Below are positions 1-64,000 of a stretch of 64,000 nucleotides of DNA, in pieces (within the stretch, counting starts at the first letter, position 1; the number at the start of each line of letters is the position of its first letter). The stretch covers positions 10,846,938 to 10,910,937 of the forward strand of contig NZ_CP037423.1 of NCBI RefSeq assembly GCF_007754155.1, in the 5' to 3' direction. A model generated the notes under the pieces. It was not told the origin of the DNA. It did not search any database and saw only the letters and a list, made by a program, of their open reading frames with translations. The translations under genes and the position numbers were made by a program. The stretch is from Stieleria neptunia (GTDB taxonomy: Bacteria > Planctomycetota > Planctomycetia > Pirellulales > Pirellulaceae).

Positions 1-1070
1 AAGACCAGGATCGGATCGGCGACCAACGCACCGAAGCCACGGGTGCGAGGATCGATCCCCTGGCGATGCAGCGCCAGGGCCAGCGCGACGTCGCGGACCT
101 GGGTTCGGTGAGTCGTCTTGGGCGGCACCATCGATCGCCAAACGTGGCTGACCCGCGTGTCTGCGGAAAAACTCGTGATCCAGGTGTCGATTTCCGCTGC
201 CGCAAAGTTTAGCTCCGACGCGGCCAACAGTGCGGTCACAATCCGCGACGGCGATTCGGTCGGATCGTTCAACGCCCGCCGGCAATCCGATTCGACGATC
301 CGGTCGCAATCGTAACGCAACCCGATCACCAATCGGTCACGCAAATCGATCGGCGTTTCGGTCAAAAAACTGCCGACCAGTCGCGACAGGACACGGCTTT
401 CGTGATCACGCAGCGCCTCGGGGCCGCTGCCGGGATTGCTGAGGTGTGCGACCAGTCGTAGCGTCGCCCCGTCGGCCGTCTTCCGCTTGCGAGCCGACGC
501 CAACGAAAGCACGACGGACCAAGACGCAATGTCGTGTCGATCGAGGGTCTCGATCTCTGACCAGCAATTCGCATCGGTCGCGACTCCCGCCAGCAAGCGG
601 CCGATCTCGGGGCGATCTTGGACGGCTGAGGCGAAAACCAATCGAGCGTCATGACCACCCCCGGCGGAATCACGAAACTGTTCCCATCCGGCCAGCTCGC
701 GCCCGTCGAACGAAGCGTCGTAGAGGAATCGCTCCATCAGGATCTCGCGCTCCCGCATCTCCAAACGATTTAACAAGCGCTGCTTGGAAAGATAAAGCTC
801 CAAGTCCGGGGGCGGGAACGGATTGGCGCGAAGCAGGGCTTTGATTTGATCTGCCGACGATTCGCTGTGAATCGCCAAGTCGATCAGTCGCGTTTCCGAA
901 CGTCCGCGCGTGGCGAAGGAATCCGCGGCCAAACCCGCGACCAGTGCTTCGAATTCGACCCGTGGTTCTGTCTGTGTCGACGCCGGCGTTTGGGATTGGA
1001 CCCGGCCGGTGATCAACGCCGTCAGCGTGAGGGTGAACAGCCACAAGAAACGGGCATCAGGTCGACACAT
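1..1070 (-). CDS. Exported protein of unknown function, 3' end beyond window
   Basis: The minus strand stays open from an ATG at 1068-1070 to the left edge, at least 356 codons, so the gene is cut by the window. The N-terminus (MCRPDARFLWLFTLTLTALI) looks like a signal peptide with cleavage near VQSQ. The rest is helix-rich with many Arg/Leu/Ala residues and no catalytic motif that I recognise. It is divergent from the GlmU-like gene, with 189 bp between the starts. The frame was read by hand and contains no stop. Function cannot be assigned; proteins of this look are common in Pirellulaceae. Confidence 0.72.
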   Translation of the reverse strand, partial: MCRPDARFLWLFTLTLTALITGRVQSQTPASTQTEPRVEFEALVAGLAADSFATRGRSETRLIDLAIHSESSADQIKALLRANPFPPPDLELYLSKQRLLNRLEMREREILMERFLYDASFDGRELAGWEQFRDSAGGGHDARLVFASAVQDRPEIGRLLAGVATDANCWSEIETLDRHDIASWSVVLSLASARKRKTADGATLRLVAHLSNPGSGPEALRDHESRVLSRLVGSFLTETPIDLRDRLVIGLRYDCDRIVESDCRRALNDPTESPSRIVTALLAASELNFAAAEIDTWITSFSADTRVSHVWRSMVPPKTTHRTQVRDVALALALHRQGIDPRTRGFGALVADPILV

Positions 1071-1259
1071 CGGCAATCAAGAGAACATCGAGTTGTTTGC
1101 AAGGTAAGAAACCCTAGCCCGTGCCGATGTCGATTCCGGTTTTCACGCCGCGTTGACCGTCCAAATCCTCTTCGGAAGACGTCAACGGTTCGGGTACACT
1201 GCGCGACCGCTACAACCCCAACGCTACGCCGAACCATCGCACTGCCAAGCAACGAAGCC

Positions 1260-2612
1260 ATGAAACTGATCTGTTTCGAAGACGAATCCGTCAGCCAGCT
1301 CCAGCCGATCACCCTCGCCCGGCCCGCCTATGCGATCACGTGTGCGAGCTATCAGTTGGTCGATTGGTTGAGGCTGTTGCCGGGCGACCTGACCGTTTCC
1401 ATTCGCAACTACTTGGCGCCGATTCAATCGCTGGAATCCAACCTTTCCGCTCCCTCGCGGGACTCGGTCCGGGGCGAAGAGGTTCTGTTGGTCAACGCGC
1501 GATTGGTCCCACGCGTCGACACCCTGGCGGCCCTCAAGTCACTCTGTGCGGCAACCGTTGCCGGTGTGATCCGCTGCGATCGAAGCGGTGCGATCTTGGC
1601 CGCTCGTCTGACGGCGAAGGAATCGTCGCTGCTCGATTCGCTGCCGCCGAGCCCGGCCGACATGGTGGAGGAGCCCGCTTCGCCGTTTCAGAAAGCGGCT
1701 CGCAAAGCCGTCGGCGACCTGGAGAAACCCAGCGACGACGGAGTGGTCAAACAACTCTTGGAACTCACCGCCGATCTGCCCACCGATTCGCTTCCGATCA
1801 GCCCGGACGACCTGCCGGCGTTCGGTTGGCCCCACGAAGTCGTCGCCTGGCACATGACAGAAATGCCGACGGCCATGCAGTGGCGACTCGCACGCGGTGG
1901 ATACACCGAAACGGCCGATGGGGTGTTCGTCGCCGACGGCGTCTCGATCGGACAGTATGCCGCCGTCGATACCAAAGATGGCCCGATCCTGTTGGACGAG
2001 AACGTCAAAGTCGGACCGTTCTGTTTGTTGTCCGGACCGGTCTACGCCGGACGCGGGACACGCATCATCGAACACGCGGCGCTCAAAGACGGCGTCTCGC
2101 TCGGTCACACCGTCAAGATCGGTGGTGAAGTCGAAGCCTCGGTCATCGAGCCGTACACGAACAAGCAACACCACGGGTTTCTCGGCCACAGCTATTTAGG
2201 CAGCTGGATCAACCTGGGGGCCGGGACCTGCAACAGTGACCTTAAGAACACGTACGGCAAAATTAATATCGAGTACGGCAACGAAAAGATCGCCACCGGC
2301 ATGCAGTTCCTCGGCTGCATCATGGGCGACTACAGCAAGACGGCAATTAACACCAGTATCTTTACCGGCAAGGTCATCGGCGTGTGCAGCATGCTGTACG
2401 GGTTCGCGACGTCAAACGTCCCCAGTTTTGTCAATTACGCCCGGCTGTTCGGACAGCAATCGTTGCTGCCGGCCGAAGTCATGGTCAACACCCAACAACG
2501 CATGTTCTCGCGTCGAAAGGTCGAGCAGCGGGAATGCGATATCCAGCTGATCCAGGACATGTACAAGTTGACGATCGCCGAGCGCGATCGCGCCGACCAC
2601 GACGGGTTTTAG
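1260..2612 (+). CDS. GlmU-like sugar nucleotidyltransferase with left-handed beta-helix
   Basis: A 450-residue protein starting MKLICFEDES. The open frame extends further upstream, but this ATG matches the family N-terminus. The first ~220 residues resemble the divergent nucleotidyltransferase half of 'alternative' bacterial GlmU-type proteins. From about residue 230 to 400 there are hexapeptide repeats (for example GPVYAGRGTRIIEHAALKDG and LGAGTCNSDLKNTYGKI) typical of a left-handed beta-helix acyltransferase. By family, it probably makes or modifies UDP-GlcNAc-type sugar nucleotides in the cytoplasm. The N-terminal signature is weaker than in classical GlmU, so substrate and bifunctionality are inferred. 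Confidence 0.85.
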   Translation: MKLICFEDESVSQLQPITLARPAYAITCASYQLVDWLRLLPGDLTVSIRNYLAPIQSLESNLSAPSRDSVRGEEVLLVNARLVPRVDTLAALKSLCAATVAGVIRCDRSGAILAARLTAKESSLLDSLPPSPADMVEEPASPFQKAARKAVGDLEKPSDDGVVKQLLELTADLPTDSLPISPDDLPAFGWPHEVVAWHMTEMPTAMQWRLARGGYTETADGVFVADGVSIGQYAAVDTKDGPILLDENVKVGPFCLLSGPVYAGRGTRIIEHAALKDGVSLGHTVKIGGEVEASVIEPYTNKQHHGFLGHSYLGSWINLGAGTCNSDLKNTYGKINIEYGNEKIATGMQFLGCIMGDYSKTAINTSIFTGKVIGVCSMLYGFATSNVPSFVNYARLFGQQSLLPAEVMVNTQQRMFSRRKVEQRECDIQLIQDMYKLTIAERDRADHDGF

Positions 2613-2645
2613 TGGATCGAGCAAGCCGACGCGAGCGGAAAAGCA

Positions 2646-2741
2646 CTAGCCGCCGGTGACCGGATGCAGGGCACTGAAATTCGCCAAGAAGAGGGCCAGG
2701 GCGAGCAAGGCGACCGGAAGCGCGAACAGGCGAATCAGCAT
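2646..2741 (-). CDS. 31-residue hydrophobic small protein
   Basis: A very short frame on the minus strand: ATG at 2739-2741, TAG at 2646-2648. It begins MLIRLFALPVALLALALFLA and ends in a short polar tail. Almost all of it is one membrane-spanning helix with a positive residue near the N-terminus. A purine-rich GGAG lies about 8 nt upstream of the ATG. It lies tail-to-tail with the GlmU-like gene, 33 nt after its stop. Single-helix micropeptides of this kind are common in planctomycetes; a role at the membrane is only inferred. Confidence 0.5.
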   Translation of the reverse strand: MLIRLFALPVALLALALFLANFSALHPVTGG

Positions 2742-2935
2742 GCGAAGGTCTCCGTGAACAGGGGGGATGGAATTACATACGTGATAGGTGGGACGCACGC
2801 TGAATGCCAAACAGGAAAACACCGCAATTTGCGAACCTCACCCAACCTGCGCGTCATCATTTCGACCCGCTGCCGTCGAAACGACACCGCCCCGCGCCAT
2901 CCCATCGACAACACCCAATCCCCCACCGTCTCCCC

Positions 2936-3277
2936 GGGGACAGACCCCAGGGTGAACGGGGACAGACCCCAGGTGAACGGGGACAGACCCCGGGTAAATG
3001 AAGACAGGACCGAAATGGGGGGTAGCGCCGTCGAGGGGTGCTGACAGCGGTGCGACCCCGTTCGGGGTCGTGTGGTGTGGCGTTTCTCGGGTCCGGCGGT
3101 GTTCGCTTCGCTCGACCGCCGGCTACGTTGCTAGCATCCCATTCGGGATGCGGGCTCTGATGGGGACAGACCCCGCGGCGGCAAGTCCTGGCGGCATCCA
3201 CCGGGGACAGACCCCCGGAGCGTCCGACCCGGGGACAGACCCCGAGTCGATCTCGCAGCGGCACGGGGACAGACCCC
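2936..3277. repeat. Cluster of seven GGGGACAGACCCC repeats
   Basis: Seven copies of the 13-mer GGGGACAGACCCC occur at about 2936, 2958, 2979, 3162, 3203, 3231 and 3265. They fill the ~635-bp gap between the 31-residue gene and the NIPSNAP gene. The core is an imperfect palindrome (GGGG/CCCC around ACAGA). Between the two sub-clusters lies GC-rich sequence with short inverted repeats and no convincing gene. The same 13-mer reappears in a second cluster at 27.6-27.8 kb, so this is a dispersed family. Confidence 0.85.
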
Positions 3278-3376
3278 GCAGCGGCAGCGGCCCGGAAGGG
3301 GCGTCGGCGCCTGGCGGGGATTGATCTGGTATTCTTGGTCCCCCGTCCTGTCCGTTTCCCCCTCCTGGATCACACC

Positions 3377-4135
3377 ATGACGTTCTCTCGATCTTTGATG
3401 TTTGCCATTGCGTTCGGTTGGCTTGCCGCCACGCTGATCGTGACACCCGACGCACGAGCCGACGTTTATGAACTGCGGACCTACAAGGCCGCCGAAGGCA
3501 AACTCGATGCGCTCAATGCTCGGTTCCGCGACCACACGATGCGGTTGTTCAAGAAGCACGGCATCGAATCGATCGGCTACTGGGTGCCCACCGACGAAGA
3601 AGCTTCCAAGGATACGCTGATCTACGTGATCAAGCACGCCAGTCGTGAAGCCGCCGCCGAGTCCTGGAAAGCATTCATCGCCGATCCGGAGTGGAAGAAA
3701 GCCGCCGCGGAATCCGGCGTCGGACGATTGGCCAAACCGCCCGAATCGGTCTACATGGAGGCGACCGACTACTCGCCCGAGTACGAAAACGCCGCCGGCG
3801 ATGAAGACGACGTATTCGAGCTGCGGATCTACAAGGCCCGTGAAGGCACTCTCGGCAAACTCGATGCCCGGTTCCGCGATCACACCATCGATCTGTTTGC
3901 CAAGCATGGCATCAAATCGGTCGCCTACTGGCATCCGACCGACGAGCCCGATTCGAACGATACGTTGATCTACATCATCGAGCACGAAAGCGCGGACGCG
4001 GCCAAGCAATCCTGGAAGGCCTTTGGGTCGGATCCGGCGTGGAAGAAAGCCGCCCGCGAATCAGGTGTCGGTGGCTTGGCTCAAAAGCCCGAATCGATCT
4101 ACATGAAGGCCACGGATTACTCGCCGATCCAATAA
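3377..4135 (+). CDS. NIPSNAP family protein, exported, two domains
   Basis: A 252-residue protein. The ATG at 3377 gives a clear signal peptide (MTFSRSLMFAIAFGWLAATL, cleavage after ARA near residue 28). The mature part is two NIPSNAP domains in tandem, residues ~29-132 and ~143-248. Each starts with the (V)ELR-YKA motif and continues with ARFRDHT, a histidine-containing KHGI segment and an ESWKAF helix. NIPSNAP domains are ferredoxin-like dimeric alpha+beta barrels, and the tandem copy would form an intramolecular dimer. The function of periplasmic NIPSNAP proteins is not established. It follows the GGGGACAGACCCC cluster and stands alone. Confidence 0.9.
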   Translation: MTFSRSLMFAIAFGWLAATLIVTPDARADVYELRTYKAAEGKLDALNARFRDHTMRLFKKHGIESIGYWVPTDEEASKDTLIYVIKHASREAAAESWKAFIADPEWKKAAAESGVGRLAKPPESVYMEATDYSPEYENAAGDEDDVFELRIYKAREGTLGKLDARFRDHTIDLFAKHGIKSVAYWHPTDEPDSNDTLIYIIEHESADAAKQSWKAFGSDPAWKKAARESGVGGLAQKPESIYMKATDYSPIQ

Positions 4136-4360
4136 ACCCGCGTCGCGACGCACGATCCGATCATGCCCGGGAAAGTCCTGCTCTGCGGCTGCAGGAGACG
4201 CGCGTAAATTCCCCAGGATTAACGGCTTTGACGATAAACCCGCTCAAGATGATCGCGCCGGGGCTTCGATATGCCACTATAGGAGGCTCCAGGTGGACCC
4301 GGGTGGTGTCGAATCGGACTCCAGCGATGTGCCTCCGGACGAGTCACACGGTCGGGGACA

Positions 4361-7039
4361 ATGCGAGATCCCACTTGCAAACACGCGAATCGAGCCCCGA
4401 TCTTATTGCTAGCGTGCATCGTCACGTTCGGCAATCTCAGCGTCGGTTGCAGCCGCTCCAAGTACCGTTTGGCGGCTGACCAGGAAGCGTACAACGCGAT
4501 CGCCCAGCGCAACGGCGACCCGCGGTGGAGCACGGTGAAGTACGACATCGAGCCGGATCCGCGGAGCCGCTACGCCGACGTCTACGATCCGGACTGTCCA
4601 CCGATCCCGATCGACGATCCCGCCTCGCAGCAGTACATGCGATGCGTCGACGGCAAGAAAGGTTGGCAGCATTGGTACGACGGCGGGATCCGCGCGGGGC
4701 TGGAGAACCCCGCATGGCAGGCGTTGCTGGGCGAGTACGTCGAACTCGCTGACGACGGCGCGGTCATGCTGGACATCGATTCCGCACTGCGTCTGGCCTA
4801 CGTCCATTCGCCGAATCATCAATCGCAGCTCGAGACACTCTACTTGTCGTCGTTGGACGTCACCCGCGAGCGATTCGAATTGGACACCCAGTTCTTTGGC
4901 GGATATGACATCGGTTACAGCCACAACGGTTTGATCACCCCTGCGCGACTGGCGCACGACGGGAGCCGCTGGGTGATTGCTCCACCAATCGCAGAAACGC
5001 AGAGCAACGTGCTGGCGATCGGCACGACCGGACAGCGGCGTGCGTTGGAAACTCGCCGGCAATTCGCGACCGCGGGAACCCTACTGACCGGATTTGCCAA
5101 CTCCTTCGTTTTTGAATTCACCGGGCCGGACGCCGGGCTTTCCGCCTCGCTCTTGAACTTCACGTTTCTGCAGCCCCTGTTGCGCGGCGCGGGCCGCGAC
5201 ATCGGGCTCGAAGGCCTGACGCAAGTCGAGCGGACGTTGTTGGCCAATCTGCGATCCTATGCGCAATTTCGACAGGGCTTTTACACGCAAGTTGCCATCG
5301 GTGAATTGGGCGTTGTCGGTCCCCAGCGAACCGGGCGCGGCACCAGCCTGCAAGTGTTCGGCGGCCAGGCACAGCTCGGTGGTTACGTCGGTTTGTTGCG
5401 ACAGTTGCAACAAATCCGCAACGCCGAAGACAACTTGAATTTGCAAATCCGAACGCTCGCCCAGTTGGAAGCGTTGCTCGTCGCGGGGCTGATCGATCTG
5501 GTCCAAGTCGACCAATTCCGGCAGAACGTCGAACGCGATCGGGCCAGTTTGCTGCAAAGCCGAAACGATTTTTTGAGATCACTTGACCAATACAAAGCCT
5601 TCACGCTCGGATTGCCACCCGACTTGTCGGTCGATTTGAATGACGATCTGATCCACCAATTTCAACTGGTCGATCGCGCGGCGACCGCCATTCAAGACAC
5701 CATCGCCGAACTTCAAACGCGGCCGAGCGAACTGGGCCAGGACCCCGATCCGGCGGCCATCGAGTCGCTCCGTGGTGACGTCTATGAACTCGTCCAACCG
5801 CTTCGCCAAAACCTGGGCAACGTGGCCGACGATATAACGTTGACCAAGGATTCGATCCCGCTTCGCCGCCGCGCAATGGACGAGGCGGCCAAGGAAGCCT
5901 TCGACCGCGAGATCGCCGAACTGGACACCGGCTACGCCGACTTGCTGGTCCAGCTGGAACGCATCGAAGTCGAAGTGGAACGGATGAAAGCAGGCTTGCC
6001 GCGGCTGCCCGATCCGGACGAACTCTCGCTCCGCTTGGATGAGGATGAAGATGATGCGGCGCCCGTCGCGGATGGGCCCGACAGCGACTCCCCCGACAGC
6101 GACTCAACGATCGCCGAGTTGGTCAATCCGTCAGCGGATGCGACCAGCGAGATCGACCGCACCGTGATCCTGCTTCGCAAGATGCTGCGGCTAATCCAAG
6201 GCTCCATCCTCGTCCAAGCACGGGCCCGATTGGAAGCGGTCAGCGTCGACACGATCGCCTTGGAGACCGAGCAAGCGTTTCAGATCGCGCTTCAAAATCG
6301 TTTGGACTTCATGAACGGGCGGGCGGCCTTGGTCGACGACTGGCGGCAGATCCAAATTGCCGCCGACGCGCTGCAGTCGGTGTTGGATTTCAGCGCCAGC
6401 GGATCGGTCCAGACCGATCGCAACAATCCGCTCAGCTTTCGTGGTTCGACCGGCAGCGCCGCGGTCGGCCTGCGTTTCGACGCGCCACTGACGCGTCTGT
6501 TGGAACGCAATCAGTATCGTGAATCGCTGATCAACTACCAGCGCAGCCGCCGCGCCTTGATTCAATCGCACGACTCGTTGCATTTAGGGCTACGTGTTCT
6601 GCTCCGCGAGATCGAGCAGCTGAGAACCAACCTGGAAATCCAGCGTCGCGCCGTTGCGATTGCGATTCGCCGCGTCGACGTGACCGGATCGGCGCTTTAC
6701 GCTCCGGTCCCGCCACCGCAACCCGGCCAGCGTTCGGCGCCGTTCGGACCCACCGCGGCGATCAACCTGTTGTCGGCCCAGTCGGCGCTGCGCGATACCC
6801 AGAATTCGTTCTTGACGGCGTGGCTGAGCTATTACGCGGCGAAGCTACGCCTGGCGCGGGAATTGGGCGTGATGGAACTGGATCTGGAAGGCCGCAGAGT
6901 CGCATCGCCGCTGCCCGGTGAAGTCCCCCGGTTGGAACTCGACACGACGGAATTTGAACCGTTGCCACCGCCAATCAGTCAAGCGCTAATCGATGCGGCA
7001 CAGCTTTCCGCAGAAGGACTGATCGAAGCGGTCGAGTGA
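4361..7039 (+). CDS. TolC-family outer-membrane efflux lipoprotein
   Basis: An 892-residue protein with a lipoprotein signal ending at LSVGC near residue 30, so it should be lipid-anchored in the outer membrane. The long coiled-coil halves and the C-terminal block (around INLLSAQSALRDTQNSFLTA) fit the outer-membrane-factor family. It is roughly 400 residues longer than standard TolC: about 110 extra residues at the N-terminus and a central acidic insert (SLRLDEDEDDAAPV and a DSDS stretch, about residues 555-590). It is followed on the same strand by two HlyD adaptors and a MacB-type permease, so it probably forms the exit duct of that exporter. The cargo is unknown. Confidence 0.85.
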   Translation: MRDPTCKHANRAPILLLACIVTFGNLSVGCSRSKYRLAADQEAYNAIAQRNGDPRWSTVKYDIEPDPRSRYADVYDPDCPPIPIDDPASQQYMRCVDGKKGWQHWYDGGIRAGLENPAWQALLGEYVELADDGAVMLDIDSALRLAYVHSPNHQSQLETLYLSSLDVTRERFELDTQFFGGYDIGYSHNGLITPARLAHDGSRWVIAPPIAETQSNVLAIGTTGQRRALETRRQFATAGTLLTGFANSFVFEFTGPDAGLSASLLNFTFLQPLLRGAGRDIGLEGLTQVERTLLANLRSYAQFRQGFYTQVAIGELGVVGPQRTGRGTSLQVFGGQAQLGGYVGLLRQLQQIRNAEDNLNLQIRTLAQLEALLVAGLIDLVQVDQFRQNVERDRASLLQSRNDFLRSLDQYKAFTLGLPPDLSVDLNDDLIHQFQLVDRAATAIQDTIAELQTRPSELGQDPDPAAIESLRGDVYELVQPLRQNLGNVADDITLTKDSIPLRRRAMDEAAKEAFDREIAELDTGYADLLVQLERIEVEVERMKAGLPRLPDPDELSLRLDEDEDDAAPVADGPDSDSPDSDSTIAELVNPSADATSEIDRTVILLRKMLRLIQGSILVQARARLEAVSVDTIALETEQAFQIALQNRLDFMNGRAALVDDWRQIQIAADALQSVLDFSASGSVQTDRNNPLSFRGSTGSAAVGLRFDAPLTRLLERNQYRESLINYQRSRRALIQSHDSLHLGLRVLLREIEQLRTNLEIQRRAVAIAIRRVDVTGSALYAPVPPPQPGQRSAPFGPTAAINLLSAQSALRDTQNSFLTAWLSYYAAKLRLARELGVMELDLEGRRVASPLPGEVPRLELDTTEFEPLPPPISQALIDAAQLSAEGLIEAVE

Positions 7040-7249
7040 GCCCGGTGCAGCTTCGATGGACGTTTGGGCCACGATCTGACGGGCCGGACGCCCACCCCAC
7101 GCCTGCAGCAAACCGGGGGGATCGTTTGCGTTGTTGCAAATCCCAGCGGCTTTTTGTCCACGTTTCTTGTTGGTTGATGGTCTTATCAGGCCTCGAATCG
7201 GTTTACGATAGGTACCCCCTTCGCGCATCGATCGCCACCCGAACGGCTG

Positions 7250-7378
7250 ACGCTGTGAAGCATTTTCCCCCTGTGTTTCTTGAGGTTTTAGCGGCAGGGC
7301 GCGAGCCCTCCGGTTCTTCCTCTTTGCCAAAACACCGGAGGGCTCGCGCCCTACCGCTAAAAAATGCTTCACAGCGTT
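7250..7378. repeat. Large imperfect inverted repeat in intergenic space
   Basis: The arms begin ACGCTGTGAAGCATTTT (7250) and end in its complement at 7378. Inner arms AGGGCGCGAGCCCTCCGG (7296-7313) and CCGGAGGGCTCGCGCCCT (7335-7352) pair around a ~21-nt loop. It occupies most of the 382-bp gap between the TolC-like gene and the first adaptor. The remainder of the gap (7040-7249) shows no gene. It could be a mobile hairpin element or could attenuate read-through between the two genes. Confidence 0.8.
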
Positions 7379-7421
7379 ACCCGAACGGGGCCTGTCTCCC
7401 TCCGGCACCAGACTCCTCCCG

Positions 7422-8936
7422 ATGATGTCGCTCGACTCCCCTCCAGCCCGCCGCACGTCGTCGCCCGAACCGGTTGACGGCGACGCGACCGGATCGTCGC
7501 TCGCCACCGCAACCAAGCCGACGCGACAAAAACGCTGGATGTTGCGGATCATCCTGCTCCTGTCCTTCCTGGGCATTCTGATCGGCGGAACGGTCGTCTT
7601 GCCGGGGCTGCCGCTCGCGCCGGTCGACGGCCCACACTTGACCCACACCGTCTCGCGCAGCGACTTGGTCGTCTCGGTCACCGAGCAAGGCACGCTCGAA
7701 AGCAGCAACAACACGGAAATCAAATGCCAGATCCGGGGCTTCAGCACGATCATTTGGGTCGTCGAAGGCGGCACGGTGGTCCAGCCGGGTGACGAGCTGG
7801 TGCGTTTGGACACCAAACGCATCGAGGACGCGATCGGAAAACACACGACCGACGCGCACATGGCCCGAGCCACCTATGAACGGACCAAGGCCGATGTGGC
7901 CAAAGCCGAAATCGCGATCGATGCGTATCTGGAAGGATCCTACAAGACGCAGCGCCAGGGGCTGCAGCAGCAATTAAAAATCGCGCAGTCCAACTTGGAA
8001 ACCGCGCAGAAAATGCTCGGCCACAGCGAAGACATGTTTCGACGCGGTTACGTCAGCGAGTTGGAAGTGGAAGGCAACCGGTTCACGGTCAAACAGGCCG
8101 AGTTGGAACTGGGGGTTCGCGAAACCGCGGTCATGGTGCTCGATAAGTACACCAAGGAGATGCAACTGGAAACACTCCAAGGTCAACTCCGGGCGCAAAA
8201 ATCCAAATTGCTCGCCGACGAAGCCGGGTTGGCGATGGATGAAGGACGTCGCGACCGGGCGATCCGAGAGTTGGACGAATGCGTGATCACCGCCGGGCGA
8301 ACGGGATTGGTGATTTACCCTCCCTCGGAACAATGGAAAGAGACACCGGACATCGCCGAAGGCAAGACGGTTCGCAAGGATCAGGTGTTGTTGTTGATGC
8401 CCGATCTGATGCAAATGCAGGTCAAGGTGGCCATCCACGAATCGCTGATCGATCGCATTGAGAAAGGCTTGTCGGCGACGGTCAGTCTGCCCGAACTGAC
8501 GGTCGAAGGAAGCGTCAAATCGGTCGCCACCGTCGCCGCGCCCGCCGGGTGGTGGACGGGCAACGTCGTCAAGTACGACACGATCGTTGACCTGCCGTCG
8601 GTGGCGGGACTCAAGCCGGGCATGACGGCCGAAGTCGAAGTCATCATGGCAACGCACCAGGATGTGCTGACCGTTCCCGTTTCCGCGGTGGTCGAAACCG
8701 AAGACGAATCGCTGTGTTGGGTTCGGACTCCGACCGGATTCCAGCGTCGTGTCGTGATGCTAGGCGACAGCAATGAAGTGTTCATCATCGTCCGGTCGGG
8801 ATTAAACGAAGGCGACGAGGTGGTGCTCAATCCGCTGCAATTCGTCGACGAAGCAGAGGGCGAGGCACGGCAACGCTTTGACGACAGGGAGCCCGGCGAA
8901 GACCGGATGAGCGTCCAAGGAGATCCGCATGTCTAA
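7422..8936 (+). CDS. HlyD/MacA-type periplasmic adaptor, copy 1
   Basis: A 504-residue protein with a cytoplasmic N-tail of about 40 residues and one transmembrane helix (MLRIILLLSFLGILIGGTVV). Then comes the adaptor body: a lipoyl/biotinyl half-motif (VTEQGTLESSNNTEIKCQIR), a coiled-coil hairpin at ~130-280, the second lipoyl half, and a beta-barrel (GLKPGMTAEVEVIMATHQDV). It links an inner-membrane permease to the TolC-like protein. Its last 8 bases overlap the start of copy 2, with which it shares extensive identity. The start MMSLDS follows directly after the large inverted repeat. Confidence 0.88.
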   Translation: MMSLDSPPARRTSSPEPVDGDATGSSLATATKPTRQKRWMLRIILLLSFLGILIGGTVVLPGLPLAPVDGPHLTHTVSRSDLVVSVTEQGTLESSNNTEIKCQIRGFSTIIWVVEGGTVVQPGDELVRLDTKRIEDAIGKHTTDAHMARATYERTKADVAKAEIAIDAYLEGSYKTQRQGLQQQLKIAQSNLETAQKMLGHSEDMFRRGYVSELEVEGNRFTVKQAELELGVRETAVMVLDKYTKEMQLETLQGQLRAQKSKLLADEAGLAMDEGRRDRAIRELDECVITAGRTGLVIYPPSEQWKETPDIAEGKTVRKDQVLLLMPDLMQMQVKVAIHESLIDRIEKGLSATVSLPELTVEGSVKSVATVAAPAGWWTGNVVKYDTIVDLPSVAGLKPGMTAEVEVIMATHQDVLTVPVSAVVETEDESLCWVRTPTGFQRRVVMLGDSNEVFIIVRSGLNEGDEVVLNPLQFVDEAEGEARQRFDDREPGEDRMSVQGDPHV

Positions 8937-10299
8937 GTGGATCACACGCGGCATCTTTACCGTGCTGTTTCTCGCGATTCTCGGCACCGCCGGCAGCCTG
9001 ATGATCTCGGCGTCATCGACCGATGACAGCGGCCCCAAGCTGACACACACCGTGTCCCGCGGGGGCATGAAGGTCACGGTGACCGAACAAGGTGTTCTGG
9101 AGAGTTCCGAAAACACCGAAATCAAATGCAAAGTCCGCGGCCAAAACACGGTCATTTGGGTGATCGAAAACGGCACGCAAGTCCAACAGGGCGACGTGCT
9201 GGTGCGGCTGGACACGCTGGAGATCGAAGACGCCATCAACGAACGGACCAAGTACGCCCACTGGTCCCAGAGCGGTGCCGAGTACTCCAAAGCCGAGGTG
9301 GCCCGCGCGACTCTCGCGATCAACGAGTATCTCGAAGGACGCTATGTTTCGGAGTTGTTGACGCTTGAGAAAGACCTGGCCGTCGCCGAGTCCAATCTGC
9401 GGACGGCGAAGAACATGTTGGCGCACTCCAAACGGATGTCCGAACGAGGCTACGTGAGCGAATTGGATGTCGAACAAAAAGAATTCTCATTGACCCAAGC
9501 GGAGTTGAACTTAAACGCCACGAAGACACGCATCGATGTGTTGAAAACGTATACCAAACAGATGGAACTGGAAACGCTCAACGGCAATTTAAAATCGATC
9601 AAGGCGACACACGCGGCCAACGTCGAACGTGCCGTCCTGGATGCCAACCGACGCGATCAAGCACTCGAAGAATTCGAGCACTGCGTCGTCAAGGCGGAGA
9701 AAAAGGGTCTGGTGATCTATCCCTCGGCGGCCGCCTGGAAAAATTCTCCGGACATCGCCGAAGGCGCAACGGTGCACAAAGACCAGGTCCTGATGCTGAT
9801 GCCCAACTTGTCCAAAATGCAAGTCAAAATCGGTATCCATGAATCTGTCGTGGACCGCATCGAGCCCGGCATGCACGCCGCGGTGAGTTTGCCCGAACTG
9901 GCGATGGACGCAACCGTTTATTCGATCGCTTCGGTGGCGCAGCCGACGGGTTGGTGGACCGGCAACATCGTCAAGTACGACTGCATCATCCAGTTGCCAT
10001 CGATCGAAGGGCTGAAGCCGGGCATGAGCGCGGAAGTCGAAGTCGTGATGGCGGACTACCAAGACGTGCTGACCATTCCCGTCTCGGCCGTTCTCGAGAC
10101 CGAAACCGAAACACTGTGCTGGGTGATGGTCAACGGCAAACCGCAGCGCCGCGAGATCACGCTCGGCGACAGCAACGATGTCTTCATCATCGTCCAAGAC
10201 GGACTCCGCGAAGGCGAGGAAGTCGTGCTCAATCCGTTGTCGTTTGTCGACCAGGCTCAACAGGCCGCGCTCCGCACGATCGACGAGACGAAGCCATGA
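8929..10299 (+). CDS. HlyD/MacA-type periplasmic adaptor, copy 2
   Basis: A 456-residue paralogue of the preceding adaptor, with one N-terminal transmembrane helix, split lipoyl domain (VTEQGVLESSENTEIKCKVR), coiled-coil hairpin and beta-barrel (GLKPGMSAEVEVVMADYQDV). It overlaps copy 1 by 8 nt, and its stop overlaps the permease start (ATGA), so the three genes are translationally coupled. It lacks the long cytoplasmic tail of copy 1. The two adaptors may form a mixed hexamer, with one taking a specialised role; this is inferred from the tandem arrangement. Confidence 0.9.
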   Translation: MSKWITRGIFTVLFLAILGTAGSLMISASSTDDSGPKLTHTVSRGGMKVTVTEQGVLESSENTEIKCKVRGQNTVIWVIENGTQVQQGDVLVRLDTLEIEDAINERTKYAHWSQSGAEYSKAEVARATLAINEYLEGRYVSELLTLEKDLAVAESNLRTAKNMLAHSKRMSERGYVSELDVEQKEFSLTQAELNLNATKTRIDVLKTYTKQMELETLNGNLKSIKATHAANVERAVLDANRRDQALEEFEHCVVKAEKKGLVIYPSAAAWKNSPDIAEGATVHKDQVLMLMPNLSKMQVKIGIHESVVDRIEPGMHAAVSLPELAMDATVYSIASVAQPTGWWTGNIVKYDCIIQLPSIEGLKPGMSAEVEVVMADYQDVLTIPVSAVLETETETLCWVMVNGKPQRREITLGDSNDVFIIVQDGLREGEEVVLNPLSFVDQAQQAALRTIDETKP

Positions 10300-11606
10300 A
10301 TGCCCTGTTGCGCACGATCACGACCGGCGTCAAAAGTCTGCTGCTGCAGAAAATGCGCGCCGGCTTGGCGGCGTTGGGGATCTTCATCGGAACCACCACG
10401 GTGATCTGGTTGGTCGCGATGGGCGAAGGGGTCAGCCATCGCGCCCAAGAGCAAATCCTGGAACTGGGTGCCAAGAACATCATCGTCCGATCGGTCGAAC
10501 CGAATTCTTCCCAAGACAACGCGAACAGCCGGGTCAAAAAATTTGGTCTGCTGAGAAAAGACCACGAGCGAATCGTCGCCACCATTCCAGGGATCCGTGA
10601 CGCGATTCCGATGCGCGAGACCAGAATGGAACTGCGGGTGGAAAACCGTTCGGCCGACAGCAAACTGGTCGGCTGCAGCGAAGAACACTTGCAGATGAAC
10701 CAACTGGAAATCGCCAGGGGACGGTGGCTGACCCCGCGTGATCGCGGCAAGAAAGTCGTCGTGCTGGCCGACCAGACCGCGACGCGTTTGTTTCGGCACC
10801 AAAACCCGCTGGGCAAATCGATTTGGGTCGGCAGCGAGTTTTACATCGTGATCGGCCAAACCAAACCGCGGACCGCCTCGGCGGCGATCGGCGGAAGCTT
10901 GGATGCCCGCGACTACAACTTGGACGCCTACATCCCGCTGCAGACGTTTCGCGACCGCATCGGCGATCGGGTGTTGACCCGCAGCTCCGGACAGCAGTTC
11001 ACCGGTGAGATCGTCGAGCTGAGTCAGATCACGGTCAGCGTCAATGATGTCGACAACGTGGACGAAACGGCGGCGATCATCGAATCGCTGCTCAAGAAGT
11101 TTCACAAGACCGAAGACTACGCGGTGGTCGTCCCCAAAGAGTTGCTGGCCCAAGCCGCACGGACCCGCGCGATGTTCAATATCCTGTTGGTGATCATCGC
11201 CGGAATCTCGCTGCTGGTCGGCGGCATCGGGATCATGAATATCATGTTGGCCACGGTGACTGAGCGGACGCGCGAAATCGGAATTCGACGCGCGATCGGC
11301 GCCAAACGCCGGGACATCATTCAACAATTCTTGACCGAAACATTGGTGCTGACCGGTACCGGCGGATTGTTGGGCGTGTTGTGCGGGCTGATGTGCGGCC
11401 CGCTGTTTCGCGGCATTCGCGCCGCGGTGACCGCGATTTCTCCCGATGCCTTGCCGCCGATCATTTATACGCTCGAACCCAGAATCGCCCCCTGGTCGAT
11501 CGGATTGTCGTTGTTCATCTCGCTGGGAACCGGTCTGATTTTTGGGCTCTATCCCGCCCGCCGAGCCGCCATGATGAACCCGATCGAAGCCCTGCGACAC
11601 GAATGA
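10296..11606 (+). CDS. MacB-like ABC transporter permease
   Basis: A 436-residue protein. The ATG at 10296 overlaps the adaptor stop as ATGA; the frame is open further upstream, but this start fits the family. There is one N-terminal membrane helix (AGLAALGIFIGTTTVIWLVA), a ~230-residue periplasmic MacB_PCD-type domain, and three C-terminal helices of the FtsX type carrying GGIGIMNIMLATVTERTREI and RRAIGAKRRD. It has no fused ATPase, and no ATPase gene lies in this operon, so the nucleotide-binding subunit must come from elsewhere. It is predicted to drive export through the two adaptors and the TolC-like protein. Confidence 0.9.
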   Translation: MNALLRTITTGVKSLLLQKMRAGLAALGIFIGTTTVIWLVAMGEGVSHRAQEQILELGAKNIIVRSVEPNSSQDNANSRVKKFGLLRKDHERIVATIPGIRDAIPMRETRMELRVENRSADSKLVGCSEEHLQMNQLEIARGRWLTPRDRGKKVVVLADQTATRLFRHQNPLGKSIWVGSEFYIVIGQTKPRTASAAIGGSLDARDYNLDAYIPLQTFRDRIGDRVLTRSSGQQFTGEIVELSQITVSVNDVDNVDETAAIIESLLKKFHKTEDYAVVVPKELLAQAARTRAMFNILLVIIAGISLLVGGIGIMNIMLATVTERTREIGIRRAIGAKRRDIIQQFLTETLVLTGTGGLLGVLCGLMCGPLFRGIRAAVTAISPDALPPIIYTLEPRIAPWSIGLSLFISLGTGLIFGLYPARRAAMMNPIEALRHE

Positions 11607-12100
11607 TGCTCGAGAACAGCGCACAAGACATGACACCCATGCCCCCATTCATTCCGCTACTTCTGGCGACCTTGTTTGTCACCACCACGACAACGTTTTC
11701 GTTCGCCGCGGATCTCGGCCTTTGGAACAAGCATGTGGTCACCGAACAGGGGCACTGCAACACGGCGACGGCGACGCAAGGTCCATGGACGGCCCGACCG
11801 ATCGACAACGAGATCACCGGGATTCACTGCCTGCTGCGATCGGACATCGACAACGACGGACTCGGAACTTTTGCCCAGCACACCGTCGACACCGGCCAGC
11901 AGAGTTACGACCTACGATCAGTCGACACGGACGGCGATGGCGACGCAGATCTACTCAACGCCGGACGCGGCAGCAACAACGTGGTCTGGTACGAGAACCC
12001 GTTGAAGTGCGACGATCTGCGGGCTCCATGGCAACGTCTGCCTTGTTCCCGATCGTCGTTCGAGCGTCAGACGTCGGTTTCGGCCATGTCGCGGGCGTGA
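11603..12100 (+). pseudogene. FG-GAP/VCBS repeat protein remnant
   Basis: A frame starting at the ATG that overlaps the permease stop (11603). It encodes a signal peptide (PFIPLLLATLFVTTTTTFSF) and then the N-terminal block HVVTEQGHCNTATA seen in planctomycete FG-GAP proteins. That block normally runs into many Ca-binding DGDG repeats; here it jumps to ITGIHCLLRSDIDNDG and DTDGDGDADLLNAGRG, then ends in unrelated sequence inside the lipA 3' end. At 165 residues it is far shorter than the family. The junction near 11770 is in GACGGCGACG-type sequence, suiting deletion between repeats. I read it as an internally deleted, probably dead gene. Confidence 0.65.
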
Positions 12101-12987
12101 TAGCTGCTGCGGACGAAGGGGCCGCTGGCGACTTTTTTGAACCCCATGCTCTTGGCGATCTCGCCCAGTTCTTCGAACTCTTCCGGTGGCACGTAACGCA
12201 CCACGGGCAGGTATTTTTCACCGGGCTGCAAATACTGGCCGAGCGTCAGGAAGTCGACGTCGTAGTCGCGCAGGTCGGCCAGGGCGTCCAGCAATTCGCC
12301 GCGTTCTTCGCCGAGCCCCAGCATCAAGCCGCTCTTGGTTTTGACGTCGGCGTCGTATTCCTTCACCTTTCGCATCATGCCCAACGTCCAACGGTAATCG
12401 CTCTTGGGGCCACGCACGCGGCGGTACAGTCGCGGAACCGTTTCCATGTTGTGGTTGAACACGGTCGGCTTGGCCTGGATCACCCGTTCCAAGGCGTCTT
12501 TGCAGGCGACGAAATCCGGCGTCAGGACTTCGGTCGTCGCACCACAGCGCTCGCGGACGGCGACGACGCAGCGATAGAAGTGGTCGGCACCCCCGTCGGG
12601 GAGGTCGTCCCGCGTGACGCTGGTGATGACGACATGTTTCAGCCCCAGACGGGCGGCCGCTTCGGCGACGCGGTCGGGCTCGTCCGATTCGGGCAATTCC
12701 GGCGGACGTCCTCGGTGGACCGCGCAGAATCCACACGGCCGCGTGCAAACGTTCCCCAAAATCATGAAGGTCGCGGTTTGCTGGCTGTAACACTCCATCC
12801 GATTGGGGCATTTGGCGTTGTCGCAAACCGTTTCCAGTTTCAACTCCTCCAACAGCCCCTCGGTCATATGGTTCGCGTTGCTCTTGGGGATGGGCCGCTT
12901 CAGCCAGCGCGGCAAGCGGCCGCTGCCGCTGAGTGCGGTACCGGCGGGAATTTCAGGATCTGCGACGACGGGTAATCGAAAGGCCAT
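12067..12987 (-). CDS. lipA: Lipoyl synthase
   Basis: A 306-residue radical-SAM enzyme that inserts two sulfurs into octanoyl groups on lipoyl domains of 2-oxoacid dehydrogenases and GcvH. Both iron-sulfur motifs are visible: auxiliary cluster CX4CX5C (CDNAKCPNRMEC) and radical-SAM CX3CX2C (CTRPCGFC). The C-terminal RSSYHA motif, which ligates the auxiliary cluster, is present. The ATG at 12987 was preferred because the upstream extension is not family-like. It is divergent from smpB with a 116-bp shared promoter region, and its 3' end overlaps the FG-GAP remnant by 34 bp. No lipB lies nearby. Confidence 0.97.
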   Translation of the reverse strand: MAFRLPVVADPEIPAGTALSGSGRLPRWLKRPIPKSNANHMTEGLLEELKLETVCDNAKCPNRMECYSQQTATFMILGNVCTRPCGFCAVHRGRPPELPESDEPDRVAEAAARLGLKHVVITSVTRDDLPDGGADHFYRCVVAVRERCGATTEVLTPDFVACKDALERVIQAKPTVFNHNMETVPRLYRRVRGPKSDYRWTLGMMRKVKEYDADVKTKSGLMLGLGEERGELLDALADLRDYDVDFLTLGQYLQPGEKYLPVVRYVPPEEFEELGEIAKSMGFKKVASGPFVRSSYHARDMAETDV

Positions 12988-13103
12988 GGACGGACGGGGG
13001 GAGAGACGCGTGGACGAAGTGAACCCTTTCGGGGTCCGTATTGTAGTGAGTCTGTCTGAAGGGCAATGGCTATCGTCTCGAGTCCGGATACAATCCCCCC
13101 ACC

Positions 13104-13613
13104 ATGGCCAAGAAAAAATCAAAAAAGAAAGGTGCAGCGGCGAACAAGAAATCCGACTCGGGCTTCACGATGGTCTCGGAAAACCGCAAAGCCCGCCATC
13201 GTTACGAGATTTTAGACTCGATCGAGTGTGGATTGATGCTGATGGGCAGCGAAGTCAAATCGATGCGGGAGGGCAAATTGTCGCTCGACGAAGCCCACAT
13301 CCGCGTCAAAGACCGCGAACTGTGGCTGATCGGCGCGGACATCGCCCATTACAACAACGCGGGGATGTGGAACCACGACCCACGCCGCCCCCGCAAATTG
13401 CTGATTCACGCCCGCGAGTTCGACAAATTTGCCGGCCGGGCCCACGAGCGGGGCCTGACGCTGATCCCGCTGAGAGTTTATTTCAACGAGCGGGGCTTGG
13501 CCAAATGTGTGATGGGGCTGGTCAAGGGCAAGAAACTTCACGACAAACGAGAGACACTCAAAAAACGAGACTCCGACCGCGGCTTGCAGCGAGCCATGCG
13601 AGGACGCGGCTGA
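13104..13613 (+). CDS. smpB: SsrA-binding protein SmpB
   Basis: A 169-residue protein that binds tmRNA and brings it to stalled ribosomes in trans-translation. Family blocks are clear: RYEILDSIECGLMLMGSEVKSMREGK, HIRVKDRELWLIGADIAHY, the NHDPRRPRKLL segment, and a basic C-tail (KLHDKRETLKKRDSDRGLQRAMR) that enters the mRNA channel. An extra lysine-rich N-terminus (MAKKKSKKKGAAANKK) precedes it. The ssrA RNA gene is not in the window. Its stop lies two bases before a palindromic repeat. Confidence 0.97.
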   Translation: MAKKKSKKKGAAANKKSDSGFTMVSENRKARHRYEILDSIECGLMLMGSEVKSMREGKLSLDEAHIRVKDRELWLIGADIAHYNNAGMWNHDPRRPRKLLIHAREFDKFAGRAHERGLTLIPLRVYFNERGLAKCVMGLVKGKKLHDKRETLKKRDSDRGLQRAMRGRG

Positions 13614-13615
13614 GC

Positions 13616-13759
13616 GTGGGGTAAGCTTCCAGCTTGCCACCCTGGACAGGCTTCCAGCCTGTCACCGTGGGACAGGCTTCCAGCCTGTCAATCCAGCTCT
13701 GCTGCCTGGCAAGCTGGAAGCTTACCCCACTGCTGCATGGCAAGCGGGAAGCTTACCCC
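13616..13759. repeat. Palindromic AAGCTTCCAGCTTGC repeat cluster
   Basis: The outer arms start GTGGGGTAAGCTTCCAGCTT (13616) and are matched by the complement at 13707-13730; a third, variant copy ends at 13759. Two copies of GACAGGCTTCCAGCCTGTCA lie inside. The block starts two bases after the smpB stop. Related hairpins occur at 23596-23681 and as a half-copy near 19056. Confidence 0.85.
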
Positions 13760-13787
13760 ACTTGATCCTCACCACACCGATCCAACC

Positions 13788-14492
13788 GTGACCGAACCAA
13801 CCGCTTCGAAATCATCCGATGTGCTGAAGATCACCGACGTGATCAAAACGTTTGACCAGCCCGGCGGTGGCAAACTGACCGTGCTGGACATCCCCGATCT
13901 GACGATTCGCGCCGGCGAGCAGATGGCGTTGATCGGGCAAAGCGGCGGCGGCAAGACCACGCTGTTGCATCTGATCGCCGGATTGCTGACGCCCGACTCG
14001 GGCAGCATTCGCGTTGCCGGCATCGAGTTGACCCGGTTGTCCGAACAGGGCCGCGATCGATGTCGGGCCGCGACCGTCGGCTATGTCTTTCAAACCTTCA
14101 ATCTGTTGCCCGCGTTCTCGGCGATCGAAAACATCCAGTTGGGCATGGCGTTCGGCAACCGCGCGATCGACACCGAGCGGGCCTACGATCTGCTAGACAA
14201 AGTCGGCTTGGCCGATCGAGCGACCTATCGACCGAATCAACTCTCCGTCGGGCAGCAACAGCGGGTGGCGATCGCACGGGCGTTGGCCGGAAAACCGAAG
14301 CTGCTGTTGGCCGACGAACCGACCGCCAACGTCGACCCGGCCAGCAGTGATACGGTGTTGGATTTGATCATCGGTTCCTGTCGAGATGAGAACATCGCGC
14401 TGATGATGGTCACGCACTCGATGGAGGTGACCAAGCGGTTTGAACGCGTCGAACACCTGGACAAGTTGAACCGCATTTTTCAGACCCTTTAA
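13788..14492 (+). CDS. ABC transporter ATP-binding protein (LolD/MacB type)
   Basis: A 234-residue ATPase with Walker A GQSGGGKTT, Q-loop FQTFNLLPAF, signature LSVGQQQRVAIARAL, Walker B LLLADEPT and the switch histidine in VTHSM. I chose GTG 13788; an in-frame ATG at 13737 exists but lies inside the palindromic repeat. It is followed after 106 bp by an FtsX-type permease, with which it should form an exporter or a lipid/lipoprotein-mobilising complex. The adenine pair of its TAA stop also begins a 17-bp tandem repeat. Confidence 0.9.
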   Translation: MTEPTASKSSDVLKITDVIKTFDQPGGGKLTVLDIPDLTIRAGEQMALIGQSGGGKTTLLHLIAGLLTPDSGSIRVAGIELTRLSEQGRDRCRAATVGYVFQTFNLLPAFSAIENIQLGMAFGNRAIDTERAYDLLDKVGLADRATYRPNQLSVGQQQRVAIARALAGKPKLLLADEPTANVDPASSDTVLDLIIGSCRDENIALMMVTHSMEVTKRFERVEHLDKLNRIFQTL

Positions 14493-14558
14493 TTGCTGCG
14501 GCTGATCAATTGCTGCGGCTGATCAATTGCTGCGGCTGATCAATTGCTGCGGCTGATC
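14491..14558. repeat. Four perfect tandem copies of a 17-bp unit
   Basis: The unit AATTGCTGCGGCTGATC is repeated exactly four times (14491, 14508, 14525, 14542). The first copy overlaps the stop codon of the ABC ATPase gene, and the array fills most of the gap before the permease. Identical copies imply recent slippage expansion. A role in transcription or translation between the two genes is possible but unproven. Confidence 0.95.
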
Positions 14559-14598
14559 CGACCGACTCACACACTGCCATCCCCTGAAGAACCTGACC

Positions 14599-15963
14599 AT
14601 GTGGCTGCTCCGAATTGCCTGGCGTAACTTCTGCTATCGATCGCTTTCCAGCATTTTGACGACGATCTCGCTGGCCCTCGGCGTGGCGTTGGTGGTGATG
14701 GTGTTGGCGGTGTTCGGGATCGTGACCGAAGCGTTTTCGCGCAATGCACAAGTCGGTTACAACCTGGTCGTCGGTCCCAAAGGCAGCGCGTTGCAGTTGA
14801 CGCTCAACAGCGTTTATTACCTGAGCCAGCCGATCGAAAATCTTCCCTACACCGAATACATGGAGTTCTTTGACGCGGCCACGCGGGCGGAAATGGTTCG
14901 CAAGTACGGCGGCGACCCGGCACTCGGCGAGCGTGACGGAGTCTACGCGCCGCTGATCGGTGGCGGTTATGCCATCCCATTGGCGCTGGGTGATTACCTG
15001 GGCGATTTTCGCGTCGTCGGCACCACGCCGGACTTCTTCGAAAAACTGCGGCACGGTCCGACGTTGGAAGAACCCTTTGCGATGCGCGACGGCCGCGCGC
15101 TCCTGTCGTACTCCCAGGAGTACGGGTATTACGAAGCCGTGCTCGGATCACGCGTCGCGGGGCACCTGAATTTGTCCGTCGGTGATCAGTTCAGTTCGAC
15201 CCACGGCGATCCCGAAGGCAAGGGGCACGGCAAGAAGTTCACGGTCGTCGGAATTCTGGCGCCGACCGGCACTCCCAACGATCGTGCGGCGTTCGTGAAC
15301 ATGGAAGGCTTTTATCTGCAAGAAAACCACGCCAAGCCGCTGACCGGTGAAGAGACCATCGTCCCGCCCAGCGAAGCGCCCGAGGATCCCGACGGGTACA
15401 TGCCCTTGACAATTCCCGAGCGCGAAGTCACCTCGATTCTGGTTCGCACCGGGATGCCGATGATGGGCGTGGTGCTGGAGAATCAAGTCAATGAGAGTCT
15501 GCGGAGTCAGGCGGCCGCGCCGGTCGGTGAAATCGCCAAATTGATGAACGCCATCATCGGCCCCCTGCTGACGGCACTGTTGGTGATCACCCTGATCACC
15601 TGTGTGGTGGCGGCGGTCGGCGTGCTGGTGGCGATCTACAACTCGATGAACGACCGGCGCCGCGACATCGCGGTGATGCGGGCCTTGGGGGCACGCCGCG
15701 GGACGGTGACCGGAGTGATCTTGTTGGAGAGTTTTTTGGTGGCGTTGATCGGGGCGACGACCGGATGGTTCTTGGCACACGCGTCGATCTGGGCGTGCAG
15801 CGGCCTGATCGAGGATCGCACGGGGGTCCAGGTCGGGATACTAACGACCAGCGCCTATGAGTGGTACATTTTCCCGCTCGTTCTGATTCTGGCCGCGCTG
15901 GCGGGGATCCTGCCCGCGGCGAGTGCCTATCGGACCGACGTCGGTACGAATCTGGCCGCGTAA
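14599..15963 (+). CDS. FtsX-family ABC transporter permease
   Basis: A 454-residue protein with an N-terminal transmembrane helix (SILTTISLALGVALVVMVLA), a ~240-residue extracytoplasmic domain, and three C-terminal helices. The helices bear the FtsX signature YNSMNDRRRDIAVMRALGAR and end near LILAALAGILPAASAYR. It pairs with the ATPase gene just upstream. The architecture matches MacB/LolC-like mechanotransmission permeases rather than classical importers. No dedicated substrate-binding protein or adaptor is adjacent, so the transported molecule is unknown. Confidence 0.9.
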   Translation: MWLLRIAWRNFCYRSLSSILTTISLALGVALVVMVLAVFGIVTEAFSRNAQVGYNLVVGPKGSALQLTLNSVYYLSQPIENLPYTEYMEFFDAATRAEMVRKYGGDPALGERDGVYAPLIGGGYAIPLALGDYLGDFRVVGTTPDFFEKLRHGPTLEEPFAMRDGRALLSYSQEYGYYEAVLGSRVAGHLNLSVGDQFSSTHGDPEGKGHGKKFTVVGILAPTGTPNDRAAFVNMEGFYLQENHAKPLTGEETIVPPSEAPEDPDGYMPLTIPEREVTSILVRTGMPMMGVVLENQVNESLRSQAAAPVGEIAKLMNAIIGPLLTALLVITLITCVVAAVGVLVAIYNSMNDRRRDIAVMRALGARRGTVTGVILLESFLVALIGATTGWFLAHASIWACSGLIEDRTGVQVGILTTSAYEWYIFPLVLILAALAGILPAASAYRTDVGTNLAA

Positions 15964-16073
15964 CGGTGACGCAGCAATTAGCATGCGTGGCCGAGCAGAT
16001 CGCCGCCGGCCGAGTCGATCGAGCCGAGCCGAGCCGTGCGACGACAGTCTGACCACCCTCCCCTAAAAACTCC

Positions 16074-17435
16074 ATGAATCAGCCAGAGCCGAACGAAACG
16101 TCCGGCGACGATGCGATCGCTTCCGACCCCGCCTCCACCCCGCCGTCTTCACCCCCGCCCCAAGACGGCGGACCGGTTGACCCGCCGAAGCGGCGTCAGC
16201 CCGGGATGCTGTTCATCTGGGTGACGCTGTTCATCGACATCTTGGGCATCGGAATCGTGATCCCGGTGTTGCCCGCGCTGGTGCAAGAACTGTCGGGATT
16301 GGATGAGTCGGGCGCGTCGCTGTATTACGGATTCATCGTGGCCTCGTACGCAACGATGCAGTTCTTCTTTGCGCCGATCTTGGGCGGGCTTTCGGATCGA
16401 TTCGGGCGGCGTCCGATTCTGTTGGTGGCGCTGTTCGGCTTGGGCGTCGACTTCATGATTCAAGGCTTCGCCAATAGTTTGTGGTTGTTGTTTCTGGCCC
16501 GCCTGATCTCGGGCGTCTTCGGCGCCAGCTTCACCGTCGGCAACGCCTACATCGCCGACATCTCCAACGATGACACGCGGGCCCGCAACTTCGGGCTCGT
16601 CGGTGCGGCGTTCGGACTCGGGTTCACGTTCGGGCCGCCGCTCGGCGGTGTGCTCGGTGACGCGATCGACATTCGCGTCCCTTTCTTTGTCACCGCGGGT
16701 CTGGCATTGGTGAACTGGTTGTACGGCTACTTCATCTTGCCGGAATCGTTGCCGCCGGAGAAACGCAGGGCGTTTTCACTCAAGAACGCGCGGCCGTTGG
16801 GCGCCGTCGGAACGCTGCGACGCTATCCCCTGGTCGCGGCGTTGGCGGTCGTGTTTTTACTCAAGGCGTTTGCCCAACGCGGGTTGGAAAATGTGTTCGT
16901 CCTGTTTTCCGAATTTCGCTTCGACTGGACCGCGATGACGGTCGGGGTGTTCTTGGGCTGGGTGGGAATTTTGGCGATCATCGTGCAGGGCGGTTTGGTG
17001 CGACCGATCGTCAAACGATTCGGCGAACGCAACGTGTTGTTGGCCGCGACGGTGATCTCCGCGGTCTCGTTCTTGGGCTATGCCTTTGCCACCGCCGCCT
17101 GGATGTTACCGGTGATCGCGGTGGTCGGTGCACTGGGCGGATTGGCCGGACCGACCATCCAAAGTTTGGTCACCAAGACCGTCGATGAAACCGAACAAGG
17201 CGAAGTGCAAGGGGCGCTGACGTCGCTGCAAGGATTGACCAGCATCGCGGCGCCGATCGTATTCACCAGCGGACTGTTCGGCTACTTCACCAGCGACGTC
17301 GCGCCGTTCCAGTTCGCCGGCGCGCCGTTTTTACTGGGCGGCATTCTGATTTTTGTCGCCTTCTTTTTGGCCATCGCCGTGTTTCGAAAGTACCCCGAAA
17401 CCGTGGGTCGAGACACGCCGGAAAAAGGTGTCTGA
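16074..17435 (+). CDS. MFS transporter, TCR/Tet-like
   Basis: A 453-residue protein with 12 predicted membrane helices after a 40-residue proline-rich N-terminal tail. The loop 2-3 motif GGLSDRFGRRPILL and the helix 5 region (GLVGAAFGLGFTFGPPLGG) are those of drug:H+ antiporters such as TetA. The likely role is proton-driven efflux of a small molecule; resistance to tetracycline cannot be claimed. Its TGA stop sits in the centre of a perfect palindrome. Confidence 0.9.
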   Translation: MNQPEPNETSGDDAIASDPASTPPSSPPPQDGGPVDPPKRRQPGMLFIWVTLFIDILGIGIVIPVLPALVQELSGLDESGASLYYGFIVASYATMQFFFAPILGGLSDRFGRRPILLVALFGLGVDFMIQGFANSLWLLFLARLISGVFGASFTVGNAYIADISNDDTRARNFGLVGAAFGLGFTFGPPLGGVLGDAIDIRVPFFVTAGLALVNWLYGYFILPESLPPEKRRAFSLKNARPLGAVGTLRRYPLVAALAVVFLLKAFAQRGLENVFVLFSEFRFDWTAMTVGVFLGWVGILAIIVQGGLVRPIVKRFGERNVLLAATVISAVSFLGYAFATAAWMLPVIAVVGALGGLAGPTIQSLVTKTVDETEQGEVQGALTSLQGLTSIAAPIVFTSGLFGYFTSDVAPFQFAGAPFLLGGILIFVAFFLAIAVFRKYPETVGRDTPEKGV

Positions 17436-17444
17436 CACCTTTTT
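17422..17444. terminator. Palindrome with A/T tails containing the MFS stop codon
   Basis: AAAAAGGTGTC and GACACCTTTTT flank a single T, an 11-bp perfect inverted repeat ending in T5. It could terminate transcription on either strand. The MFS gene's TGA (17433-17435) lies at its axis, so the last codons are part of the hairpin. Its shape also suits a dispersed palindromic repeat. Confidence 0.6.
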
Positions 17445-17521
17445 GGGGGACTGGGTAAGTTTCGCTTTTTTCACGCGTTGGGTCGCGCCAATTTTCGTCT
17501 GCCACTCGGAGGTTTTTGGGT

Positions 17522-18739
17522 ATGCCGCTTGAACAACTTCCCGCCGCGACATCGACGCCAATCGAGATCGGGATCGTTGTCGCAGGGCCGCTCGACGAGA
17601 TCGACCGTGAAGCCATGCGGCAAGCGGTCTTGACGACACAACGTGAATTGCAACAACGCTTTCCGGCCTTTCTGTTTCAGTTTTTCACGGTGCGGCGGCC
17701 CGAACTGTCCGCCGGCAGCCGGGTGGAGCCGAGTGTCTTGTTGCAGCAAGCCACCGAAGACCGCGATGCAAAACACTGGGATTTTGTGTTCGTGATCACG
17801 GCGTCCGAATTGATCGGCATTTACTCCTCCTTCTGTTTCGCCGCGCTCAGCCGCCCGCTGGATGCGGCCGTCATCTCGGTGTCGTTGGTCGATCCGCAAG
17901 CGGCCGGCGTGGACCTTTCGACGCAGGCACGGATCGACCAGATCGCCTTGCGCGTGTCGCGGTTGATGCAGCACTCGCTGGCGCACCTGCTCGGTTTATC
18001 GCGTGACGACCGCCCGGATCATCTGCTCTATCATCCCGCCACGGCAAAGGACCTGGATGCGATGGCCGTGGTGGACGACGACCAGACGGCGCGCCAGGCC
18101 GATGCGTTGGCGGAAGTTGCCGATCAACGTTTGGAAGAAGGTTCGGGTCGGGCGATGGGCAATTTGATGTTTGCCGCGCGGGCGGCCTGGATCAACCGCC
18201 GCGAAATCGTCCAAGCGATCTGGGCCGCGAGAGCCTGGCAGTTCCCCCGCCGACTCAGCCGACTCACCTTGGCCTCGGTCTCGACGGTTGCCGTTCTGCT
18301 GATGACCGCCGAGGCATGGGATTTGGCGCTGTCACAGTCGTCGGCTCGCGTTTATGGACTCGGTCTGTTTGCGCTGCTCGCGACCACCGTGTACGTGATC
18401 ACGCGTCAACAGTTGTTGATCCGTCGCAGCCAGACGAGAAGCGAGCAATCGGTCGTCACCGCAGCGTCGGCGTTCGGGATCGTGTTGATGGGGATGGCGG
18501 TCACCTGGTTGGCGTTGTTTTTGCTCGGAGCGATCGTCGGTCTGTTTCTCTTCGACGCTCCCCTGATCGCCAGCTGGGCGGCGTCGTCGCAGCTGACCGG
18601 TCGCGACGTGTCGTTTGCGGACTATGTGCAAATGGCCGGATTCAGCGGCTCGGTCGGATTGCTCATCGGCGCCCTCGGTGCGAGCTTCGAGTCACAGAAC
18701 TACTTTCGTCATGTGATCTTTGTGGACGAAGAGATTTAG
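17522..18739 (+). CDS. Multi-pass membrane protein of unknown function
   Basis: A 405-residue protein starting MPLEQLPAATS. A GGAGG at 17507-17511 supports this ATG. Residues 1-~220 are soluble, with alternating strands and helices and no recognised motif (for example WDFVFVITASELIGIYSSF). The C-terminal half has about four membrane helices (VSTVAVLLMTAEAW, LFALLATTVYVI, GIVLMGMAVTWLALFLLGAI, MAGFSGSVGLLIGAL). I do not recognise the family. It follows the MFS gene by 86 bp. Confidence 0.75.
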   Translation: MPLEQLPAATSTPIEIGIVVAGPLDEIDREAMRQAVLTTQRELQQRFPAFLFQFFTVRRPELSAGSRVEPSVLLQQATEDRDAKHWDFVFVITASELIGIYSSFCFAALSRPLDAAVISVSLVDPQAAGVDLSTQARIDQIALRVSRLMQHSLAHLLGLSRDDRPDHLLYHPATAKDLDAMAVVDDDQTARQADALAEVADQRLEEGSGRAMGNLMFAARAAWINRREIVQAIWAARAWQFPRRLSRLTLASVSTVAVLLMTAEAWDLALSQSSARVYGLGLFALLATTVYVITRQQLLIRRSQTRSEQSVVTAASAFGIVLMGMAVTWLALFLLGAIVGLFLFDAPLIASWAASSQLTGRDVSFADYVQMAGFSGSVGLLIGALGASFESQNYFRHVIFVDEEI

Positions 18740-19077
18740 GGATGGGTCACCCATTGGAAAGAGCGGAACGGCGCGAGCGGGCTGTCGGTTTCGTGAGTGA
18801 GCCGCGACGCGTAAGCGGCCGGGCATCCAGACGCCCGCCCGAGGCCTTACGGCCAGCGTCTCACCATTGCCTCGACCAATCCCACTGAATCGACAGCCCG
18901 CGAACCGCGCCTTGTTCCCGCGCTCCGCCTGGGAACACCTTGCTTCAGAGGCGCCCGCCTGTCGGCCGTGGATCGCGCGTGTGGCAGGAGCCACACCGGC
19001 ATCGCGTTCCAAGGCGGAGCCTGGGAACGAGCGGGGTGTTACCGATTTCGCAAGCTGGAAGCTGACGCCACTCGCTA
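18740..19077. repeat. Intergenic repeats, no gene seen
   Basis: This 338-bp gap between convergent genes contains an inverted pair built on GTTCCCGCGCTCCGCCTGGG (18913 onward) and GGCGGAGCCTGGGAACG (~19014-19030), plus a half-copy of the AAGCTTCCAGCTTGC repeat (19051-19077). No coding signal is convincing. Confidence 0.6.
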
Positions 19078-20931
19078 TCAGGAGCTGACGCCGAGGGTCA
19101 GCCAGCCGTCTCGGGCGTCGAAGCTGCGGGGCCGGAAATTCAGGCCTTGGAGCCCCGGCACGTTGACGTCGGACGGGATGATCCAGGGCCGGTCCATCAA
19201 GGTTTCCGGGAACGCTTTGGCGAATCCTTTCTTGATCGATCCCCGCAAACCGGCTTGCGCGACACTCAAACGTTTGGTGCCGGGGAAATTGATTTGGGTT
19301 TCGCCGACGCGTTGCAGCACGACTTCGCCCGACTGGCCGGTGATCGGTTGATAGACCGCAACGATTTCCAGCAACCGTTTCAGTTCGCGAGACCCTTGCG
19401 CGAAGCGTGTCCCCTGGATGCCGATCCGGAGTTTTCCGTCGCGTGCTTCAAAGATGATCGGCCGGCTGTCGTGAAAGTCGATCTCGAATTCGGGTTCTTC
19501 TTCATCGCCTTCCGCAGCGGCCTGGATTTCAGCGCCGCGTTTTGTTTTGCTGGCCAATTGCTGCAATTCGCTACGCGTCATCGTGCGGCCGGCCAGCAGC
19601 GCGCCGACGGTGTTGTCGATCAGGGATTCGTGGATTTGGACCGTCGCGTCGTTGGTCTGGGTGATCGCCGGCGGCGGCGTCGGCGCGGCGAGCTGGTTGT
19701 TCTTGCGGATCGTTGCCAGCAAGTAGATCGAGTGATCGGTCGAGCCGAGGGTGCGGGTCGGTTCGGCCAGATCCAGACGCTGCAGGTACGCTTCCGCCTC
19801 GGCGGCAAGATCGCGGGTCGGCTGGGGAATGGCGGCGTCGGTTTCCTTCGTGAATTCCTCGGTCATCCGCGTGATGAATTTGCGATGGGCAATTCGATCG
19901 GCGAGCGGCTTTTGCTGAGCGGCTTTTTTCTTGGCGATTCGTCGGACCAATCGCAGCGGATGCTCAATCGAATTGATGCGATTGTTGATCGATCCCGAGA
20001 CGACGACCGGTTCGAACTGGATGCCCGATTCACGGATCTGCAGCTGTCGCGATGCGTACACCTGTCCATAACCGGACGTCCTCAGCCGGACCGGGCCGTT
20101 GTATCCCCGGTTGGCCGTGGTGACGGTTCCGTTGAGCGCGATCTGCATGCGAATGCTGCCGACCGAGGGCAACAGCGTGGTGGTCACGTCGCCGGTCAAG
20201 AACGCGTTGCCGACGATCCGCGTGCCGAGAATGCACTCTCGCACCGCCGAAGATTCATCGACTCTGCGATTGGCGGCCCGCTGGATCAACGATTCATCGA
20301 TCGTCAGATGAAGATTGGTCGAGGAGAACAGGTCTTGGGTGCGATCGACCAGGGCGACGGATTGATCGGTCCGCTCAAGCAACTCCAACAACAACCGCAA
20401 CGTCGCGATCTGGTCCGGCGACGGGTTGCCGCTGATCTCGGTCCACTGGTCGGCGGTGCGGCTGAGCAGTTGTGCCAGCAAGGTGGTCGTTCTCTCTTTG
20501 CGGCGAAACCGCAGCGCGTTGCCGAATTGCTGGGCGGTGCTGCGGACGCGGCGGACCGCCGGAACCTCAAGCCCCGGATGGATTCCGGTGGCCTTCTGCG
20601 AGATTCGGATTGCTTTGCTCGCCAGTTCGACATCGCTGGCTTCGGACCGCATGGCCTGGAGGGCGGGTTCGATTTCCAGGTAGTCGATCCAGGCCTGGGC
20701 GTTGGCACCGGTTGCGGTTTTGGCGAGATGACCCCGCAGCTGATCGATCGCCGCTTGGAATTCGGCGCCGCTGGCATCCGGGCTGGCGATTCGGCTCGGA
20801 TCCAGCCGCTGGGCCGACTGCCGTGCCGCATCGGCAATCTGTTCGGAGAGCGTTTGAGCAGGCGAGGCGTTCAGCAGCGCGACGACCCACAGGCCGAGCG
20901 AAGCAAGAACGCGAAGGCTTGGTCGTGTCAT
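19078..20931 (-). CDS. Exported planctomycete protein of unknown function
   Basis: A 617-residue protein. The ATG at 20931 gives a signal peptide (MTRPSLRVLASLGLWVVALL, cleavage near SPAQT). The frame is open upstream, but that part is not signal-like. The mature protein alternates helical segments with a central beta-rich part (around TTANRGYNGPVRLRTSGYGQ) and a C-terminal beta-rich part (ARDGKLRIGIQGTRFAQGSR). I recognise no enzyme motif. It lies upstream of nothing co-oriented except intergenic repeats, and the next gene on the strand is 136 bp away. Confidence 0.78.
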   Translation of the reverse strand: MTRPSLRVLASLGLWVVALLNASPAQTLSEQIADAARQSAQRLDPSRIASPDASGAEFQAAIDQLRGHLAKTATGANAQAWIDYLEIEPALQAMRSEASDVELASKAIRISQKATGIHPGLEVPAVRRVRSTAQQFGNALRFRRKERTTTLLAQLLSRTADQWTEISGNPSPDQIATLRLLLELLERTDQSVALVDRTQDLFSSTNLHLTIDESLIQRAANRRVDESSAVRECILGTRIVGNAFLTGDVTTTLLPSVGSIRMQIALNGTVTTANRGYNGPVRLRTSGYGQVYASRQLQIRESGIQFEPVVVSGSINNRINSIEHPLRLVRRIAKKKAAQQKPLADRIAHRKFITRMTEEFTKETDAAIPQPTRDLAAEAEAYLQRLDLAEPTRTLGSTDHSIYLLATIRKNNQLAAPTPPPAITQTNDATVQIHESLIDNTVGALLAGRTMTRSELQQLASKTKRGAEIQAAAEGDEEEPEFEIDFHDSRPIIFEARDGKLRIGIQGTRFAQGSRELKRLLEIVAVYQPITGQSGEVVLQRVGETQINFPGTKRLSVAQAGLRGSIKKGFAKAFPETLMDRPWIIPSDVNVPGLQGLNFRPRSFDARDGWLTLGVSS

Positions 20932-21067
20932 GTTACATCCAAGTTGACGGTGGACCGGCGGTCGGGAAGTGCGATACAAACGCGAAGATAGTGAAAGGGC
21001 GAAGGATTTGCAGGTGGAGTTGGGCGAGTTGGGCAAAAAAACGCCCTCCGATCGTCGGCAAAACGCG

Positions 21068-21748
21068 TTACAGCGGAGCCAGTGCCCCGGCGAGCACGGC
21101 GATCGGTCCCTGCTGGTAGTCCGGTGATGGTGTTTGGGCATCCATTTCGTAGACCGAAACGAGCAGCGTCCGATGACCTAAGGCGCATTTGCCGATGTGG
21201 ACCCGCAGCGGCCAGGCGGAGCTTTTGCGCGGCGACGCCCAGTCGATCGTGGCGTTCTGGTAAAGGATCGTTTGCACCTGCAGCTGAAAATCATCGCTCG
21301 CCCCGACCCGCAGGACCGCCGGTTCGGTCGCGTCTTCGTCGCCCATGTCTAAATGGACCGAGGGCGGGAAATCGGCCGCGGTGGGCGGCCAGGTCGACGC
21401 GGAGGGATCAAAGGTCTTGATCTGCCCCAGGATCGACGCATTGCGATTGATGAACGAAATCGTCGAGGGACCCTGCCCGTCACCGGGATGGTCCAACAGA
21501 AAAAAAAGAAAACCCTCGGCCGCGCCGATCCGCAGCCCCAGCGCTTGAGACTCCACCGGCTTGCCCTGGATCGGCAGGATGTCGGGCGTGGTCCAGGCTC
21601 CGAAGCCGTCGCCCCGCCACCGGACGTCGCGACCGCTCGGCCGATCGCCGCTGGCACCGAACCAGGCGATGCCCATGACGACGACCATCACCACCAGCAT
21701 GCCGCGGGTGATCTCGAGGGGAATCTGCTGCTCGCGCTGAGAAGACAT
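21068..21748 (-). CDS. Membrane-anchored protein of unknown function
   Basis: A 226-residue protein with one N-terminal transmembrane helix (MLVVMVVVMGIAWFGA) after a short basic/polar start, then a ~190-residue extracytoplasmic domain rich in beta strands (for example FFLLDHPGDGQGPSTISFIN). It ends LAGALAPL. No family is recognised. It is on the same strand as, and immediately downstream of, the methyltransferase gene (48 bp gap), so co-transcription is possible. Confidence 0.7.
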   Translation of the reverse strand: MSSQREQQIPLEITRGMLVVMVVVMGIAWFGASGDRPSGRDVRWRGDGFGAWTTPDILPIQGKPVESQALGLRIGAAEGFLFFLLDHPGDGQGPSTISFINRNASILGQIKTFDPSASTWPPTAADFPPSVHLDMGDEDATEPAVLRVGASDDFQLQVQTILYQNATIDWASPRKSSAWPLRVHIGKCALGHRTLLVSVYEMDAQTPSPDYQQGPIAVLAGALAPL

Positions 21749-21796
21749 GGCTGGAAAGCGGTTGCGGAAGTCAACTGCAGGTAGGGCGTCGGAATA

Positions 21797-23503
21797 TTAG
21801 AAGAGTGTAGTCGCGATCGGTTGATGCAAGAAATGGGCGTTCAGCCATGGTTTATACCGCGTGACCAACAAACAGCGATACACCAACGCCTCTTTGACAT
21901 CGTCGATCGGCCAAACCTGAACTTCGGTCGGTTCAAATTTGTTCCATCCTTCACTGACGCGGATCTGTTTCAGTCGCGCGGCGATATCGGTCGTCTGGCC
22001 GATAAACAAAACCGAGTCGGGGTCGGAGATCGCATACACGCCGGCGACCGGTTCGTCGCCACCGTTTTCGAGAAAGGCCTCGATGGCTTGAGCGGCGGGG
22101 GCGTCCTGCTTCGAAAACTCGACGGCGCGTTTCTTGGCCGCTCGGGTGATTTTGTCGTTGGTCGCGATGCGTCGGAAGTGCCAGATGGCCGCGCGGGCGT
22201 CGATCAAGGAATGGCCGTCGCCGAACGCTTGGGCGATTTGATCGAACTCGGCGGCCGCATCGGGCGTGCAAAGGATCTGTTCCAAGTTCATGGCGTAGTC
22301 GACCGAAAGCATTTGAAACGCGATTTCGGCGGCGTCGCAGCACGGCAGGAGGGTCTTGAGCGAAACCTTCTTGTGTTTGCCTTCACCGACCAGTCGTTCT
22401 TCGCGCGAGAGCTGCAACAGAAACTCGTTCCAGGTCCGCGCGTCACCGAGCAGTTTGGCGTCTTTGCAGTAGCGAACGAACAGTGCATTGCGGATCGGAT
22501 CGAACAGCAGTTCCTCGGCGCTATGCGCTTTCGAAACGTCCTCGAAGGCGGCTTGGATGACGCGTTCGTTTTTTTCGTCCAGTGGAATCACCGGACGTCC
22601 GTTGCGAAACTTCGTGCGTTGTTTTCCCTTGGACGTCGTCGGCGCACTGTTGATCGGATCGGCCGGCCCGTCCAGTGGATCGCCCGCGCCGCATGCCGAC
22701 AATCGTTCTTTGATCCGAGTGGCGTAGTCTTCGGAGAGTTCAATTCCCATGAATTGACGCCCCAGCTTTTTGGCGACCACCAGCGTCGTGCCGCTGCCGC
22801 CGAAGGGGTCCAGCACGAGGTCGCCGGGGTTGCTGGAAACCCGGATGATTCGACCGAGCAACTGTTCGGGCATTTGACACCCATGAAAACCCTCGCGCTC
22901 TTTGAAGGTCCCGGCAACGCGGGCGAAGTACCAGGTGTCGTGCGAGGGACTGAATCCTAACTGGGGCGCATCTTGGGGACGCAAGATCCAGGTGTTGTCG
23001 GGCAGCCGTCCCCGGGTGTTGGCCCGCGCGTCGGCATACACCAGTTGCCGGGCCGAGGGAACTCGCACCGTCGGGTTGTCGCCGTTGAACGTGAACTGTT
23101 CGGGGTCTTTGACGAAGTGGAACAGATGGGTGTGCGAGCGACTAAACCCGCGGACACAATTCACGCCAAAGGTGTAGTACCAGACGATCCAGGACCGGCA
23201 CGAGAACCCGATTTCCTGGGACAGCAATTTCAGTTCCGCGGCGTATTCGTCACCGATCGCCAACCAGAACGATCCGTCCGGTTTGAGCGCCTGGTGAACA
23301 CCGCTGATCCAGTCGCGGCAAAAGTTCAAGTAATCGGTGTGCGACTGCTGGTCGTCGTAGACGTCGTAGCTGTAGCCGATGTTGAAGGGCGGGTCGGCGA
23401 AGACAAGATCGATCGTGCCCTGTCGGATCTGGGCCAGTTTTTCGATGCAATCGCCTTGATGGATTTGATTGGCGGAGAGCGTTGCGGTGGTGGTCTCGGG
23501 CAT
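21797..23503 (-). CDS. DNA methyltransferase fused to a GIY-YIG-like domain
   Basis: A 568-residue protein. Residues ~10-275 are a beta-class N6-adenine/N4-cytosine methyltransferase: catalytic DPPF (FADPPFNIGYSYD) near the N-terminus, target-recognition region in the middle, then the AdoMet motif (DLVLDPFGGSGTT) and GIELSEDYA. Residues ~320-470 form a helical linker domain that I do not recognise. The last ~90 residues resemble a GIY-YIG nuclease core: GVYAISDPDSVLFIGQT, an arginine (AARLKQIR), a glutamate (VKEALVYRC) and a terminal asparagine (YKPWLN). Start ATG 23503 was preferred. No separate restriction gene is adjacent. Confidence 0.85.
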   Translation of the reverse strand: MPETTTATLSANQIHQGDCIEKLAQIRQGTIDLVFADPPFNIGYSYDVYDDQQSHTDYLNFCRDWISGVHQALKPDGSFWLAIGDEYAAELKLLSQEIGFSCRSWIVWYYTFGVNCVRGFSRSHTHLFHFVKDPEQFTFNGDNPTVRVPSARQLVYADARANTRGRLPDNTWILRPQDAPQLGFSPSHDTWYFARVAGTFKEREGFHGCQMPEQLLGRIIRVSSNPGDLVLDPFGGSGTTLVVAKKLGRQFMGIELSEDYATRIKERLSACGAGDPLDGPADPINSAPTTSKGKQRTKFRNGRPVIPLDEKNERVIQAAFEDVSKAHSAEELLFDPIRNALFVRYCKDAKLLGDARTWNEFLLQLSREERLVGEGKHKKVSLKTLLPCCDAAEIAFQMLSVDYAMNLEQILCTPDAAAEFDQIAQAFGDGHSLIDARAAIWHFRRIATNDKITRAAKKRAVEFSKQDAPAAQAIEAFLENGGDEPVAGVYAISDPDSVLFIGQTTDIAARLKQIRVSEGWNKFEPTEVQVWPIDDVKEALVYRCLLVTRYKPWLNAHFLHQPIATTLF

Positions 23504-23595
23504 GAGTTTCCAAGGATGGTGGCAATCGGTCACGGACAGCGCCACGCCAAGTCTACGATTTCAGAGCCGATCGCGCCAGTGACCTAAGCCTCCAA

Positions 23596-23681
23596 GTGGC
23601 GTAAGCTTCCAGCTTGCGACCCACGCGGCCACGCCGCGGAGTCTCACCACTGCCACGTCGCAAGCTGGAAGCTTACGCCAC
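23596..23681. repeat. AAGCTTCCAGCTTGC hairpin repeat
   Basis: A long inverted repeat whose arms contain GTAAGCTTCCAGCTTGCGAC (23601) and its complement (23657 onward), with an ~36-nt centre. It belongs to the same family as 13616-13759. It ends one base before the dprA stop codon (23683-23685). Confidence 0.85.
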
Positions 23682-23682
23682 G

Positions 23683-24825
23683 TTAAATCCGGCAGACGTA
23701 GTGTCCGCTTTGGCGGCGGATCAGATGGCGGATTTCCAGCACGCTGATCGTCGCCATCACCTGGTGGGCCGGCAATCCGCTGCGGGCGATCACCTGGTCG
23801 ATCAGGGTGCTGGAGGCGTCGATCGATTCGAGCACCGTGCGTTCCACCTCGTTGAGCTTCAATTCGGCCGGATTTCGCACTTCATGCCCGTCCTCGGTGC
23901 TGACGCTGCGAGCCATCGGGCCGAGTGATTCCAGGATGTCGTCGACGGTTTGGACCAGCGTCGCGCCGTCGCGGATCAGCTGGTTGGTCCCGCGGGAGGC
24001 GCGACTGGTGACCGGGCCGGGCAGCGCCAAGACGTCCCGCCCTAATTCGCCGGCCTGTCGCGCGGTGATCAACGACCCGCTGCGATCGGGGGCCTCGATG
24101 ACCAGCGTCGCCAGGGCCAGGGCGGCGATGATTCGATTCCGCTGGGGGAACATGCCGCCGCGAGGTTTGGCGTACGGCGGGTATTCGCTGATCACGGCAC
24201 CGTCGGCGGCGATTGCGTCAGCCAAACCAACGTGCTCGGGCGGGTAAATCTGTCCCAGGCCCCCACCCAGGACCGCGATCGTTCTGCCGCCCGCCGACAA
24301 CGCCCCTTCGTGTGCCGCCGCATCGATCCCACGGGCCAGTCCGCTGACCACCGTCACCCCCGCTTTGGCGAGCCCATAGGCGAGGCGATCGGCTTGGCGG
24401 GTGCCGTAGGCCGTGGCGTGGCGGGTGCCCACGATCGCGACGGCCAGTTCGTCTGCCCGGGTCATCGTTCCGTGGGCAAACAAAATCGGTGGCGCGTCGT
24501 GCAGGTCTTCCAGCGGCCGCGGGTAACCGTCGCGACCCTGGCAAAGTAAATCGCAGTCGTGGGTCTGGCACCACCGCAGGATCGAGTCCGTGTCCACATG
24601 GTCCGACGCGGTGCGGATCGTGTGAATCAACTTGGGGCCCACCCCCGGGACCGCCGCCAGTCGGCTCGCTTCGGCGGCCAACACGCGCCCCGGCGAGCCG
24701 AAGCAGTCGATCAGTGCGGTCAGCGTTCGCGGTCCGATTCCCGGCAGCATCGCCAGTCGCAGCGTGCTGACCGTTTCGTCATCGAGCCCGCGATGCTCCG
24801 CCGAGGTGGTGTCGGGTCCGTCCAT
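23683..24825 (-). CDS. dprA: DNA-processing protein DprA
   Basis: A 380-residue protein that loads RecA on incoming single-stranded DNA during natural transformation. The N-terminal helix-hairpin-helix/SAM-like part has LRLAMLPGIGPRTLTALI and VPGVGPKLI. The Rossmann core carries IVGTRHATAYG, VSGLARGIDAAAHEGAL, FPQRNRIIAALALATLVIEA and GSLITARQAGELGRDV. The C-terminal ~60 residues form the winged-helix domain common in longer DprA proteins. No com genes are adjacent. Transcription ends at the hairpin repeat just past the stop. Confidence 0.96.
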   Translation of the reverse strand: MDGPDTTSAEHRGLDDETVSTLRLAMLPGIGPRTLTALIDCFGSPGRVLAAEASRLAAVPGVGPKLIHTIRTASDHVDTDSILRWCQTHDCDLLCQGRDGYPRPLEDLHDAPPILFAHGTMTRADELAVAIVGTRHATAYGTRQADRLAYGLAKAGVTVVSGLARGIDAAAHEGALSAGGRTIAVLGGGLGQIYPPEHVGLADAIAADGAVISEYPPYAKPRGGMFPQRNRIIAALALATLVIEAPDRSGSLITARQAGELGRDVLALPGPVTSRASRGTNQLIRDGATLVQTVDDILESLGPMARSVSTEDGHEVRNPAELKLNEVERTVLESIDASSTLIDQVIARSGLPAHQVMATISVLEIRHLIRRQSGHYVCRI

Positions 24826-24914
24826 GGCAGCGTGGACTCAGTCGAGAGAGTGGAGAAGCGGGTAGCGGGCGGGGCGGGTCAGCCGCGTCCGTCGCAAGAT
24901 TCAGATGCGTCGAC

Positions 24915-25102
24915 AGGGACCGTCCGGCTTTAGGCGACCGCTTCTCGCACGTACGATGGCCCTTCCGGGCCGTCGCGGGGAGAACTCTTCTCGACGACCT
25001 AGAAAGGACGTCGTACAGCGATCCGCTGACCGCATTACACTCAATCGACGAGATCGTTGGTCTCTGTTGCGTTTCGCGTCTTTCCTAAGCTGGATGGTCT
25101 CT
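24915..25102. mobile_element. MITE-like element, copy A
   Basis: A 188-bp element with imperfect terminal inverted repeats: AGGGACCGTCCGGCTTTAGG at the left (24915) and TCCTAAGCTGGATGGTCTCT at the right (to 25102). It is homologous along its length to the 187-bp element at 34718-34904, including the internal ACGATGGCCCTTCCGGGCCGTCG hairpin and the segment ACGACCTAGAAAGGACGTCG. It encodes no protein. The right end overlaps the stop codon of the phosphatase gene. Movement by a transposase elsewhere is inferred. Confidence 0.75.
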
Positions 25103-25715
25103 ACAACAGGATATCGGGTTTTTCGATGTCCGGGGGGCTGCCGGCACCCAGGGGCTCTTCAATTGCGGGGAAAAGACCTGCTTCGCTTTCCGCGGCCTTG
25201 AGTGAGGCCTGGAACTGTTGGACGACCGGGCGGCTGGTCAGTCTGGGATTGATGTGGGGGCGCGCGGCCAACAGGTGCGCTTGGGCCTGCTCGGCCGTCA
25301 TGCCGCGGTACTTGATCAACCAGCACAGGGCGATCGTCGCGCTGCGGGCGCGGCCCGCCTTGCAGTGAATGTAAACGGTGTCGTGTTGCAGTTTGTACTT
25401 CTGGATAAACTCCACGGCGGCTTCGACGTCGGCCAGGCGAGGGTGGGTGAAGTCGGTCGTGGGGATGTGCAACTGCTCAATGCCGTGTTGCTCATACTGG
25501 AGGATCGGCCCCTTGTACTCTTCGCACGTGTTGACCACCGCGCGGACGCCTTCGCCTCGCAACGACGCCACGTCGGCGGCGAACGGGTAGGCGCCGACGA
25601 TCACGTGGCTATCGATTCGGCTCCACCAATGACGACGACGCAACACCCGCGCGAGAAGGAAATTCCAGGCGAGTGTCGGCCAAAACACGGTGCGAGCGTA
25701 GAGTCGAGCAAACAA
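25101..25715 (-). CDS. PTPMT1-like dual-specificity phosphatase
   Basis: A 204-residue protein with the Cys-phosphatase P-loop HCKAGRARSAT, which is close to that of PTPMT1-type phosphatidylglycerophosphate phosphatases. The general acid aspartate is probably in PTTDFTHP. A short hydrophobic N-terminus (FWPTLAWNFLLARVL) suggests membrane association. By family it would dephosphorylate a phospholipid head group or a phosphoprotein; phosphatidylglycerol synthesis is plausible. The start is probably TTG at 25715, as no in-frame ATG precedes it before a stop. Its own stop lies in the end of a MITE-like element. Confidence 0.85.
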   Translation of the reverse strand: MFARLYARTVFWPTLAWNFLLARVLRRRHWWSRIDSHVIVGAYPFAADVASLRGEGVRAVVNTCEEYKGPILQYEQHGIEQLHIPTTDFTHPRLADVEAAVEFIQKYKLQHDTVYIHCKAGRARSATIALCWLIKYRGMTAEQAQAHLLAARPHINPRLTSRPVVQQFQASLKAAESEAGLFPAIEEPLGAGSPPDIEKPDILL

Positions 25716-25878
25716 GGTGACGATGCAGGGTGGTGGTATGATGCAATGGAGCAGCCCGAGCGTCTATCCTACCGCATCAAACGGAAAACGATAATCGCCA
25801 GCACCGCGTTTTGACGCTTTCATGGCCGCCACCACGCCGATCCGACACTGATTTTCCGCTCGATCCTTCTTGAACCAA

Positions 25879-27390
25879 TCACTCGGCGATGCAGTACAGC
25901 GCCGACCCGCTACGCAGATAAAGCCGGCCCTCGCTGACCGCCGGGGAACCGGAAAAGCCCGAGTCGTCGCTCAGCGTGTTGGTGTGCCGCAATTCCATCT
26001 CTGGCGTGGCGTTGACGACATAGACTTCCCCGCCGGGTGCGACGACGTAAATCTTGCCGTCGGCCAACACCGGCGTCGCGTACTCCTGGCCGCGTCGATC
26101 GCCGAACCCGCCGCGGCCACCGCCACCGGGCCGTCCGCCGAATCCGCCGCGGCCTCGATCACCCTGCCCACGATCGGCGCCTGGACCGCGATCACCACCT
26201 GGGCCGCGATCACCACCCGGGCCGCGATCACCACCCGGGCCGCCGGGGCGTCCACCGCCGCCACCACCACCGCCGCGGCTGGCCGACAGTCGTCGCTGGT
26301 TGACCCGCTCGCCCGTCGTTGCGTCGTAACAGGACAGCACGCCGCTATTGAAAACGTAGAGGTGGCCGTCGTGGGCGATGGGCGTGGCGAAACGTCCGGG
26401 GATGTTCGCATCCCAGACGACATGGGAGCCGTTGACGTCGCCCTTGCCGCCCGCTTTGACGGCGACCGCATCGCCGCTGCGACCTCCCACCGCGATCACG
26501 ACGTCGTCGACCACGATCGGGCTGGCCGAGGCGGTGTTGTCGGTCGTGCCACGCGAGTACCAGCGCAGTTTGCCGGTTTCCGGATTCAGCCCCCAGACTT
26601 CACCCGGGACGGTGATCACCAGATCGGTTCGGTCGCCGGCTTGGACCAGATTCGGGGTGCTCCAGGTGCTGGCCAAATCGCCCGCCGGTGTTTTCCAAAC
26701 CTCGTCTCCCGTCGCGGCGTCGAAGGCGAACAGGGTTTCGCTTTCGTCCGATGCGTTGACGATCACCAAGCTCTGTGAATCGGACCGATAGACGATCGGG
26801 CTCGATGCCGAACCCCAACGCTGTTGACCGCTGCCCGTCCCGACGCTCTTTCGCCAGATCTCGTTGCCGTCCAGGTCAAACGCGATCACCCCGCTTTTTC
26901 CGAAGAACGCGAACACGCGTTTGCCATCGCTGGTCGGCGTATGGCTGGCGTAGCCGTGAGCCGGCACCCCCATCCCGCTGTACGGATCCTCGGGCTGCAC
27001 CGCGTCAATCGCCTTGCTCCACAACGCCTCGCCGGTCACCGCGTCGTAGCACGACAAATGTCGCTTCAAGTCCTGGATCTGTTCGTCTTCACCGCCGGTT
27101 CCGTATCCCGAGTAGCTGGTCGCAAAGACTTTTCCGGCAACGACGATTGGGCTGGACACCCCTTGGCCGGGCAGGCTGACTTTCCATTTGACGTTCTCGG
27201 TGTCGCTCCAGGTTTCGGGGATCTGTGCCGAATCGGAACTGATGGAATTGCCCCCCGGACCCAAAAATCGGGTCCAATCCGCGGCGGTCGTCCCCGCAGC
27301 GGCGGCAACCAGGCTTCCCGTCACAACGGCGGCCGAAAGGAAATGCTGCCGTAATGTCCACCCACGTTGGTGGCAGGGTTGATCGGTCAT
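25879..27390 (-). CDS. PQQ-like beta-propeller repeat protein with Gly/Arg-rich insert
   Basis: A 503-residue exported protein (signal ending near GTTAADW; ATG 27390 chosen over an upstream TTG). The body is a pyrrolo-quinoline-quinone-type propeller with blade motifs such as VTGEALWSKAI, LDGNEIWRKS and PETGKLRWYSRG, as in BamB. Between late blades (residues ~385-450) sits a low-complexity insert with repeated GGDRGP units and runs of glycine. Such propellers often act as scaffolds or as dehydrogenase-like proteins in planctomycetes; there are no cofactor-ligand motifs that would let me choose. Confidence 0.88.
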   Translation of the reverse strand: MTDQPCHQRGWTLRQHFLSAAVVTGSLVAAAAGTTAADWTRFLGPGGNSISSDSAQIPETWSDTENVKWKVSLPGQGVSSPIVVAGKVFATSYSGYGTGGEDEQIQDLKRHLSCYDAVTGEALWSKAIDAVQPEDPYSGMGVPAHGYASHTPTSDGKRVFAFFGKSGVIAFDLDGNEIWRKSVGTGSGQQRWGSASSPIVYRSDSQSLVIVNASDESETLFAFDAATGDEVWKTPAGDLASTWSTPNLVQAGDRTDLVITVPGEVWGLNPETGKLRWYSRGTTDNTASASPIVVDDVVIAVGGRSGDAVAVKAGGKGDVNGSHVVWDANIPGRFATPIAHDGHLYVFNSGVLSCYDATTGERVNQRRLSASRGGGGGGGGRPGGPGGDRGPGGDRGPGGDRGPGADRGQGDRGRGGFGGRPGGGGRGGFGDRRGQEYATPVLADGKIYVVAPGGEVYVVNATPEMELRHTNTLSDDSGFSGSPAVSEGRLYLRSGSALYCIAE

Positions 27391-28030
27391 CACGAGAAAA
27401 CTCCAGGGGGACAAGGGCTGAAAACGAGAAGGCCGCAGCGCGCGGTTGCGCTTCTAACCCCGGCAAGCTGATGGAGTTTCGCATTTTCGTCGGAGGGGCC
27501 GTTTCGGGCCGGCGTGCCATCTGACGACGTTCGTCCCACGTCAACCTCCCCAGCCTCCGGGGACAGACCCCAGGGGGAAACCAACCCCAGGGACAGACCC
27601 CGGTGGGAATGCGTCCGGGGACAGACCCCAGGGGGGAATGCTGTCTAAACAAGCCCACCGATAGCAGTGCGAACCCGCGGATGGGGAGCAGCAAGAAATC
27701 CGTGGGTTCGCCCTGCCATCCGTGGGTTTTCTCTCTGCCGGTCAAACCCCAGCAAACCCCGCGGACAGCAAACCCCGGGGACAGACCCCACCCCGTCCGG
27801 GGACAGCCGGCCAAACCTCCGGGGACAGACCCCGGTGGGTCGCGGACTCCGTTGCGTCGGCCGTCGGCGATCAAAAACCATTGAAAGGATCGTGAATTGG
27901 ACTCCGCCGCTGATGCTGCGGTTCGTAGAATGTTGGGGCCATGAACAAGACGGAATCCCAACCCCCGATCCGCGGCGTCGAAGCGGCGTCCCCCACCCGA
28001 ACTCCCCCCACCTCCATCAAGAAATCACTG
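27391..28030. repeat. Second cluster of GGGGACAGACCCC repeats
   Basis: Copies of the 13-mer lie at about 27559, 27617, 27777 and 27821, with a shortened copy at 27590 and a decayed one near 27799. They sit in the 640-bp gap between the divergent propeller and thioredoxin genes. No separate gene is convincing in the gap. The promoters of both flanking genes should lie here. Confidence 0.8.
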
Positions 28031-29191
28031 ATGAAACGTATTGCCCTGTTTGCCGTTTGCTGTGCAGTCGTCGCCGCTTTGACGCTGCGACCTGCCGAAG
28101 CCGAGCCCTCGCTGGGGATCGGGTCGAAGGCTCCCGCATTGGATATCGAGCATTATTTCCACGAAGACGACACCCGTGTCACTCAATTCGAAGACGGCAA
28201 GGTCTACGTGGTTGAGTTTTGGGCGACGTGGTGTGGTCCCTGTATCGCCAGCATGCCGCACTTGTCCGAATTGCAAACCAAGCATCGCAACGACGGCGTC
28301 CAGATCATCAGCGTCTCGGATGAGACGGTCGATGAAGTCGAAGCTTTGCTGGCAAAACCCTATCCGGGCCAAAAAGCATCCTTTGCCGAGGTCACCGCCG
28401 CCTACACGCTGACGACCGATCCCGACGGATCCACCCAACGCGATTACATGGAAGCGGCCGGCCAGAACGGCATCCCCACGTCCTTCATCGTCGGCAAGCA
28501 AGGCGTCGTCGAGTGGATCGGTCACCCGGGAGAACTCGACGAGCCGTTGACCGCGGTTCTGGATGACAGCTGGGATCGCGAGGCGTTCAAAGCGGACATG
28601 GAGCGTGAGCAAAAGTTCCAAGAAATCCTGCAAGGCTTGGACCAGCTGGCCGGTCGTGGACGCTTTGAAGACGCCAGCACCATGCTGGCCGATCAAATCG
28701 CCCAGGCCAGCGACGCGGAACTGAAAGAACGCTTGACCACCGTGCAACGCGTCGTGCAGCCGCAGTTCAACTTCATGGCCGGCAAAGCCACCGAAGCCGA
28801 CTATGCGTTCTATCGTGAAGAGCGAAAGGCGACCCAAGGCAACCCGCAAGCGTTGTTCCGCCACGCGATGACGCTTTACAACATCGTTCAGAACGGTGGC
28901 AAAATTGGGCCGCTGGGCGAGGAAGTCGTTGCAGCGCTGGCCACAGAGATGGAAAACGTCGAAGACGACGGCAAGGTCGCGATCCTGGAATTGATCGCAC
29001 GCCTGCATGCGGTCGATCAGCGGTGGGACGAAGCGATCAAGGCTGCCGAGCAGGGAGTCGAGCTTGCCGATGGCGTTTCCAGAAGCCAAAAACAACGCAT
29101 GACCCTGTTGTTGGACGATTTGAAGTCGAACGCCGAAGAGAAGTCCGCAGGCGGTGCAGAGGATGCGGCCCAACCGGCAACGGAAGAGTGA
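28031..29191 (+). CDS. TlpA-type thioredoxin-like protein, exported
   Basis: A 386-residue protein. ATG 28031 gives a good signal peptide (MKRIALFAVCCAVVAALTL, cleavage near AEA); an in-frame ATG at 27941 would add 30 residues. Residues ~28-170 are a TlpA/ResA-like thioredoxin fold with the redox motif WCGPC and the cis-proline loop GIPTSF. The remaining ~200 residues are helical with TPR-like character and end in a Glu/Ala-rich tail. The likely role is thiol-disulfide exchange outside the cytoplasm. It lies 4 bp upstream of the proposed UbiA start. Confidence 0.87.
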   Translation: MKRIALFAVCCAVVAALTLRPAEAEPSLGIGSKAPALDIEHYFHEDDTRVTQFEDGKVYVVEFWATWCGPCIASMPHLSELQTKHRNDGVQIISVSDETVDEVEALLAKPYPGQKASFAEVTAAYTLTTDPDGSTQRDYMEAAGQNGIPTSFIVGKQGVVEWIGHPGELDEPLTAVLDDSWDREAFKADMEREQKFQEILQGLDQLAGRGRFEDASTMLADQIAQASDAELKERLTTVQRVVQPQFNFMAGKATEADYAFYREERKATQGNPQALFRHAMTLYNIVQNGGKIGPLGEEVVAALATEMENVEDDGKVAILELIARLHAVDQRWDEAIKAAEQGVELADGVSRSQKQRMTLLLDDLKSNAEEKSAGGAEDAAQPATEE

Positions 29192-29195
29192 ATCG

Positions 29196-30161
29196 TTGAC
29201 TGTTGATTCACCTCGTCCGCTCGTCGCCTGGATGCAGCTCGTTCGTCTGCCCAACGTGTTCACGGTCTTGGCCGACGTCGGGGCTGCGTTTCTGCTCGTC
29301 GGTGGCGGTCCGTTACCGGCCGCCCGGTTCGCCCTGGTGCTCGCCGCCGGGGTCGCGCTGTATTGGGCGGGGATGATCCTCAACGATGTGTTTGATCTAG
29401 AGAAAGACAAGGCGGAGCGGAAGTCGCGTCCGATCGCCAGCGGCGCGATTTCGGTCTCTGCCGCCAAGTCCGCCGGTTGGGGATGTTTGATCCTGGGCGT
29501 ATTGTTGGCCGCGGCGTCGGGGTTTGTCCCAGCGGCCGGTCATGCCACGACCTGGTTGCCGGCGGCGATCGCGGTGGCCCTGGCCGGTTTGATCGTGGCG
29601 TATGACGGGCCCTTGAAACCGACGCCGATCGCGCCGGCGGCGATGGGTGGCTGCCGCGTGCTCAGTTTTCTCTTGGGTGCTTCTCCGCTGTTGGAGATCA
29701 CCGAGGGAGTCCCCGTGGTGCCGCGCTACGTGCTGGCCATCGCGTTGGGATTCGGCGTCTACGTGATGGGAATCACCACGGTGGCCCGCGACGAGGCGAT
29801 CGGTGGGCATCGGGTCAACCTGAGGACCGGATTCGTCGTGATGATGATCGGCGGGGTGATGTTGGCAGTCGCGCCAGGTTTCGCCACGGCCCAGACGCGG
29901 ATCGGCTGGGCGATTCCATCAACCAGCCAGTTCGGGATGTTGATCGGGCTGATCTTCCTGCCGATCGCGCTGCGCGGGTTGCGTGCTCAGTTGCAACCCG
30001 AACCGGCGGTGATCGGAAATCTGATCCGCATCAGCATCCTGACGATCATTCCGCTGTCGGCGGCCTTCGCATTTTTGGGGGCCGGCCCCGTCTGGGGTGT
30101 GACCGTGTTTGCGCTCGTGGTGCCGGCGCTGTTGCTCGCGACACGTTTGCGGGTGACCTGA
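29196..30161 (+). CDS. UbiA-family prenyltransferase, EboC-like
   Basis: About 321 residues with eight or nine membrane helices and the first Asp-rich motif NDVFDLEKDKAERKSRPI; the second is near YDGPLKPTPIAP. TTG 29196 is proposed as start because ATG 29154 lies inside the upstream gene; ATG 29232 is a further option. UbiA enzymes transfer polyprenyl groups to aromatic or other acceptors in the membrane. The motif and the TIM-barrel gene beginning 1 bp after its stop recall eboC and its neighbours in eustigmatophyte-bacteria ebo operons, but the other ebo genes are absent here. Confidence 0.85.
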   Translation: MTVDSPRPLVAWMQLVRLPNVFTVLADVGAAFLLVGGGPLPAARFALVLAAGVALYWAGMILNDVFDLEKDKAERKSRPIASGAISVSAAKSAGWGCLILGVLLAAASGFVPAAGHATTWLPAAIAVALAGLIVAYDGPLKPTPIAPAAMGGCRVLSFLLGASPLLEITEGVPVVPRYVLAIALGFGVYVMGITTVARDEAIGGHRVNLRTGFVVMMIGGVMLAVAPGFATAQTRIGWAIPSTSQFGMLIGLIFLPIALRGLRAQLQPEPAVIGNLIRISILTIIPLSAAFAFLGAGPVWGVTVFALVVPALLLATRLRVT

Positions 30162-30162
30162 G

Positions 30163-31014
30163 ATGACGCCGGGGTTCCATTGCAGCAGTTTGCAGTTTCA
30201 CCATCCGGTGACGTTGATTGCGAAGCTGGCGGAACTGGGGTTCGGTGCCGTGGCGATCCGGCCCCGCCGAGGCGGCTGGGATTTGGACACGCCGTGGTTT
30301 GACTCGGCATCGGCGGAGCTGGCTGCGACGGCCAAGGAGCACGGCGTTTCGATCGTGATTGATCTTGATGCGCCGTTTTACGATGACCCGGAGTGCATCG
30401 ATTCGTTTTCGTTGGCCAGTCAGGATGCGGCGATCCGAGATTCGGCCGCTGCGGCCATCCGCCGCTGGATCGAAGGGACGTCGGACATGGGTGCGGTCGC
30501 GATCACGTTTTCCACAGGCCGCGTGTGCCCGCGCGGCGGCAGTCCGTCGGTGGCGGAGGACCATGGCGAACAGATTCTGGAGCGGTTGGCCGGTGCGATC
30601 GCCCCCTTGGTCCAGCTGGCCGCGTCCCTGGGGGTGAACCTGGCGTTGCGGCCGGTGTCCGAGCATGCAATCGCGACGGTGGCCCATTTCGAGCGTTTCG
30701 GGCAATGGATCGGAACCGAGGCGCCGTTGGGGCTGGCGGCCGATGTCGGCGAGATGTTGTTGGGCGGAGAGTTTCCGATCGGGGCGCGATTGGCACGGCT
30801 ACAGCATCGGCTCAGCTGTGTGTACTTGTGCGAACCGGACTTGGAACGCGGCTGTGACCAGCGGTTCGGCCACGGCGACATCGATTTGGGGCGGGTCTGG
30901 GAGGTGATGACCGAGAGCGGCTACGGCGGCCCGGCGATTTTTCGCTGTTGCGGCCACGGGCGGTTGGGGTTGCTGGCGGCGCGGGAGGCGCTCGCGCTGT
31001 TGAATCTGCCGTAG
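30163..31014 (+). CDS. Sugar phosphate isomerase/epimerase-like TIM barrel
   Basis: A 283-residue protein of the xylose isomerase-like/AP endonuclease 2 superfamily. It starts MTPGFHCSSLQFHH, shows alternating strands and helices over the whole length, and has candidate metal ligands in VIDLDAP, AADVGEML and GHGDIDL. It begins right after the UbiA stop, so the two are almost certainly one operon and may act on the same isoprenoid or sugar-linked product. EboE/EboD-type proteins are the closest contextual parallel; the substrate is unknown. Confidence 0.8.
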   Translation: MTPGFHCSSLQFHHPVTLIAKLAELGFGAVAIRPRRGGWDLDTPWFDSASAELAATAKEHGVSIVIDLDAPFYDDPECIDSFSLASQDAAIRDSAAAAIRRWIEGTSDMGAVAITFSTGRVCPRGGSPSVAEDHGEQILERLAGAIAPLVQLAASLGVNLALRPVSEHAIATVAHFERFGQWIGTEAPLGLAADVGEMLLGGEFPIGARLARLQHRLSCVYLCEPDLERGCDQRFGHGDIDLGRVWEVMTESGYGGPAIFRCCGHGRLGLLAAREALALLNLP

Positions 31015-31081
31015 AACCAAGTGGGAAAGGCTTCCACGAATCGCCCCACTGGATTTCAACGATCGATATTGACTTAAACCC

Positions 31082-31108
31082 CGTGAAACACGAAAAAAGT
31101 GTTTCACG
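31082..31108. terminator. Perfect 10-bp hairpin after the TIM-barrel gene
   Basis: CGTGAAACAC, loop GAAAAAA, GTGTTTCACG. It lies 68 bp past the stop of the TIM-barrel gene. No T-tract follows, so it may act as an RNA-stabilising or Rho-assisted terminator rather than a classic intrinsic one. Confidence 0.45.
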
Positions 31109-31236
31109 AGGGCGAATCTGCTGGACCACGTTGGTTGGACAGTCGTATCATGAAATTGCCCCCTGAAGGCGGATGCCGCCAGCCGATAGCGGCTGGCGAC
31201 GCCGGGGCGAGCGGGCGGTCAGGTAGAGACGAGACG

Positions 31237-31521
31237 ATGGTGATGGACGTATTGAGTGATCCGGCCGTGAAGGCTGGTCTTGCACTGCTGATTTTGATCA
31301 TCGTGTCTGCCGCCGCATTTTTCCTCGTGGCAAGGTTGCGCGACTACACCAATGGAGACCGGGATACGACCTCCAGTGGCCTTTTAAACTTCGAAGAAAT
31401 GCGTTTGAAAGGTGACATCAGCGAGGAGGAATTCCGAACAATACAGGCAGCATCCCACCGAACCGACGAAGGGGACGCTCCAGAGAAACGACCGGGCGCC
31501 GACGACGGCGCCCGATCGTAA
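31237..31521 (+). CDS. Small membrane protein with SHOCT-like tail
   Basis: A 94-residue protein when started at ATG 31237 (MVMDVLSDPAVKAG); the frame remains open upstream through hairpin-forming sequence. One transmembrane helix (AGLALLILIIVSAAAFFLVA) is followed by a cytoplasmic tail with FEEMRLKGDISEEEFRTIQ, a SHOCT-like short helical motif seen at protein C-termini, and a disordered acidic/basic end. The role is unknown; such proteins may mediate oligomerisation or membrane recruitment. Confidence 0.65.
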   Translation: MVMDVLSDPAVKAGLALLILIIVSAAAFFLVARLRDYTNGDRDTTSSGLLNFEEMRLKGDISEEEFRTIQAASHRTDEGDAPEKRPGADDGARS

Positions 31522-31950
31522 CGATTGAGATCACCTTCGTCGGAGTGAACCTTCCATTGATTCATTGACGAATCAATTTGTTCTGACGTGCAGGATGCCA
31601 CCTTTTCCGCAGTTGGCCCTCCCATCTTTCCCTGGGCAATCGGCTTCGGAAACCATTTACCCACTAAGTTTACCAACCAGGGTTCAGGCATTCGTTACGG
31701 ACGACTCTTTTAACTCACCTCCCGCTCGGAAGTCGATGACCGATCGCTCGATCACTCATCGTCTTCCCAGCAATGACGCAAAAGAAATGCCTGGGCTGTG
31801 GGCCGAACCGTTTGAAGCTTTCAATCGGCGCGTCCCGACGGGTCGACTGGATACGTAGCGTTGCGGTGCCCCGGCTTCGGCCGGCTGCCGCAACACTCCC
31901 TGCGTGGTCGATCTTCGGACGAGTCGGTTAGAGCAAATAAGGAGTCGTTT
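31522..31950. other. Upstream region of clpX, no gene seen
   Basis: A 429-bp gap. A GC-rich hairpin (GTTGCGG near 31860 pairing with CCGCAAC near 31894) lies about 57 bp before the clpX start and could be in its leader. AAGGAG at 31939-31944 is the clpX ribosome-binding site. No other feature is supported. Confidence 0.5.
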
Positions 31951-33231
31951 ATGCCCGTCAAGGATAACAACAGCACCACGCGCAGTAGCTCGTCGAACAA
32001 GAAGAACGCCTTCTGTTCGTTCTGTCGAAAGAGCTATCGTGACGTCGGTCCATTGGTCGAAGGGCCAGGCGACGTGTACATCTGCGCCGAATGCATTGAC
32101 CTGTGCCAATCGATTTTGGAACAGGAAGAGCGTCGTCGTGGTCCGAGCAAGCAGTTGTTCAGCGATATCCCGTCGCCGCGCAAGATCGTCGAACACCTCG
32201 ACGAATATGTCATCGGACAAGGGTCCGCCAAACGCGTGTTGGCCGTCGCCGTTCACAATCACTACAAACGCTTGACCAGTGATTGGGAAGGGTCCAGCGA
32301 TGTCGAAATCGAAAAGAGCAACATTCTGTTGGTCGGACCGACCGGCAGCGGTAAAACGCTGCTGGCCCGCTCGCTGGCTCGGATGTTGGATGTCCCCTTC
32401 GCCATCGGCGATGCGACGACGTTGACCGAAGCCGGTTACGTCGGTGAAGACGTCGAAAACCTGTTGCTGAAACTGCTGCACGCGGCCGACTTTGACGTCG
32501 AAGCGGCGCAGCGAGGCATCTTGTACATCGACGAGGTCGACAAGATCGGCAAAACCGGCGGCAACGTCTCGATCACCCGCGACGTGTCCGGCGAAGGCGT
32601 CCAGCAAAGTCTGCTCAAGATGCTCGAAGGCACCGTCGCCAACGTGCCGCCCCAAGGCGGACGCAAGCACCCCGAACAGCAGTACATCCAGCTGGACACC
32701 AGCAACATCCTGTTCATCGTCGGCGGGACCTTCGTCGGGATCGAAGACATCATTCGAGACCGATTGGGGCACAAAACCCTCGGCTTCGGCGAAGGCGCCG
32801 GACGACTGAACGAACAGACGCACAGCGAATTGGTCGCCGAGATTCAAGTCGAAGACGTGATGCAGTTCGGGCTGATCCCCGAATTGGTCGGCCGGTTGCC
32901 CGTCGTCAGTTACCTGCAAGAGCTGGATGAAGAAGGCTTGGTCCAGGTCTTGCGTGAACCCAAGAACGCGCTGACCAAACAGTTCGAAGCCCTGTTCAAA
33001 ATGGAAAACTGTGAACTCAACTTTACCGATGGAGCGCTGCACCAGATCGCCCGCAAGGCCCTCAACAAAGGCGTCGGAGCCCGAGGGTTGCGAGGGATTC
33101 TGGAGGAAGTGATGTTGGACATCATGTACGAATTGCCCGAGCAGGAAGAAGGCAAGGTGTACACGATCGACGAGGAAGTGGTGGCCGGAAAGCAAAAGCT
33201 GTTCCAGATGCCGACCACCAAAAGCGCCTAA
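31951..33231 (+). CDS. clpX: ATP-dependent protease ATP-binding subunit ClpX
   Basis: A 426-residue AAA+ unfoldase that delivers substrates to ClpP, including SsrA-tagged ones. The N-terminal zinc domain has four cysteines (CSFC...CAECIDLC). Walker A GPTGSGKT lies near residue 130, Walker [11 protein letters not shown] near 191, the pore loop GYVGED precedes it and the RKH-type loop GGRKHP follows; sensor and C-terminal helical domains are complete. AAGGAG precedes the ATG by ~6 nt. The gene stands alone: no clpP or tig is adjacent, which differs from the common arrangement. An intrinsic terminator follows. Confidence 0.97.
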
Positions 33232-33280
33232 CGGCGACCCTCCAGAGCGACGTCCTGATCGCGAATCACTTCCGTTTCAA

Positions 33281-33317
33281 AACGCCGATGGCCTCCCCCC
33301 GCCATCGGCGTTTTTTC
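33281..33317 (+). terminator. Intrinsic terminator of clpX
   Basis: The stem AACGCCGATGGC pairs perfectly with GCCATCGGCGTT (12 bp) around an 8-nt C-rich loop, followed by a run of T. It starts 50 bp after the clpX stop. A short GCTGCACATC triple repeat lies further on at ~33410-33443. Confidence 0.9.
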
Positions 33318-33461
33318 GTTGGCGACGTTGGCGGCGATGCGTCCGATCCACCAACAACCATGAACCTCGCCCCGCAATGGATGACAACGACGACGAGTCA
33401 GGGGCACGTTGCTGCACATCGCTGCACATCGCTGCACGTCGCTTAAAGTGGCAGCGCTAAT

Positions 33462-34538
33462 TCAGCCGTTACGACCGCCGGAGCCGCTTCGGTGTGAGGC
33501 TGCAATGACGGGTTCGTTCACCATTTCGACCCAGGTGAAAGGGTCCGACAACAGTCCGTGAATGAAGACGATCGGTATCTTGCCGGGCTGATAAGGCTCG
33601 GTCAGATACAACCGGTTCTCGCCACGGGCCGCGTCGGGATCGATAAAGTCGTTCAGAATGGTTCGTCGCTGGTCGCGAAGCCGGTAAGCCATCGGCGCCG
33701 AAAGGTCTTTCGCGATGATCTGCGGGCCGTCGGTCGTCGCCGCCTGATCCACCCGCAGCGGATCGTACATTTCAAGACGGCAGGGCGTCGGGCAATCCCG
33801 CTGCCCGCCAACTGAATTGCCGGCACAGCCCATCCGCAAGGTTGCGGCAAAGACGGATCGGTCCGGCAGAAAGGATCCGTCGATTCGGCCGCACCTCGAG
33901 ACGACCAAGGGGACTCCCACCCCCGATCTTCGGTGCAAATTCCGAACCGCATTGGTTCGGTATTCACCGACGGGGGTCAAAAACTGAAAATCAGCAGCTT
34001 TCCATACAAATCCGTGATACGAGATCGGTATCCGTTCCGCATGACCGTCGCGAACGATCTGCAATCCGCTCTGGGGGTCCAATCGGTTGAACCGTTGGCC
34101 CGTGACCACCAGCTTCATCAGTGCCGACTTGTGCAGATCACGTTGGAAACAGGATTGGCATGATTGGCGATCATGGGCACAGGTGGCCAATGCGACTTGG
34201 AAAAACCAATCAACGCAAGAAGCGTGACCATGTTGTTCATGCTCCACGGCCTTGGCGTACAGGTGCTCGGCGTACAGGTGCTTGGCGGCATCGCGCTGTT
34301 GCCCCGCGGAGAACCATCGTGCGGGAACGGGATCGACGTAATTCGGCTCGAACCACTTGACCCGCGTGACCATGCATCCCGACGCGCAGATCAGTTGCGT
34401 CAAAGCCAGGATGAACAGGTAGACTCGAGAGGGTGGCAAAACGGGTGACCCGCTTGATGAAGCGTGGCGGCATCCGTGCCGGTCCAATGGGAGATGTCGA
34501 AGAAGACGTGGGCATGCGGTCCAACACAACGTTCCCAC
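33462..34538 (-). pseudogene. Truncated alpha/beta-hydrolase lipoprotein
   Basis: The frame begins at a GTG with a lipoprotein-type signal ([18 protein letters not shown]). It continues through the N-terminal region of a planctomycete hydrolase family and reaches [20 protein letters not shown], which is the first strand and oxyanion region of an alpha/beta hydrolase. It stops about 15 residues later, after unrelated sequence. The nucleophile GxSxG, aspartate and histidine parts are missing, and no continuation is visible in other frames. So the catalytic domain is lost; 358 codons remain. Confidence 0.7.
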
Positions 34539-34717
34539 ACGAAGCGTTATCGGAAGCGGTGTCGCTCGTCATCGAGTTTTTCTTCAACGCCAACGAATGT
34601 AGGACGTGTGCGCGTTCGGCGGCAATTCCCAGATTCTTTCCTAGCATCGTCAGCTCTTAAACTTGGAGAGGGGTCAGGTACGAATGGAACGGGCATAAGC
34701 GTTGGTGTGCAGGCTTT

Positions 34718-34904
34718 AGAGACCGTCCAGCTTAGGACGACCGGTTTCTCGAGTACGATGGCCCTTCCGGACCGTCGTCCGCTGGACTCCCGACGACGAC
34801 CTAGAAAGGACGTCGTACATCGGTCCGCTGAACACCTCACACTCAATCGAAGAAATCATGAGGATTCGTCGCGTTTTGCATCGCTCCTAAGCTGGACGGT
34901 CTCT
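34718..34904. mobile_element. MITE-like element, copy B
   Basis: A 187-bp element with perfect 20-bp terminal inverted repeats: AGAGACCGTCCAGCTTAGGA (34718-34737) and TCCTAAGCTGGACGGTCTCT (34885-34904). The repeat extends imperfectly a few bases outward (GGCTTT / AAGCC-like). It is homologous to copy A at 24915-25102. The interior holds a GGCCCTTCCGG hairpin and ACGACCTAGAAAGGACGTCG, and no protein gene. It lies in the 660-bp gap between two pseudogenes; the rest of the gap shows only a half-site GGGGTCAGGTAC (~34669). Confidence 0.8.
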
Positions 34905-35200
34905 TTAGCCGCCCCTTTCGCTGCGTAGCAGGGAAAGGGAATCGCCCAAAGGCTAAACACCAACGGTGGCTGAATACCGTTTTACTAATGCCCCCCTTTT
35001 CGTGGACGATCTGTCGCTGATCAGAAGCGACTTGCACCTTGCGGGAGATTCCTGTATCCAAGCTGTTTGCAGGTAGCTCTCGTTTCTTGTCTTCCATTCG
35101 AGTCTTCACGTCGTGTTGGTGCGTTGCGTCGCCGGAATCATCTCCGGGCTACCGACGGTATTTTGCGACTCTTATGTAACCTGCTCCCGAAGGGACTGCC

Positions 35201-36158
35201 ATGACTCTCGACCGGCATCGGCTTTGTATTGAGCTGCAGCGACTCGACTGGGCCCGGCAACTCTCGCACGACGTGATTGAGGACATCGCGGCAGCCGCTG
35301 AAACAACGCGATTCAAGCCGGGCGACGAGGTGATCGCGGTCGACGCTGAAATCACGAACGTCTACTTCGTCATCGAAGGCAGCCTGGAAGGGTTGCTGTT
35401 TGACCGTCTCGACAAACAGATTCATTGCGAACGGTTTGGTCGCGGTTCGGTGCTGGGGCTCTTTTCGGTCGTCTTGCCGGAATGCTCACACTTGCAGGTC
35501 TCTGCGATCGAGCCGACGACGGTCCTTCACTTTACGCTGGAAGAATTGCTGCGTCTGACCACACAGCATCATACGCTTCAATCAGTTCGATTCGATGCTG
35601 CGCAGGTACCTGAATCATCTCCGCATGGAGCAACTGGTCATTCCCATGACGACGATCGCCGTGGATTTGGTCGAAGGTTCGATGCTGGAGCGGAAGTCGG
35701 GCGATGCGACGCACAATATCTTGGAGAGTATCAATCTGCCTCCCTTGGCCTTGCCGATCGTGAAACAGGGACAAGCGGTGGTCGATGGCGGATTGCTCAA
35801 CAATGTTCCGGCCAATGCACTCTTCGACCAAGGCTGTAATTTTGTCATCGCATCGACCGTGACTGCCAGTTTGGAAAAAGACTTCATGTCGATTCGCGAC
35901 AAACGCTCGTTGGCGGTGGGCGGATTGTTCCCCTCGTTGAAGGTCCTGATGCGGCAATACATGATTCAAGGTCACAGCATGAATGACGTCGGGGTCCAGC
36001 CGGCTGATCTCGTCATCGCCCCCGACGTCACTTCGTTCGATCTCTCCGAATTCACGCGTGCCGACGAAATGTCCGTGATCGGCGAATCCGCCATCAAGGA
36101 ATCGATTCATCGGCTCAAAGCGATGCTCGCCAAACTCGATCCACAGTTGTTTCAGTGA
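35201..36158 (+). pseudogene. NTE-type patatin phospholipase, internally deleted and frameshifted
   Basis: The first frame (from 35201) encodes a cyclic-nucleotide-binding-like domain (RFKPGDEVIAVDAEITNVYF and FGRGSVLGLFS). A second frame (35595-36158) encodes the C-terminal half of a patatin domain with the catalytic-Asp motif VVDGGLLNNVPANAL. The patatin N-terminal part with GGGARG and the GxSxG nucleophile is missing, and the two pieces are out of frame. Intact relatives fuse cNMP domain and patatin in one protein that hydrolyses phospholipids. I read one damaged gene, not two genes. Confidence 0.75.
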
Positions 36159-36177
36159 TCACCCGCAACGCTGCGCG

Positions 36178-36512
36178 ACGGCCCGGAAGGGCCATCGTAC
36201 GGTCATAACCTGTACGACGGCCCTTCTGGGCGGTCGTCGCCGTCGGTACGTGCCTTCAAATGTACGACGGCCCTTCTGGGCGGTCGTCGCCGTCGGTACG
36301 ACGGCCTCCCACGCACGTCGGGCTCGTTCTTCTAACTCGCTTTCTGGGTTGGGTTGTTTGGTTCCGACGGCCCGGAAGGGCCGTCGTACGTTCATTTCTG
36401 TAGGACATCCCTTCTGGGTTGTCCTCCATTCAGCCACCGGCTGAACCGTGCGGTTCAGGCGACGGCCCGGAAGGGCCGTCGTACGTTTTGCTCAACGGCC
36501 CTTCTGGGCGGT
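36178..36512. repeat. REP hairpin array with GACGGCCCGGAAGGGCCGTC
   Basis: Several copies of the ~22-bp palindrome, a duplicated TGTACGACGGCCCTTCTGGG segment (36211 and 36260), and one unit of the ~95-bp repeat (TAGGACATCCCTTCTGGGTT, then TTCAGCCACCGGCTGAA). It follows the NTE pseudogene and runs into the 3' end of the DHH-like gene. Confidence 0.9.
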
Positions 36513-37443
36513 CGCACATGATTTGCTCGATCGCCTGTTCGACTTCTCGAGGGGTTAGTCGGCTGCCGCATCGTCTGGGTGAACCCCCGATCGTATCGCT
36601 ACCTCCCCATTGCTCGTGATCGGCGGTGCTGCCTTCCAGTCCATTGAGCGTCGAGAAGATGCGATCGAGCGGGAATCGTACAAAGGGCGACATCCGGCCC
36701 ACCGTGTAGGCGTAGCGCCCCGTCGGCAACTCCTGCAGCGCCACAAAGGCGCGCACACCTTTGGCAAATAATTTGGTCCGCGCGTATTGACCGTACTCGC
36801 GAATCATTTGCCATCCCTGTCCGCCTCCCAACACGTCGTAGCTTCCGCACAGTTCGCTTTCCTGGCCTTGGGAAAGCGCGATCCGCGAGATCCTCGCCGA
36901 CGTCTCTTCGATCAGGCAGCGCATTTCATCGCCGTTCATCTGTCCCAACGCGTTCGACAATCGAGCCTGATCATACAATTCGAACGCCCAGGTCAGTTTT
37001 CGAATGATCGATCGATCCGGATCGACGGGAATGGCGCCGGCCGTCGCGTCCATCAGGTCTTCGATCAGGATCAGTTGCGAGAGCTCCATTTCGATGCGTA
37101 GATTTCTCACCTGATCGGAATGGGTCAGCATCCAGTAGGCCATGCAGACGTCCTGGTCGCAATCGTTGACAAAGACATGCGTCGGTGTGGTGCCGCGTGC
37201 CGAGAATTTGTCCAACAGGCCCACCAGGATGGCGACCAACACCTGACCGGTTGTGCTTCGGGTCGCCAAGCGGTTCACGCCGCAATGGTGATCAAAGTTC
37301 GCATGGGGCCCGTTGGGATCATACGCGGGCGGACCGTGTACGTAGCCATCCAATGCAATCGAATGGGGCGGATTCTCGCGACAGAAAGCACTCCAGTCTT
37401 TCACGACCCCGGGTTCGACGTGGAGCACGATTTCAGGGCACAT
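36430..37443 (-). CDS. DHH-phosphoesterase-like protein with repeat-derived tail
   Basis: About 337 residues from ATG 37443 (MCPEIVLHVEPG). The segment DGYVHGPPAYDPNGPHANFDHH, followed by FVNDCDQDV, resembles the metal-binding motifs of DHH phosphoesterases. The C-terminal GGSDTIGGSPRRCGS resembles a DHHA1-like substrate loop. The exact substrate is unknown, and the assignment to DHH is my reading of motifs. The last ~25 residues (ending YDGPSGPSPEPHGSAGG) are encoded by the REP array. The gene lies 72 bp downstream of glgP on the same strand. Confidence 0.65.
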   Translation of the reverse strand: MCPEIVLHVEPGVVKDWSAFCRENPPHSIALDGYVHGPPAYDPNGPHANFDHHCGVNRLATRSTTGQVLVAILVGLLDKFSARGTTPTHVFVNDCDQDVCMAYWMLTHSDQVRNLRIEMELSQLILIEDLMDATAGAIPVDPDRSIIRKLTWAFELYDQARLSNALGQMNGDEMRCLIEETSARISRIALSQGQESELCGSYDVLGGGQGWQMIREYGQYARTKLFAKGVRAFVALQELPTGRYAYTVGRMSPFVRFPLDRIFSTLNGLEGSTADHEQWGGSDTIGGSPRRCGSRLTPREVEQAIEQIMCDRPEGPLSKTYDGPSGPSPEPHGSAGG

Positions 37444-37515
37444 GGGATCACTCAAGGAGAAGGGTCAATCGAATCCGCAACGTCGCAATCAGGCCGGTCA
37501 CGCCCCAGACTCATC

Positions 37516-39996
37516 CTATCGTATCGGACACGGCAGGGCATTCCAGATTTCAGCCGCGTACTCGGCAATCGTTCGGTCGCTGGAAAACTTTCCGGCGCAC
37601 GCCACGTTGACGACTGCCTTGCGCACCCAGGCGTCTGAATCAGCGTAAAGTGTCCCCAGTTTCTGTTGGGTGTCTGCATAGGACGTCAGGTCGGCCAGGT
37701 GCATGAAGTAGTCTCCATGATCGAGCAGCGACTCGCGAATCGGGTTGAAGATTCCCGGTTCATCGCGACTGAAGTAATCGTTGAAGATCAGGTCGAGTGC
37801 GGCGCGCGTTTCCGGCTCATTCTCGTAGTGCCAGCGGGGGCTGTACCACCGGCGGCTGCTGGCGACTTGTTCGGCATTCAATCCGAACAGGAAGAAGTGC
37901 TCCTCGCCCGCCTCTTCGGCCATTTCGATCGTCGCTCCATCGCGTGTGCCGATGGTCAGCGCGCCGTTCATCATAAACTTCATGTTCCCGGTGCCACTGG
38001 CTTCATAGCCGGCCGTCGAGATTTGTTCGGAAACGTCGGTGGCGGGGATCAGCCGCTCGGCGACGGAAACGTTGTAATTCGGCACGAACACGACCTTGAT
38101 GCGTCCCCTCGAAACCGGATCTTCATCGATCACCCGACCGACATTGTTGATCAACTTGATGATCAATTTCGCCAACCGATACGCCGGAGCTGCTTTCCCG
38201 GCAAAGAAAAACGTCCGTGGCGGCAGTGTGATCGATGGGTCGGTGCGCAGCCGATCGTACAGCACGATCACGTGCAGAATATTCAGGAGTTGCCGCTTGT
38301 ATTCGTGGATCCGCTTGATCTGACTATCGAAGATCGTGTCCGGGTCAACGATCTGTCCGGTGGTCGATTTCAGCCAATCGGCGAATCGTTCTTTGGCGGC
38401 CCGTTTCGTTTGACGGAATCGGCTTCGGAACGACTCGTCATCGGTCAACGGGAGCAAACGCCGCAATTCACCGAGATCGGTGATCCAGGTGTCGCCGATC
38501 GACTCGCTGATCAAGCCTGCCAGGTCGCGGTTGGCTGCCAGCAGCCAGCGCCGCGGGGTCACACCGTTGGTCTTGTTGTTGAACCGCTCGGGGAACATTT
38601 CGGCAAAATCGGCGACCACGCGTGTGCGGAGCAGATCGGAATGAATTTGAGCGACACCATTGGTGCTGTGGGAGCCCACAATCGCGAGGTTGGCCATCCG
38701 AATCTGCCGCCCACCGGATTCCTCGATCAGACTCATTCGAGACGCTCTTGGGTGATCGCCGGGGTAGCGTTGCTGCACGTCGGTCATGAATCGGCGGTTG
38801 ATTTCGTACACAATTTCCAGCAGCCGCGGACACACCAGCTCAAAGAACTGCACCGGCCATTTTTCCAGTGCTTCGGGCAACAGCGTGTGATTGGTGTAGG
38901 CCAACGTGCCGACGGTCAGGTCCCAGGCCTCGTCCCAGCCCAGTTTTGCCTCGTCCAACAGAAGCCGCATCAACTCGGCCACGGCCATCGCCGGGTGCGT
39001 GTCGTTCAGCTGGATCGCAACCTTGTCCGGTAGCAATCGCCAATCATCGTTGGTGCGTCGGAACCGCGCCACGATGTCGGCCAGCGAACAACAAACCATG
39101 AAGTACTCCTGAACAAACCTCAGGGCCTGGCCGGCTTGTGTCGAGTCGTCCGGGTACAGGACACGCGTCACCGTTTCGGCCAGCACGCGATCCACGATCG
39201 CACCCACAAAGTCGCCCGAACTGAATTCGCCAAAGTTGAAATGGTCCGGTGACGCCGCCCCCCACAGTCGCAGCGTGTTGATGGTCTGGCCGCCGTAACC
39301 GACGACCGGCCGATCGTAGGGAACGCCCAGCAGATGAGTTGCGTGACCGGGGACTGCTCGGAGCATGCCGTCCTGCAATTCGAATCGGCAAGCGATCGGG
39401 ATCTGAACGGTCTGGCGCGGGTGAGTGACTTCCCAAGGATCCGGTTGTGCCAGCCAATGATCGGGCTGCTCCATTTGATACCCGTTTTCGATCGCCTGAC
39501 GAAAGATTCCATATTCATATCGTAAACCGTAGCCGACGGCCGGGATTTGCAGCGTGGCCAGTGATTCAATGAAACAGGCTGCCAGCCTCCCCAGACCGCC
39601 GTTTCCCAGGCCGGCATCGGGTTCCGTTTCGACGACTTCTTTCCAGTCCTGATGCGGGTCGGATTGCAGCTCCTCGCGGACATACGGCTCGACGCCCAGG
39701 TTGACAATGTTGTTGGTCAGCGCACGACCGATCAGGAACTCCATCGATAGATAATACACGCGCTTCGGATTCTCTCGATCATAGGTTTGATCGGTCAGCA
39801 ACCAGCGTTGCGCCAGCAGGTCACGCAAGGAGCGGGCCACCGCTTCGAAGCGTTCGCGCTGGCTGGCTTCGTCAGGCCAAACGACGTGGTCGAAGAGAAG
39901 GTGCCGCTGGTAATGCTCGTGCCCCGTTTTGTCGCTGAAGCGAGCTGCGCCGCACTCGTACTGTTGGAGTATCTGTTGGTCTACTGTTTTTGACAT
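37516..39996 (-). CDS. glgP: Glycogen/alpha-glucan phosphorylase
   Basis: An 826-residue enzyme that releases glucose 1-phosphate from alpha-1,4-glucans. The ATG at 39996 gives MSKTVDQQILQQ; the frame extends upstream without family similarity. Visible motifs include NPKRVYYLSMEFLIGR, EPDAGLGNGGLGRLAACF, NDTHPAMAVAELMR and the pyridoxal-phosphate lysine region EASGTGNMKFMMNGALTIGT. Length is standard. Just upstream lies a glgX remnant, so an ancestral glycogen-degradation operon has partly decayed. Confidence 0.97.
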   Translation of the reverse strand: MSKTVDQQILQQYECGAARFSDKTGHEHYQRHLLFDHVVWPDEASQRERFEAVARSLRDLLAQRWLLTDQTYDRENPKRVYYLSMEFLIGRALTNNIVNLGVEPYVREELQSDPHQDWKEVVETEPDAGLGNGGLGRLAACFIESLATLQIPAVGYGLRYEYGIFRQAIENGYQMEQPDHWLAQPDPWEVTHPRQTVQIPIACRFELQDGMLRAVPGHATHLLGVPYDRPVVGYGGQTINTLRLWGAASPDHFNFGEFSSGDFVGAIVDRVLAETVTRVLYPDDSTQAGQALRFVQEYFMVCCSLADIVARFRRTNDDWRLLPDKVAIQLNDTHPAMAVAELMRLLLDEAKLGWDEAWDLTVGTLAYTNHTLLPEALEKWPVQFFELVCPRLLEIVYEINRRFMTDVQQRYPGDHPRASRMSLIEESGGRQIRMANLAIVGSHSTNGVAQIHSDLLRTRVVADFAEMFPERFNNKTNGVTPRRWLLAANRDLAGLISESIGDTWITDLGELRRLLPLTDDESFRSRFRQTKRAAKERFADWLKSTTGQIVDPDTIFDSQIKRIHEYKRQLLNILHVIVLYDRLRTDPSITLPPRTFFFAGKAAPAYRLAKLIIKLINNVGRVIDEDPVSRGRIKVVFVPNYNVSVAERLIPATDVSEQISTAGYEASGTGNMKFMMNGALTIGTRDGATIEMAEEAGEEHFFLFGLNAEQVASSRRWYSPRWHYENEPETRAALDLIFNDYFSRDEPGIFNPIRESLLDHGDYFMHLADLTSYADTQQKLGTLYADSDAWVRKAVVNVACAGKFSSDRTIAEYAAEIWNALPCPIR

Positions 39997-40045
39997 GACA
40001 AAGCCTTGTTGGAGAGAGACTAACGGGACAAAGGAGAGGTGCGTA

Positions 40046-40369
40046 TCAAGTTGGCGTCTGAACGTTGGCCCCATGATCGGTCAGGGCATAGAGCATCCCG
40101 ACGGACCGTTCGACCACGCGATACGAATCGCCGCCAAAGACGATGCAGTGTGAGGATTCGCTCCAGTCGGGCTGATTCAACTTGACGCCGTGACACGCAT
40201 TGTTCGCTTCACCTAACATTCTGTTGACCCTGATGCGCTGGCGTTCCTGATCAAACAGCAACAATTTGACGTTGGTTGCGGTGCGCGAGAAAAGACTGAA
40301 ATTGACACCCCTGTCAACGACGGTGGCGCCCAAGGGTGAAGGTCGACTCACGATGTTGGCTTGTGTCAT
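40046..40369 (-). pseudogene. glgX: Glycogen debranching enzyme remnant
   Basis: The ATG at 40369 opens MTQANIVSRPSPLGATVVDR and continues GVNFSLFSRTATNVKLLLFD, which is the CBM48 N-terminus of GlgX-type debranching enzymes. After ~40 residues it passes into HGVKLNQPDWSESSHCIVF, the C-terminal domain of the same family. The whole GH13 barrel (about 500-600 residues) is missing, leaving 107 codons in one frame. It sits 49 bp upstream of glgP. It may still be translated but cannot debranch glycogen. Confidence 0.8.
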
Positions 40370-40399
40370 GTCACGTCTTCTCCCATTTAGTGTCGATGG

Positions 40400-40840
40400 T
40401 ACGACGGCCCTTCCGGGCCGTCGCGTTTCGCTCTCGACCGCCCGGAAGGGCCGTCGTACATTCAATTCTGTAGGACATCCCTTCTGGGTTGTCCCCCGTT
40501 CAGCCACCGGCTGAACCGTGCGGTTCAAGCGACCGCCCGGAAGGGCCGTCGTACATTCAATTCCGTAGGACATCCCTTCCGGGTTGTCCTCCGTTCAGCC
40601 GCCGGCTGAACCGTGCGGTTCAGGCGACCGCCCGGAAGGGCCGTCGTACATTCAATTCTGTAGGACATCCCTTCTGGGTTGTCCTCCGTTCAGCCGCCGG
40701 CTGAACCGTGCGGTTCAGGCGACCGCCCGGAAGGGTCGTCGTACATTCAATTCCGTAGGACATCCCTTCCGGGTTGTCCTCCGTTCAGCCTCCGGCTGAA
40801 CCGTGCGGTTCAAGCGACCGCCCGGAAGGGCCGTCGTACG
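40400..40840. repeat. REP array: four tandem ~95-bp hairpin units
   Basis: TAGGACATCCCTTC recurs at 40471, 40566, 40661 and 40756, an exact 95-bp period. Each unit holds the GACCGCCCGGAAGGGCCGTC hairpin, a GGACAT...GTCC hairpin and TTCAGCCGCCGGCTGAA. Units differ at scattered positions (C/T at TTCTG/TTCCG). All reading frames across the array are open, which produces false gene calls. It separates the glgX remnant from the receptor kinase. Confidence 0.95.
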
Positions 40841-40875
40841 GTATTCTCGATAGCTTTCTCGCCATACCGGGGCGT

Positions 40876-43206
40876 CTACTCGTTTAGCCGCGACGTCCAT
40901 TCGTTGCCCCAACCGACGTAAAGGTCGTGAAGAAAGGCTTTCCAATCTTCGGCGGTACGGCTGGGCGGATAGGGGTCTGGCCGAATCGGTTCGTCGGCGC
41001 TCCAGACAACTCGGATCTGCCCATCGTCTTGAATCTGGCCGATTCTTGGAATTTGAAAACAGTGTTGCGTTTCGGGATCGATGCGGACTTCGCCTTCCGG
41101 AGCGACGAGGTGCTGGCCGCGGATCGCCCGGCGAATTTTCTTGGGTTCAATGCTCTCCGCGTCACGTACGGCCTGTGCCCACAAATGGACGCCCGCGTAA
41201 CCATTCTCCATCGCGCCGGAAACCACGCGATGGGGGTGTTTGGCCTTGAACCGCGCTAGAAAGGCCTGGTTGGCGGGGGTATCCAAGGATTGAAAATACG
41301 TCGAAGCGACGTAGTCACCTTCAACCGAGGCGATGTCCAGGCCGCGGAGTTCCTGCTCACCAATGCTGAACGACAAACAGGGCGTGTCGTCTCGCTTGAT
41401 ACCGGCTGCACGGATGGCACGGAAAAAGGCCACGTTGGAATCACCGTTGAGCGTATTGACGATCAGATCCGGCTTGGATTGCAAGATCGCTTGCACGACC
41501 GGTTCGAATTCCGAACCGCCCAGCGGCAGATACCTTTCGCCGACCACTTCCGCGTCCAATTGCTCGAGTTGGTCTTTGATCACTTCGCTGGCGGTGCGTG
41601 GGAAAACGTAGTCGGACCCCACCAGAAAAAACCGTCTTCGGTTCAGACTCTCGCTGGCCCAGGCGACGGCAGGAATGATCTGCTGGTTGGGGGCGGCACC
41701 CAGATAAATGATGTTGGGAGACTCTTCCATCCCTTCGTACTGAAGTGGGTAGACCAGCAGGTGGTCGTGCGCTTCGATGATCGGCCTGACGGTCTTGCGA
41801 CTCGCCGAGGTCCAGCAACCGAACACCGTACAGACGTGCTCCTGGACAATCAGCCTTTCCGCCTCGCGGGCATAGCTCTGCGTGTCCGATCGACCGTCGG
41901 CGACAACCGCTTTGATGGGACGGCCCAACAAGCCGCCCGACTCGTTGATTTCGTCGATCGCCAGCAGCGTGGCATCGATGACGCTGGTTCCGCTGGCGGA
42001 CATCGTGCCGCTGATGGACTGCAGCAAACCCACCTTGATCGGCTCGCCTTGCGGGGCGATCGGGGTGGGAACGGATGGGAGAAAACTCCAGACGGAAAGT
42101 GCAATCACGAGGAACAAGGTCAAAGCGACGATGCCGCCTATCAACCGGCGATCGGTTTGCAACGGCTTGGACGGTCCGATTGGGGCGCGCCTCATGCCCG
42201 ACTGGCTGGGCAGGTCGATTCGGGCTTCGCCCGACAAGGCTGCAGCCACGGCTTCCAAATCTCGCAGCATCGCCTCGGCGGACGGATAGCGATCGTCCGG
42301 ATCTTTCGCCATCGCGTGGGAGACAATCGCCGAGCATGCCGGTGGGACCGACGGACGAACCTCACGTGGATCGGGAATGCTCTTGTTGCAGTGGGCGTAC
42401 ATGACCTGCACGACACTGTCGGATTCATCGTACGGTTGTCGTCCGGTCAACAGGCAGAAGTAGGTTGCGCCGAGCGAATAGATGTCCGTGCGGGTGTCGA
42501 CGGGTTGCGCCTGACATTGTTCGGGGCTCATGAAGTACGGCGTACCGAGGATCGTTCCCGACTGCGTCAGTTGCATTGCCCCGCCTGTTGAAGAAAACTT
42601 CGCCAGTCCGAAGTCGGTCAACTTGACGGCTCCGTTGGCCGCTCGCACCAAATTCGCCGGCTTGATGTCGCGGTGGATCAACTCTTCGGCGTGAGCGGCC
42701 GCGATGCCGTGGCAGGCGTCGATCAGGATCCGAGTCGCTTCGAGCGGAGAGCAGGCGCCGCGGGTTTGCAATTCCGCCGCGATGCTGCCGCCGGTCAGCA
42801 GTTCCATGACCAGATAGTTCCATTCACCTTCTTGGGCGATCTCGTAGATTGCCGCGACGTTGGCATGGCTGAGTTTTCCCGCGGCCTTGGCTTCCGACTG
42901 AAAGCGGCTCAGGGCGGTCGCGTTGGCGGCCAAGTTCCCGGTCAGGATTTTGATCGCCACGTCGCGTTCGAGCGTCGGGTCGTGGGCCCGCAGCACAACG
43001 CCCATGCCTCCCTGTCCGAGCATCCCGGTGATTTCATATTTGCCCAGCGACTTGCCGATCCAGTTCTCCGCGGGCAGACTCCCTTGTGAGATCGGTGCGG
43101 TATCACCTGGAATCGCGGACATGCTTTCGGTTTCGCCGAATTGCATTCGCGTGACATCGTCGCGCCGTTCAGGCGTCTCAGGCGGAGGTTTCTTGTCTGA
43201 CGGCAT
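40876..43206 (-). CDS. Receptor Ser/Thr kinase with UrtA-like extracellular sensor
   Basis: A 776-residue protein. Residues ~54-320 are a Hanks-type kinase: glycine loop GMLGQGGMGVV, VAIK lysine, HRDIKPAN, DFG (LTDFGLAKF) and SPEQ. One membrane helix follows (LIGGIVALTLFLVIALSVWSF, ~353-375). Residues ~385-740 are a type I periplasmic binding fold of the urea/short-chain-amide group: IKVGLLQSISGTMSASG, CTVFGCWTSASRKTV and GAAPNQQIIPAV are close to UrtA/FmdD/AmiC. It is inferred to phosphorylate cytoplasmic targets upon binding an amide-like ligand. No urea transporter or urease genes are near. REP arrays lie on both sides. Confidence 0.92.
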   Translation of the reverse strand: MPSDKKPPPETPERRDDVTRMQFGETESMSAIPGDTAPISQGSLPAENWIGKSLGKYEITGMLGQGGMGVVLRAHDPTLERDVAIKILTGNLAANATALSRFQSEAKAAGKLSHANVAAIYEIAQEGEWNYLVMELLTGGSIAAELQTRGACSPLEATRILIDACHGIAAAHAEELIHRDIKPANLVRAANGAVKLTDFGLAKFSSTGGAMQLTQSGTILGTPYFMSPEQCQAQPVDTRTDIYSLGATYFCLLTGRQPYDESDSVVQVMYAHCNKSIPDPREVRPSVPPACSAIVSHAMAKDPDDRYPSAEAMLRDLEAVAAALSGEARIDLPSQSGMRRAPIGPSKPLQTDRRLIGGIVALTLFLVIALSVWSFLPSVPTPIAPQGEPIKVGLLQSISGTMSASGTSVIDATLLAIDEINESGGLLGRPIKAVVADGRSDTQSYAREAERLIVQEHVCTVFGCWTSASRKTVRPIIEAHDHLLVYPLQYEGMEESPNIIYLGAAPNQQIIPAVAWASESLNRRRFFLVGSDYVFPRTASEVIKDQLEQLDAEVVGERYLPLGGSEFEPVVQAILQSKPDLIVNTLNGDSNVAFFRAIRAAGIKRDDTPCLSFSIGEQELRGLDIASVEGDYVASTYFQSLDTPANQAFLARFKAKHPHRVVSGAMENGYAGVHLWAQAVRDAESIEPKKIRRAIRGQHLVAPEGEVRIDPETQHCFQIPRIGQIQDDGQIRVVWSADEPIRPDPYPPSRTAEDWKAFLHDLYVGWGNEWTSRLNE

Positions 43207-43231
43207 GTGGATCTAAATTCGGTTGCCCTGT

Positions 43232-43320
43232 GTTGTGCGACGGCCCGGCAGGACCGTCGTACCAAGACGTGCAGTACGACGGCCCTTCCGGGCCGTCGCG
43301 TACGTCGCAGCGACGTACGT
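43232..43320. repeat. REP pair beside the RAYT gene
   Basis: Two hairpins of the GACGGCCC...GGGCCGTCG family (43238 and 43277 regions) in opposite orientation, followed by an ACGTACGTCGCAGCGACGTACGT-type palindrome core. They lie directly at the 3' end of the RAYT gene. This is the classic BIME arrangement expected next to a REP-associated transposase. Confidence 0.85.
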
Positions 43321-44025
43321 TTAGTGTGTTGATCCGGAAGGGCCTGCGCTCACCTCTTGGAAACGCCAGCCTTCGGCCTGCCAGTCGGGATGGATCCAAC
43401 GATGCCATCGGCTTGATGGCAAGCCGGCTTTCCGAGGATTGTTTCCGATGTATTGGACAACGCGAAACAAATGTTCTTCATCGCGAATGATGCGGTCGTA
43501 GCTCTCTTCGGCCCAGATTGCTCCGTGTCGTTCGAGCTGCTTGTTGATTTTAAACCCGACATAACCCTTCCAGCTTTGGAGAATGTCCTCCAGTTCAAAC
43601 TCATCCAACGGCTTGACGACCACATGACAGTGGTTGGGCATGACGCAATAGCATGCGGTGAAATACCGTTGTTGTTGAAAATGCATCAAGGCGTCGGACA
43701 TCATTTGTACGGTGGATGCATCGCGGAGGTAGCACTCACCATAGCCTTCGTCCATCCAACGCTCGGTTCGGCATGTAATCTCACGAGCGAATTCATGCCA
43801 CTGTGCTTCGGATCGTGGTTGTGGATTTGTTTGCTCCCAAATTTCGCGCCATCTTTGAAGGTCGTCGCGTTGCTTCCGGGGGATGGAGTCGGCCAGTCGG
43901 AAGGTTACAAAATACGTCGCCCCGTCTTGCCGCCAGTGTGGAAGGTGTCGTTGATAAAACCGAATGGGCAGATCGGGATCGAGCCCACGAAAGTGCGACG
44001 GAGCGGACAGGTTGAACGTTGTCAT
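43321..44025 (-). CDS. REP-associated tyrosine transposase (RAYT)
   Basis: A 234-residue Y1/HUH protein. The metal-binding HUH motif is in YCVMPNHCHVVVKPL; the upstream block ATYFVTFRLADSIPRKQRDDL and the segment around SYDRIIRDEEHLFRVVQYIGNNPRKAGL with its tyrosines are typical of TnpA_REP. Such enzymes nick and join REP hairpins as single strands and spread them. It is flanked by REP copies on both sides, as expected. It ends in EVSAGPSGSTH, part of which appears repeat-derived. Confidence 0.93.
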   Translation of the reverse strand: MTTFNLSAPSHFRGLDPDLPIRFYQRHLPHWRQDGATYFVTFRLADSIPRKQRDDLQRWREIWEQTNPQPRSEAQWHEFAREITCRTERWMDEGYGECYLRDASTVQMMSDALMHFQQQRYFTACYCVMPNHCHVVVKPLDEFELEDILQSWKGYVGFKINKQLERHGAIWAEESYDRIIRDEEHLFRVVQYIGNNPRKAGLPSSRWHRWIHPDWQAEGWRFQEVSAGPSGSTH

Positions 44026-44089
44026 CTGCGGTTCAGCTGCACGACGGTGTAGGACAGCGCTTTTAGGCCGTCGGGATCTTCATTGTTGT

Positions 44090-44462
44090 ACGACGGCCCT
44101 TCTGGGCCGTCGGCTCTGTATAGCTCGGGGGCTGAACCGGTCGGTTCAAGCGACGGCCCGGAAGGGCCGTCGTACGTTCAATTCTGTAGAACATCCCTTC
44201 CGGGTTGTCCTCCGTTCAGCCTCCGGCTGAACCGGTCGGTTCTGGCGACCGCCCGGAAGGGCCGTCGTACGTTCCATTCTGTAGGACATCCCTTCCGGGT
44301 TGTCCTCCGATTCAGCCACCGGCTGAACCGGTCGGTTCTGGCGACCGCCCGGAAGGGCCGTCGTACATTCAATTCCGTAGGACATCCCTTCTGGGTTGTC
44401 CTACGTTCAGCCTTCGGCTGAACCGGGCGGTTCTGGCGACCGCCCGGAAGGGCCGTCGTACG
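44090..44462. repeat. REP array: three ~95-bp hairpin units
   Basis: TAGGACATCCCTTCC-type landmarks lie at 44187 (TAGAACATCC), 44282 and 44378, spaced 95 and 96 bp. They are in the same orientation as the 40.4-40.8 kb array. The array occupies the upstream side of the RAYT gene and enters the 3' end of the RND permease gene at 44407-44462. Confidence 0.95.
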
Positions 44463-47400
44463 GAATCCGGTAGAGCGTCGCGTAGAGCGTGGGCACCATC
44501 ACCATCGTCAGCCCCGTGCCGACGATCAGACCGAAAAAAATCGTCACGGCCAAGGCAACCCAAAACACGTCTTGCAGCATTGGTAACACGCCGAGCACGG
44601 TGGTTCCCGCCGCATTGACCACGGGGCTCAAGCGCGAGACCCCCGCTTCGACCACGGCGTTGTACGGCGTCAGACCTTTACCGAGATTGGCGTTGACTTC
44701 ATCCAGCAGCACGACGGCGTTCTTGATCATCATGCCCGATAGACTCATCGCTCCCAACAATGCGATGAATCCGAATGGTGTCTGCGTCAACAACATGCCC
44801 CCGGTGATGCCGATCATCACAAAGGGAATCACTCCGATGCAGATCAGCATGGGGCGAAATCCGTTGAACAATGCGACCAGAATAAACAACATGATGACGA
44901 CGGCAGGGACGATCCCCGGCGCCAACGCTTCCTGCGACTGCTTCGCACTCCAGTACTCGCCGTCCCAGTCCAATCGATAGCCCGGCGGAAGCTCAATGGC
45001 GTCGAACTTGTCGACGATCGCGTTGCGCAGGGTCGGTGCCGTGGTGCTGTTGGGTGAGCACTGAACGGTAATGGCTCGGCGACGATCCCAACGCCAGATG
45101 ATCGGGTCTTCCCAGGGCACCTCGATGCCGTCGATGACCTGTGAAACGGGTACGGAATGGGTCGACAACTTCGGTGTGACTTGAAGTTCTTCCAGCGAAG
45201 TGGCCGCCCGCTGGCGTTCGGATTCGACACTCCGCGCCACGATCGGAATCAAATCGTCGTCCTGCCGGTATTGTCCGACGACGACGCCGTCGGAGGCGCG
45301 CTTCATCACCCGAGCCAAATCGTCGCGCGACACGCCTGCCCAACGCGCCCGTTCCTGGTTGTATTGCGGTGACAATGCCTGGACACGCTCACGCCAATTG
45401 ACGCGCACTTCCTTGGCCAGCGGGGTATCTCGCAAGATCTGCGCGCCCTCTTCAGCCAGCCTGCGCAACGTCTCCGGGTCGGCGTTGGCCGGTCCGCTGA
45501 AGCGTGCTTCGATCTTCCAGTCATCAAACGCGCCGACCGCGTATTTGCGAACCCGCACCATCGCCTCGGGGACGTTCTCTTTCACCCAGGCATCGGTATC
45601 GGCGAGAAGTTCATTGACGCCGTCGAGCGACTTCGTGTTGACGATGATCTGGGCGTAGGAGGTGTAGGGGTCTTCGGCACTGACCGGCAAGTAGAAGCGG
45701 GGCGGGCCTTTGCCGACAAAGGCACTGACCGAGGTGGTCGCCTCGTGCTGCTGGACGTACGCTTCGATCCGCTGCAAATCCGCACTCGTCTGCTGGATCC
45801 GCGTTCCCTCGGGAGCCCAGTAGTCGATCATCACTTGCAATCGACTGGAGTCTGGGAAATACAGCTGGGGCACCCAGCGGAAGCCGAACACGCTGACCGC
45901 CAACAACCCGACCATGCTGGCCAGGAACAGAAAGCGATGGCGGATGGTCAGTGACAACAGTTTGCGAAATTTCTGATACAGCGTCCCCTGGTACGGGGCG
46001 GTCGTTTCTTGTCCCTGCTTGGGGTCCGGCAACATCGCCATGCACAACAATGGCCCGATCGTCTGGCAAAACACCCAGCTCAATAGCAACGAGATGGCCA
46101 CGACCGTGAACAGGCTGCCGGCATACTCGCCGGTGTCGTAGCTGGAGGCAAAGATCGGATAAAACGCCATGCAGGCCACGATCGTCGCGCCCAGCAGCGG
46201 GATCGCCGGTGCGTCGGCCGCTTCGATCGCCGCTTGCTTGCGGTCCATGCCTTTGGCGATCCGCACCATGATGCCGTCGGTCACCACGATTGCGTTGTCG
46301 ACCATCATCCCCATCGCGATGATCATCGCGCCGAGTGAAATACGGTGCAGGTCGATCCCCATGATCGCCATCACGATGAAGGTGCCCAGAATCGGGAACA
46401 CCAGCCCGCTGATCCCGATGATGATGCCGGGCCGAATCCCCATCGTGAACGCCAGCAGCGCGAGCACGATCGCCACCGCTTCGAGCAGGCTGACCATGAA
46501 CGCGCGGATCGATTCGCTGACCTGATCGGATTGCCAGGAGATGCGTTCGATGTTGATGCCGACCGGCAACTCGGCCAACAACTCGTTGATCCGAGTGTCG
46601 ATGCGCGTGCCCACCTCGACAACGTTTTCACCGGCAGCCGGGGCAATCGCCAACGCGATCGCCTCGCGACCGTTATGCCGCAGCAACTGTGTCGGGGGGT
46701 CGATGTAACCGACGTTGATCGTCGCCAAATCGCGGATGCGGATGATCTCATCTTGTCCGTTGACTACGCTCGTGATCGCCAGTTCGCCGATTTCCTCGGG
46801 CGTGCCGAACTCGCCCGTCGGTGTGACACGCATCCGCTGTGTCTGGTAATCGACGTTGCCGGCGTCGACGACCATGTTCTGCGATTGCAGGGTTTGAATG
46901 AACTGCGCCGGCGTGATGTTCAATTCGGCAAGTTGCGATGACGAGACGTCGAGGTAGATTCGCTTTTGCTGGACGCCCCAAAAATCGACGCGCGCGACCC
47001 CTTTGACGACGCTCAGCTCCTTTCGCATGTCCTTGACGTAGCGTTCCAGCTCGGCGTAGCTGTAACCGTCGCTGCTGACGGCCAACAAGAACCCGAACAC
47101 GTATCCGAAGTCGTCACCGACCTTCGGCTTGCCGGCCCCCGGCGGCAGTGTCGGTTCGATGTCCGCGACCTTCTTGCGCAGCACATCCCAGACCTGTGGC
47201 AGGCGTTCGGACCAATAGTTGCTCTTGATATCCACCTTGATGATGGACAGTCCAGGCCGTGAGTTGGAATAGACGGCCTTGACCTCGGCCATCTCCTGCA
47301 ACTTCGTTTCGATCCGGTCGGTGACCTCCAGTTCGACCTGTTCGGCGCTGGCGCCAGGATAGGTCGTCGTGATGGCCGCCGTCTTGACGGAGAACTCGGG

Positions 47401-47511
47401 GTCTTCCAACTGACCGAGTTGGAAATAACAGAAGACGCCGCCGACGACAATCAGCAGGATGCCGAAGTAGGTGATCGCGCGCTTTTCAATCGATATCGCA
47501 GCCAAACTCAC
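44407..47511 (-). CDS. RND efflux transporter permease
   Basis: A 1034-residue inner-membrane pump of the AcrB/HAE superfamily, with 12 helices and two large periplasmic loops. Family motifs include the N-terminal PEFSVKTAAITTTYPGASAE, the GMMVDNAIVVTDG region of helix 4 and LSGMMIKNAVVLLDEVN near helix 10-11. Proton-relay Asp residues fall in helix 4. It overlaps the upstream adaptor gene by 4 nt (ATGA). The last ~17 residues (YDGPSGRSPEPPGSAEG) come from the REP array rather than the RND family. No outer-membrane factor is adjacent. Confidence 0.95.
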   Translation of the reverse strand: MSLAAISIEKRAITYFGILLIVVGGVFCYFQLGQLEDPEFSVKTAAITTTYPGASAEQVELEVTDRIETKLQEMAEVKAVYSNSRPGLSIIKVDIKSNYWSERLPQVWDVLRKKVADIEPTLPPGAGKPKVGDDFGYVFGFLLAVSSDGYSYAELERYVKDMRKELSVVKGVARVDFWGVQQKRIYLDVSSSQLAELNITPAQFIQTLQSQNMVVDAGNVDYQTQRMRVTPTGEFGTPEEIGELAITSVVNGQDEIIRIRDLATINVGYIDPPTQLLRHNGREAIALAIAPAAGENVVEVGTRIDTRINELLAELPVGINIERISWQSDQVSESIRAFMVSLLEAVAIVLALLAFTMGIRPGIIIGISGLVFPILGTFIVMAIMGIDLHRISLGAMIIAMGMMVDNAIVVTDGIMVRIAKGMDRKQAAIEAADAPAIPLLGATIVACMAFYPIFASSYDTGEYAGSLFTVVAISLLLSWVFCQTIGPLLCMAMLPDPKQGQETTAPYQGTLYQKFRKLLSLTIRHRFLFLASMVGLLAVSVFGFRWVPQLYFPDSSRLQVMIDYWAPEGTRIQQTSADLQRIEAYVQQHEATTSVSAFVGKGPPRFYLPVSAEDPYTSYAQIIVNTKSLDGVNELLADTDAWVKENVPEAMVRVRKYAVGAFDDWKIEARFSGPANADPETLRRLAEEGAQILRDTPLAKEVRVNWRERVQALSPQYNQERARWAGVSRDDLARVMKRASDGVVVGQYRQDDDLIPIVARSVESERQRAATSLEELQVTPKLSTHSVPVSQVIDGIEVPWEDPIIWRWDRRRAITVQCSPNSTTAPTLRNAIVDKFDAIELPPGYRLDWDGEYWSAKQSQEALAPGIVPAVVIMLFILVALFNGFRPMLICIGVIPFVMIGITGGMLLTQTPFGFIALLGAMSLSGMMIKNAVVLLDEVNANLGKGLTPYNAVVEAGVSRLSPVVNAAGTTVLGVLPMLQDVFWVALAVTIFFGLIVGTGLTMVMVPTLYATLYRIPYDGPSGRSPEPPGSAEG

Positions 47512-48767
47512 AGCAGCTTGACCTCCTGACCTTCGGTCAAGGAGTTGACGCCCGAGGTGACGACTCGTTCGCCCACTTGAATGCCTTCGATCACCTTGAG
47601 ACCCACGGGGGTCAGTTCACCGGTGGTCACCGCTCGACGCGTGACCTTGTTGGTTCCTTCGTCGTAGACCCAGACATAGGATTGACTGTCATCGTCGGCC
47701 ACCGTGAACACCGAACTGGGCGGCACGATCAATTCAGCCGTCACCGTCTCGTCTCCCTCTTCCCTGTGATTGCGAACCATCGCAGCCATCCCGGGCAGAA
47801 TCTTGACGTCATCGGGTTGTTCGATCTGAACCGTGACCGGATAGGTCCGCGTGATCTGCGAGGCTTCCCGGCCGATCTTCGTGACGGTCCCGAAAAAGTC
47901 ACGCTCGGGATGGGCGTCGAATCGGCAAGCGACCTGCTTCACTTCCGGCACCAAACCGATCAGCGATTCCGGGATCTGAATCGTGACTTCGATTTCCGAC
48001 AGGTCAAACAAGCGGACGATCGGTTGCTTGGCTTGGACTCGCTGGAAATTGTCGACGTATCGAACAGAGATTTCACCGTCAAACGGTGCCGTCAATGTCG
48101 CATCATCGAGCTGATTTTTGGCGGCGGCGACGGCAGATTCCAACGCCCGAATCTCCGCGCGTTTGGCTTGGATGTCTTCCGGCCGAGCCCCGGTCATGCC
48201 GATGTTCAGCGCCTCTTTGGCACTTTCGACCTCCGCGATCGTTCGTTTCTTTCGCGCCAACGAAATGTCAAAATCAGTTTGTGACACCGCCCGGTCTTTG
48301 ATCAATCGGGAATTGCGTTCGTGCTCGGCGGCGGCTTGTTCGGCGGAAGCCTCGGCCTGGGCGAGACTCGCTTTCAATTGCTCAATCTCTTCCGGACGGG
48401 CACCACGCTCCATCGCCAACAGATTCGCCTTGGCGCGATCCAGGTTGGCTTGGTTGCTGGCCAGTGCCGTTTCATAATCCCGAGGATCGATGGCGGCGAT
48501 CACACCGCCTTTGGTGACCTCGGTCCCCACGTCGACGGGCAGTGAAATCAGCGGACCAGACACCTGGAATGACAACTCCACCTCCGCTTTCGCCGCCGCG
48601 CGACCCGGAAATTCGCGTCCGGCGATCGCGGTCAGGTCACCCACTTTGACCGTCCGCACCGGACGAACCGGCGGAGGCTCCTCCGGCGGACCGCCACACC
48701 CGGACACAAGTGCGGCGATGACCGTGACGGTGATCGCCGCACGGAGTGTTGATTTCGTCCAGATCAT
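47508..48767 (-). CDS. RND periplasmic adaptor (membrane fusion lipoprotein)
   Basis: A 419-residue protein with a lipoprotein signal (VTVIAALVSGCGG), lipoyl half (LTAIAGREFPGRAAAKAEVELSFQVSG), a coiled-coil hairpin of ~120 residues (LDRAKANLLAMERG to NQLDDATLTAPFDGEISV), beta-barrel and a membrane-proximal domain. It couples the RND pump, whose start it overlaps, to an outer-membrane channel encoded elsewhere. It is followed upstream on the same strand by exported accessory genes. Confidence 0.93.
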   Translation of the reverse strand: MIWTKSTLRAAITVTVIAALVSGCGGPPEEPPPVRPVRTVKVGDLTAIAGREFPGRAAAKAEVELSFQVSGPLISLPVDVGTEVTKGGVIAAIDPRDYETALASNQANLDRAKANLLAMERGARPEEIEQLKASLAQAEASAEQAAAEHERNSRLIKDRAVSQTDFDISLARKKRTIAEVESAKEALNIGMTGARPEDIQAKRAEIRALESAVAAAKNQLDDATLTAPFDGEISVRYVDNFQRVQAKQPIVRLFDLSEIEVTIQIPESLIGLVPEVKQVACRFDAHPERDFFGTVTKIGREASQITRTYPVTVQIEQPDDVKILPGMAAMVRNHREEGDETVTAELIVPPSSVFTVADDDSQSYVWVYDEGTNKVTRRAVTTGELTPVGLKVIEGIQVGERVVTSGVNSLTEGQEVKLL

Positions 48768-48782
48768 CCGGTCGCTCTCCTT

Positions 48783-50183
48783 CTATTCCTGTTGGCCTTG
48801 GGGATCATCCATCCGCACCATCAGCCATTGCTGTGTCGTTCCGTCGGCAAAGTGTACCAGAGCCGGCGCGGAATCTTTGGTCAAGTTGACGATTCCCGTT
48901 TCCATGATCGGACGGGTCTTGTCGACCACGTTCCAAGCCGATCGCTGGGATTCCTTGTCTACCATACCTTCGATGGTCTGCGTGGTGTTGTCGGCGGTGT
49001 TGTTCAGCGTGCCGGAGATGATCCCTTCTTTGCTGATCACCATCTGCAGGAACAGCGTGGGTTCGGGTCCCGATTCCTGTCCATCGGGTGTCAACGCAAA
49101 CACGCCCAGTGGCATCCACTCACTCTTTTCGGCCGGAACCTCCGGCGCGCTGGCCGCGATCGCTTCGGCTTGTGCCGCGTACTCTTCCTCGGTCGCGACG
49201 ACTTCATCACCGTAGTAGACCGAACCTTCTTGGTAGTAGACGTTCTCGCCATAGCTGTATTCAATCGGTTCGCTCCATCCGTAACTCACCCAGCCGGTCA
49301 CCCCACCCCAAGCCGCCCAGCGGTACGGACGCGTAATCGCCCAGGCGCCCCACGCCGGATGGTCCGACCAGAAATCGCGAATCGGGGTGTCTTTCATTTG
49401 ATCGCGGATCTCGTCGCGGCGGTCGGAACGAATCTGCTGTCGGTCCCCGCGGTTTTCAATCCGTTCGGGGCGATTGCCTGCCAACGGTCGATCGATGGGG
49501 CGATTGTCGATCCGGGGTCGTTCCGCAATTCCCGGCCGGTTGCCAACTCCCGGGCGATCGCCGACTCCGGGGCGGTTGCCAACCCCGGGGCGGTCGGCGG
49601 GCAGCGTGCTCGGTCGCGGTCCCGAATCGCGCAGGAAATCGGCCGCCGCGCTGCCGGCAATGCCGCCGGCCACACCACCGGCAATGCCGCTGGCGATGTT
49701 GCTCGGACGGTTCGACGGCAAGCCGCCGGGCCGTGTCCCCGGTCGGGTGCTCGGCAGCGTACTGGGCCGCGCGCCGGAGGCACTGCCGAGATTCAAGAAG
49801 TTTTGGAGATCGCCCTGGCTGGGCCGCGTACCGACGCCGGGTCGTGTGCCGGTACTGGGGCGTGTGCCGACGCCGGGGCGTGTGCCGGTACTGGGGCGTG
49901 TGCCGACGCTGGGACGACTGCCGACGCTGGGCCGAGAAACACTCGGACGCGAAACGCTGGGCATCGAGGGCCGCGAAGCGGGACGACTCATCGAGGGAGA
50001 CGGCCGGCTGATCGAAGGCGACGGGCGGGAAAAACCACCGCCACCGCTGAAGCCACCTCGCGCGCCACCGCCACCGCTAAAACCTCCGCGACCGCCACCC
50101 CCGCGTCCTCCCCGAGCGAGCGCATCGGATGTCATCCACAGGCTCAGACTGGTGACGGCCAATAACAGAAATGCATGTTTCAT
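48783..50183 (-). CDS. Exported low-complexity protein with Arg/Pro/Ser repeats
   Basis: A 466-residue protein. ATG 50183 has a strong AAGGGGA Shine-Dalgarno and a signal peptide (MKHAFLLLAVTSLSLWMTS). Then come a Gly/Arg-rich part (GGRGGFSGGGG), repeats of the type RPSTGTRPGVGT and RPGVGNRPGVGD, and an alanine/glycine segment. The C-terminal ~190 residues are ordered (HPAWGAWAITRPYRWAAWGG and a beta-rich domain ending in VRMDDPQGQQE). Similar Tyr/Trp-rich proteins occur widely in planctomycetes, and their function is unknown. It lies 15 bp upstream of the RND adaptor gene and probably shares its transcript. Confidence 0.85.
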   Translation of the reverse strand: MKHAFLLLAVTSLSLWMTSDALARGGRGGGGRGGFSGGGGARGGFSGGGGFSRPSPSISRPSPSMSRPASRPSMPSVSRPSVSRPSVGSRPSVGTRPSTGTRPGVGTRPSTGTRPGVGTRPSQGDLQNFLNLGSASGARPSTLPSTRPGTRPGGLPSNRPSNIASGIAGGVAGGIAGSAAADFLRDSGPRPSTLPADRPGVGNRPGVGDRPGVGNRPGIAERPRIDNRPIDRPLAGNRPERIENRGDRQQIRSDRRDEIRDQMKDTPIRDFWSDHPAWGAWAITRPYRWAAWGGVTGWVSYGWSEPIEYSYGENVYYQEGSVYYGDEVVATEEEYAAQAEAIAASAPEVPAEKSEWMPLGVFALTPDGQESGPEPTLFLQMVISKEGIISGTLNNTADNTTQTIEGMVDKESQRSAWNVVDKTRPIMETGIVNLTKDSAPALVHFADGTTQQWLMVRMDDPQGQQE

Positions 50184-50296
50184 TAGATTCCCCTTGCCGG
50201 ATACGATTGTTCGATTGCATCTCACCGTGAACCCCTTGCGGTTGACGATGAATTTCCGTCCATGCCGTTGTCGACGTCCGTGCTGTGTGTTGCTGC

Positions 50297-51205
50297 TCAC
50301 TTAGATCCTCCTACCGCTCCTTCTCGGGCCACCACGACTTCATCCACGTTGGGCAAGAGCTCGCCGTCGACAATTCGATTGATCGATTGCCAAGTGAAGG
50401 TATGGTCATCCACGTAGGTCATGATGTTGGTAGAGGACATCTTGCTTCCGTCGGGCAGGGTGCCGGTGGATTGAATGTGCCAAGTCTTCTCCTTCTGTTT
50501 CCAAATCCCTTCACCGAATCCACCATCGGAATCGAACACCCAAGACTTGATTTGCCCGGCGGCGGGGTCCCAACCGATGATTTGCATCCCCGAATGCTCG
50601 AACCGATCACCGATCGCCATCGCGAACATCCGAACCATGAAGTTTCGATTCTTGGTCCATTGACACGTCGTGACGACGGTCGCCTGATCGTCTTGATCGA
50701 CCCAGCTGCCGATCATCCACTCCAAGTCCTTCAAACGATCTTGGTGCGAGATCACGACGGGGACATCTTCCTCGGTCACGCGGTCGAGTAGCCAGGAACC
50801 GTCACGCTTGACGTACACGGCGGTGTAGGCTGATTCCTCGGGCTCTTGATCGGGTTGCATCACCGTTGCCGTGCCCACTTCCAACGCAACGCCGGGCGAG
50901 ATGAACTGAATCGATTCCGTCACCGCGGACAGCTTGATGTCTTTGTTTTCGTTAAAGATCGCGGCGAATTGCTCCGCGATCGCTTCGCGACCGACAACCT
51001 GGTCTCCCGAAAGCGGATTGGTGTACACCGCCTCGGGCGACCACATCGCCGCCAACGCTTTGGCATCGCCTTGATTGAAGGCCGCGACGTAGGCCGCGAC
51101 CTCTTTGCGAATCGTCGCTTCGTCGGCCGCCTGATCTGCCGCCACCGGTCTCACGCACAGGGCAACCCAGGCCACTGTCATGAGTGCAAGAGTCATTTTT
51201 TTCAC
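50297..51205 (-). CDS. Exported SnoaL/NTF2-like protein
   Basis: A 302-residue protein. GTG 51205 follows AAGGTGAGG at good spacing; GTG 51217 and ATG 51196 are alternatives. A signal peptide ends near PVAA. Residues ~25-150 are a SgcJ/EcaC-type NTF2-like domain (EVAAYVAAFNQGDAKALAAMWSPEA, YTNPLSGDQVVGREAI). The second half (LEWMIGSWVDQDD, FEHSGMQIIGWDPAAGQIKS) is a beta-rich domain seen beside NTF2 domains in planctomycete proteins. Its biochemical role is unknown. It belongs to the RND-containing gene group. Confidence 0.85.
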   Translation of the reverse strand: MKKMTLALMTVAWVALCVRPVAADQAADEATIRKEVAAYVAAFNQGDAKALAAMWSPEAVYTNPLSGDQVVGREAIAEQFAAIFNENKDIKLSAVTESIQFISPGVALEVGTATVMQPDQEPEESAYTAVYVKRDGSWLLDRVTEEDVPVVISHQDRLKDLEWMIGSWVDQDDQATVVTTCQWTKNRNFMVRMFAMAIGDRFEHSGMQIIGWDPAAGQIKSWVFDSDGGFGEGIWKQKEKTWHIQSTGTLPDGSKMSSTNIMTYVDDHTFTWQSINRIVDGELLPNVDEVVVAREGAVGGSK

Positions 51206-51244
51206 GTGTCGCCTCACCTTCGGTAATGAACATCTGTGATTCGA

Positions 51245-51577
51245 TTAGTGCTGCTGCGCACGGATCACAGACAAAACCAACTCAATTCCGCCGATCGCGT
51301 CCATGGTGCTGACGTCGACTTCGGGCGGTTCCCGAGACATGTCAATGTAAGGCAACAGCCGCTGGAACCGTTCGGACCGCAAGTGGTCGTCCTGGTCGTC
51401 ACGTGTCTCCCACTGCGCCCAATAGAGAATCGCATTCTCGTCATTCGCATCGCAAAGCACGCGGCAGAGACGGCATCCTTTTGCCACCTCCGTCGGACCG
51501 GCCAAGCTGCAGAAGACCTGCAGGATCTCCGCGCGCTTGTTCGGTGGTGCCACGACTCGCAACACGGCTTGGATCAT
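51245..51577 (-). CDS. Antibiotic biosynthesis monooxygenase-domain protein
   Basis: A 110-residue ABM-fold protein similar to YgiN-type quinol monooxygenases: LRVVAPPNKRAEILQVFCSL, CRLCRVLCDANDENAILYWAQW and HLRSERFQRLL. It would act as a small cytoplasmic dimer on quinone-like or aromatic substrates. It is the first gene of the minus-strand group that includes the exported proteins and the RND pump; 39 bp separate it from the SnoaL-like gene. Together they suggest a response to a toxic aromatic or quinone compound, which is inference. Confidence 0.85.
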   Translation of the reverse strand: MIQAVLRVVAPPNKRAEILQVFCSLAGPTEVAKGCRLCRVLCDANDENAILYWAQWETRDDQDDHLRSERFQRLLPYIDMSREPPEVDVSTMDAIGGIELVLSVIRAQQH

Positions 51578-51637
51578 GCGATCTACCTCACCTCGTCATT
51601 CCCCTAGTGCTTCGTCAACTTCTATTCATAGGGTACC

Positions 51638-51715
51638 GCGGAAAAGGGGTCAGGTACCAAAAATGCGAAGCACCCTGCGGGCCATTTGGTTTTTGGTACC
51701 TGACCCCTTTTCCGC
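51638..51715. repeat. GGAAAAGGGGTCAGGTACC inverted repeat
   Basis: Arms GCGGAAAAGGGGTCAGGTAC (51638) and its complement ending at 51715 flank a ~28-nt centre, with A and T tracts next to the arms. It lies in the 398-bp gap between the ABM gene and the sigma-54 activator. A half-site GGGGTCAGGTAC occurs near 34669. The rest of the gap shows nothing coding. Confidence 0.85.
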
Positions 51716-51975
51716 TCGACAAACGCAGGCTCGAAAATTGAAAGCTGACAAAGCACTAGAATACTTCGGATCGACAGGCCCAATATCGATTGAGCCGAAT
51801 CCGCTGGAAGGCAAACCGCATACCGGCTCGGCGATCCGTCAGAAAAAAGACTGCAAGCGTCAAAACGCCAACGGGTTACGAGCAGGGGAAAGATCGAACC
51901 CGGATCGAGAGACTGCCCGAAACAATGGGGATTCTCCAGAATAATGGAGATCCACGCGGGATCTTCATCGTTGGC

Positions 51976-53979
51976 TTATCGGTTCGGCCGTGTGATGCCC
52001 AGCTTGGCCATCCGAGCTTCGAGCGTCGTTGGTTTGATGTCCAGTTGTTCAGCCGCGCCACCGCTGCCACGAATCCGCCAGCCTGTTCGTTCAAGCACGA
52101 GCTGAATCTGGTCCCGTTCGACTTCCTTGAGCGTCTTGTGCGGCTGCGTGCCATCGCGTGACGTTGCCGGCATGTCGACATGCAGCGTGTCGCTGTCGGC
52201 CAGGATCATCGCGCGTTCCACGGCATTGCTCAACTCGCGGATGTTGCCGGGCCAGTCGTGGTCCTGCAGCTGCTTCATCGTCTTACGCGGAATCGTTTTG
52301 ATGGACTTTCCCATCCGCCGTCCAAAGGATTCGACGAACGCCCAGGTCAGCGGCGGGATGTCCTCGCGCCGATCGCGTAGCGGCGGCACGCGGATGGGAA
52401 AGACGTTCAACCGGTAAAACAGATTCTTACGCGTGGCCGCTTCCAGGTCGCGGTTGGTTGCCGCAATGATCCGCACGTCGACCGAGATTGTCTTGGCGGT
52501 CCCCAGACGCTCAAACCGGCCATCTTGCAACACGCGCAGCAGTTTCGCCTGCAATTCCAGCGGGAATTCGCCGATCTCATCGAGAAACAGTGTCGATCCG
52601 TCGGCCAGCTCAAAGCGACCGATCTCCGCCGACGCGGCGCCGGTGTACGCACCTGCGGCGCGGCCGAACAATTCACTTTCGATCAACGTGGCCGGCAGCG
52701 ACGCACAATTCACGACCACCATCGGGCGGCCCTTGCGATCGCTCAACTCGTGGATCGTTTGCGCGAGCAACTCCTTTCCTGTCCCGGTCTCTCCGGTCAA
52801 CAGGACCGGCGCGTCGGTCGTCGCCACGCGTTCGACATCCGCCAGCACCCGTGTGATCGCGTCACTGTGGCCGATGATTTTTCCATGGTGGTGCTTCACG
52901 ACGGCTTGTTCGCGAAGGTAGAGGTTCTCCTGCTCCAATTGCCGCCGAAGCCGTGTGTTCTCCGACATCGTTTTCTGCAGCAATTGCTCGTTGCGACGTC
53001 GCAACAATGCGTTGGCGAACACTTCTCCGATCAAGCCCAGTCGCGAGAGGATGTCGCGAGGCCACTCGCACCGCTTGCGGACGAATGCGAATGTCAGTCC
53101 GCCCAGTCGTTCGCCGCCCGCCTTGATCGGGATCGCAACATTCGATTGGATTCCCTCCTCCAGGCAATGCGCCCGCTCCTTGGCCGCTGCGGCAGGAAGA
53201 TCCTGCGGGATCGAACGGAGAAAGACGTTCTTGCCACTGCGGAACTCGTTGATAAACCAAGGCAAATGCGAGACGGCGAATGGCCCGATCGGAAACGGCT
53301 GGCAATCCGGCACGGCGTACGAATGGGAGATCACCACATGATCCTCATCGTCACCAAACTCGACAAATGTACTGCGATCGTTACCCAGGAATTCCACCAG
53401 CGACCGTAGGCTCGTGTCGATCCGGCTATCAATTTGATCGCACGGAAGATTGACAAATCCGGCAGAAAGATCAGCCAGTAGCTGTTCAAAATGCAGTCGC
53501 TCCTGAATCTCCACGTCGACCGTGCGGCGCGCGGTGACATCGATCATCACGCCGACACGCACGCAATCGTCCGGAGGGTTCAAGGGTGATGGATCGTTCA
53601 GAAGCGACTCCATCACCTCGACGGCTGTGATGGTTCCATTGGCTTGGACGATGCGGGTCAGAAAGGGGGCGGTCTTCGTGTCTTCGGATCGCCATCGGCG
53701 CTGCGACTCGACCGCCGGGCGATCATCGGGGTGGACGAAACTGAGCAGTGGCTGGTCGATGATCAACGCAGGACTGCAGCCGAGCAATTCGCCCATCGCA
53801 GGATTGGCGTAACAGATCTGTCCCTTCTGGACCACGTACACTCCGGCCGGCGAATGATCGAACAGCAGGCGAAAGTCCCAGGGGGACGAATCCCATGGGG
53901 GCGGGGCGTCCAGCGGTTTGTCGTGACTCTCAGGTGATGCTCTTGTGTTGATGTCCCGCGTCGTAAGTTTATCGTTCAT
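51976..53979 (-). CDS. Sigma-54-dependent activator with PAS and GAF domains
   Basis: A 667-residue transcription factor: PAS (~35-150; LLFDHSPAGVYVVQKGQICY), GAF (~165-340), a coiled-coil linker, AAA+ domain (~375-600) with Walker A GETGTGKE, the sigma-54 contact loop written GAYTGA instead of GAFTGA, and Walker B STLFLDEIGE, then a Fis-type helix-turn-helix (GGAAEQLDIKPTTLEARM). It resembles FhlA/HyfR-like activators. It would sense a small ligand or redox signal and activate RpoN promoters. The ABM-SnoaL-RND genes immediately downstream on the same strand are candidate targets, but I found no clear -24/-12 promoter. Confidence 0.93.
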   Translation of the reverse strand: MNDKLTTRDINTRASPESHDKPLDAPPPWDSSPWDFRLLFDHSPAGVYVVQKGQICYANPAMGELLGCSPALIIDQPLLSFVHPDDRPAVESQRRWRSEDTKTAPFLTRIVQANGTITAVEVMESLLNDPSPLNPPDDCVRVGVMIDVTARRTVDVEIQERLHFEQLLADLSAGFVNLPCDQIDSRIDTSLRSLVEFLGNDRSTFVEFGDDEDHVVISHSYAVPDCQPFPIGPFAVSHLPWFINEFRSGKNVFLRSIPQDLPAAAAKERAHCLEEGIQSNVAIPIKAGGERLGGLTFAFVRKRCEWPRDILSRLGLIGEVFANALLRRRNEQLLQKTMSENTRLRRQLEQENLYLREQAVVKHHHGKIIGHSDAITRVLADVERVATTDAPVLLTGETGTGKELLAQTIHELSDRKGRPMVVVNCASLPATLIESELFGRAAGAYTGAASAEIGRFELADGSTLFLDEIGEFPLELQAKLLRVLQDGRFERLGTAKTISVDVRIIAATNRDLEAATRKNLFYRLNVFPIRVPPLRDRREDIPPLTWAFVESFGRRMGKSIKTIPRKTMKQLQDHDWPGNIRELSNAVERAMILADSDTLHVDMPATSRDGTQPHKTLKEVERDQIQLVLERTGWRIRGSGGAAEQLDIKPTTLEARMAKLGITRPNR

Positions 53980-54094
53980 CAACTGCCAGCCTTGCGGTTC
54001 ATGCCCCCATCATTGTTGTGGTCAGGGGTTTGTAACCAGCAACCCGTGCGGCTTCAATAGACACGCAGCGAAAATCAGGTCGGTCGTCTGCGGA

Positions 54095-56008
54095 CTAACC
54101 CGCCCATTGCCGCAGCCATTTTTCCAGGATCAACAGGTTCCACAACCGGTAGCCGTGGTTGTTTTCCATGCGTTCGTGTTGTCCGACCAGTCGTTCGACG
54201 ACCTCGCGGCGGAAGTACGGTGCGATCCGCGCGTCGTCGGCCAGCAGGGTGTCGTGGACCATCGGCTTGAGTTCCTTTCGGAACCAGGCACCGATCGGGA
54301 TCCCAAACCCCATCTTCTTGCGGGTAAAGATCGACTTCGGGATCATCGATCCGAACGCGTCTTGGAGCAGCAGTTTGCCGCGCCGCCCGCGGAATTTTAG
54401 ATGCACCGGCAGCGACGCGGCGAATTCGACGACGCGATGGTCCAGCATCGGCTGTCGCACCTCCAATGAATGGGCCATCGACGCGATGTCGACTTTGGTG
54501 CACAGGTCGCAGGGCAGATAGGACAGCATGTCGGTCGTCGACGCCCGGGTCACGACGTCGCGCCCCTCGCTGCGGTTCCAGATCGCGTCGAGGAACTCGA
54601 ACGGGTCTTCGCCCGGCAACCGCTCGACAAACTCGTCGGTGTACAACTCGGCCCGCATGCGTTCGGGAAAGATCTGCAGCCAATTCAAATAACGTCGTGC
54701 TTCGGGCTGGCCGATCGCTTCCAAAAAACGCTTGGCGCGGCGGGTGATCGAATACTGTTTATTGTTGTCGGGGAATCGTTGAATCAGCCCGATGCCGGGT
54801 GTTTTATGAATCGGAAACATCCTCCGCAATCGCACGCTCAACCACAGCGCCCGGTAGCGATCGTAGCCGGCGAACAGTTCGTCGCCCCCGTCACCGGATA
54901 ACGCCACCGTGACTTCGCGGCGTGTCAGTTCGGACAGGTACCAAGTCGGCACGGCGGACGAGTCGCCGAAGGGTTCGTCATAGTGCCAAACCAATTTGTC
55001 GATGATGTCCACGCCGTTGGGCTGGACTTCGAATCGCTGGTGGTTGGTCCCCAGGTGCTCGGCGACTTGGGCCGCGTAGCCGGTTTCGTCAAAGTCGGCG
55101 ATCGGGAATCCGATGCTGAAGGTGCGGATCGGCATCTCGCCTTGTTGACGCTGTGCGAGCGCGGTGATCAAGGACGAATCGATCCCGCCGGACAAGAACG
55201 ATCCCAGCGGCACGTCGCTTTGCAACCGCAGTCGGACCGAATCGGCCAGCAACTCGCGCAGCCGCTCAACCGCTTCGCCCTTGGATCGCGGCACTTCCAC
55301 CGTGGGATCGAAATCCCAGTACGGTTGAACGACCAGTTTGCCTTTTTCAAAAATCGCCACATGGCCCGGCGGCAGTTTTCGAACGCCTTTCCAGATCGTT
55401 CCAGGGTGCGGGACATACTGATACGTCAAAAACTCATCGATCGCCGCGGGATCGATTTCGTTGCAGACGCCGGGGACGGCTGCCAAGCATTTCAGTTCGC
55501 TGCCGAAGACCAGTCGATCGCCGACCAGGGCATAGTACAGTGGCTTTTGTCCGATCCGATCTCGCGCCAGTACGAGTCGGCTGCGGCGTGTGTCCCAAAT
55601 CGCGATCGCGAACATGCCGTTGAGTTCGGCGAAACAATCCGTACCGATGTCTTCATACAGGTGCAACACCGATTCGCCGTCGCCATCGGTGGCGAACTGA
55701 TGGCCGCTGCCTTCGAGCCGATGGCGGAGTGCTTTGAAGTTGTAGATCTCGCCGTTGAAAACCATTCGCACGCCGCCGTCCTCGTTGGACATCGGCTGTG
55801 CGGCCCCCTCGACATCGATAATCGACAGCCGGCGAAATCCGAGTGCGACGCCGTAGTGTCGTCCTTGGCCGTCGCGTTGATCGTTGTCGATCCAAGCGCC
55901 GTCATCGTCGGGGCCGCGATGGGCGATCGCGTCGGTCATCTGCTTCAGCAGCGACGGATCGACGCGAAGAGACTCGCTTTGCCATACCGCTCCGGTGATT
56001 CCACACAT
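54095..56008 (-). CDS. asnB: Asparagine synthase, glutamine-hydrolysing
   Basis: A 637-residue two-domain enzyme. The class II glutaminase starts with the nucleophile cysteine (MCGITGAVWQ) and has AHRGPDDDG and RLSIIDVEGAAQPM. The ATP-pyrophosphatase domain carries SGGIDSSLI and the later LSGDGGDELFAGYDRY. It makes asparagine from aspartate and glutamine, or amidates a related acid in exopolysaccharide gene settings. A Ser/Thr kinase gene ends 9 bp before its start on the same strand, so the two are likely one operon. Confidence 0.95.
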   Translation of the reverse strand: MCGITGAVWQSESLRVDPSLLKQMTDAIAHRGPDDDGAWIDNDQRDGQGRHYGVALGFRRLSIIDVEGAAQPMSNEDGGVRMVFNGEIYNFKALRHRLEGSGHQFATDGDGESVLHLYEDIGTDCFAELNGMFAIAIWDTRRSRLVLARDRIGQKPLYYALVGDRLVFGSELKCLAAVPGVCNEIDPAAIDEFLTYQYVPHPGTIWKGVRKLPPGHVAIFEKGKLVVQPYWDFDPTVEVPRSKGEAVERLRELLADSVRLRLQSDVPLGSFLSGGIDSSLITALAQRQQGEMPIRTFSIGFPIADFDETGYAAQVAEHLGTNHQRFEVQPNGVDIIDKLVWHYDEPFGDSSAVPTWYLSELTRREVTVALSGDGGDELFAGYDRYRALWLSVRLRRMFPIHKTPGIGLIQRFPDNNKQYSITRRAKRFLEAIGQPEARRYLNWLQIFPERMRAELYTDEFVERLPGEDPFEFLDAIWNRSEGRDVVTRASTTDMLSYLPCDLCTKVDIASMAHSLEVRQPMLDHRVVEFAASLPVHLKFRGRRGKLLLQDAFGSMIPKSIFTRKKMGFGIPIGAWFRKELKPMVHDTLLADDARIAPYFRREVVERLVGQHERMENNHGYRLWNLLILEKWLRQWAG

Positions 56009-56017
56009 TGAGTCAGA

Positions 56018-57004
56018 TCAGCCTTGGTCCAGCTGGGGAAGCACTGCTTCAATGGCATCGACCATCTCGCGCATGGTTTGGAATCGTTGCTGCGGCTTCT
56101 TTTGAATCGCCCGCATGACGATTTCGTCTGCCGCCTTGGGGATCTTTCGTTCCGGTGACTTCTCGCTCGGTGGTGGCACCTCGCCGGAGATGATGTTGCG
56201 AAACGTCTGGTCGATGTTGGCGCCCCGAAACGGTTCACGGATCGCCAGCAATTCGTACATGCAGACACCGGCATTAAAGATGTCGCTGCGTTCGTCGATC
56301 GTCCGAGTGCCCTGGATTTGTTCCGGCGACATGTACAGCGGTGTGCCGGGTCGTTGCCCGCCGCCGGTCAGCGTCAGCAACTGCTGTTCGTCTTCTTCCT
56401 TTTGCAGCTTGGACGCGTCGTAGCGGGTGACCGTTTGGTCATCCATCGACCCCCAAACCTTGGCGGTCCCCCAATCCAACAGATAGACTTCGCCGAAATT
56501 GCCCAGCCAGATATTTTCGGGTTTGACGTCGCGATGAATCACGCCGCGTGCGTGGGCATAAGCCAAGGCCAGGCAGGCGTCCGAGAGTGCCGAGATCCGG
56601 CGAACCTGGGGATAACGTTTGGCGATTTGTTCATCGCCGCGGGCAATTTGCTTGAGGATCTCAAACAGATTGATCCCCGAAATCAATTTCATGGTGAAAT
56701 AGATGCCGTGCACCAAGTCGTTGCCGATTTCGTAGACCGGGACCGTGTTGGGGTGCTGCAGCTGGGCGGTGACGCGAGCCTCGCGGAGCAGCCGCCGTTT
56801 CTCGTTGGGGATATTCCGGTGGTCGCTGTGCAGCATCTTGATCGCCACGGTCCGTCCGGTGACGGGGTCGAAGGCCGCACTGAGAACGCCGTTGCCCCCC
56901 CGGGCGATTTCGCGGAGCCCGGAATAACGGCGTATTCCGGAGGGCAATTTGCGTGGAAGATCGGGGTCGGTTCCGGACAGGATGATGGTCGGTTCGTTCT
57001 GCAT
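56018..57004 (-). CDS. Ser/Thr protein kinase, soluble
   Basis: A 328-residue Hanks-type kinase from ATG 57004 (MQNEPTIILSG). It has the glycine loop EIARGGNGVLSAA, the VAIK lysine, HRDVKPEN, a DWG in place of DFG (LLDWGTAKVWG), and SPEQ. An ~25-residue acidic insert (DASKLQKEEDEQQL) lies in the activation segment. There is no membrane helix and no sensor domain. It sits 9 bp upstream of asnB, so it may act on that enzyme or share its regulation; this is inferred from context. Confidence 0.93.
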   Translation of the reverse strand: MQNEPTIILSGTDPDLPRKLPSGIRRYSGLREIARGGNGVLSAAFDPVTGRTVAIKMLHSDHRNIPNEKRRLLREARVTAQLQHPNTVPVYEIGNDLVHGIYFTMKLISGINLFEILKQIARGDEQIAKRYPQVRRISALSDACLALAYAHARGVIHRDVKPENIWLGNFGEVYLLDWGTAKVWGSMDDQTVTRYDASKLQKEEDEQQLLTLTGGGQRPGTPLYMSPEQIQGTRTIDERSDIFNAGVCMYELLAIREPFRGANIDQTFRNIISGEVPPPSEKSPERKIPKAADEIVMRAIQKKPQQRFQTMREMVDAIEAVLPQLDQG

Positions 57005-57109
57005 CACGCTCGCCAATGAAGATAATGGACGCCATCATTCTAGCGCACCCGCAGGGACTCGGTTAGCCCAGCAGAAATGCGGCCGATTTGCCGTCTCCCG
57101 AGCCCCCCG

Positions 57110-59137
57110 TCACTTCGACGTCCGGGCCCGCGGTCCGAGTCGCCCGAACATGCGGTCCAGCTCGTCACGGCTGAAAAACAACGCCGTCGGCCGGCCGTGT
57201 GGACAGTGATGGGTGTCGTTGTACAAGTCACGCTGTTCCAGCAGGGCTTGGATTTCTTCGGGCCGCAGCGGATCGCCCGCTTTGACGGCCGCCTTGCAAG
57301 CTATCGTCGAGAGCAGATGATTCAGCAATTCGATCGGCTCGGGTTTTTCGCCGCCGCCGAGCACCGATTCCATCAGGGTTCGTAGCATGTCCGCCGGCGG
57401 CTTGTTCTTGAGCATCGCCGGGTACGATCGAATCACAATCGTATCGCCGCCGAATTCTTCGATTTCCATCCCGATCTGCGCCAGGGTTTCCTGGTGGTCC
57501 AGCACGGCGGTGCGTTCGGCCGGCGTCATCGAGACCGGTTCGGGGACCAGCAACCCTTGCGACTCGAGTGTTTGACCGCTCTCGAGTACCTTGCTTTTGA
57601 CCCGCTCGTACAACACGCGTTCGTGCAGGGCGTGCTGGTCGATCACGACCATGCCCTTTTCGTCTTGCGTGACCAGGTAACGGTTGTGGACTTGAAATCC
57701 GAGATGGCAAACGGCGGGGTGATCGATGCCGGAATCGTCCGGCGATGCGGATTGCGGGCCGTCCCAGGGGGCCACGTTTTCGTCGCTCACCGAATCGGTC
57801 GTCGGCGTCGCAGCGGTGTCGTGGGGCATCGGTGGCGATCCGCCGCCGGGGAACGGTTGAAAGCTGGGGACCGAACCGAACGAGGGAATCGTACGCGTCG
57901 CGACGCCCGGGGCGGGTGCCGTCGCGGCCGCCGAGCCGCCGCCGGAATCGTCCCCGCGGGCCGGCGAGACGAACACGTCGGAGGGGCTGTTTCCGGTCCG
58001 CGCCCATTCGATCACCGATTGACGATGCGCCTGTTCGGCCCGCACCGGCATCCCCAGTTCACTGCGCGGTGCCGGCGTCAGATCCGCGTCGTCGGCAACC
58101 GGCGCGGGGCCGACCCGCTGCGTCATATCGGTGGTCAGGAAGTGGTGCCGTAGCGTCTGGAGCAATCGGCTGTACACTCGGCCGCCGTCGGTGAACCGGA
58201 CTTCCAATTTCGTCGGGTGCACGTTGACGTCGATCAATTCCGGCGGCATCGACATCCGCAGGAAACAAACCGGGTGTCGCCCGACCATCAACAGCCCACG
58301 ATAGGCCTCGCCCAGGGCGTGCTGCAGCGAACGGTCGCGAATGTGTCGGCTGTTGAGAAACAGGTACTGCATCCGCGAATTGCCGCGGCTGACCGACGGA
58401 TCGCAGACATAACCTTGGACATGGATCTGGGAGTCGTCGCTGTTGATCGGGATCAACGAGTCGGCGATTTCGCCGCCGAAGAACGCCGCAATCCGCTCGC
58501 TCCATCGCTCCGTCACCGGCAAGTCGTAGAGCGGTTTGTCGTTGTTGTTGAGCACAAAGTGGATGTGCGAATTGGCCAGCGCGATCCGCGTGAAGGCTTC
58601 GACGATGTGCCCCTTTTCGGTCTGCGCGGTTTTCAAAAACCGATGCCGGACCGGCGTGTTGAAGAACAGGTTGCGGACTTCCATCACCGTTCCGACCGGG
58701 CAACCACACGGCTGTGGCGGCTCGATCACGCCTCCGCGAACCTGGATTTCGTTTCCCGCGTCGTCGCTGTCGGTGCGGCTGCGGATGGTCAGTTGTGACA
58801 CGCTGCCGATCGACGCCAACGCTTCGCCGCGGAAACCGAGCGTGGAAACATGGAACAAGTCTTCGTCGGTCGGCAGCTTGCTGGTCGCGTGACTGGCCAA
58901 CGCCAGCGGCAATTGATCGGCCGTCATCCCGCAACCATTGTCGCTGATGCGGATCATCTCGGTCCCGCCGCCGACGATCGACACTTCGATCCGAGTCGCC
59001 CCGGCGTCGACGCTGTTTTCCAGCAATTCCTTGACCACCGACGCCGGCCGCTCGATCACCTCGCCGGCGGCGATTTGGTTGATCAGATTGGGGGGCAGTT
59101 GGCGAATCGTCGGTAATGTTTTTGCTGTGGCATCCAT
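57110..59137 (-). CDS. mutL: DNA mismatch repair protein MutL
   Basis: A 675-residue MutL. The N-terminal GHKL ATPase has LINQIAAGEVIERPASVVKE, ELLENSVDAGA, DNGCGM and STLGFRGEAL. A ~150-residue Pro/Ala-rich linker follows. The C-terminal dimerisation domain carries the metal-dependent nicking motif DQHALHERVLYE and CPHGRPTAL, so this is the endonuclease-active type found in bacteria without MutH. No mutS lies in the window. It may be transcribed toward the kinase-asnB pair, with a 105-bp gap. Confidence 0.97.
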   Translation of the reverse strand: MDATAKTLPTIRQLPPNLINQIAAGEVIERPASVVKELLENSVDAGATRIEVSIVGGGTEMIRISDNGCGMTADQLPLALASHATSKLPTDEDLFHVSTLGFRGEALASIGSVSQLTIRSRTDSDDAGNEIQVRGGVIEPPQPCGCPVGTVMEVRNLFFNTPVRHRFLKTAQTEKGHIVEAFTRIALANSHIHFVLNNNDKPLYDLPVTERWSERIAAFFGGEIADSLIPINSDDSQIHVQGYVCDPSVSRGNSRMQYLFLNSRHIRDRSLQHALGEAYRGLLMVGRHPVCFLRMSMPPELIDVNVHPTKLEVRFTDGGRVYSRLLQTLRHHFLTTDMTQRVGPAPVADDADLTPAPRSELGMPVRAEQAHRQSVIEWARTGNSPSDVFVSPARGDDSGGGSAAATAPAPGVATRTIPSFGSVPSFQPFPGGGSPPMPHDTAATPTTDSVSDENVAPWDGPQSASPDDSGIDHPAVCHLGFQVHNRYLVTQDEKGMVVIDQHALHERVLYERVKSKVLESGQTLESQGLLVPEPVSMTPAERTAVLDHQETLAQIGMEIEEFGGDTIVIRSYPAMLKNKPPADMLRTLMESVLGGGEKPEPIELLNHLLSTIACKAAVKAGDPLRPEEIQALLEQRDLYNDTHHCPHGRPTALFFSRDELDRMFGRLGPRARTSK

Positions 59138-59808
59138 GCCCGCAATTTACCCCTCCCAGCCCACCAGACCAACCGCCGAAACCCAAACGCCCCGAGAAAG
59201 GCCCTGTGACTGCTAGCAAGACGATCGCCGCCAGGGTTCGCGCTCCATCATCCTTCTGCCAGCTATCAATCTCGACAACCGAAGTCACCCTCCCTGGCAG
59301 AGGTTGTGCAGTTTTTTAAGTCGTTGATTTCAAAAGGTATTCATCACTCTCCCTCTGGGGGTTCTTCGTGGATTTTGGTGGCTAATCGCTCAGGACCCAG
59401 GTTTTTCGAGGCATTGCTGCGATGTCCGAATGGGGAGAGCGAGGACAAACGCTCGGTTCAAATGCCCCTCCGCCGACACGGGGGCCGGCGGAGGGCACGA
59501 AGCACCTTCGGTGCATCGCAGACCAGGTGATTCCTTGGCGGGTTGCCCCTCAGCCGCCGCAGGCCACAAGTGACCAAATGATTCCGAGGAACTGGGTGTG
59601 AGGATTATCATGTCGGATACGCGGCGGGTCGTGGAGGCCGTTCTCTACGTGGTGCTTCGTGCCCGCTTCTCAGCCTGGTCCCGGGAGTTTGCTTGAAAAT
59701 GACATTGGTGGCTCGCCTCACGGCGTTGACCCCGTTTGAGAGAATAACAGAGCCCTACTCCCGCGCCTGCCGCGTTTTTCCGTTGAAGTCACCTTTCGGA
59801 GTTCCGCC
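59138..59808. other. Region upstream of the IS110 remnant; structured RNA candidate
   Basis: A 671-bp gap. Two adjacent stable hairpins lie at 59466-59495 (CCCTCCGCCG pairing with CGGCGGAGGG) and ~59502-59515 (GCACC TTC GGTGC). IS110-family elements carry a non-coding end that makes a bridge RNA, and in the IS110 subgroup this lies upstream of the transposase, so a remnant could be here. Boundaries and target loops cannot be defined by eye. No protein gene is convincing. Confidence 0.35.
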
Positions 59809-61009
59809 ATGGCCAAGAAGAAATCCTCTGGGAAACCTAAGCGTCGATCACGTGGTGGGTTTCCGATTGACAACGCACCCGTTCCACAATCACTTGACAC
59901 AATCAACTTGAACGCTGCCGGCATCGATATTGGTTCGACCCAGCACTATGTTGCCGTGCCCTCCGATCGCGACTCATCACACGTTCGCTGCTTCGGCACC
60001 TTTACATCCGATCTGGCGTCGCTCGCAGATTGGTTGGAAGAGTGCGGCAATTTGTGTTCTGCGTTCTTACATGCGGCAACGAGCCATGCTCGTCGCCAAC
60101 GCGAGCGAGCATATCCAACGGATGCAGAAGGCGATGATGGAAATGAATGTCCAGCTCCATCACGTCATTTCGGACATCACCGGCACCACTGGCACCACTG
60201 GCCTTGCCATTTTGGATGCCATTGTTGCGGGCAGTCGAGACCCTCACCTACTCGCAAAACTTCGCGATCCAAGGTGCAAAAATGACGAGTCGACGATCGC
60301 GAAAGCTCTGGAAGGCAATTGGCGTGAAGAACATGTATTTGCGTTAAAGCAGGCTCTGGAACTGTACCGTTTTTACGGTTCCAAACTGTCGGAAGTCGAT
60401 TCCAAGCTTGAAGAACATTTGGGTACATTTTCCGACCGAAGTGACGGTGAGATTCTGCCGAAGCTGAAGGCTCCTAAAGCTGGAAGCAATAGCCCCCGGT
60501 TCGATATGCGCAATCAGCTCTACCGGGTGCTGGGCGTCGACATGACGACCATTGATGGGATTAGCGGTCAATCCGCAATCACACTGATTTCTGAAATCGG
60601 TACCGACATGAGTAGGTGGGCAACAGAGAAGCATTTCACTTCTTGGCTTTGCCTATGTCCGGGCAGTAAGAAGACAGGTGGGAAATTGCTCAGTGGTAAA
60701 ACACGTACAAGTGCGAACCGAGCCGCCGCCGCACTTCGAACAGCCGCCGCGTCCCTGGCACGATCAAACTGCGCCTTAGGAGCGTTCTTTCGCAGGATCC
60801 GTTCCCGTCTTGGTTCACCCAAAGCGATCACGGCGACGGCCCACAAGCTCGCGAAAATAGTTTATGGGATGCTGAAGTACGGGAGGGAATATGTCGATGT
60901 CGGCAACGACTATTACGAACAGCAATACAAGAAGCGAGCAATGCAAAACCTGGCGAAACGGGCAGCTGCACTCAACCTGCGAGTGGTCCCCAATGAACTA
61001 GCTGGGTAG
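59809..61009 (+). pseudogene. IS110-family transposase, deleted and frameshifted
   Basis: The first frame (from ATG 59809) encodes a lysine-rich tail and then the start of the DEDD domain: NAAGIDIGSTQHYVAVP and FGTFTSDLASLADWLEECG. At about 60055 the frame is lost and about 60-70 residues normally present, containing further DEDD acidic residues, are missing. The second frame resumes with RQRAMLVANASEHIQRMQKA and continues through the Tnp_20 domain (YRVLGVDMTTIDGISGQSA, FTSWLCLCPGSKKTGGKLLS) to 61009. The catalytic serine region (RTAAASLARS) remains. Transposition by this copy is not expected. Confidence 0.85.
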
Positions 61010-61326
61010 GAAGTTCCTTGAGAGCAGAGCCCGCCTCCGCTTCACCTGGCTTCGCCATCCTACCGAACAGAACCATCGGACATCGCAGTCATCCCTCAAA
61101 AAACCTTCCCCGAGTATTCGAGAGCTCCCACCAAAAATCCGCGAAGAACCCCCTCTGGGAGAGTCGAGCGTAGCGAGGAGAGGGTTCTCTGTGCTGCTTG
61201 GGGCGCGACTCTTGCAGGTGAGGTAAATTCGCGATTCACCGTTCGACCTCCCCTCGCTTCGCTCGACCCTCCTGCCAGGAGGGTTGCTTTGTAAACCGCA
61301 CGACCTCCACACGGGAGGGTGACTTC
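61010..61326. repeat. Intergenic repeats downstream of IS110, including one arm of an inverted pair
   Basis: The segment 61229-61284 contains GTTCGACCTCCCCTCGCTTC and the palindrome ACCCTCCTGCCAGGAGGGT. It is the reverse complement, with a few mismatches, of 63281-63338. A related GAGTCGAGCGTAGCGAGGAG occurs near 61161. No gene is seen in this 317-bp gap. Confidence 0.75.
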
Positions 61327-62070
61327 TTAACTTGGTGCAATCCCGCCGGCCACGTCGATGAACTGGCCGGTGGTGAAACTGGAGCGATCCGACAGGAGCC
61401 AGAGGATCGCTTCAGCCACGTCTTCCGATCGACCGGCGCGCCCCAGCGGAAGCGTGGCACCGATGCGTTGGGCTCGCCCCGGTTCTCCACCGTCGGCATG
61501 GATCTCCGTCTCGATGATCCCCGGCCGGACCGCGTTGACCCGGATCCCTCGACCGGCGACCTCCTTGGCCAAGCCGATCGTCAGCGAATCGATCGCCCCT
61601 TTGGAAGCGGCGTAGTCGACATATTCGTGGGGTGATCCCGTGCGCGAGGCGATCGAGGACACGTTGACAATGTTGCCGCCGGTTTTCATTCGCTGGAGCG
61701 CTTCGCGACAGCAGAGAAAGGGGCCGAACACATTGACGGCAAGAATTCGATTCAATCGTTCTGCCGTGATCGATTGCACCGGTGTTTGAGGCTGCAGTAT
61801 TCCAGCGTTGTTGACGAGCGCATCGAGTCGTCCCCAGCGATCGTCGACCGAAGCAAAAAGTCGTTTGATCTGATTCTCGTCGGAAACGTCCGCCTGGACT
61901 GCGAACGCATCGCCTCCGCCGGCAACGATCTGCGCCACGACGGAATCGGCCGCATCCGATCGCTGGCGGTAATTGACCGCAACGCGATACCCGTTCCGGC
62001 CGAGAAGTGTTGCTGTCGCGGCACCAATCCCCCGACTTGCTCCCGTCACAATGGCAACCTTTTCGGTCAT
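61327..62070 (-). CDS. SDR family oxidoreductase
   Basis: A 247-residue short-chain dehydrogenase (ATG 62070; ATG 62088 possible). It has cofactor motif TGASRGIG, NNAG, the catalytic serine in VSSIAS, YAASK (Tyr-Lys) and the C-terminal TGQFIDVAGG. The arginine after the first strand (VNYRQRSD) suggests NADPH use. It is closest in appearance to FabG-like or glucose dehydrogenase-like reductases; the substrate is unknown. It is the last gene of a minus-strand group enclosed by inverted repeats. Confidence 0.92.
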   Translation of the reverse strand: MTEKVAIVTGASRGIGAATATLLGRNGYRVAVNYRQRSDAADSVVAQIVAGGGDAFAVQADVSDENQIKRLFASVDDRWGRLDALVNNAGILQPQTPVQSITAERLNRILAVNVFGPFLCCREALQRMKTGGNIVNVSSIASRTGSPHEYVDYAASKGAIDSLTIGLAKEVAGRGIRVNAVRPGIIETEIHADGGEPGRAQRIGATLPLGRAGRSEDVAEAILWLLSDRSSFTTGQFIDVAGGIAPS

Positions 62071-62123
62071 CGCTCTCGTCTCCCTCATGGCAAGCTAGTA
62101 TTCCGTTGAGGCTGCGTTGAGAT

Positions 62124-62381
62124 TCAGTCCGCAACCGTCGCAAACATCGCCCAGATCAAGCAGATCATGCATGCGAGGTAGCAACACCACCACATCCAAA
62201 ACCCGTAGGGACCGGTGACAACCTGAATCATCAATCCGGCGACAAGGAGCCCAAGGGATGTCAGGAATCTGGCTCGTGCCGACGCAAACCTGGCCGGACG
62301 TTTCAGAAACGGCGTTTGCAAATCACGCAAGTCGTCCGGGTTGACGATTGGTGTCGGTCGGTAGGGGTTGGAGTCGTTCAT
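62124..62381 (-). CDS. Small two-helix membrane protein
   Basis: An 85-residue protein with a polar N-terminus (MNDSNPYRPTPIVNPDDL) and two membrane helices (FLTSLGLLVAGLMIQVV and WWCCYLACMICLIWAMF). No family is recognised. Its start codon overlaps the stop of the SIMPL-domain gene by 4 nt (ATGA), so the two are translationally coupled. Confidence 0.75.
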   Translation of the reverse strand: MNDSNPYRPTPIVNPDDLRDLQTPFLKRPARFASARARFLTSLGLLVAGLMIQVVTGPYGFWMWWCCYLACMICLIWAMFATVAD

Positions 62382-63094
62382 TCAAACTTGAACGTCAGTT
62401 GAACCTGTGCCGAGAGCGTTTGTTCGCCGGTTTGAACGGGCACCGACGAACGCGCTTCGGCCATCGCCATGAAACGCATCGGCGCGGGCTGACCGCCGCC
62501 GGAGTGGTCGCGGATTGCAACCAACCGACCGAGCGTGACGCCCGCTTCCTTGGCCATCAAGCCGGCCTTTCGCTTGGCGTCACGGATGGCTTTGTTGCGG
62601 GCTTCGTCCATTAAGGTTTCCGACTCGGCGATCGAGAAGCTGATTCCGTTGATTTGGTTCGCGCCGGCCGTGACGACTTGATCGAGCACGCCGCCCAACG
62701 ATTCAATCTTTCGCACCCGGATGTGGACCTGGTTGGACACTTGATAACCGTCGATCTTGGGCGGTTCCCCGCCGGGATTGCGCATGCGTTGGTAGCGGGG
62801 CGAGACGTTGAAGCTGCTGGTCTGGATGTCTTTTTCCGCGATGCCAAGCTGCTTGAGTTTCTCCAGCAGCCGCTCCATCTGTTCGTTGTTTGCAGCCAAT
62901 GCCGCTTTCGCGCTTTCCGACTCGACCACGACGCCGACGTTGATCGCGGCGACATCGGGCACGCCGTTGACTTCCCCCGTGCCGCTGACGACGATCACCC
63001 GGTTGGCGGTGCCGGTTTCAGAGTCGGGTTCCTGGGCAGCGATCCCCAGGGGCAGCAGCAACAAGGCAGCGACGAATGTTATACGTGTGTTCAT
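62378..63094 (-). CDS. SIMPL-domain (DUF541) periplasmic protein
   Basis: A 238-residue exported protein. The signal peptide MNTRITFVAALLLLPLGIAA is followed by VIVVSGTGEVNGVPDVAAIN and SSFNVSPRYQR, typical of the SIMPL/DUF541 family, with the repeat-like second half around AGANQINGISFSI. Relatives include E. coli YggE, linked to oxidative-stress defence, and BP26 of Brucella, which forms ring-shaped oligomers. It is coupled to the small membrane protein downstream. Confidence 0.92.
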   Translation of the reverse strand: MNTRITFVAALLLLPLGIAAQEPDSETGTANRVIVVSGTGEVNGVPDVAAINVGVVVESESAKAALAANNEQMERLLEKLKQLGIAEKDIQTSSFNVSPRYQRMRNPGGEPPKIDGYQVSNQVHIRVRKIESLGGVLDQVVTAGANQINGISFSIAESETLMDEARNKAIRDAKRKAGLMAKEAGVTLGRLVAIRDHSGGGQPAPMRFMAMAEARSSVPVQTGEQTLSAQVQLTFKFE

Positions 63095-63800
63095 AAGTTG
63101 AGTTCCATTTTTGGATCTGCCATTTTTGTATCTGACCGTGCAGCTGCACCGGCGTGGCGGTCGGTTGCAAGCAGCTGCTCAGAATTCACACTAATGGACC
63201 ATCGATGGAGCGTCAATCGAAGGCGTGTGACCGATCAAACCTAGTTGCCTTCGCGAGATAATTCTGCAGTTTTTAATGTCACCCTCCTGGCAGGAGGGTC
63301 GAGCGCAGCGAGGGGAGGTCGAACGCTCAATCGCGGCGTTCATGTTGCGATTGTTGGGCGTGTCCCAAGCAGCAAAGCAAACCTGCTCCTCGCTTCACTG
63401 GACTCTCAAAGGGGGCATTGGTGTCTCCACAACTTTTGCGTGTCAGATCTGGCGGGAGTGGGTGCTTTCGGCCAACGGCCGTTTACAGCCGTAGCCTTGG
63501 GCATCGCCCAAGGTCCGCAAACGTAAACGAGAGGGATTGGCCAACGGCCATAAACAAATGCTCGGTCAAATGCGAAAGTTGTGCATGACCTCCAGAAGAT
63601 GGATCCCCAGTGTTTACCACGCACTGGCGAGTGTCGTTAAGCCAACGTTTGATCCGCCATGGCGGTTATACTTGGCAACGGGCGGAATCGAAGTATCCGA
63701 TCTCTTCAAGTGGGATAGGCTTCCAGCCCAGGGCTGTAAGGGTATCGCGTGACCGCGATTTTTGTGTATTCCCGTGTTTTACGCTACACGGAGGTTCGCG
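63095..63800. repeat. Repeat-rich gap, right arm of inverted pair
   Basis: Starts with the SIMPL gene promoter side. 63281-63338 carries the palindrome ACCCTCCTGGCAGGAGGGT and the inverted mate of 61229-61284. Further on are short hairpins: GGCCAACGGCC (63471 and 63539) and CCTTGGGCATCGCCCAAGG (63495). The left end of the IS4-like element should lie in ~63540-63790, but I cannot fix its terminal repeat. No gene is seen. Confidence 0.6.
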
Positions 63801-64000
63801 ATGTCATCGAAAGTTTTTGATCGGTTTGTAACCAAGGCACCATTTGCTGTCATGACCAGGGCGCTCACGCAGGACTTTATCGGGAGCGATTTGCAACTGG
63901 TTTTCGATAACAATCGAGAAAAGCAGTATGAGTACCTCGCCACATTCCAGGCAGTGGCGATGACGGTCGCTGACGTGGCCTTGAATTTCAGCGAGAATTT
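63801..64000 (+). CDS. IS4-family-like transposase, 5' part only
   Basis: ATG 63801 follows GGAGG (63790-63794), and the frame is open to the right edge (66 codons). The sequence MSSKVFDRFVTKAPFAVMTR, with EYLATFQAVAMTVADVAL further on, resembles the N-terminus of DDE transposases of the IS4 type found in planctomycetes. The catalytic residues lie beyond the window, so family and integrity are uncertain. Confidence 0.65.
   Translation, partial: MSSKVFDRFVTKAPFAVMTRALTQDFIGSDLQLVFDNNREKQYEYLATFQAVAMTVADVALNFSEN

Follow-up and report, generated by a model that had tools for sequence, protein, structure and literature searches.

A Stieleria neptunia transmembrane Ser/Thr kinase with a urea-type binding domain is a candidate receptor for urea or a similar small amide

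The window analyzed here, a 64,000-nucleotide stretch of the Stieleria neptunia genome, carries a gene for a 776-residue protein (P0001) that combines a Hanks-type kinase domain, one predicted membrane helix and a UrtA-like ligand-binding domain (Table 1). This combination had been proposed in the original prediction from the letters alone, and it is borne out by matches to PF00069 and PF13433 and by the single predicted helix; the position given there is exact, and the strand, which had been left out, is minus. The PF13433 match (481 bits against a cut-off of 27, E 3e-144) spans model positions 1-360 of 363, and the sole hydrophobic segment of the protein begins at residue 355. The kinase domain is 36% identical to the PknB structure 2fum and contains the expected catalytic residues (K86, H178-R179-D180, D198 and E229), with K86, the HRD triplet, D198 (of DFG) and E229 (the APE-type glutamate) invariant in 60/60 aligned fusions. 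Among solved structures, the closest folds to the sensor are, in order, a urea-binding protein (8tg1), UrtA and AmiC; the underlying VIA list is filled by sensor-domain matches, and the absence of other folds from it carries no meaning. The predicted model of the whole protein reached a pTM of only 0.55, and the mutual arrangement of the kinase and sensor halves is therefore not predicted.

Table 1. Features of the sensor kinase gene and its surroundings, in window coordinates.
Feature	Position	Strand	Basis
Sensor kinase gene, 776 aa (P0001)	40876..43206	-	ORF list, Pfam domains, dN/dS
Hanks-type kinase domain, residues 57-312	42271..43038	-	PF00069, 155 bits (cut-off 31.7)
Single predicted membrane helix, about residues 355-373	42088..42144	-	hydropathy 2.54; model helix 356-373
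UrtA-like ligand-binding domain, residues 390-749	40960..42039	-	PF13433 Peripla_BP_5
Stretch with the nine pocket residues	41365..41814	-	mapped via 8hic alignment
C-terminal tail W..FL..LY..WG..W, residues 743-772	40891..40980	-	tail HMM; model helix 752-765
Glycogen debranching enzyme, remnant only: CBM48-containing frame of 175 aa, downstream of the kinase	40046..40573	-	PF02922, 28.8 bits
Glycogen phosphorylase	37516..40074	-	PF00343, 1010 bits; 88% to the L031 homologue
Y1_Tnp (IS200-like) protein, 234 aa, between palindromes	43321-44025	-	PF01797, 25.3 bits against 23

Pairwise NG86 estimates against the homologues at loci L122 and L031 yielded dN/dS values of 0.14 and 0.13, respectively, for the whole gene. 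The ratio is lowest in the kinase part (0.08 and 0.09), intermediate in the sensor part (0.13 and 0.12) and higher in the helix-containing linker (0.25 and 0.22) and in the first 55 residues (0.36 and 0.22). By this measure the gene is under purifying selection, and the sensor kinase is real, conserved and functional-looking.

The same domain order, which had been suspected in other planctomycetes, was found in many of them, both in the sensor search and in the family genomes. In a search with the sensor region, kinase and sensor were both present in 107 of the best 120 of 7999 candidates (query included), and some of the 13 remaining listed relatives without a kinase may be fusion fragments; 80 of the 107 loci were kept. 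A hydrophobic segment lies within the 60 residues ahead of the sensor in 102 of the 107 database fusions. Among 199 family genomes (this genome, G000, included), PF13433 matches with an E-value of 1e-60 or better occur in 44, and 22 have a kinase in the same frame as the match; within the genus the fusion is patchy (5/14 genomes). Several variants accompany the basic layout: P0002 has two tandem sensors behind the kinase, P0004 a trypsin-like domain followed by two tandem UrtA-like domains, and P0051 TPR repeats between helix and sensor. A separate clade of six rows (support 100/97), which includes two hybrid kinases by Pfam (L026 and L030), has the sensor fused ahead of a histidine kinase, and one genome (G438) carries both the Ser/Thr-kinase and the histidine-kinase type of fusion. 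Searching with the kinase region revealed Peripla_BP_6 without Peripla_BP_5 in 20 of the best 120 of 7999 candidates, and 18 of these 20 show no similarity to the urea-type domain, the other two only a weak one (13 bits); P0133, P0141 and P0152 are examples of this kinase lineage with a Peripla_BP_6 sensor. Since these listed kin carry a different sensor, the kinase is apparently a chassis that accepts different binding proteins, and the group looks, from its domain composition, like a receptor-kinase family with exchangeable binding proteins.

To evaluate the putative ligand we compared the sensor with Prochlorococcus UrtA, in which nine residues lie near urea (W120, S122, Y141, Q144, E146, Y190, F192, N246 and S274; PMC10392092). 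According to the excerpted account in that source, mutating S122, Q144, Y190 or N246 strongly lowers or abolishes binding and W120A is non-binding, while mutants of Y141, E146 and S274 show reduced binding and F192 has a minor effect (PMC10392092). All nine contacts are identical in the 776-residue protein (W465, S467, Y486, Q489, E491, Y533, F535, N587 and S614), with positions assigned by counting along the alignment with 8hic, and the loss of ligand-contact residues that would have spoken against the original prediction is thus not seen in the sequence. The full set is kept in 111 of 130 distinct kinase fusions and altered in 19, and for this reason urea would not be the ligand across the whole family. 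Altered pockets occur even in close relatives, among them P0009, P0012, P0016 and P0017 (Q144 to K, N246 to A) and, in the same genus, L121 (N246 to V); L128 is a further close relative with an altered pocket. A ligand switch or loss within a subclade likely explains these substitutions. The same nine residues are also found in 26 of 49 permease-linked relatives, not all of which are proven urea importers, and the set alone is therefore no proof of urea; others carry, for instance, YSYLEYYVT or YSYYEYYVV. In an alignment read by eye, AmiC differs from the 776-residue protein at five of the nine positions (Y P Y V T against W Q F N S), so that the pocket is not of the AmiC type, and the relatives with YSYLEYYVT or YSYYEYYVV pockets differ likewise. 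The protein also falls short of the curated cut-off of the UrtA model TIGR03407 (456 against 492.75 bits).

Genes for the use of urea were searched for across the genomes, a search that covered urease, UrtB, FmdA/AmdA and allophanate hydrolase. The whole S. neptunia genome yielded no urease alpha subunit and no UrtB, each at E 1e-30, no FmdA/AmdA and no allophanate hydrolase above cut-off, which extends to the genome what had been noted for the adjacent genes and agrees with the view that the protein is not simply a fused transporter part. Urease alpha is present in 8 of the 199 family genomes and UrtB above cut-off in 6, and each is found in 0/22 fusion genomes, one of which (G296) has a single UrtB-like match below cut-off (121 against 250.3 bits). 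The depletion of urease in fusion genomes is not significant (Fisher P = 0.60, ignoring relatedness), and its absence from the 22 genomes indicates that the fusion does not need urease. FmdA/AmdA was detected in three of 26 fusion genomes searched (G338, G384 and G266). All 26 have matches to the allophanate hydrolase model TIGR02713, none of them above cut-off; we take these to be GatA-type amidases. Urea as a nutrient for the fusion carriers was considered and rejected on the absence of urease alpha from the 22 fusion genomes. As this search turned up no urea-degrading gene in S. neptunia, urea would be a cue and not a substrate, and the protein probably detects urea, or a compound much like it, for signaling and not for nutrition.

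To investigate the origin of the sensor we inferred trees from 242 distinct sensor sequences, 104 of which entered a quick tree and 63 of those a careful tree, the alignment of which covered the binding domain as far as residue 752 and hence only about ten residues of the tail. Near duplicates and long branches (L040, L036, L065, L078, L135, L029, L067, L070 and others) were dropped from the careful tree. In this tree of 63 rows, one clade (100/99) unites 32 kinase fusions, one protease fusion and seven solo proteins, and within it the kinase fusions group with the protease variant (99/98), surrounded by the solo proteins. The UrtA proteins of planctomycete urea operons constitute a separate clade (100/100), and descent of the sensor from them was rejected, joint grouping costing 66 units of lnL (p-AU 9.5e-5, for a UrtA group that was named after a first tree had been seen). 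In the quick tree, L036 and L040 fall within the larger clade of fusions, and L117, L065 and L078 lie beside it with a permease-linked pair (support 84).

Signaling genes lie next to several of the solo relatives. Sensor histidine kinases adjoin L035, L073, L040 and L152, and histidine kinases adjoin L065 and L078; the UrtA-type loci L037 and L038 continue into a permease gene. Chemoreceptors lie beside L151, with a dCache-like part, and L036. L142 adjoins a dCache-HAMP-PAS protein, a direct search placed a histidine kinase bearing a dCache-like part at 7 bp from L143 and at 29 bp from L144, and the start of a dCache-like protein stands at the contig end of L141; the PF02743 dCache cut-off (45 bits) is reached only at L073 and L142, the other dCache-like matches being weaker. 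Since the sensor is most closely related to solo proteins whose neighbors are histidine kinases and chemoreceptors, the shift away from transport into signaling probably predates the fusion, and the idea that a transport receptor was itself reused in the kinase finds no support in that form. The sensor appears, from trees and gene order, to stem from a binding-protein lineage that is mostly signaling-linked and mostly tail-bearing. Two Eremiobacterota MAGs have, next to the solo protein and its histidine kinase, a divergently oriented Ser/Thr kinase frame (L065, 8617-10284, minus strand; L078, 8603-10000, minus strand), an arrangement that might represent an unfused stage. The L035 record is titled Nitrosopumilus, an archaeon, and its tail-bearing protein and histidine kinase resemble those of a Nitrospinia record (L073), possibly reflecting a binning error.

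Beyond the binding domain, the protein ends in a short tail in which W755, L759, D761, W766, G767 and W770 are invariant across 60 aligned fusions. A tail HMM covering residues 743-772 was built from these 60 fusions and applied with a threshold of 10 bits; since P0001 belongs to the training set, the solo proteins are the real test of the tail. The model reaches the threshold in 129 of 130 kinase fusions, the one miss (L156) stopping at a contig end, and in seven of 93 solo proteins (L002, L004, L025 at exactly 10.0 bits, L035, L073, L111 and L151), each of which adjoins a histidine kinase or chemoreceptor, a cut dCache-like frame in the case of L111. The 93 solo proteins comprise 49 permease-linked proteins, 12 signal-linked proteins (11 by search and L117 by Pfam) and 32 without an assigned neighbor. 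The tail is present in 7/12 of the signal-linked and 0/49 of the permease-linked proteins (Fisher P = 2e-6, ignoring relatedness and with signaling references taken from three tail-bearing loci, which favors finding their kin), and in none of the 32 without an assigned neighbor. Five signal-linked solo proteins are tail-less (L036, L040, L065, L078 and L117), indicating that signaling use is wider than the tail, and the HMM finds no tail in the six histidine-kinase fusions. The 776-residue protein belongs to the tail-bearing lineage both by its tail at 743-772 and by its position in the 100/99 clade, and we infer from these patterns that the tail may be a contact surface used in signaling.

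The DNA around the gene holds the remains of a glycogen/energy island that the original prediction had missed. Across 25 loci (the window and 24 others, with L031 and L125 being the same record, L123 and L124 sharing a genome, and L140 a histidine-kinase fusion), the recurrent neighbors are a LOG-type protein (PF03641; 8 loci), a debranching enzyme (7), V-type ATPase subunit A (6), glycogen phosphorylase (6, window included), MscS (4) and phosphoketolase (3). The debranching frame starts 12 (L126) and 9 (L129) bases past the kinase frame, the starts being mechanical. At L032, a cytochrome c552 (NrfA-type) gene immediately precedes the kinase frame; it and a NapC/NirT cytochrome gene (6777-11170) hint at nitrite ammonification under the same control, and the surroundings also encode phosphoketolase, lactate/malate dehydrogenase and a debranching-type protein. 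A debranching enzyme of the island type (at least 76% identity to the L031 protein) is present in 6 of 18 genomes tested, namely in 6/9 with the fusion and 0/9 of the same genus without it (Fisher P = 0.009, ignoring relatedness and largely reflecting linkage). Fusion loci scanned outside the Stieleria/Rhodopirellula-type subclade have unrelated neighbors (a short-chain dehydrogenase, PQQ and BNR repeat proteins, another kinase and two proteins without a family), and the glycogen link is therefore confined to one subclade; a link common to all fusions was rejected, as none appeared outside that subclade among the loci scanned.

The window itself shows an eroded version of the island. Searches for homologues of LOG, V-ATPase A, MscS and XFP came up empty there, glycogen phosphorylase is retained, and the debranching gene survives in pieces: residues 1-42 of a relative's GlgX match window positions 40369-40244 at 83%, further pieces being weak. 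A repeat array with 95-base spacing fills the gap. A REP-like 25-base palindrome occurs in 20 copies at 24951-44461 (at most 3 mismatches) against 0 expected in the window, and its arrays, with the 95-base spacing, flank the kinase gene on both sides (40340-40909 and 44056-44531), with the Y1_Tnp protein presumably a REP-associated transposase. Animal glycogen phosphorylase has a phosphorylation site; the N-terminal tails of six homologues examined are not conserved and lend no support to an animal-like site.

Together, these results are most consistent, with a probability that we put at about 0.6, with a one-pass receptor Ser/Thr kinase switched by urea or a very similar small amide outside the membrane. 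The external Venus-flytrap domain, of the urea-binding type, would close on urea or a near analogue, closure would rearrange a receptor dimer, and the change would be relayed via the single helix to the cytoplasmic Hanks kinase, which would thereby be switched. The tandem sensors in cis of P0002 and P0004 fit such a dimer-based receptor. The domains, the predicted helix, the intact catalytic and urea-contact residues and the descent are read from sequence comparison and a structural model; we infer urea as the ligand, an effect of the ligand on kinase activity and dimerization as the means. The output in its own subclade may be glycogen breakdown and fermentative or anaerobic energy metabolism, as gene linkage within that subclade more weakly suggests.

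The same receptor mechanism could operate with a ligand other than urea, be it another small amide, a guanidino compound or something else, the pocket being kept for the fold or for the amide group. Urt-like permeases encoded beside amidase genes have, in the excerpted text of PMC3098086, a specificity signature almost identical to that of urea permeases, so that urea-type systems may take other amides, and both the pocket variation in 19/130 fusions and the lack of urease or UrtB above cut-off in the 22 fusion genomes sit easily with such a ligand. We nevertheless consider it rather unlikely in view of the W-S-Y-Q-E-Y-F-N-S set, W120, Q144 and N246 included, that is kept in 111/130 fusions, and of the five of nine positions at which AmiC departs from it by eye. 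Loss of pocket residues in some relatives and the decay of the island around this copy would also suit a sensor that no longer binds any ligand and serves as the dimerizing or anchoring module of a constitutive kinase; given the full pocket of the 776-residue protein and a dN/dS that is lower in the sensor (0.12-0.13) than in the helix-containing linker (0.22-0.25), this is improbable.

Homology to UrtA, and names assigned automatically, for example urea transport system substrate-binding protein, might suggest that the sensor is still the binding protein of an ABC importer, now tethered to the membrane, and that the kinase regulates this importer. The failure to find UrtB at E 1e-30 here or above cut-off in the 22 fusion genomes, and a phylogeny that sets the sensor apart from planctomycete UrtA, render this very improbable. 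The patchy occurrence within the genus is the one observation that an accidental gene fusion or annotation artefact would explain, a concern already raised with the original prediction. It is scarcely credible for a gene whose kinase and sensor co-occur in 107 of the best 120 relatives (query included), close relatives among them, whose fusions and protease variant form one clade (99/98) and whose dN/dS of 0.13-0.14 over its whole length points to purifying selection.

Extending the receptor reading, a wider scenario may be put forward tentatively. A UrtA-like lineage would have left transport, gained a C-terminal docking tail and become a urea receptor for many outputs, including histidine kinases, chemoreceptors with dCache-like domains and, in planctomycetes, fusions to Ser/Thr kinases, some with TPR repeats, and to a trypsin-like domain. 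The Stieleria/Rhodopirellula kinase, encoded in genomes that yielded no urease, would then respond to urea purely as a signal, adjusting glycogen mobilization and fermentative metabolism.

Should the receptor indeed bind urea, organisms in which no urease was detected would be using it as a signal, and in one subclade gene order would connect this signal with carbon storage. More generally, the sequence suggests a specific and cheaply testable ligand for a large group of receptor kinases, and the tail may help to separate signaling from transport binding proteins. The names that automatic annotation currently gives these kinases (urea transport system substrate-binding protein, aliphatic amidase expression-regulating protein) are misleading.

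Fusions of this layout do exist elsewhere, as had been surmised, and single polypeptides joining a solute-binding protein (SBP) to a kinase are in general already in print: MSMEG_1200 (StpK7) of actinobacteria is named together with "a further 260 SBP kinases" (PMC6069109, in excerpt). MSMEG_1200, like the protein studied here, combines a Ser/Thr kinase and a solute-binding domain, but the 776-residue protein has a urea-type sensor, whereas the excerpted text of PMC6069109 gives no ligand for MSMEG_1200. The protein misses the cut-off of NF052427, the StpK7/MSMEG_1200 model, by a wide margin (185.9 against 900 bits, over residues 52-375 only), and searches of the open-licence PMC literature turned up no account of a Ser/Thr kinase that carries a urea-type sensor. 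What appears new is thus the urea-type variant of SBP-kinase fusions, with an unusually specific and testable candidate ligand. The GlnH-GlnX-PknG system of mycobacteria and corynebacteria, in which a periplasmic solute-binding protein drives a Ser/Thr kinase controlling central metabolism, is a precedent in trans, with three separate proteins and aspartate or glutamate as ligand; GlnH is a different kind of binding protein, named after the glutamine-binding protein (PMC6069109, in excerpt).

UrtA (8hic, 7s6e and 7s6f) and the Caldicellulosiruptor protein 8tg1 share the fold of the sensor at 42-49% identity, but the 776-residue protein differs from UrtA in being fused to a kinase, in having no importer gene found, in scoring below the TIGR03407 cut-off and in its extra tail. 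AmiC of Pseudomonas aeruginosa (1pea and 1qo0) has the same fold at 33% identity and exemplifies the regulatory use of a binding protein, with AmiR as its partner according to the title of 1qo0. The PASTA receptor kinases PknB and PrkC differ in sensor fold and ligand; like the protein described here, they combine a Hanks kinase, one helix and an external sensor, and their dimerization is ligand-linked (PMC6213207, in excerpt).
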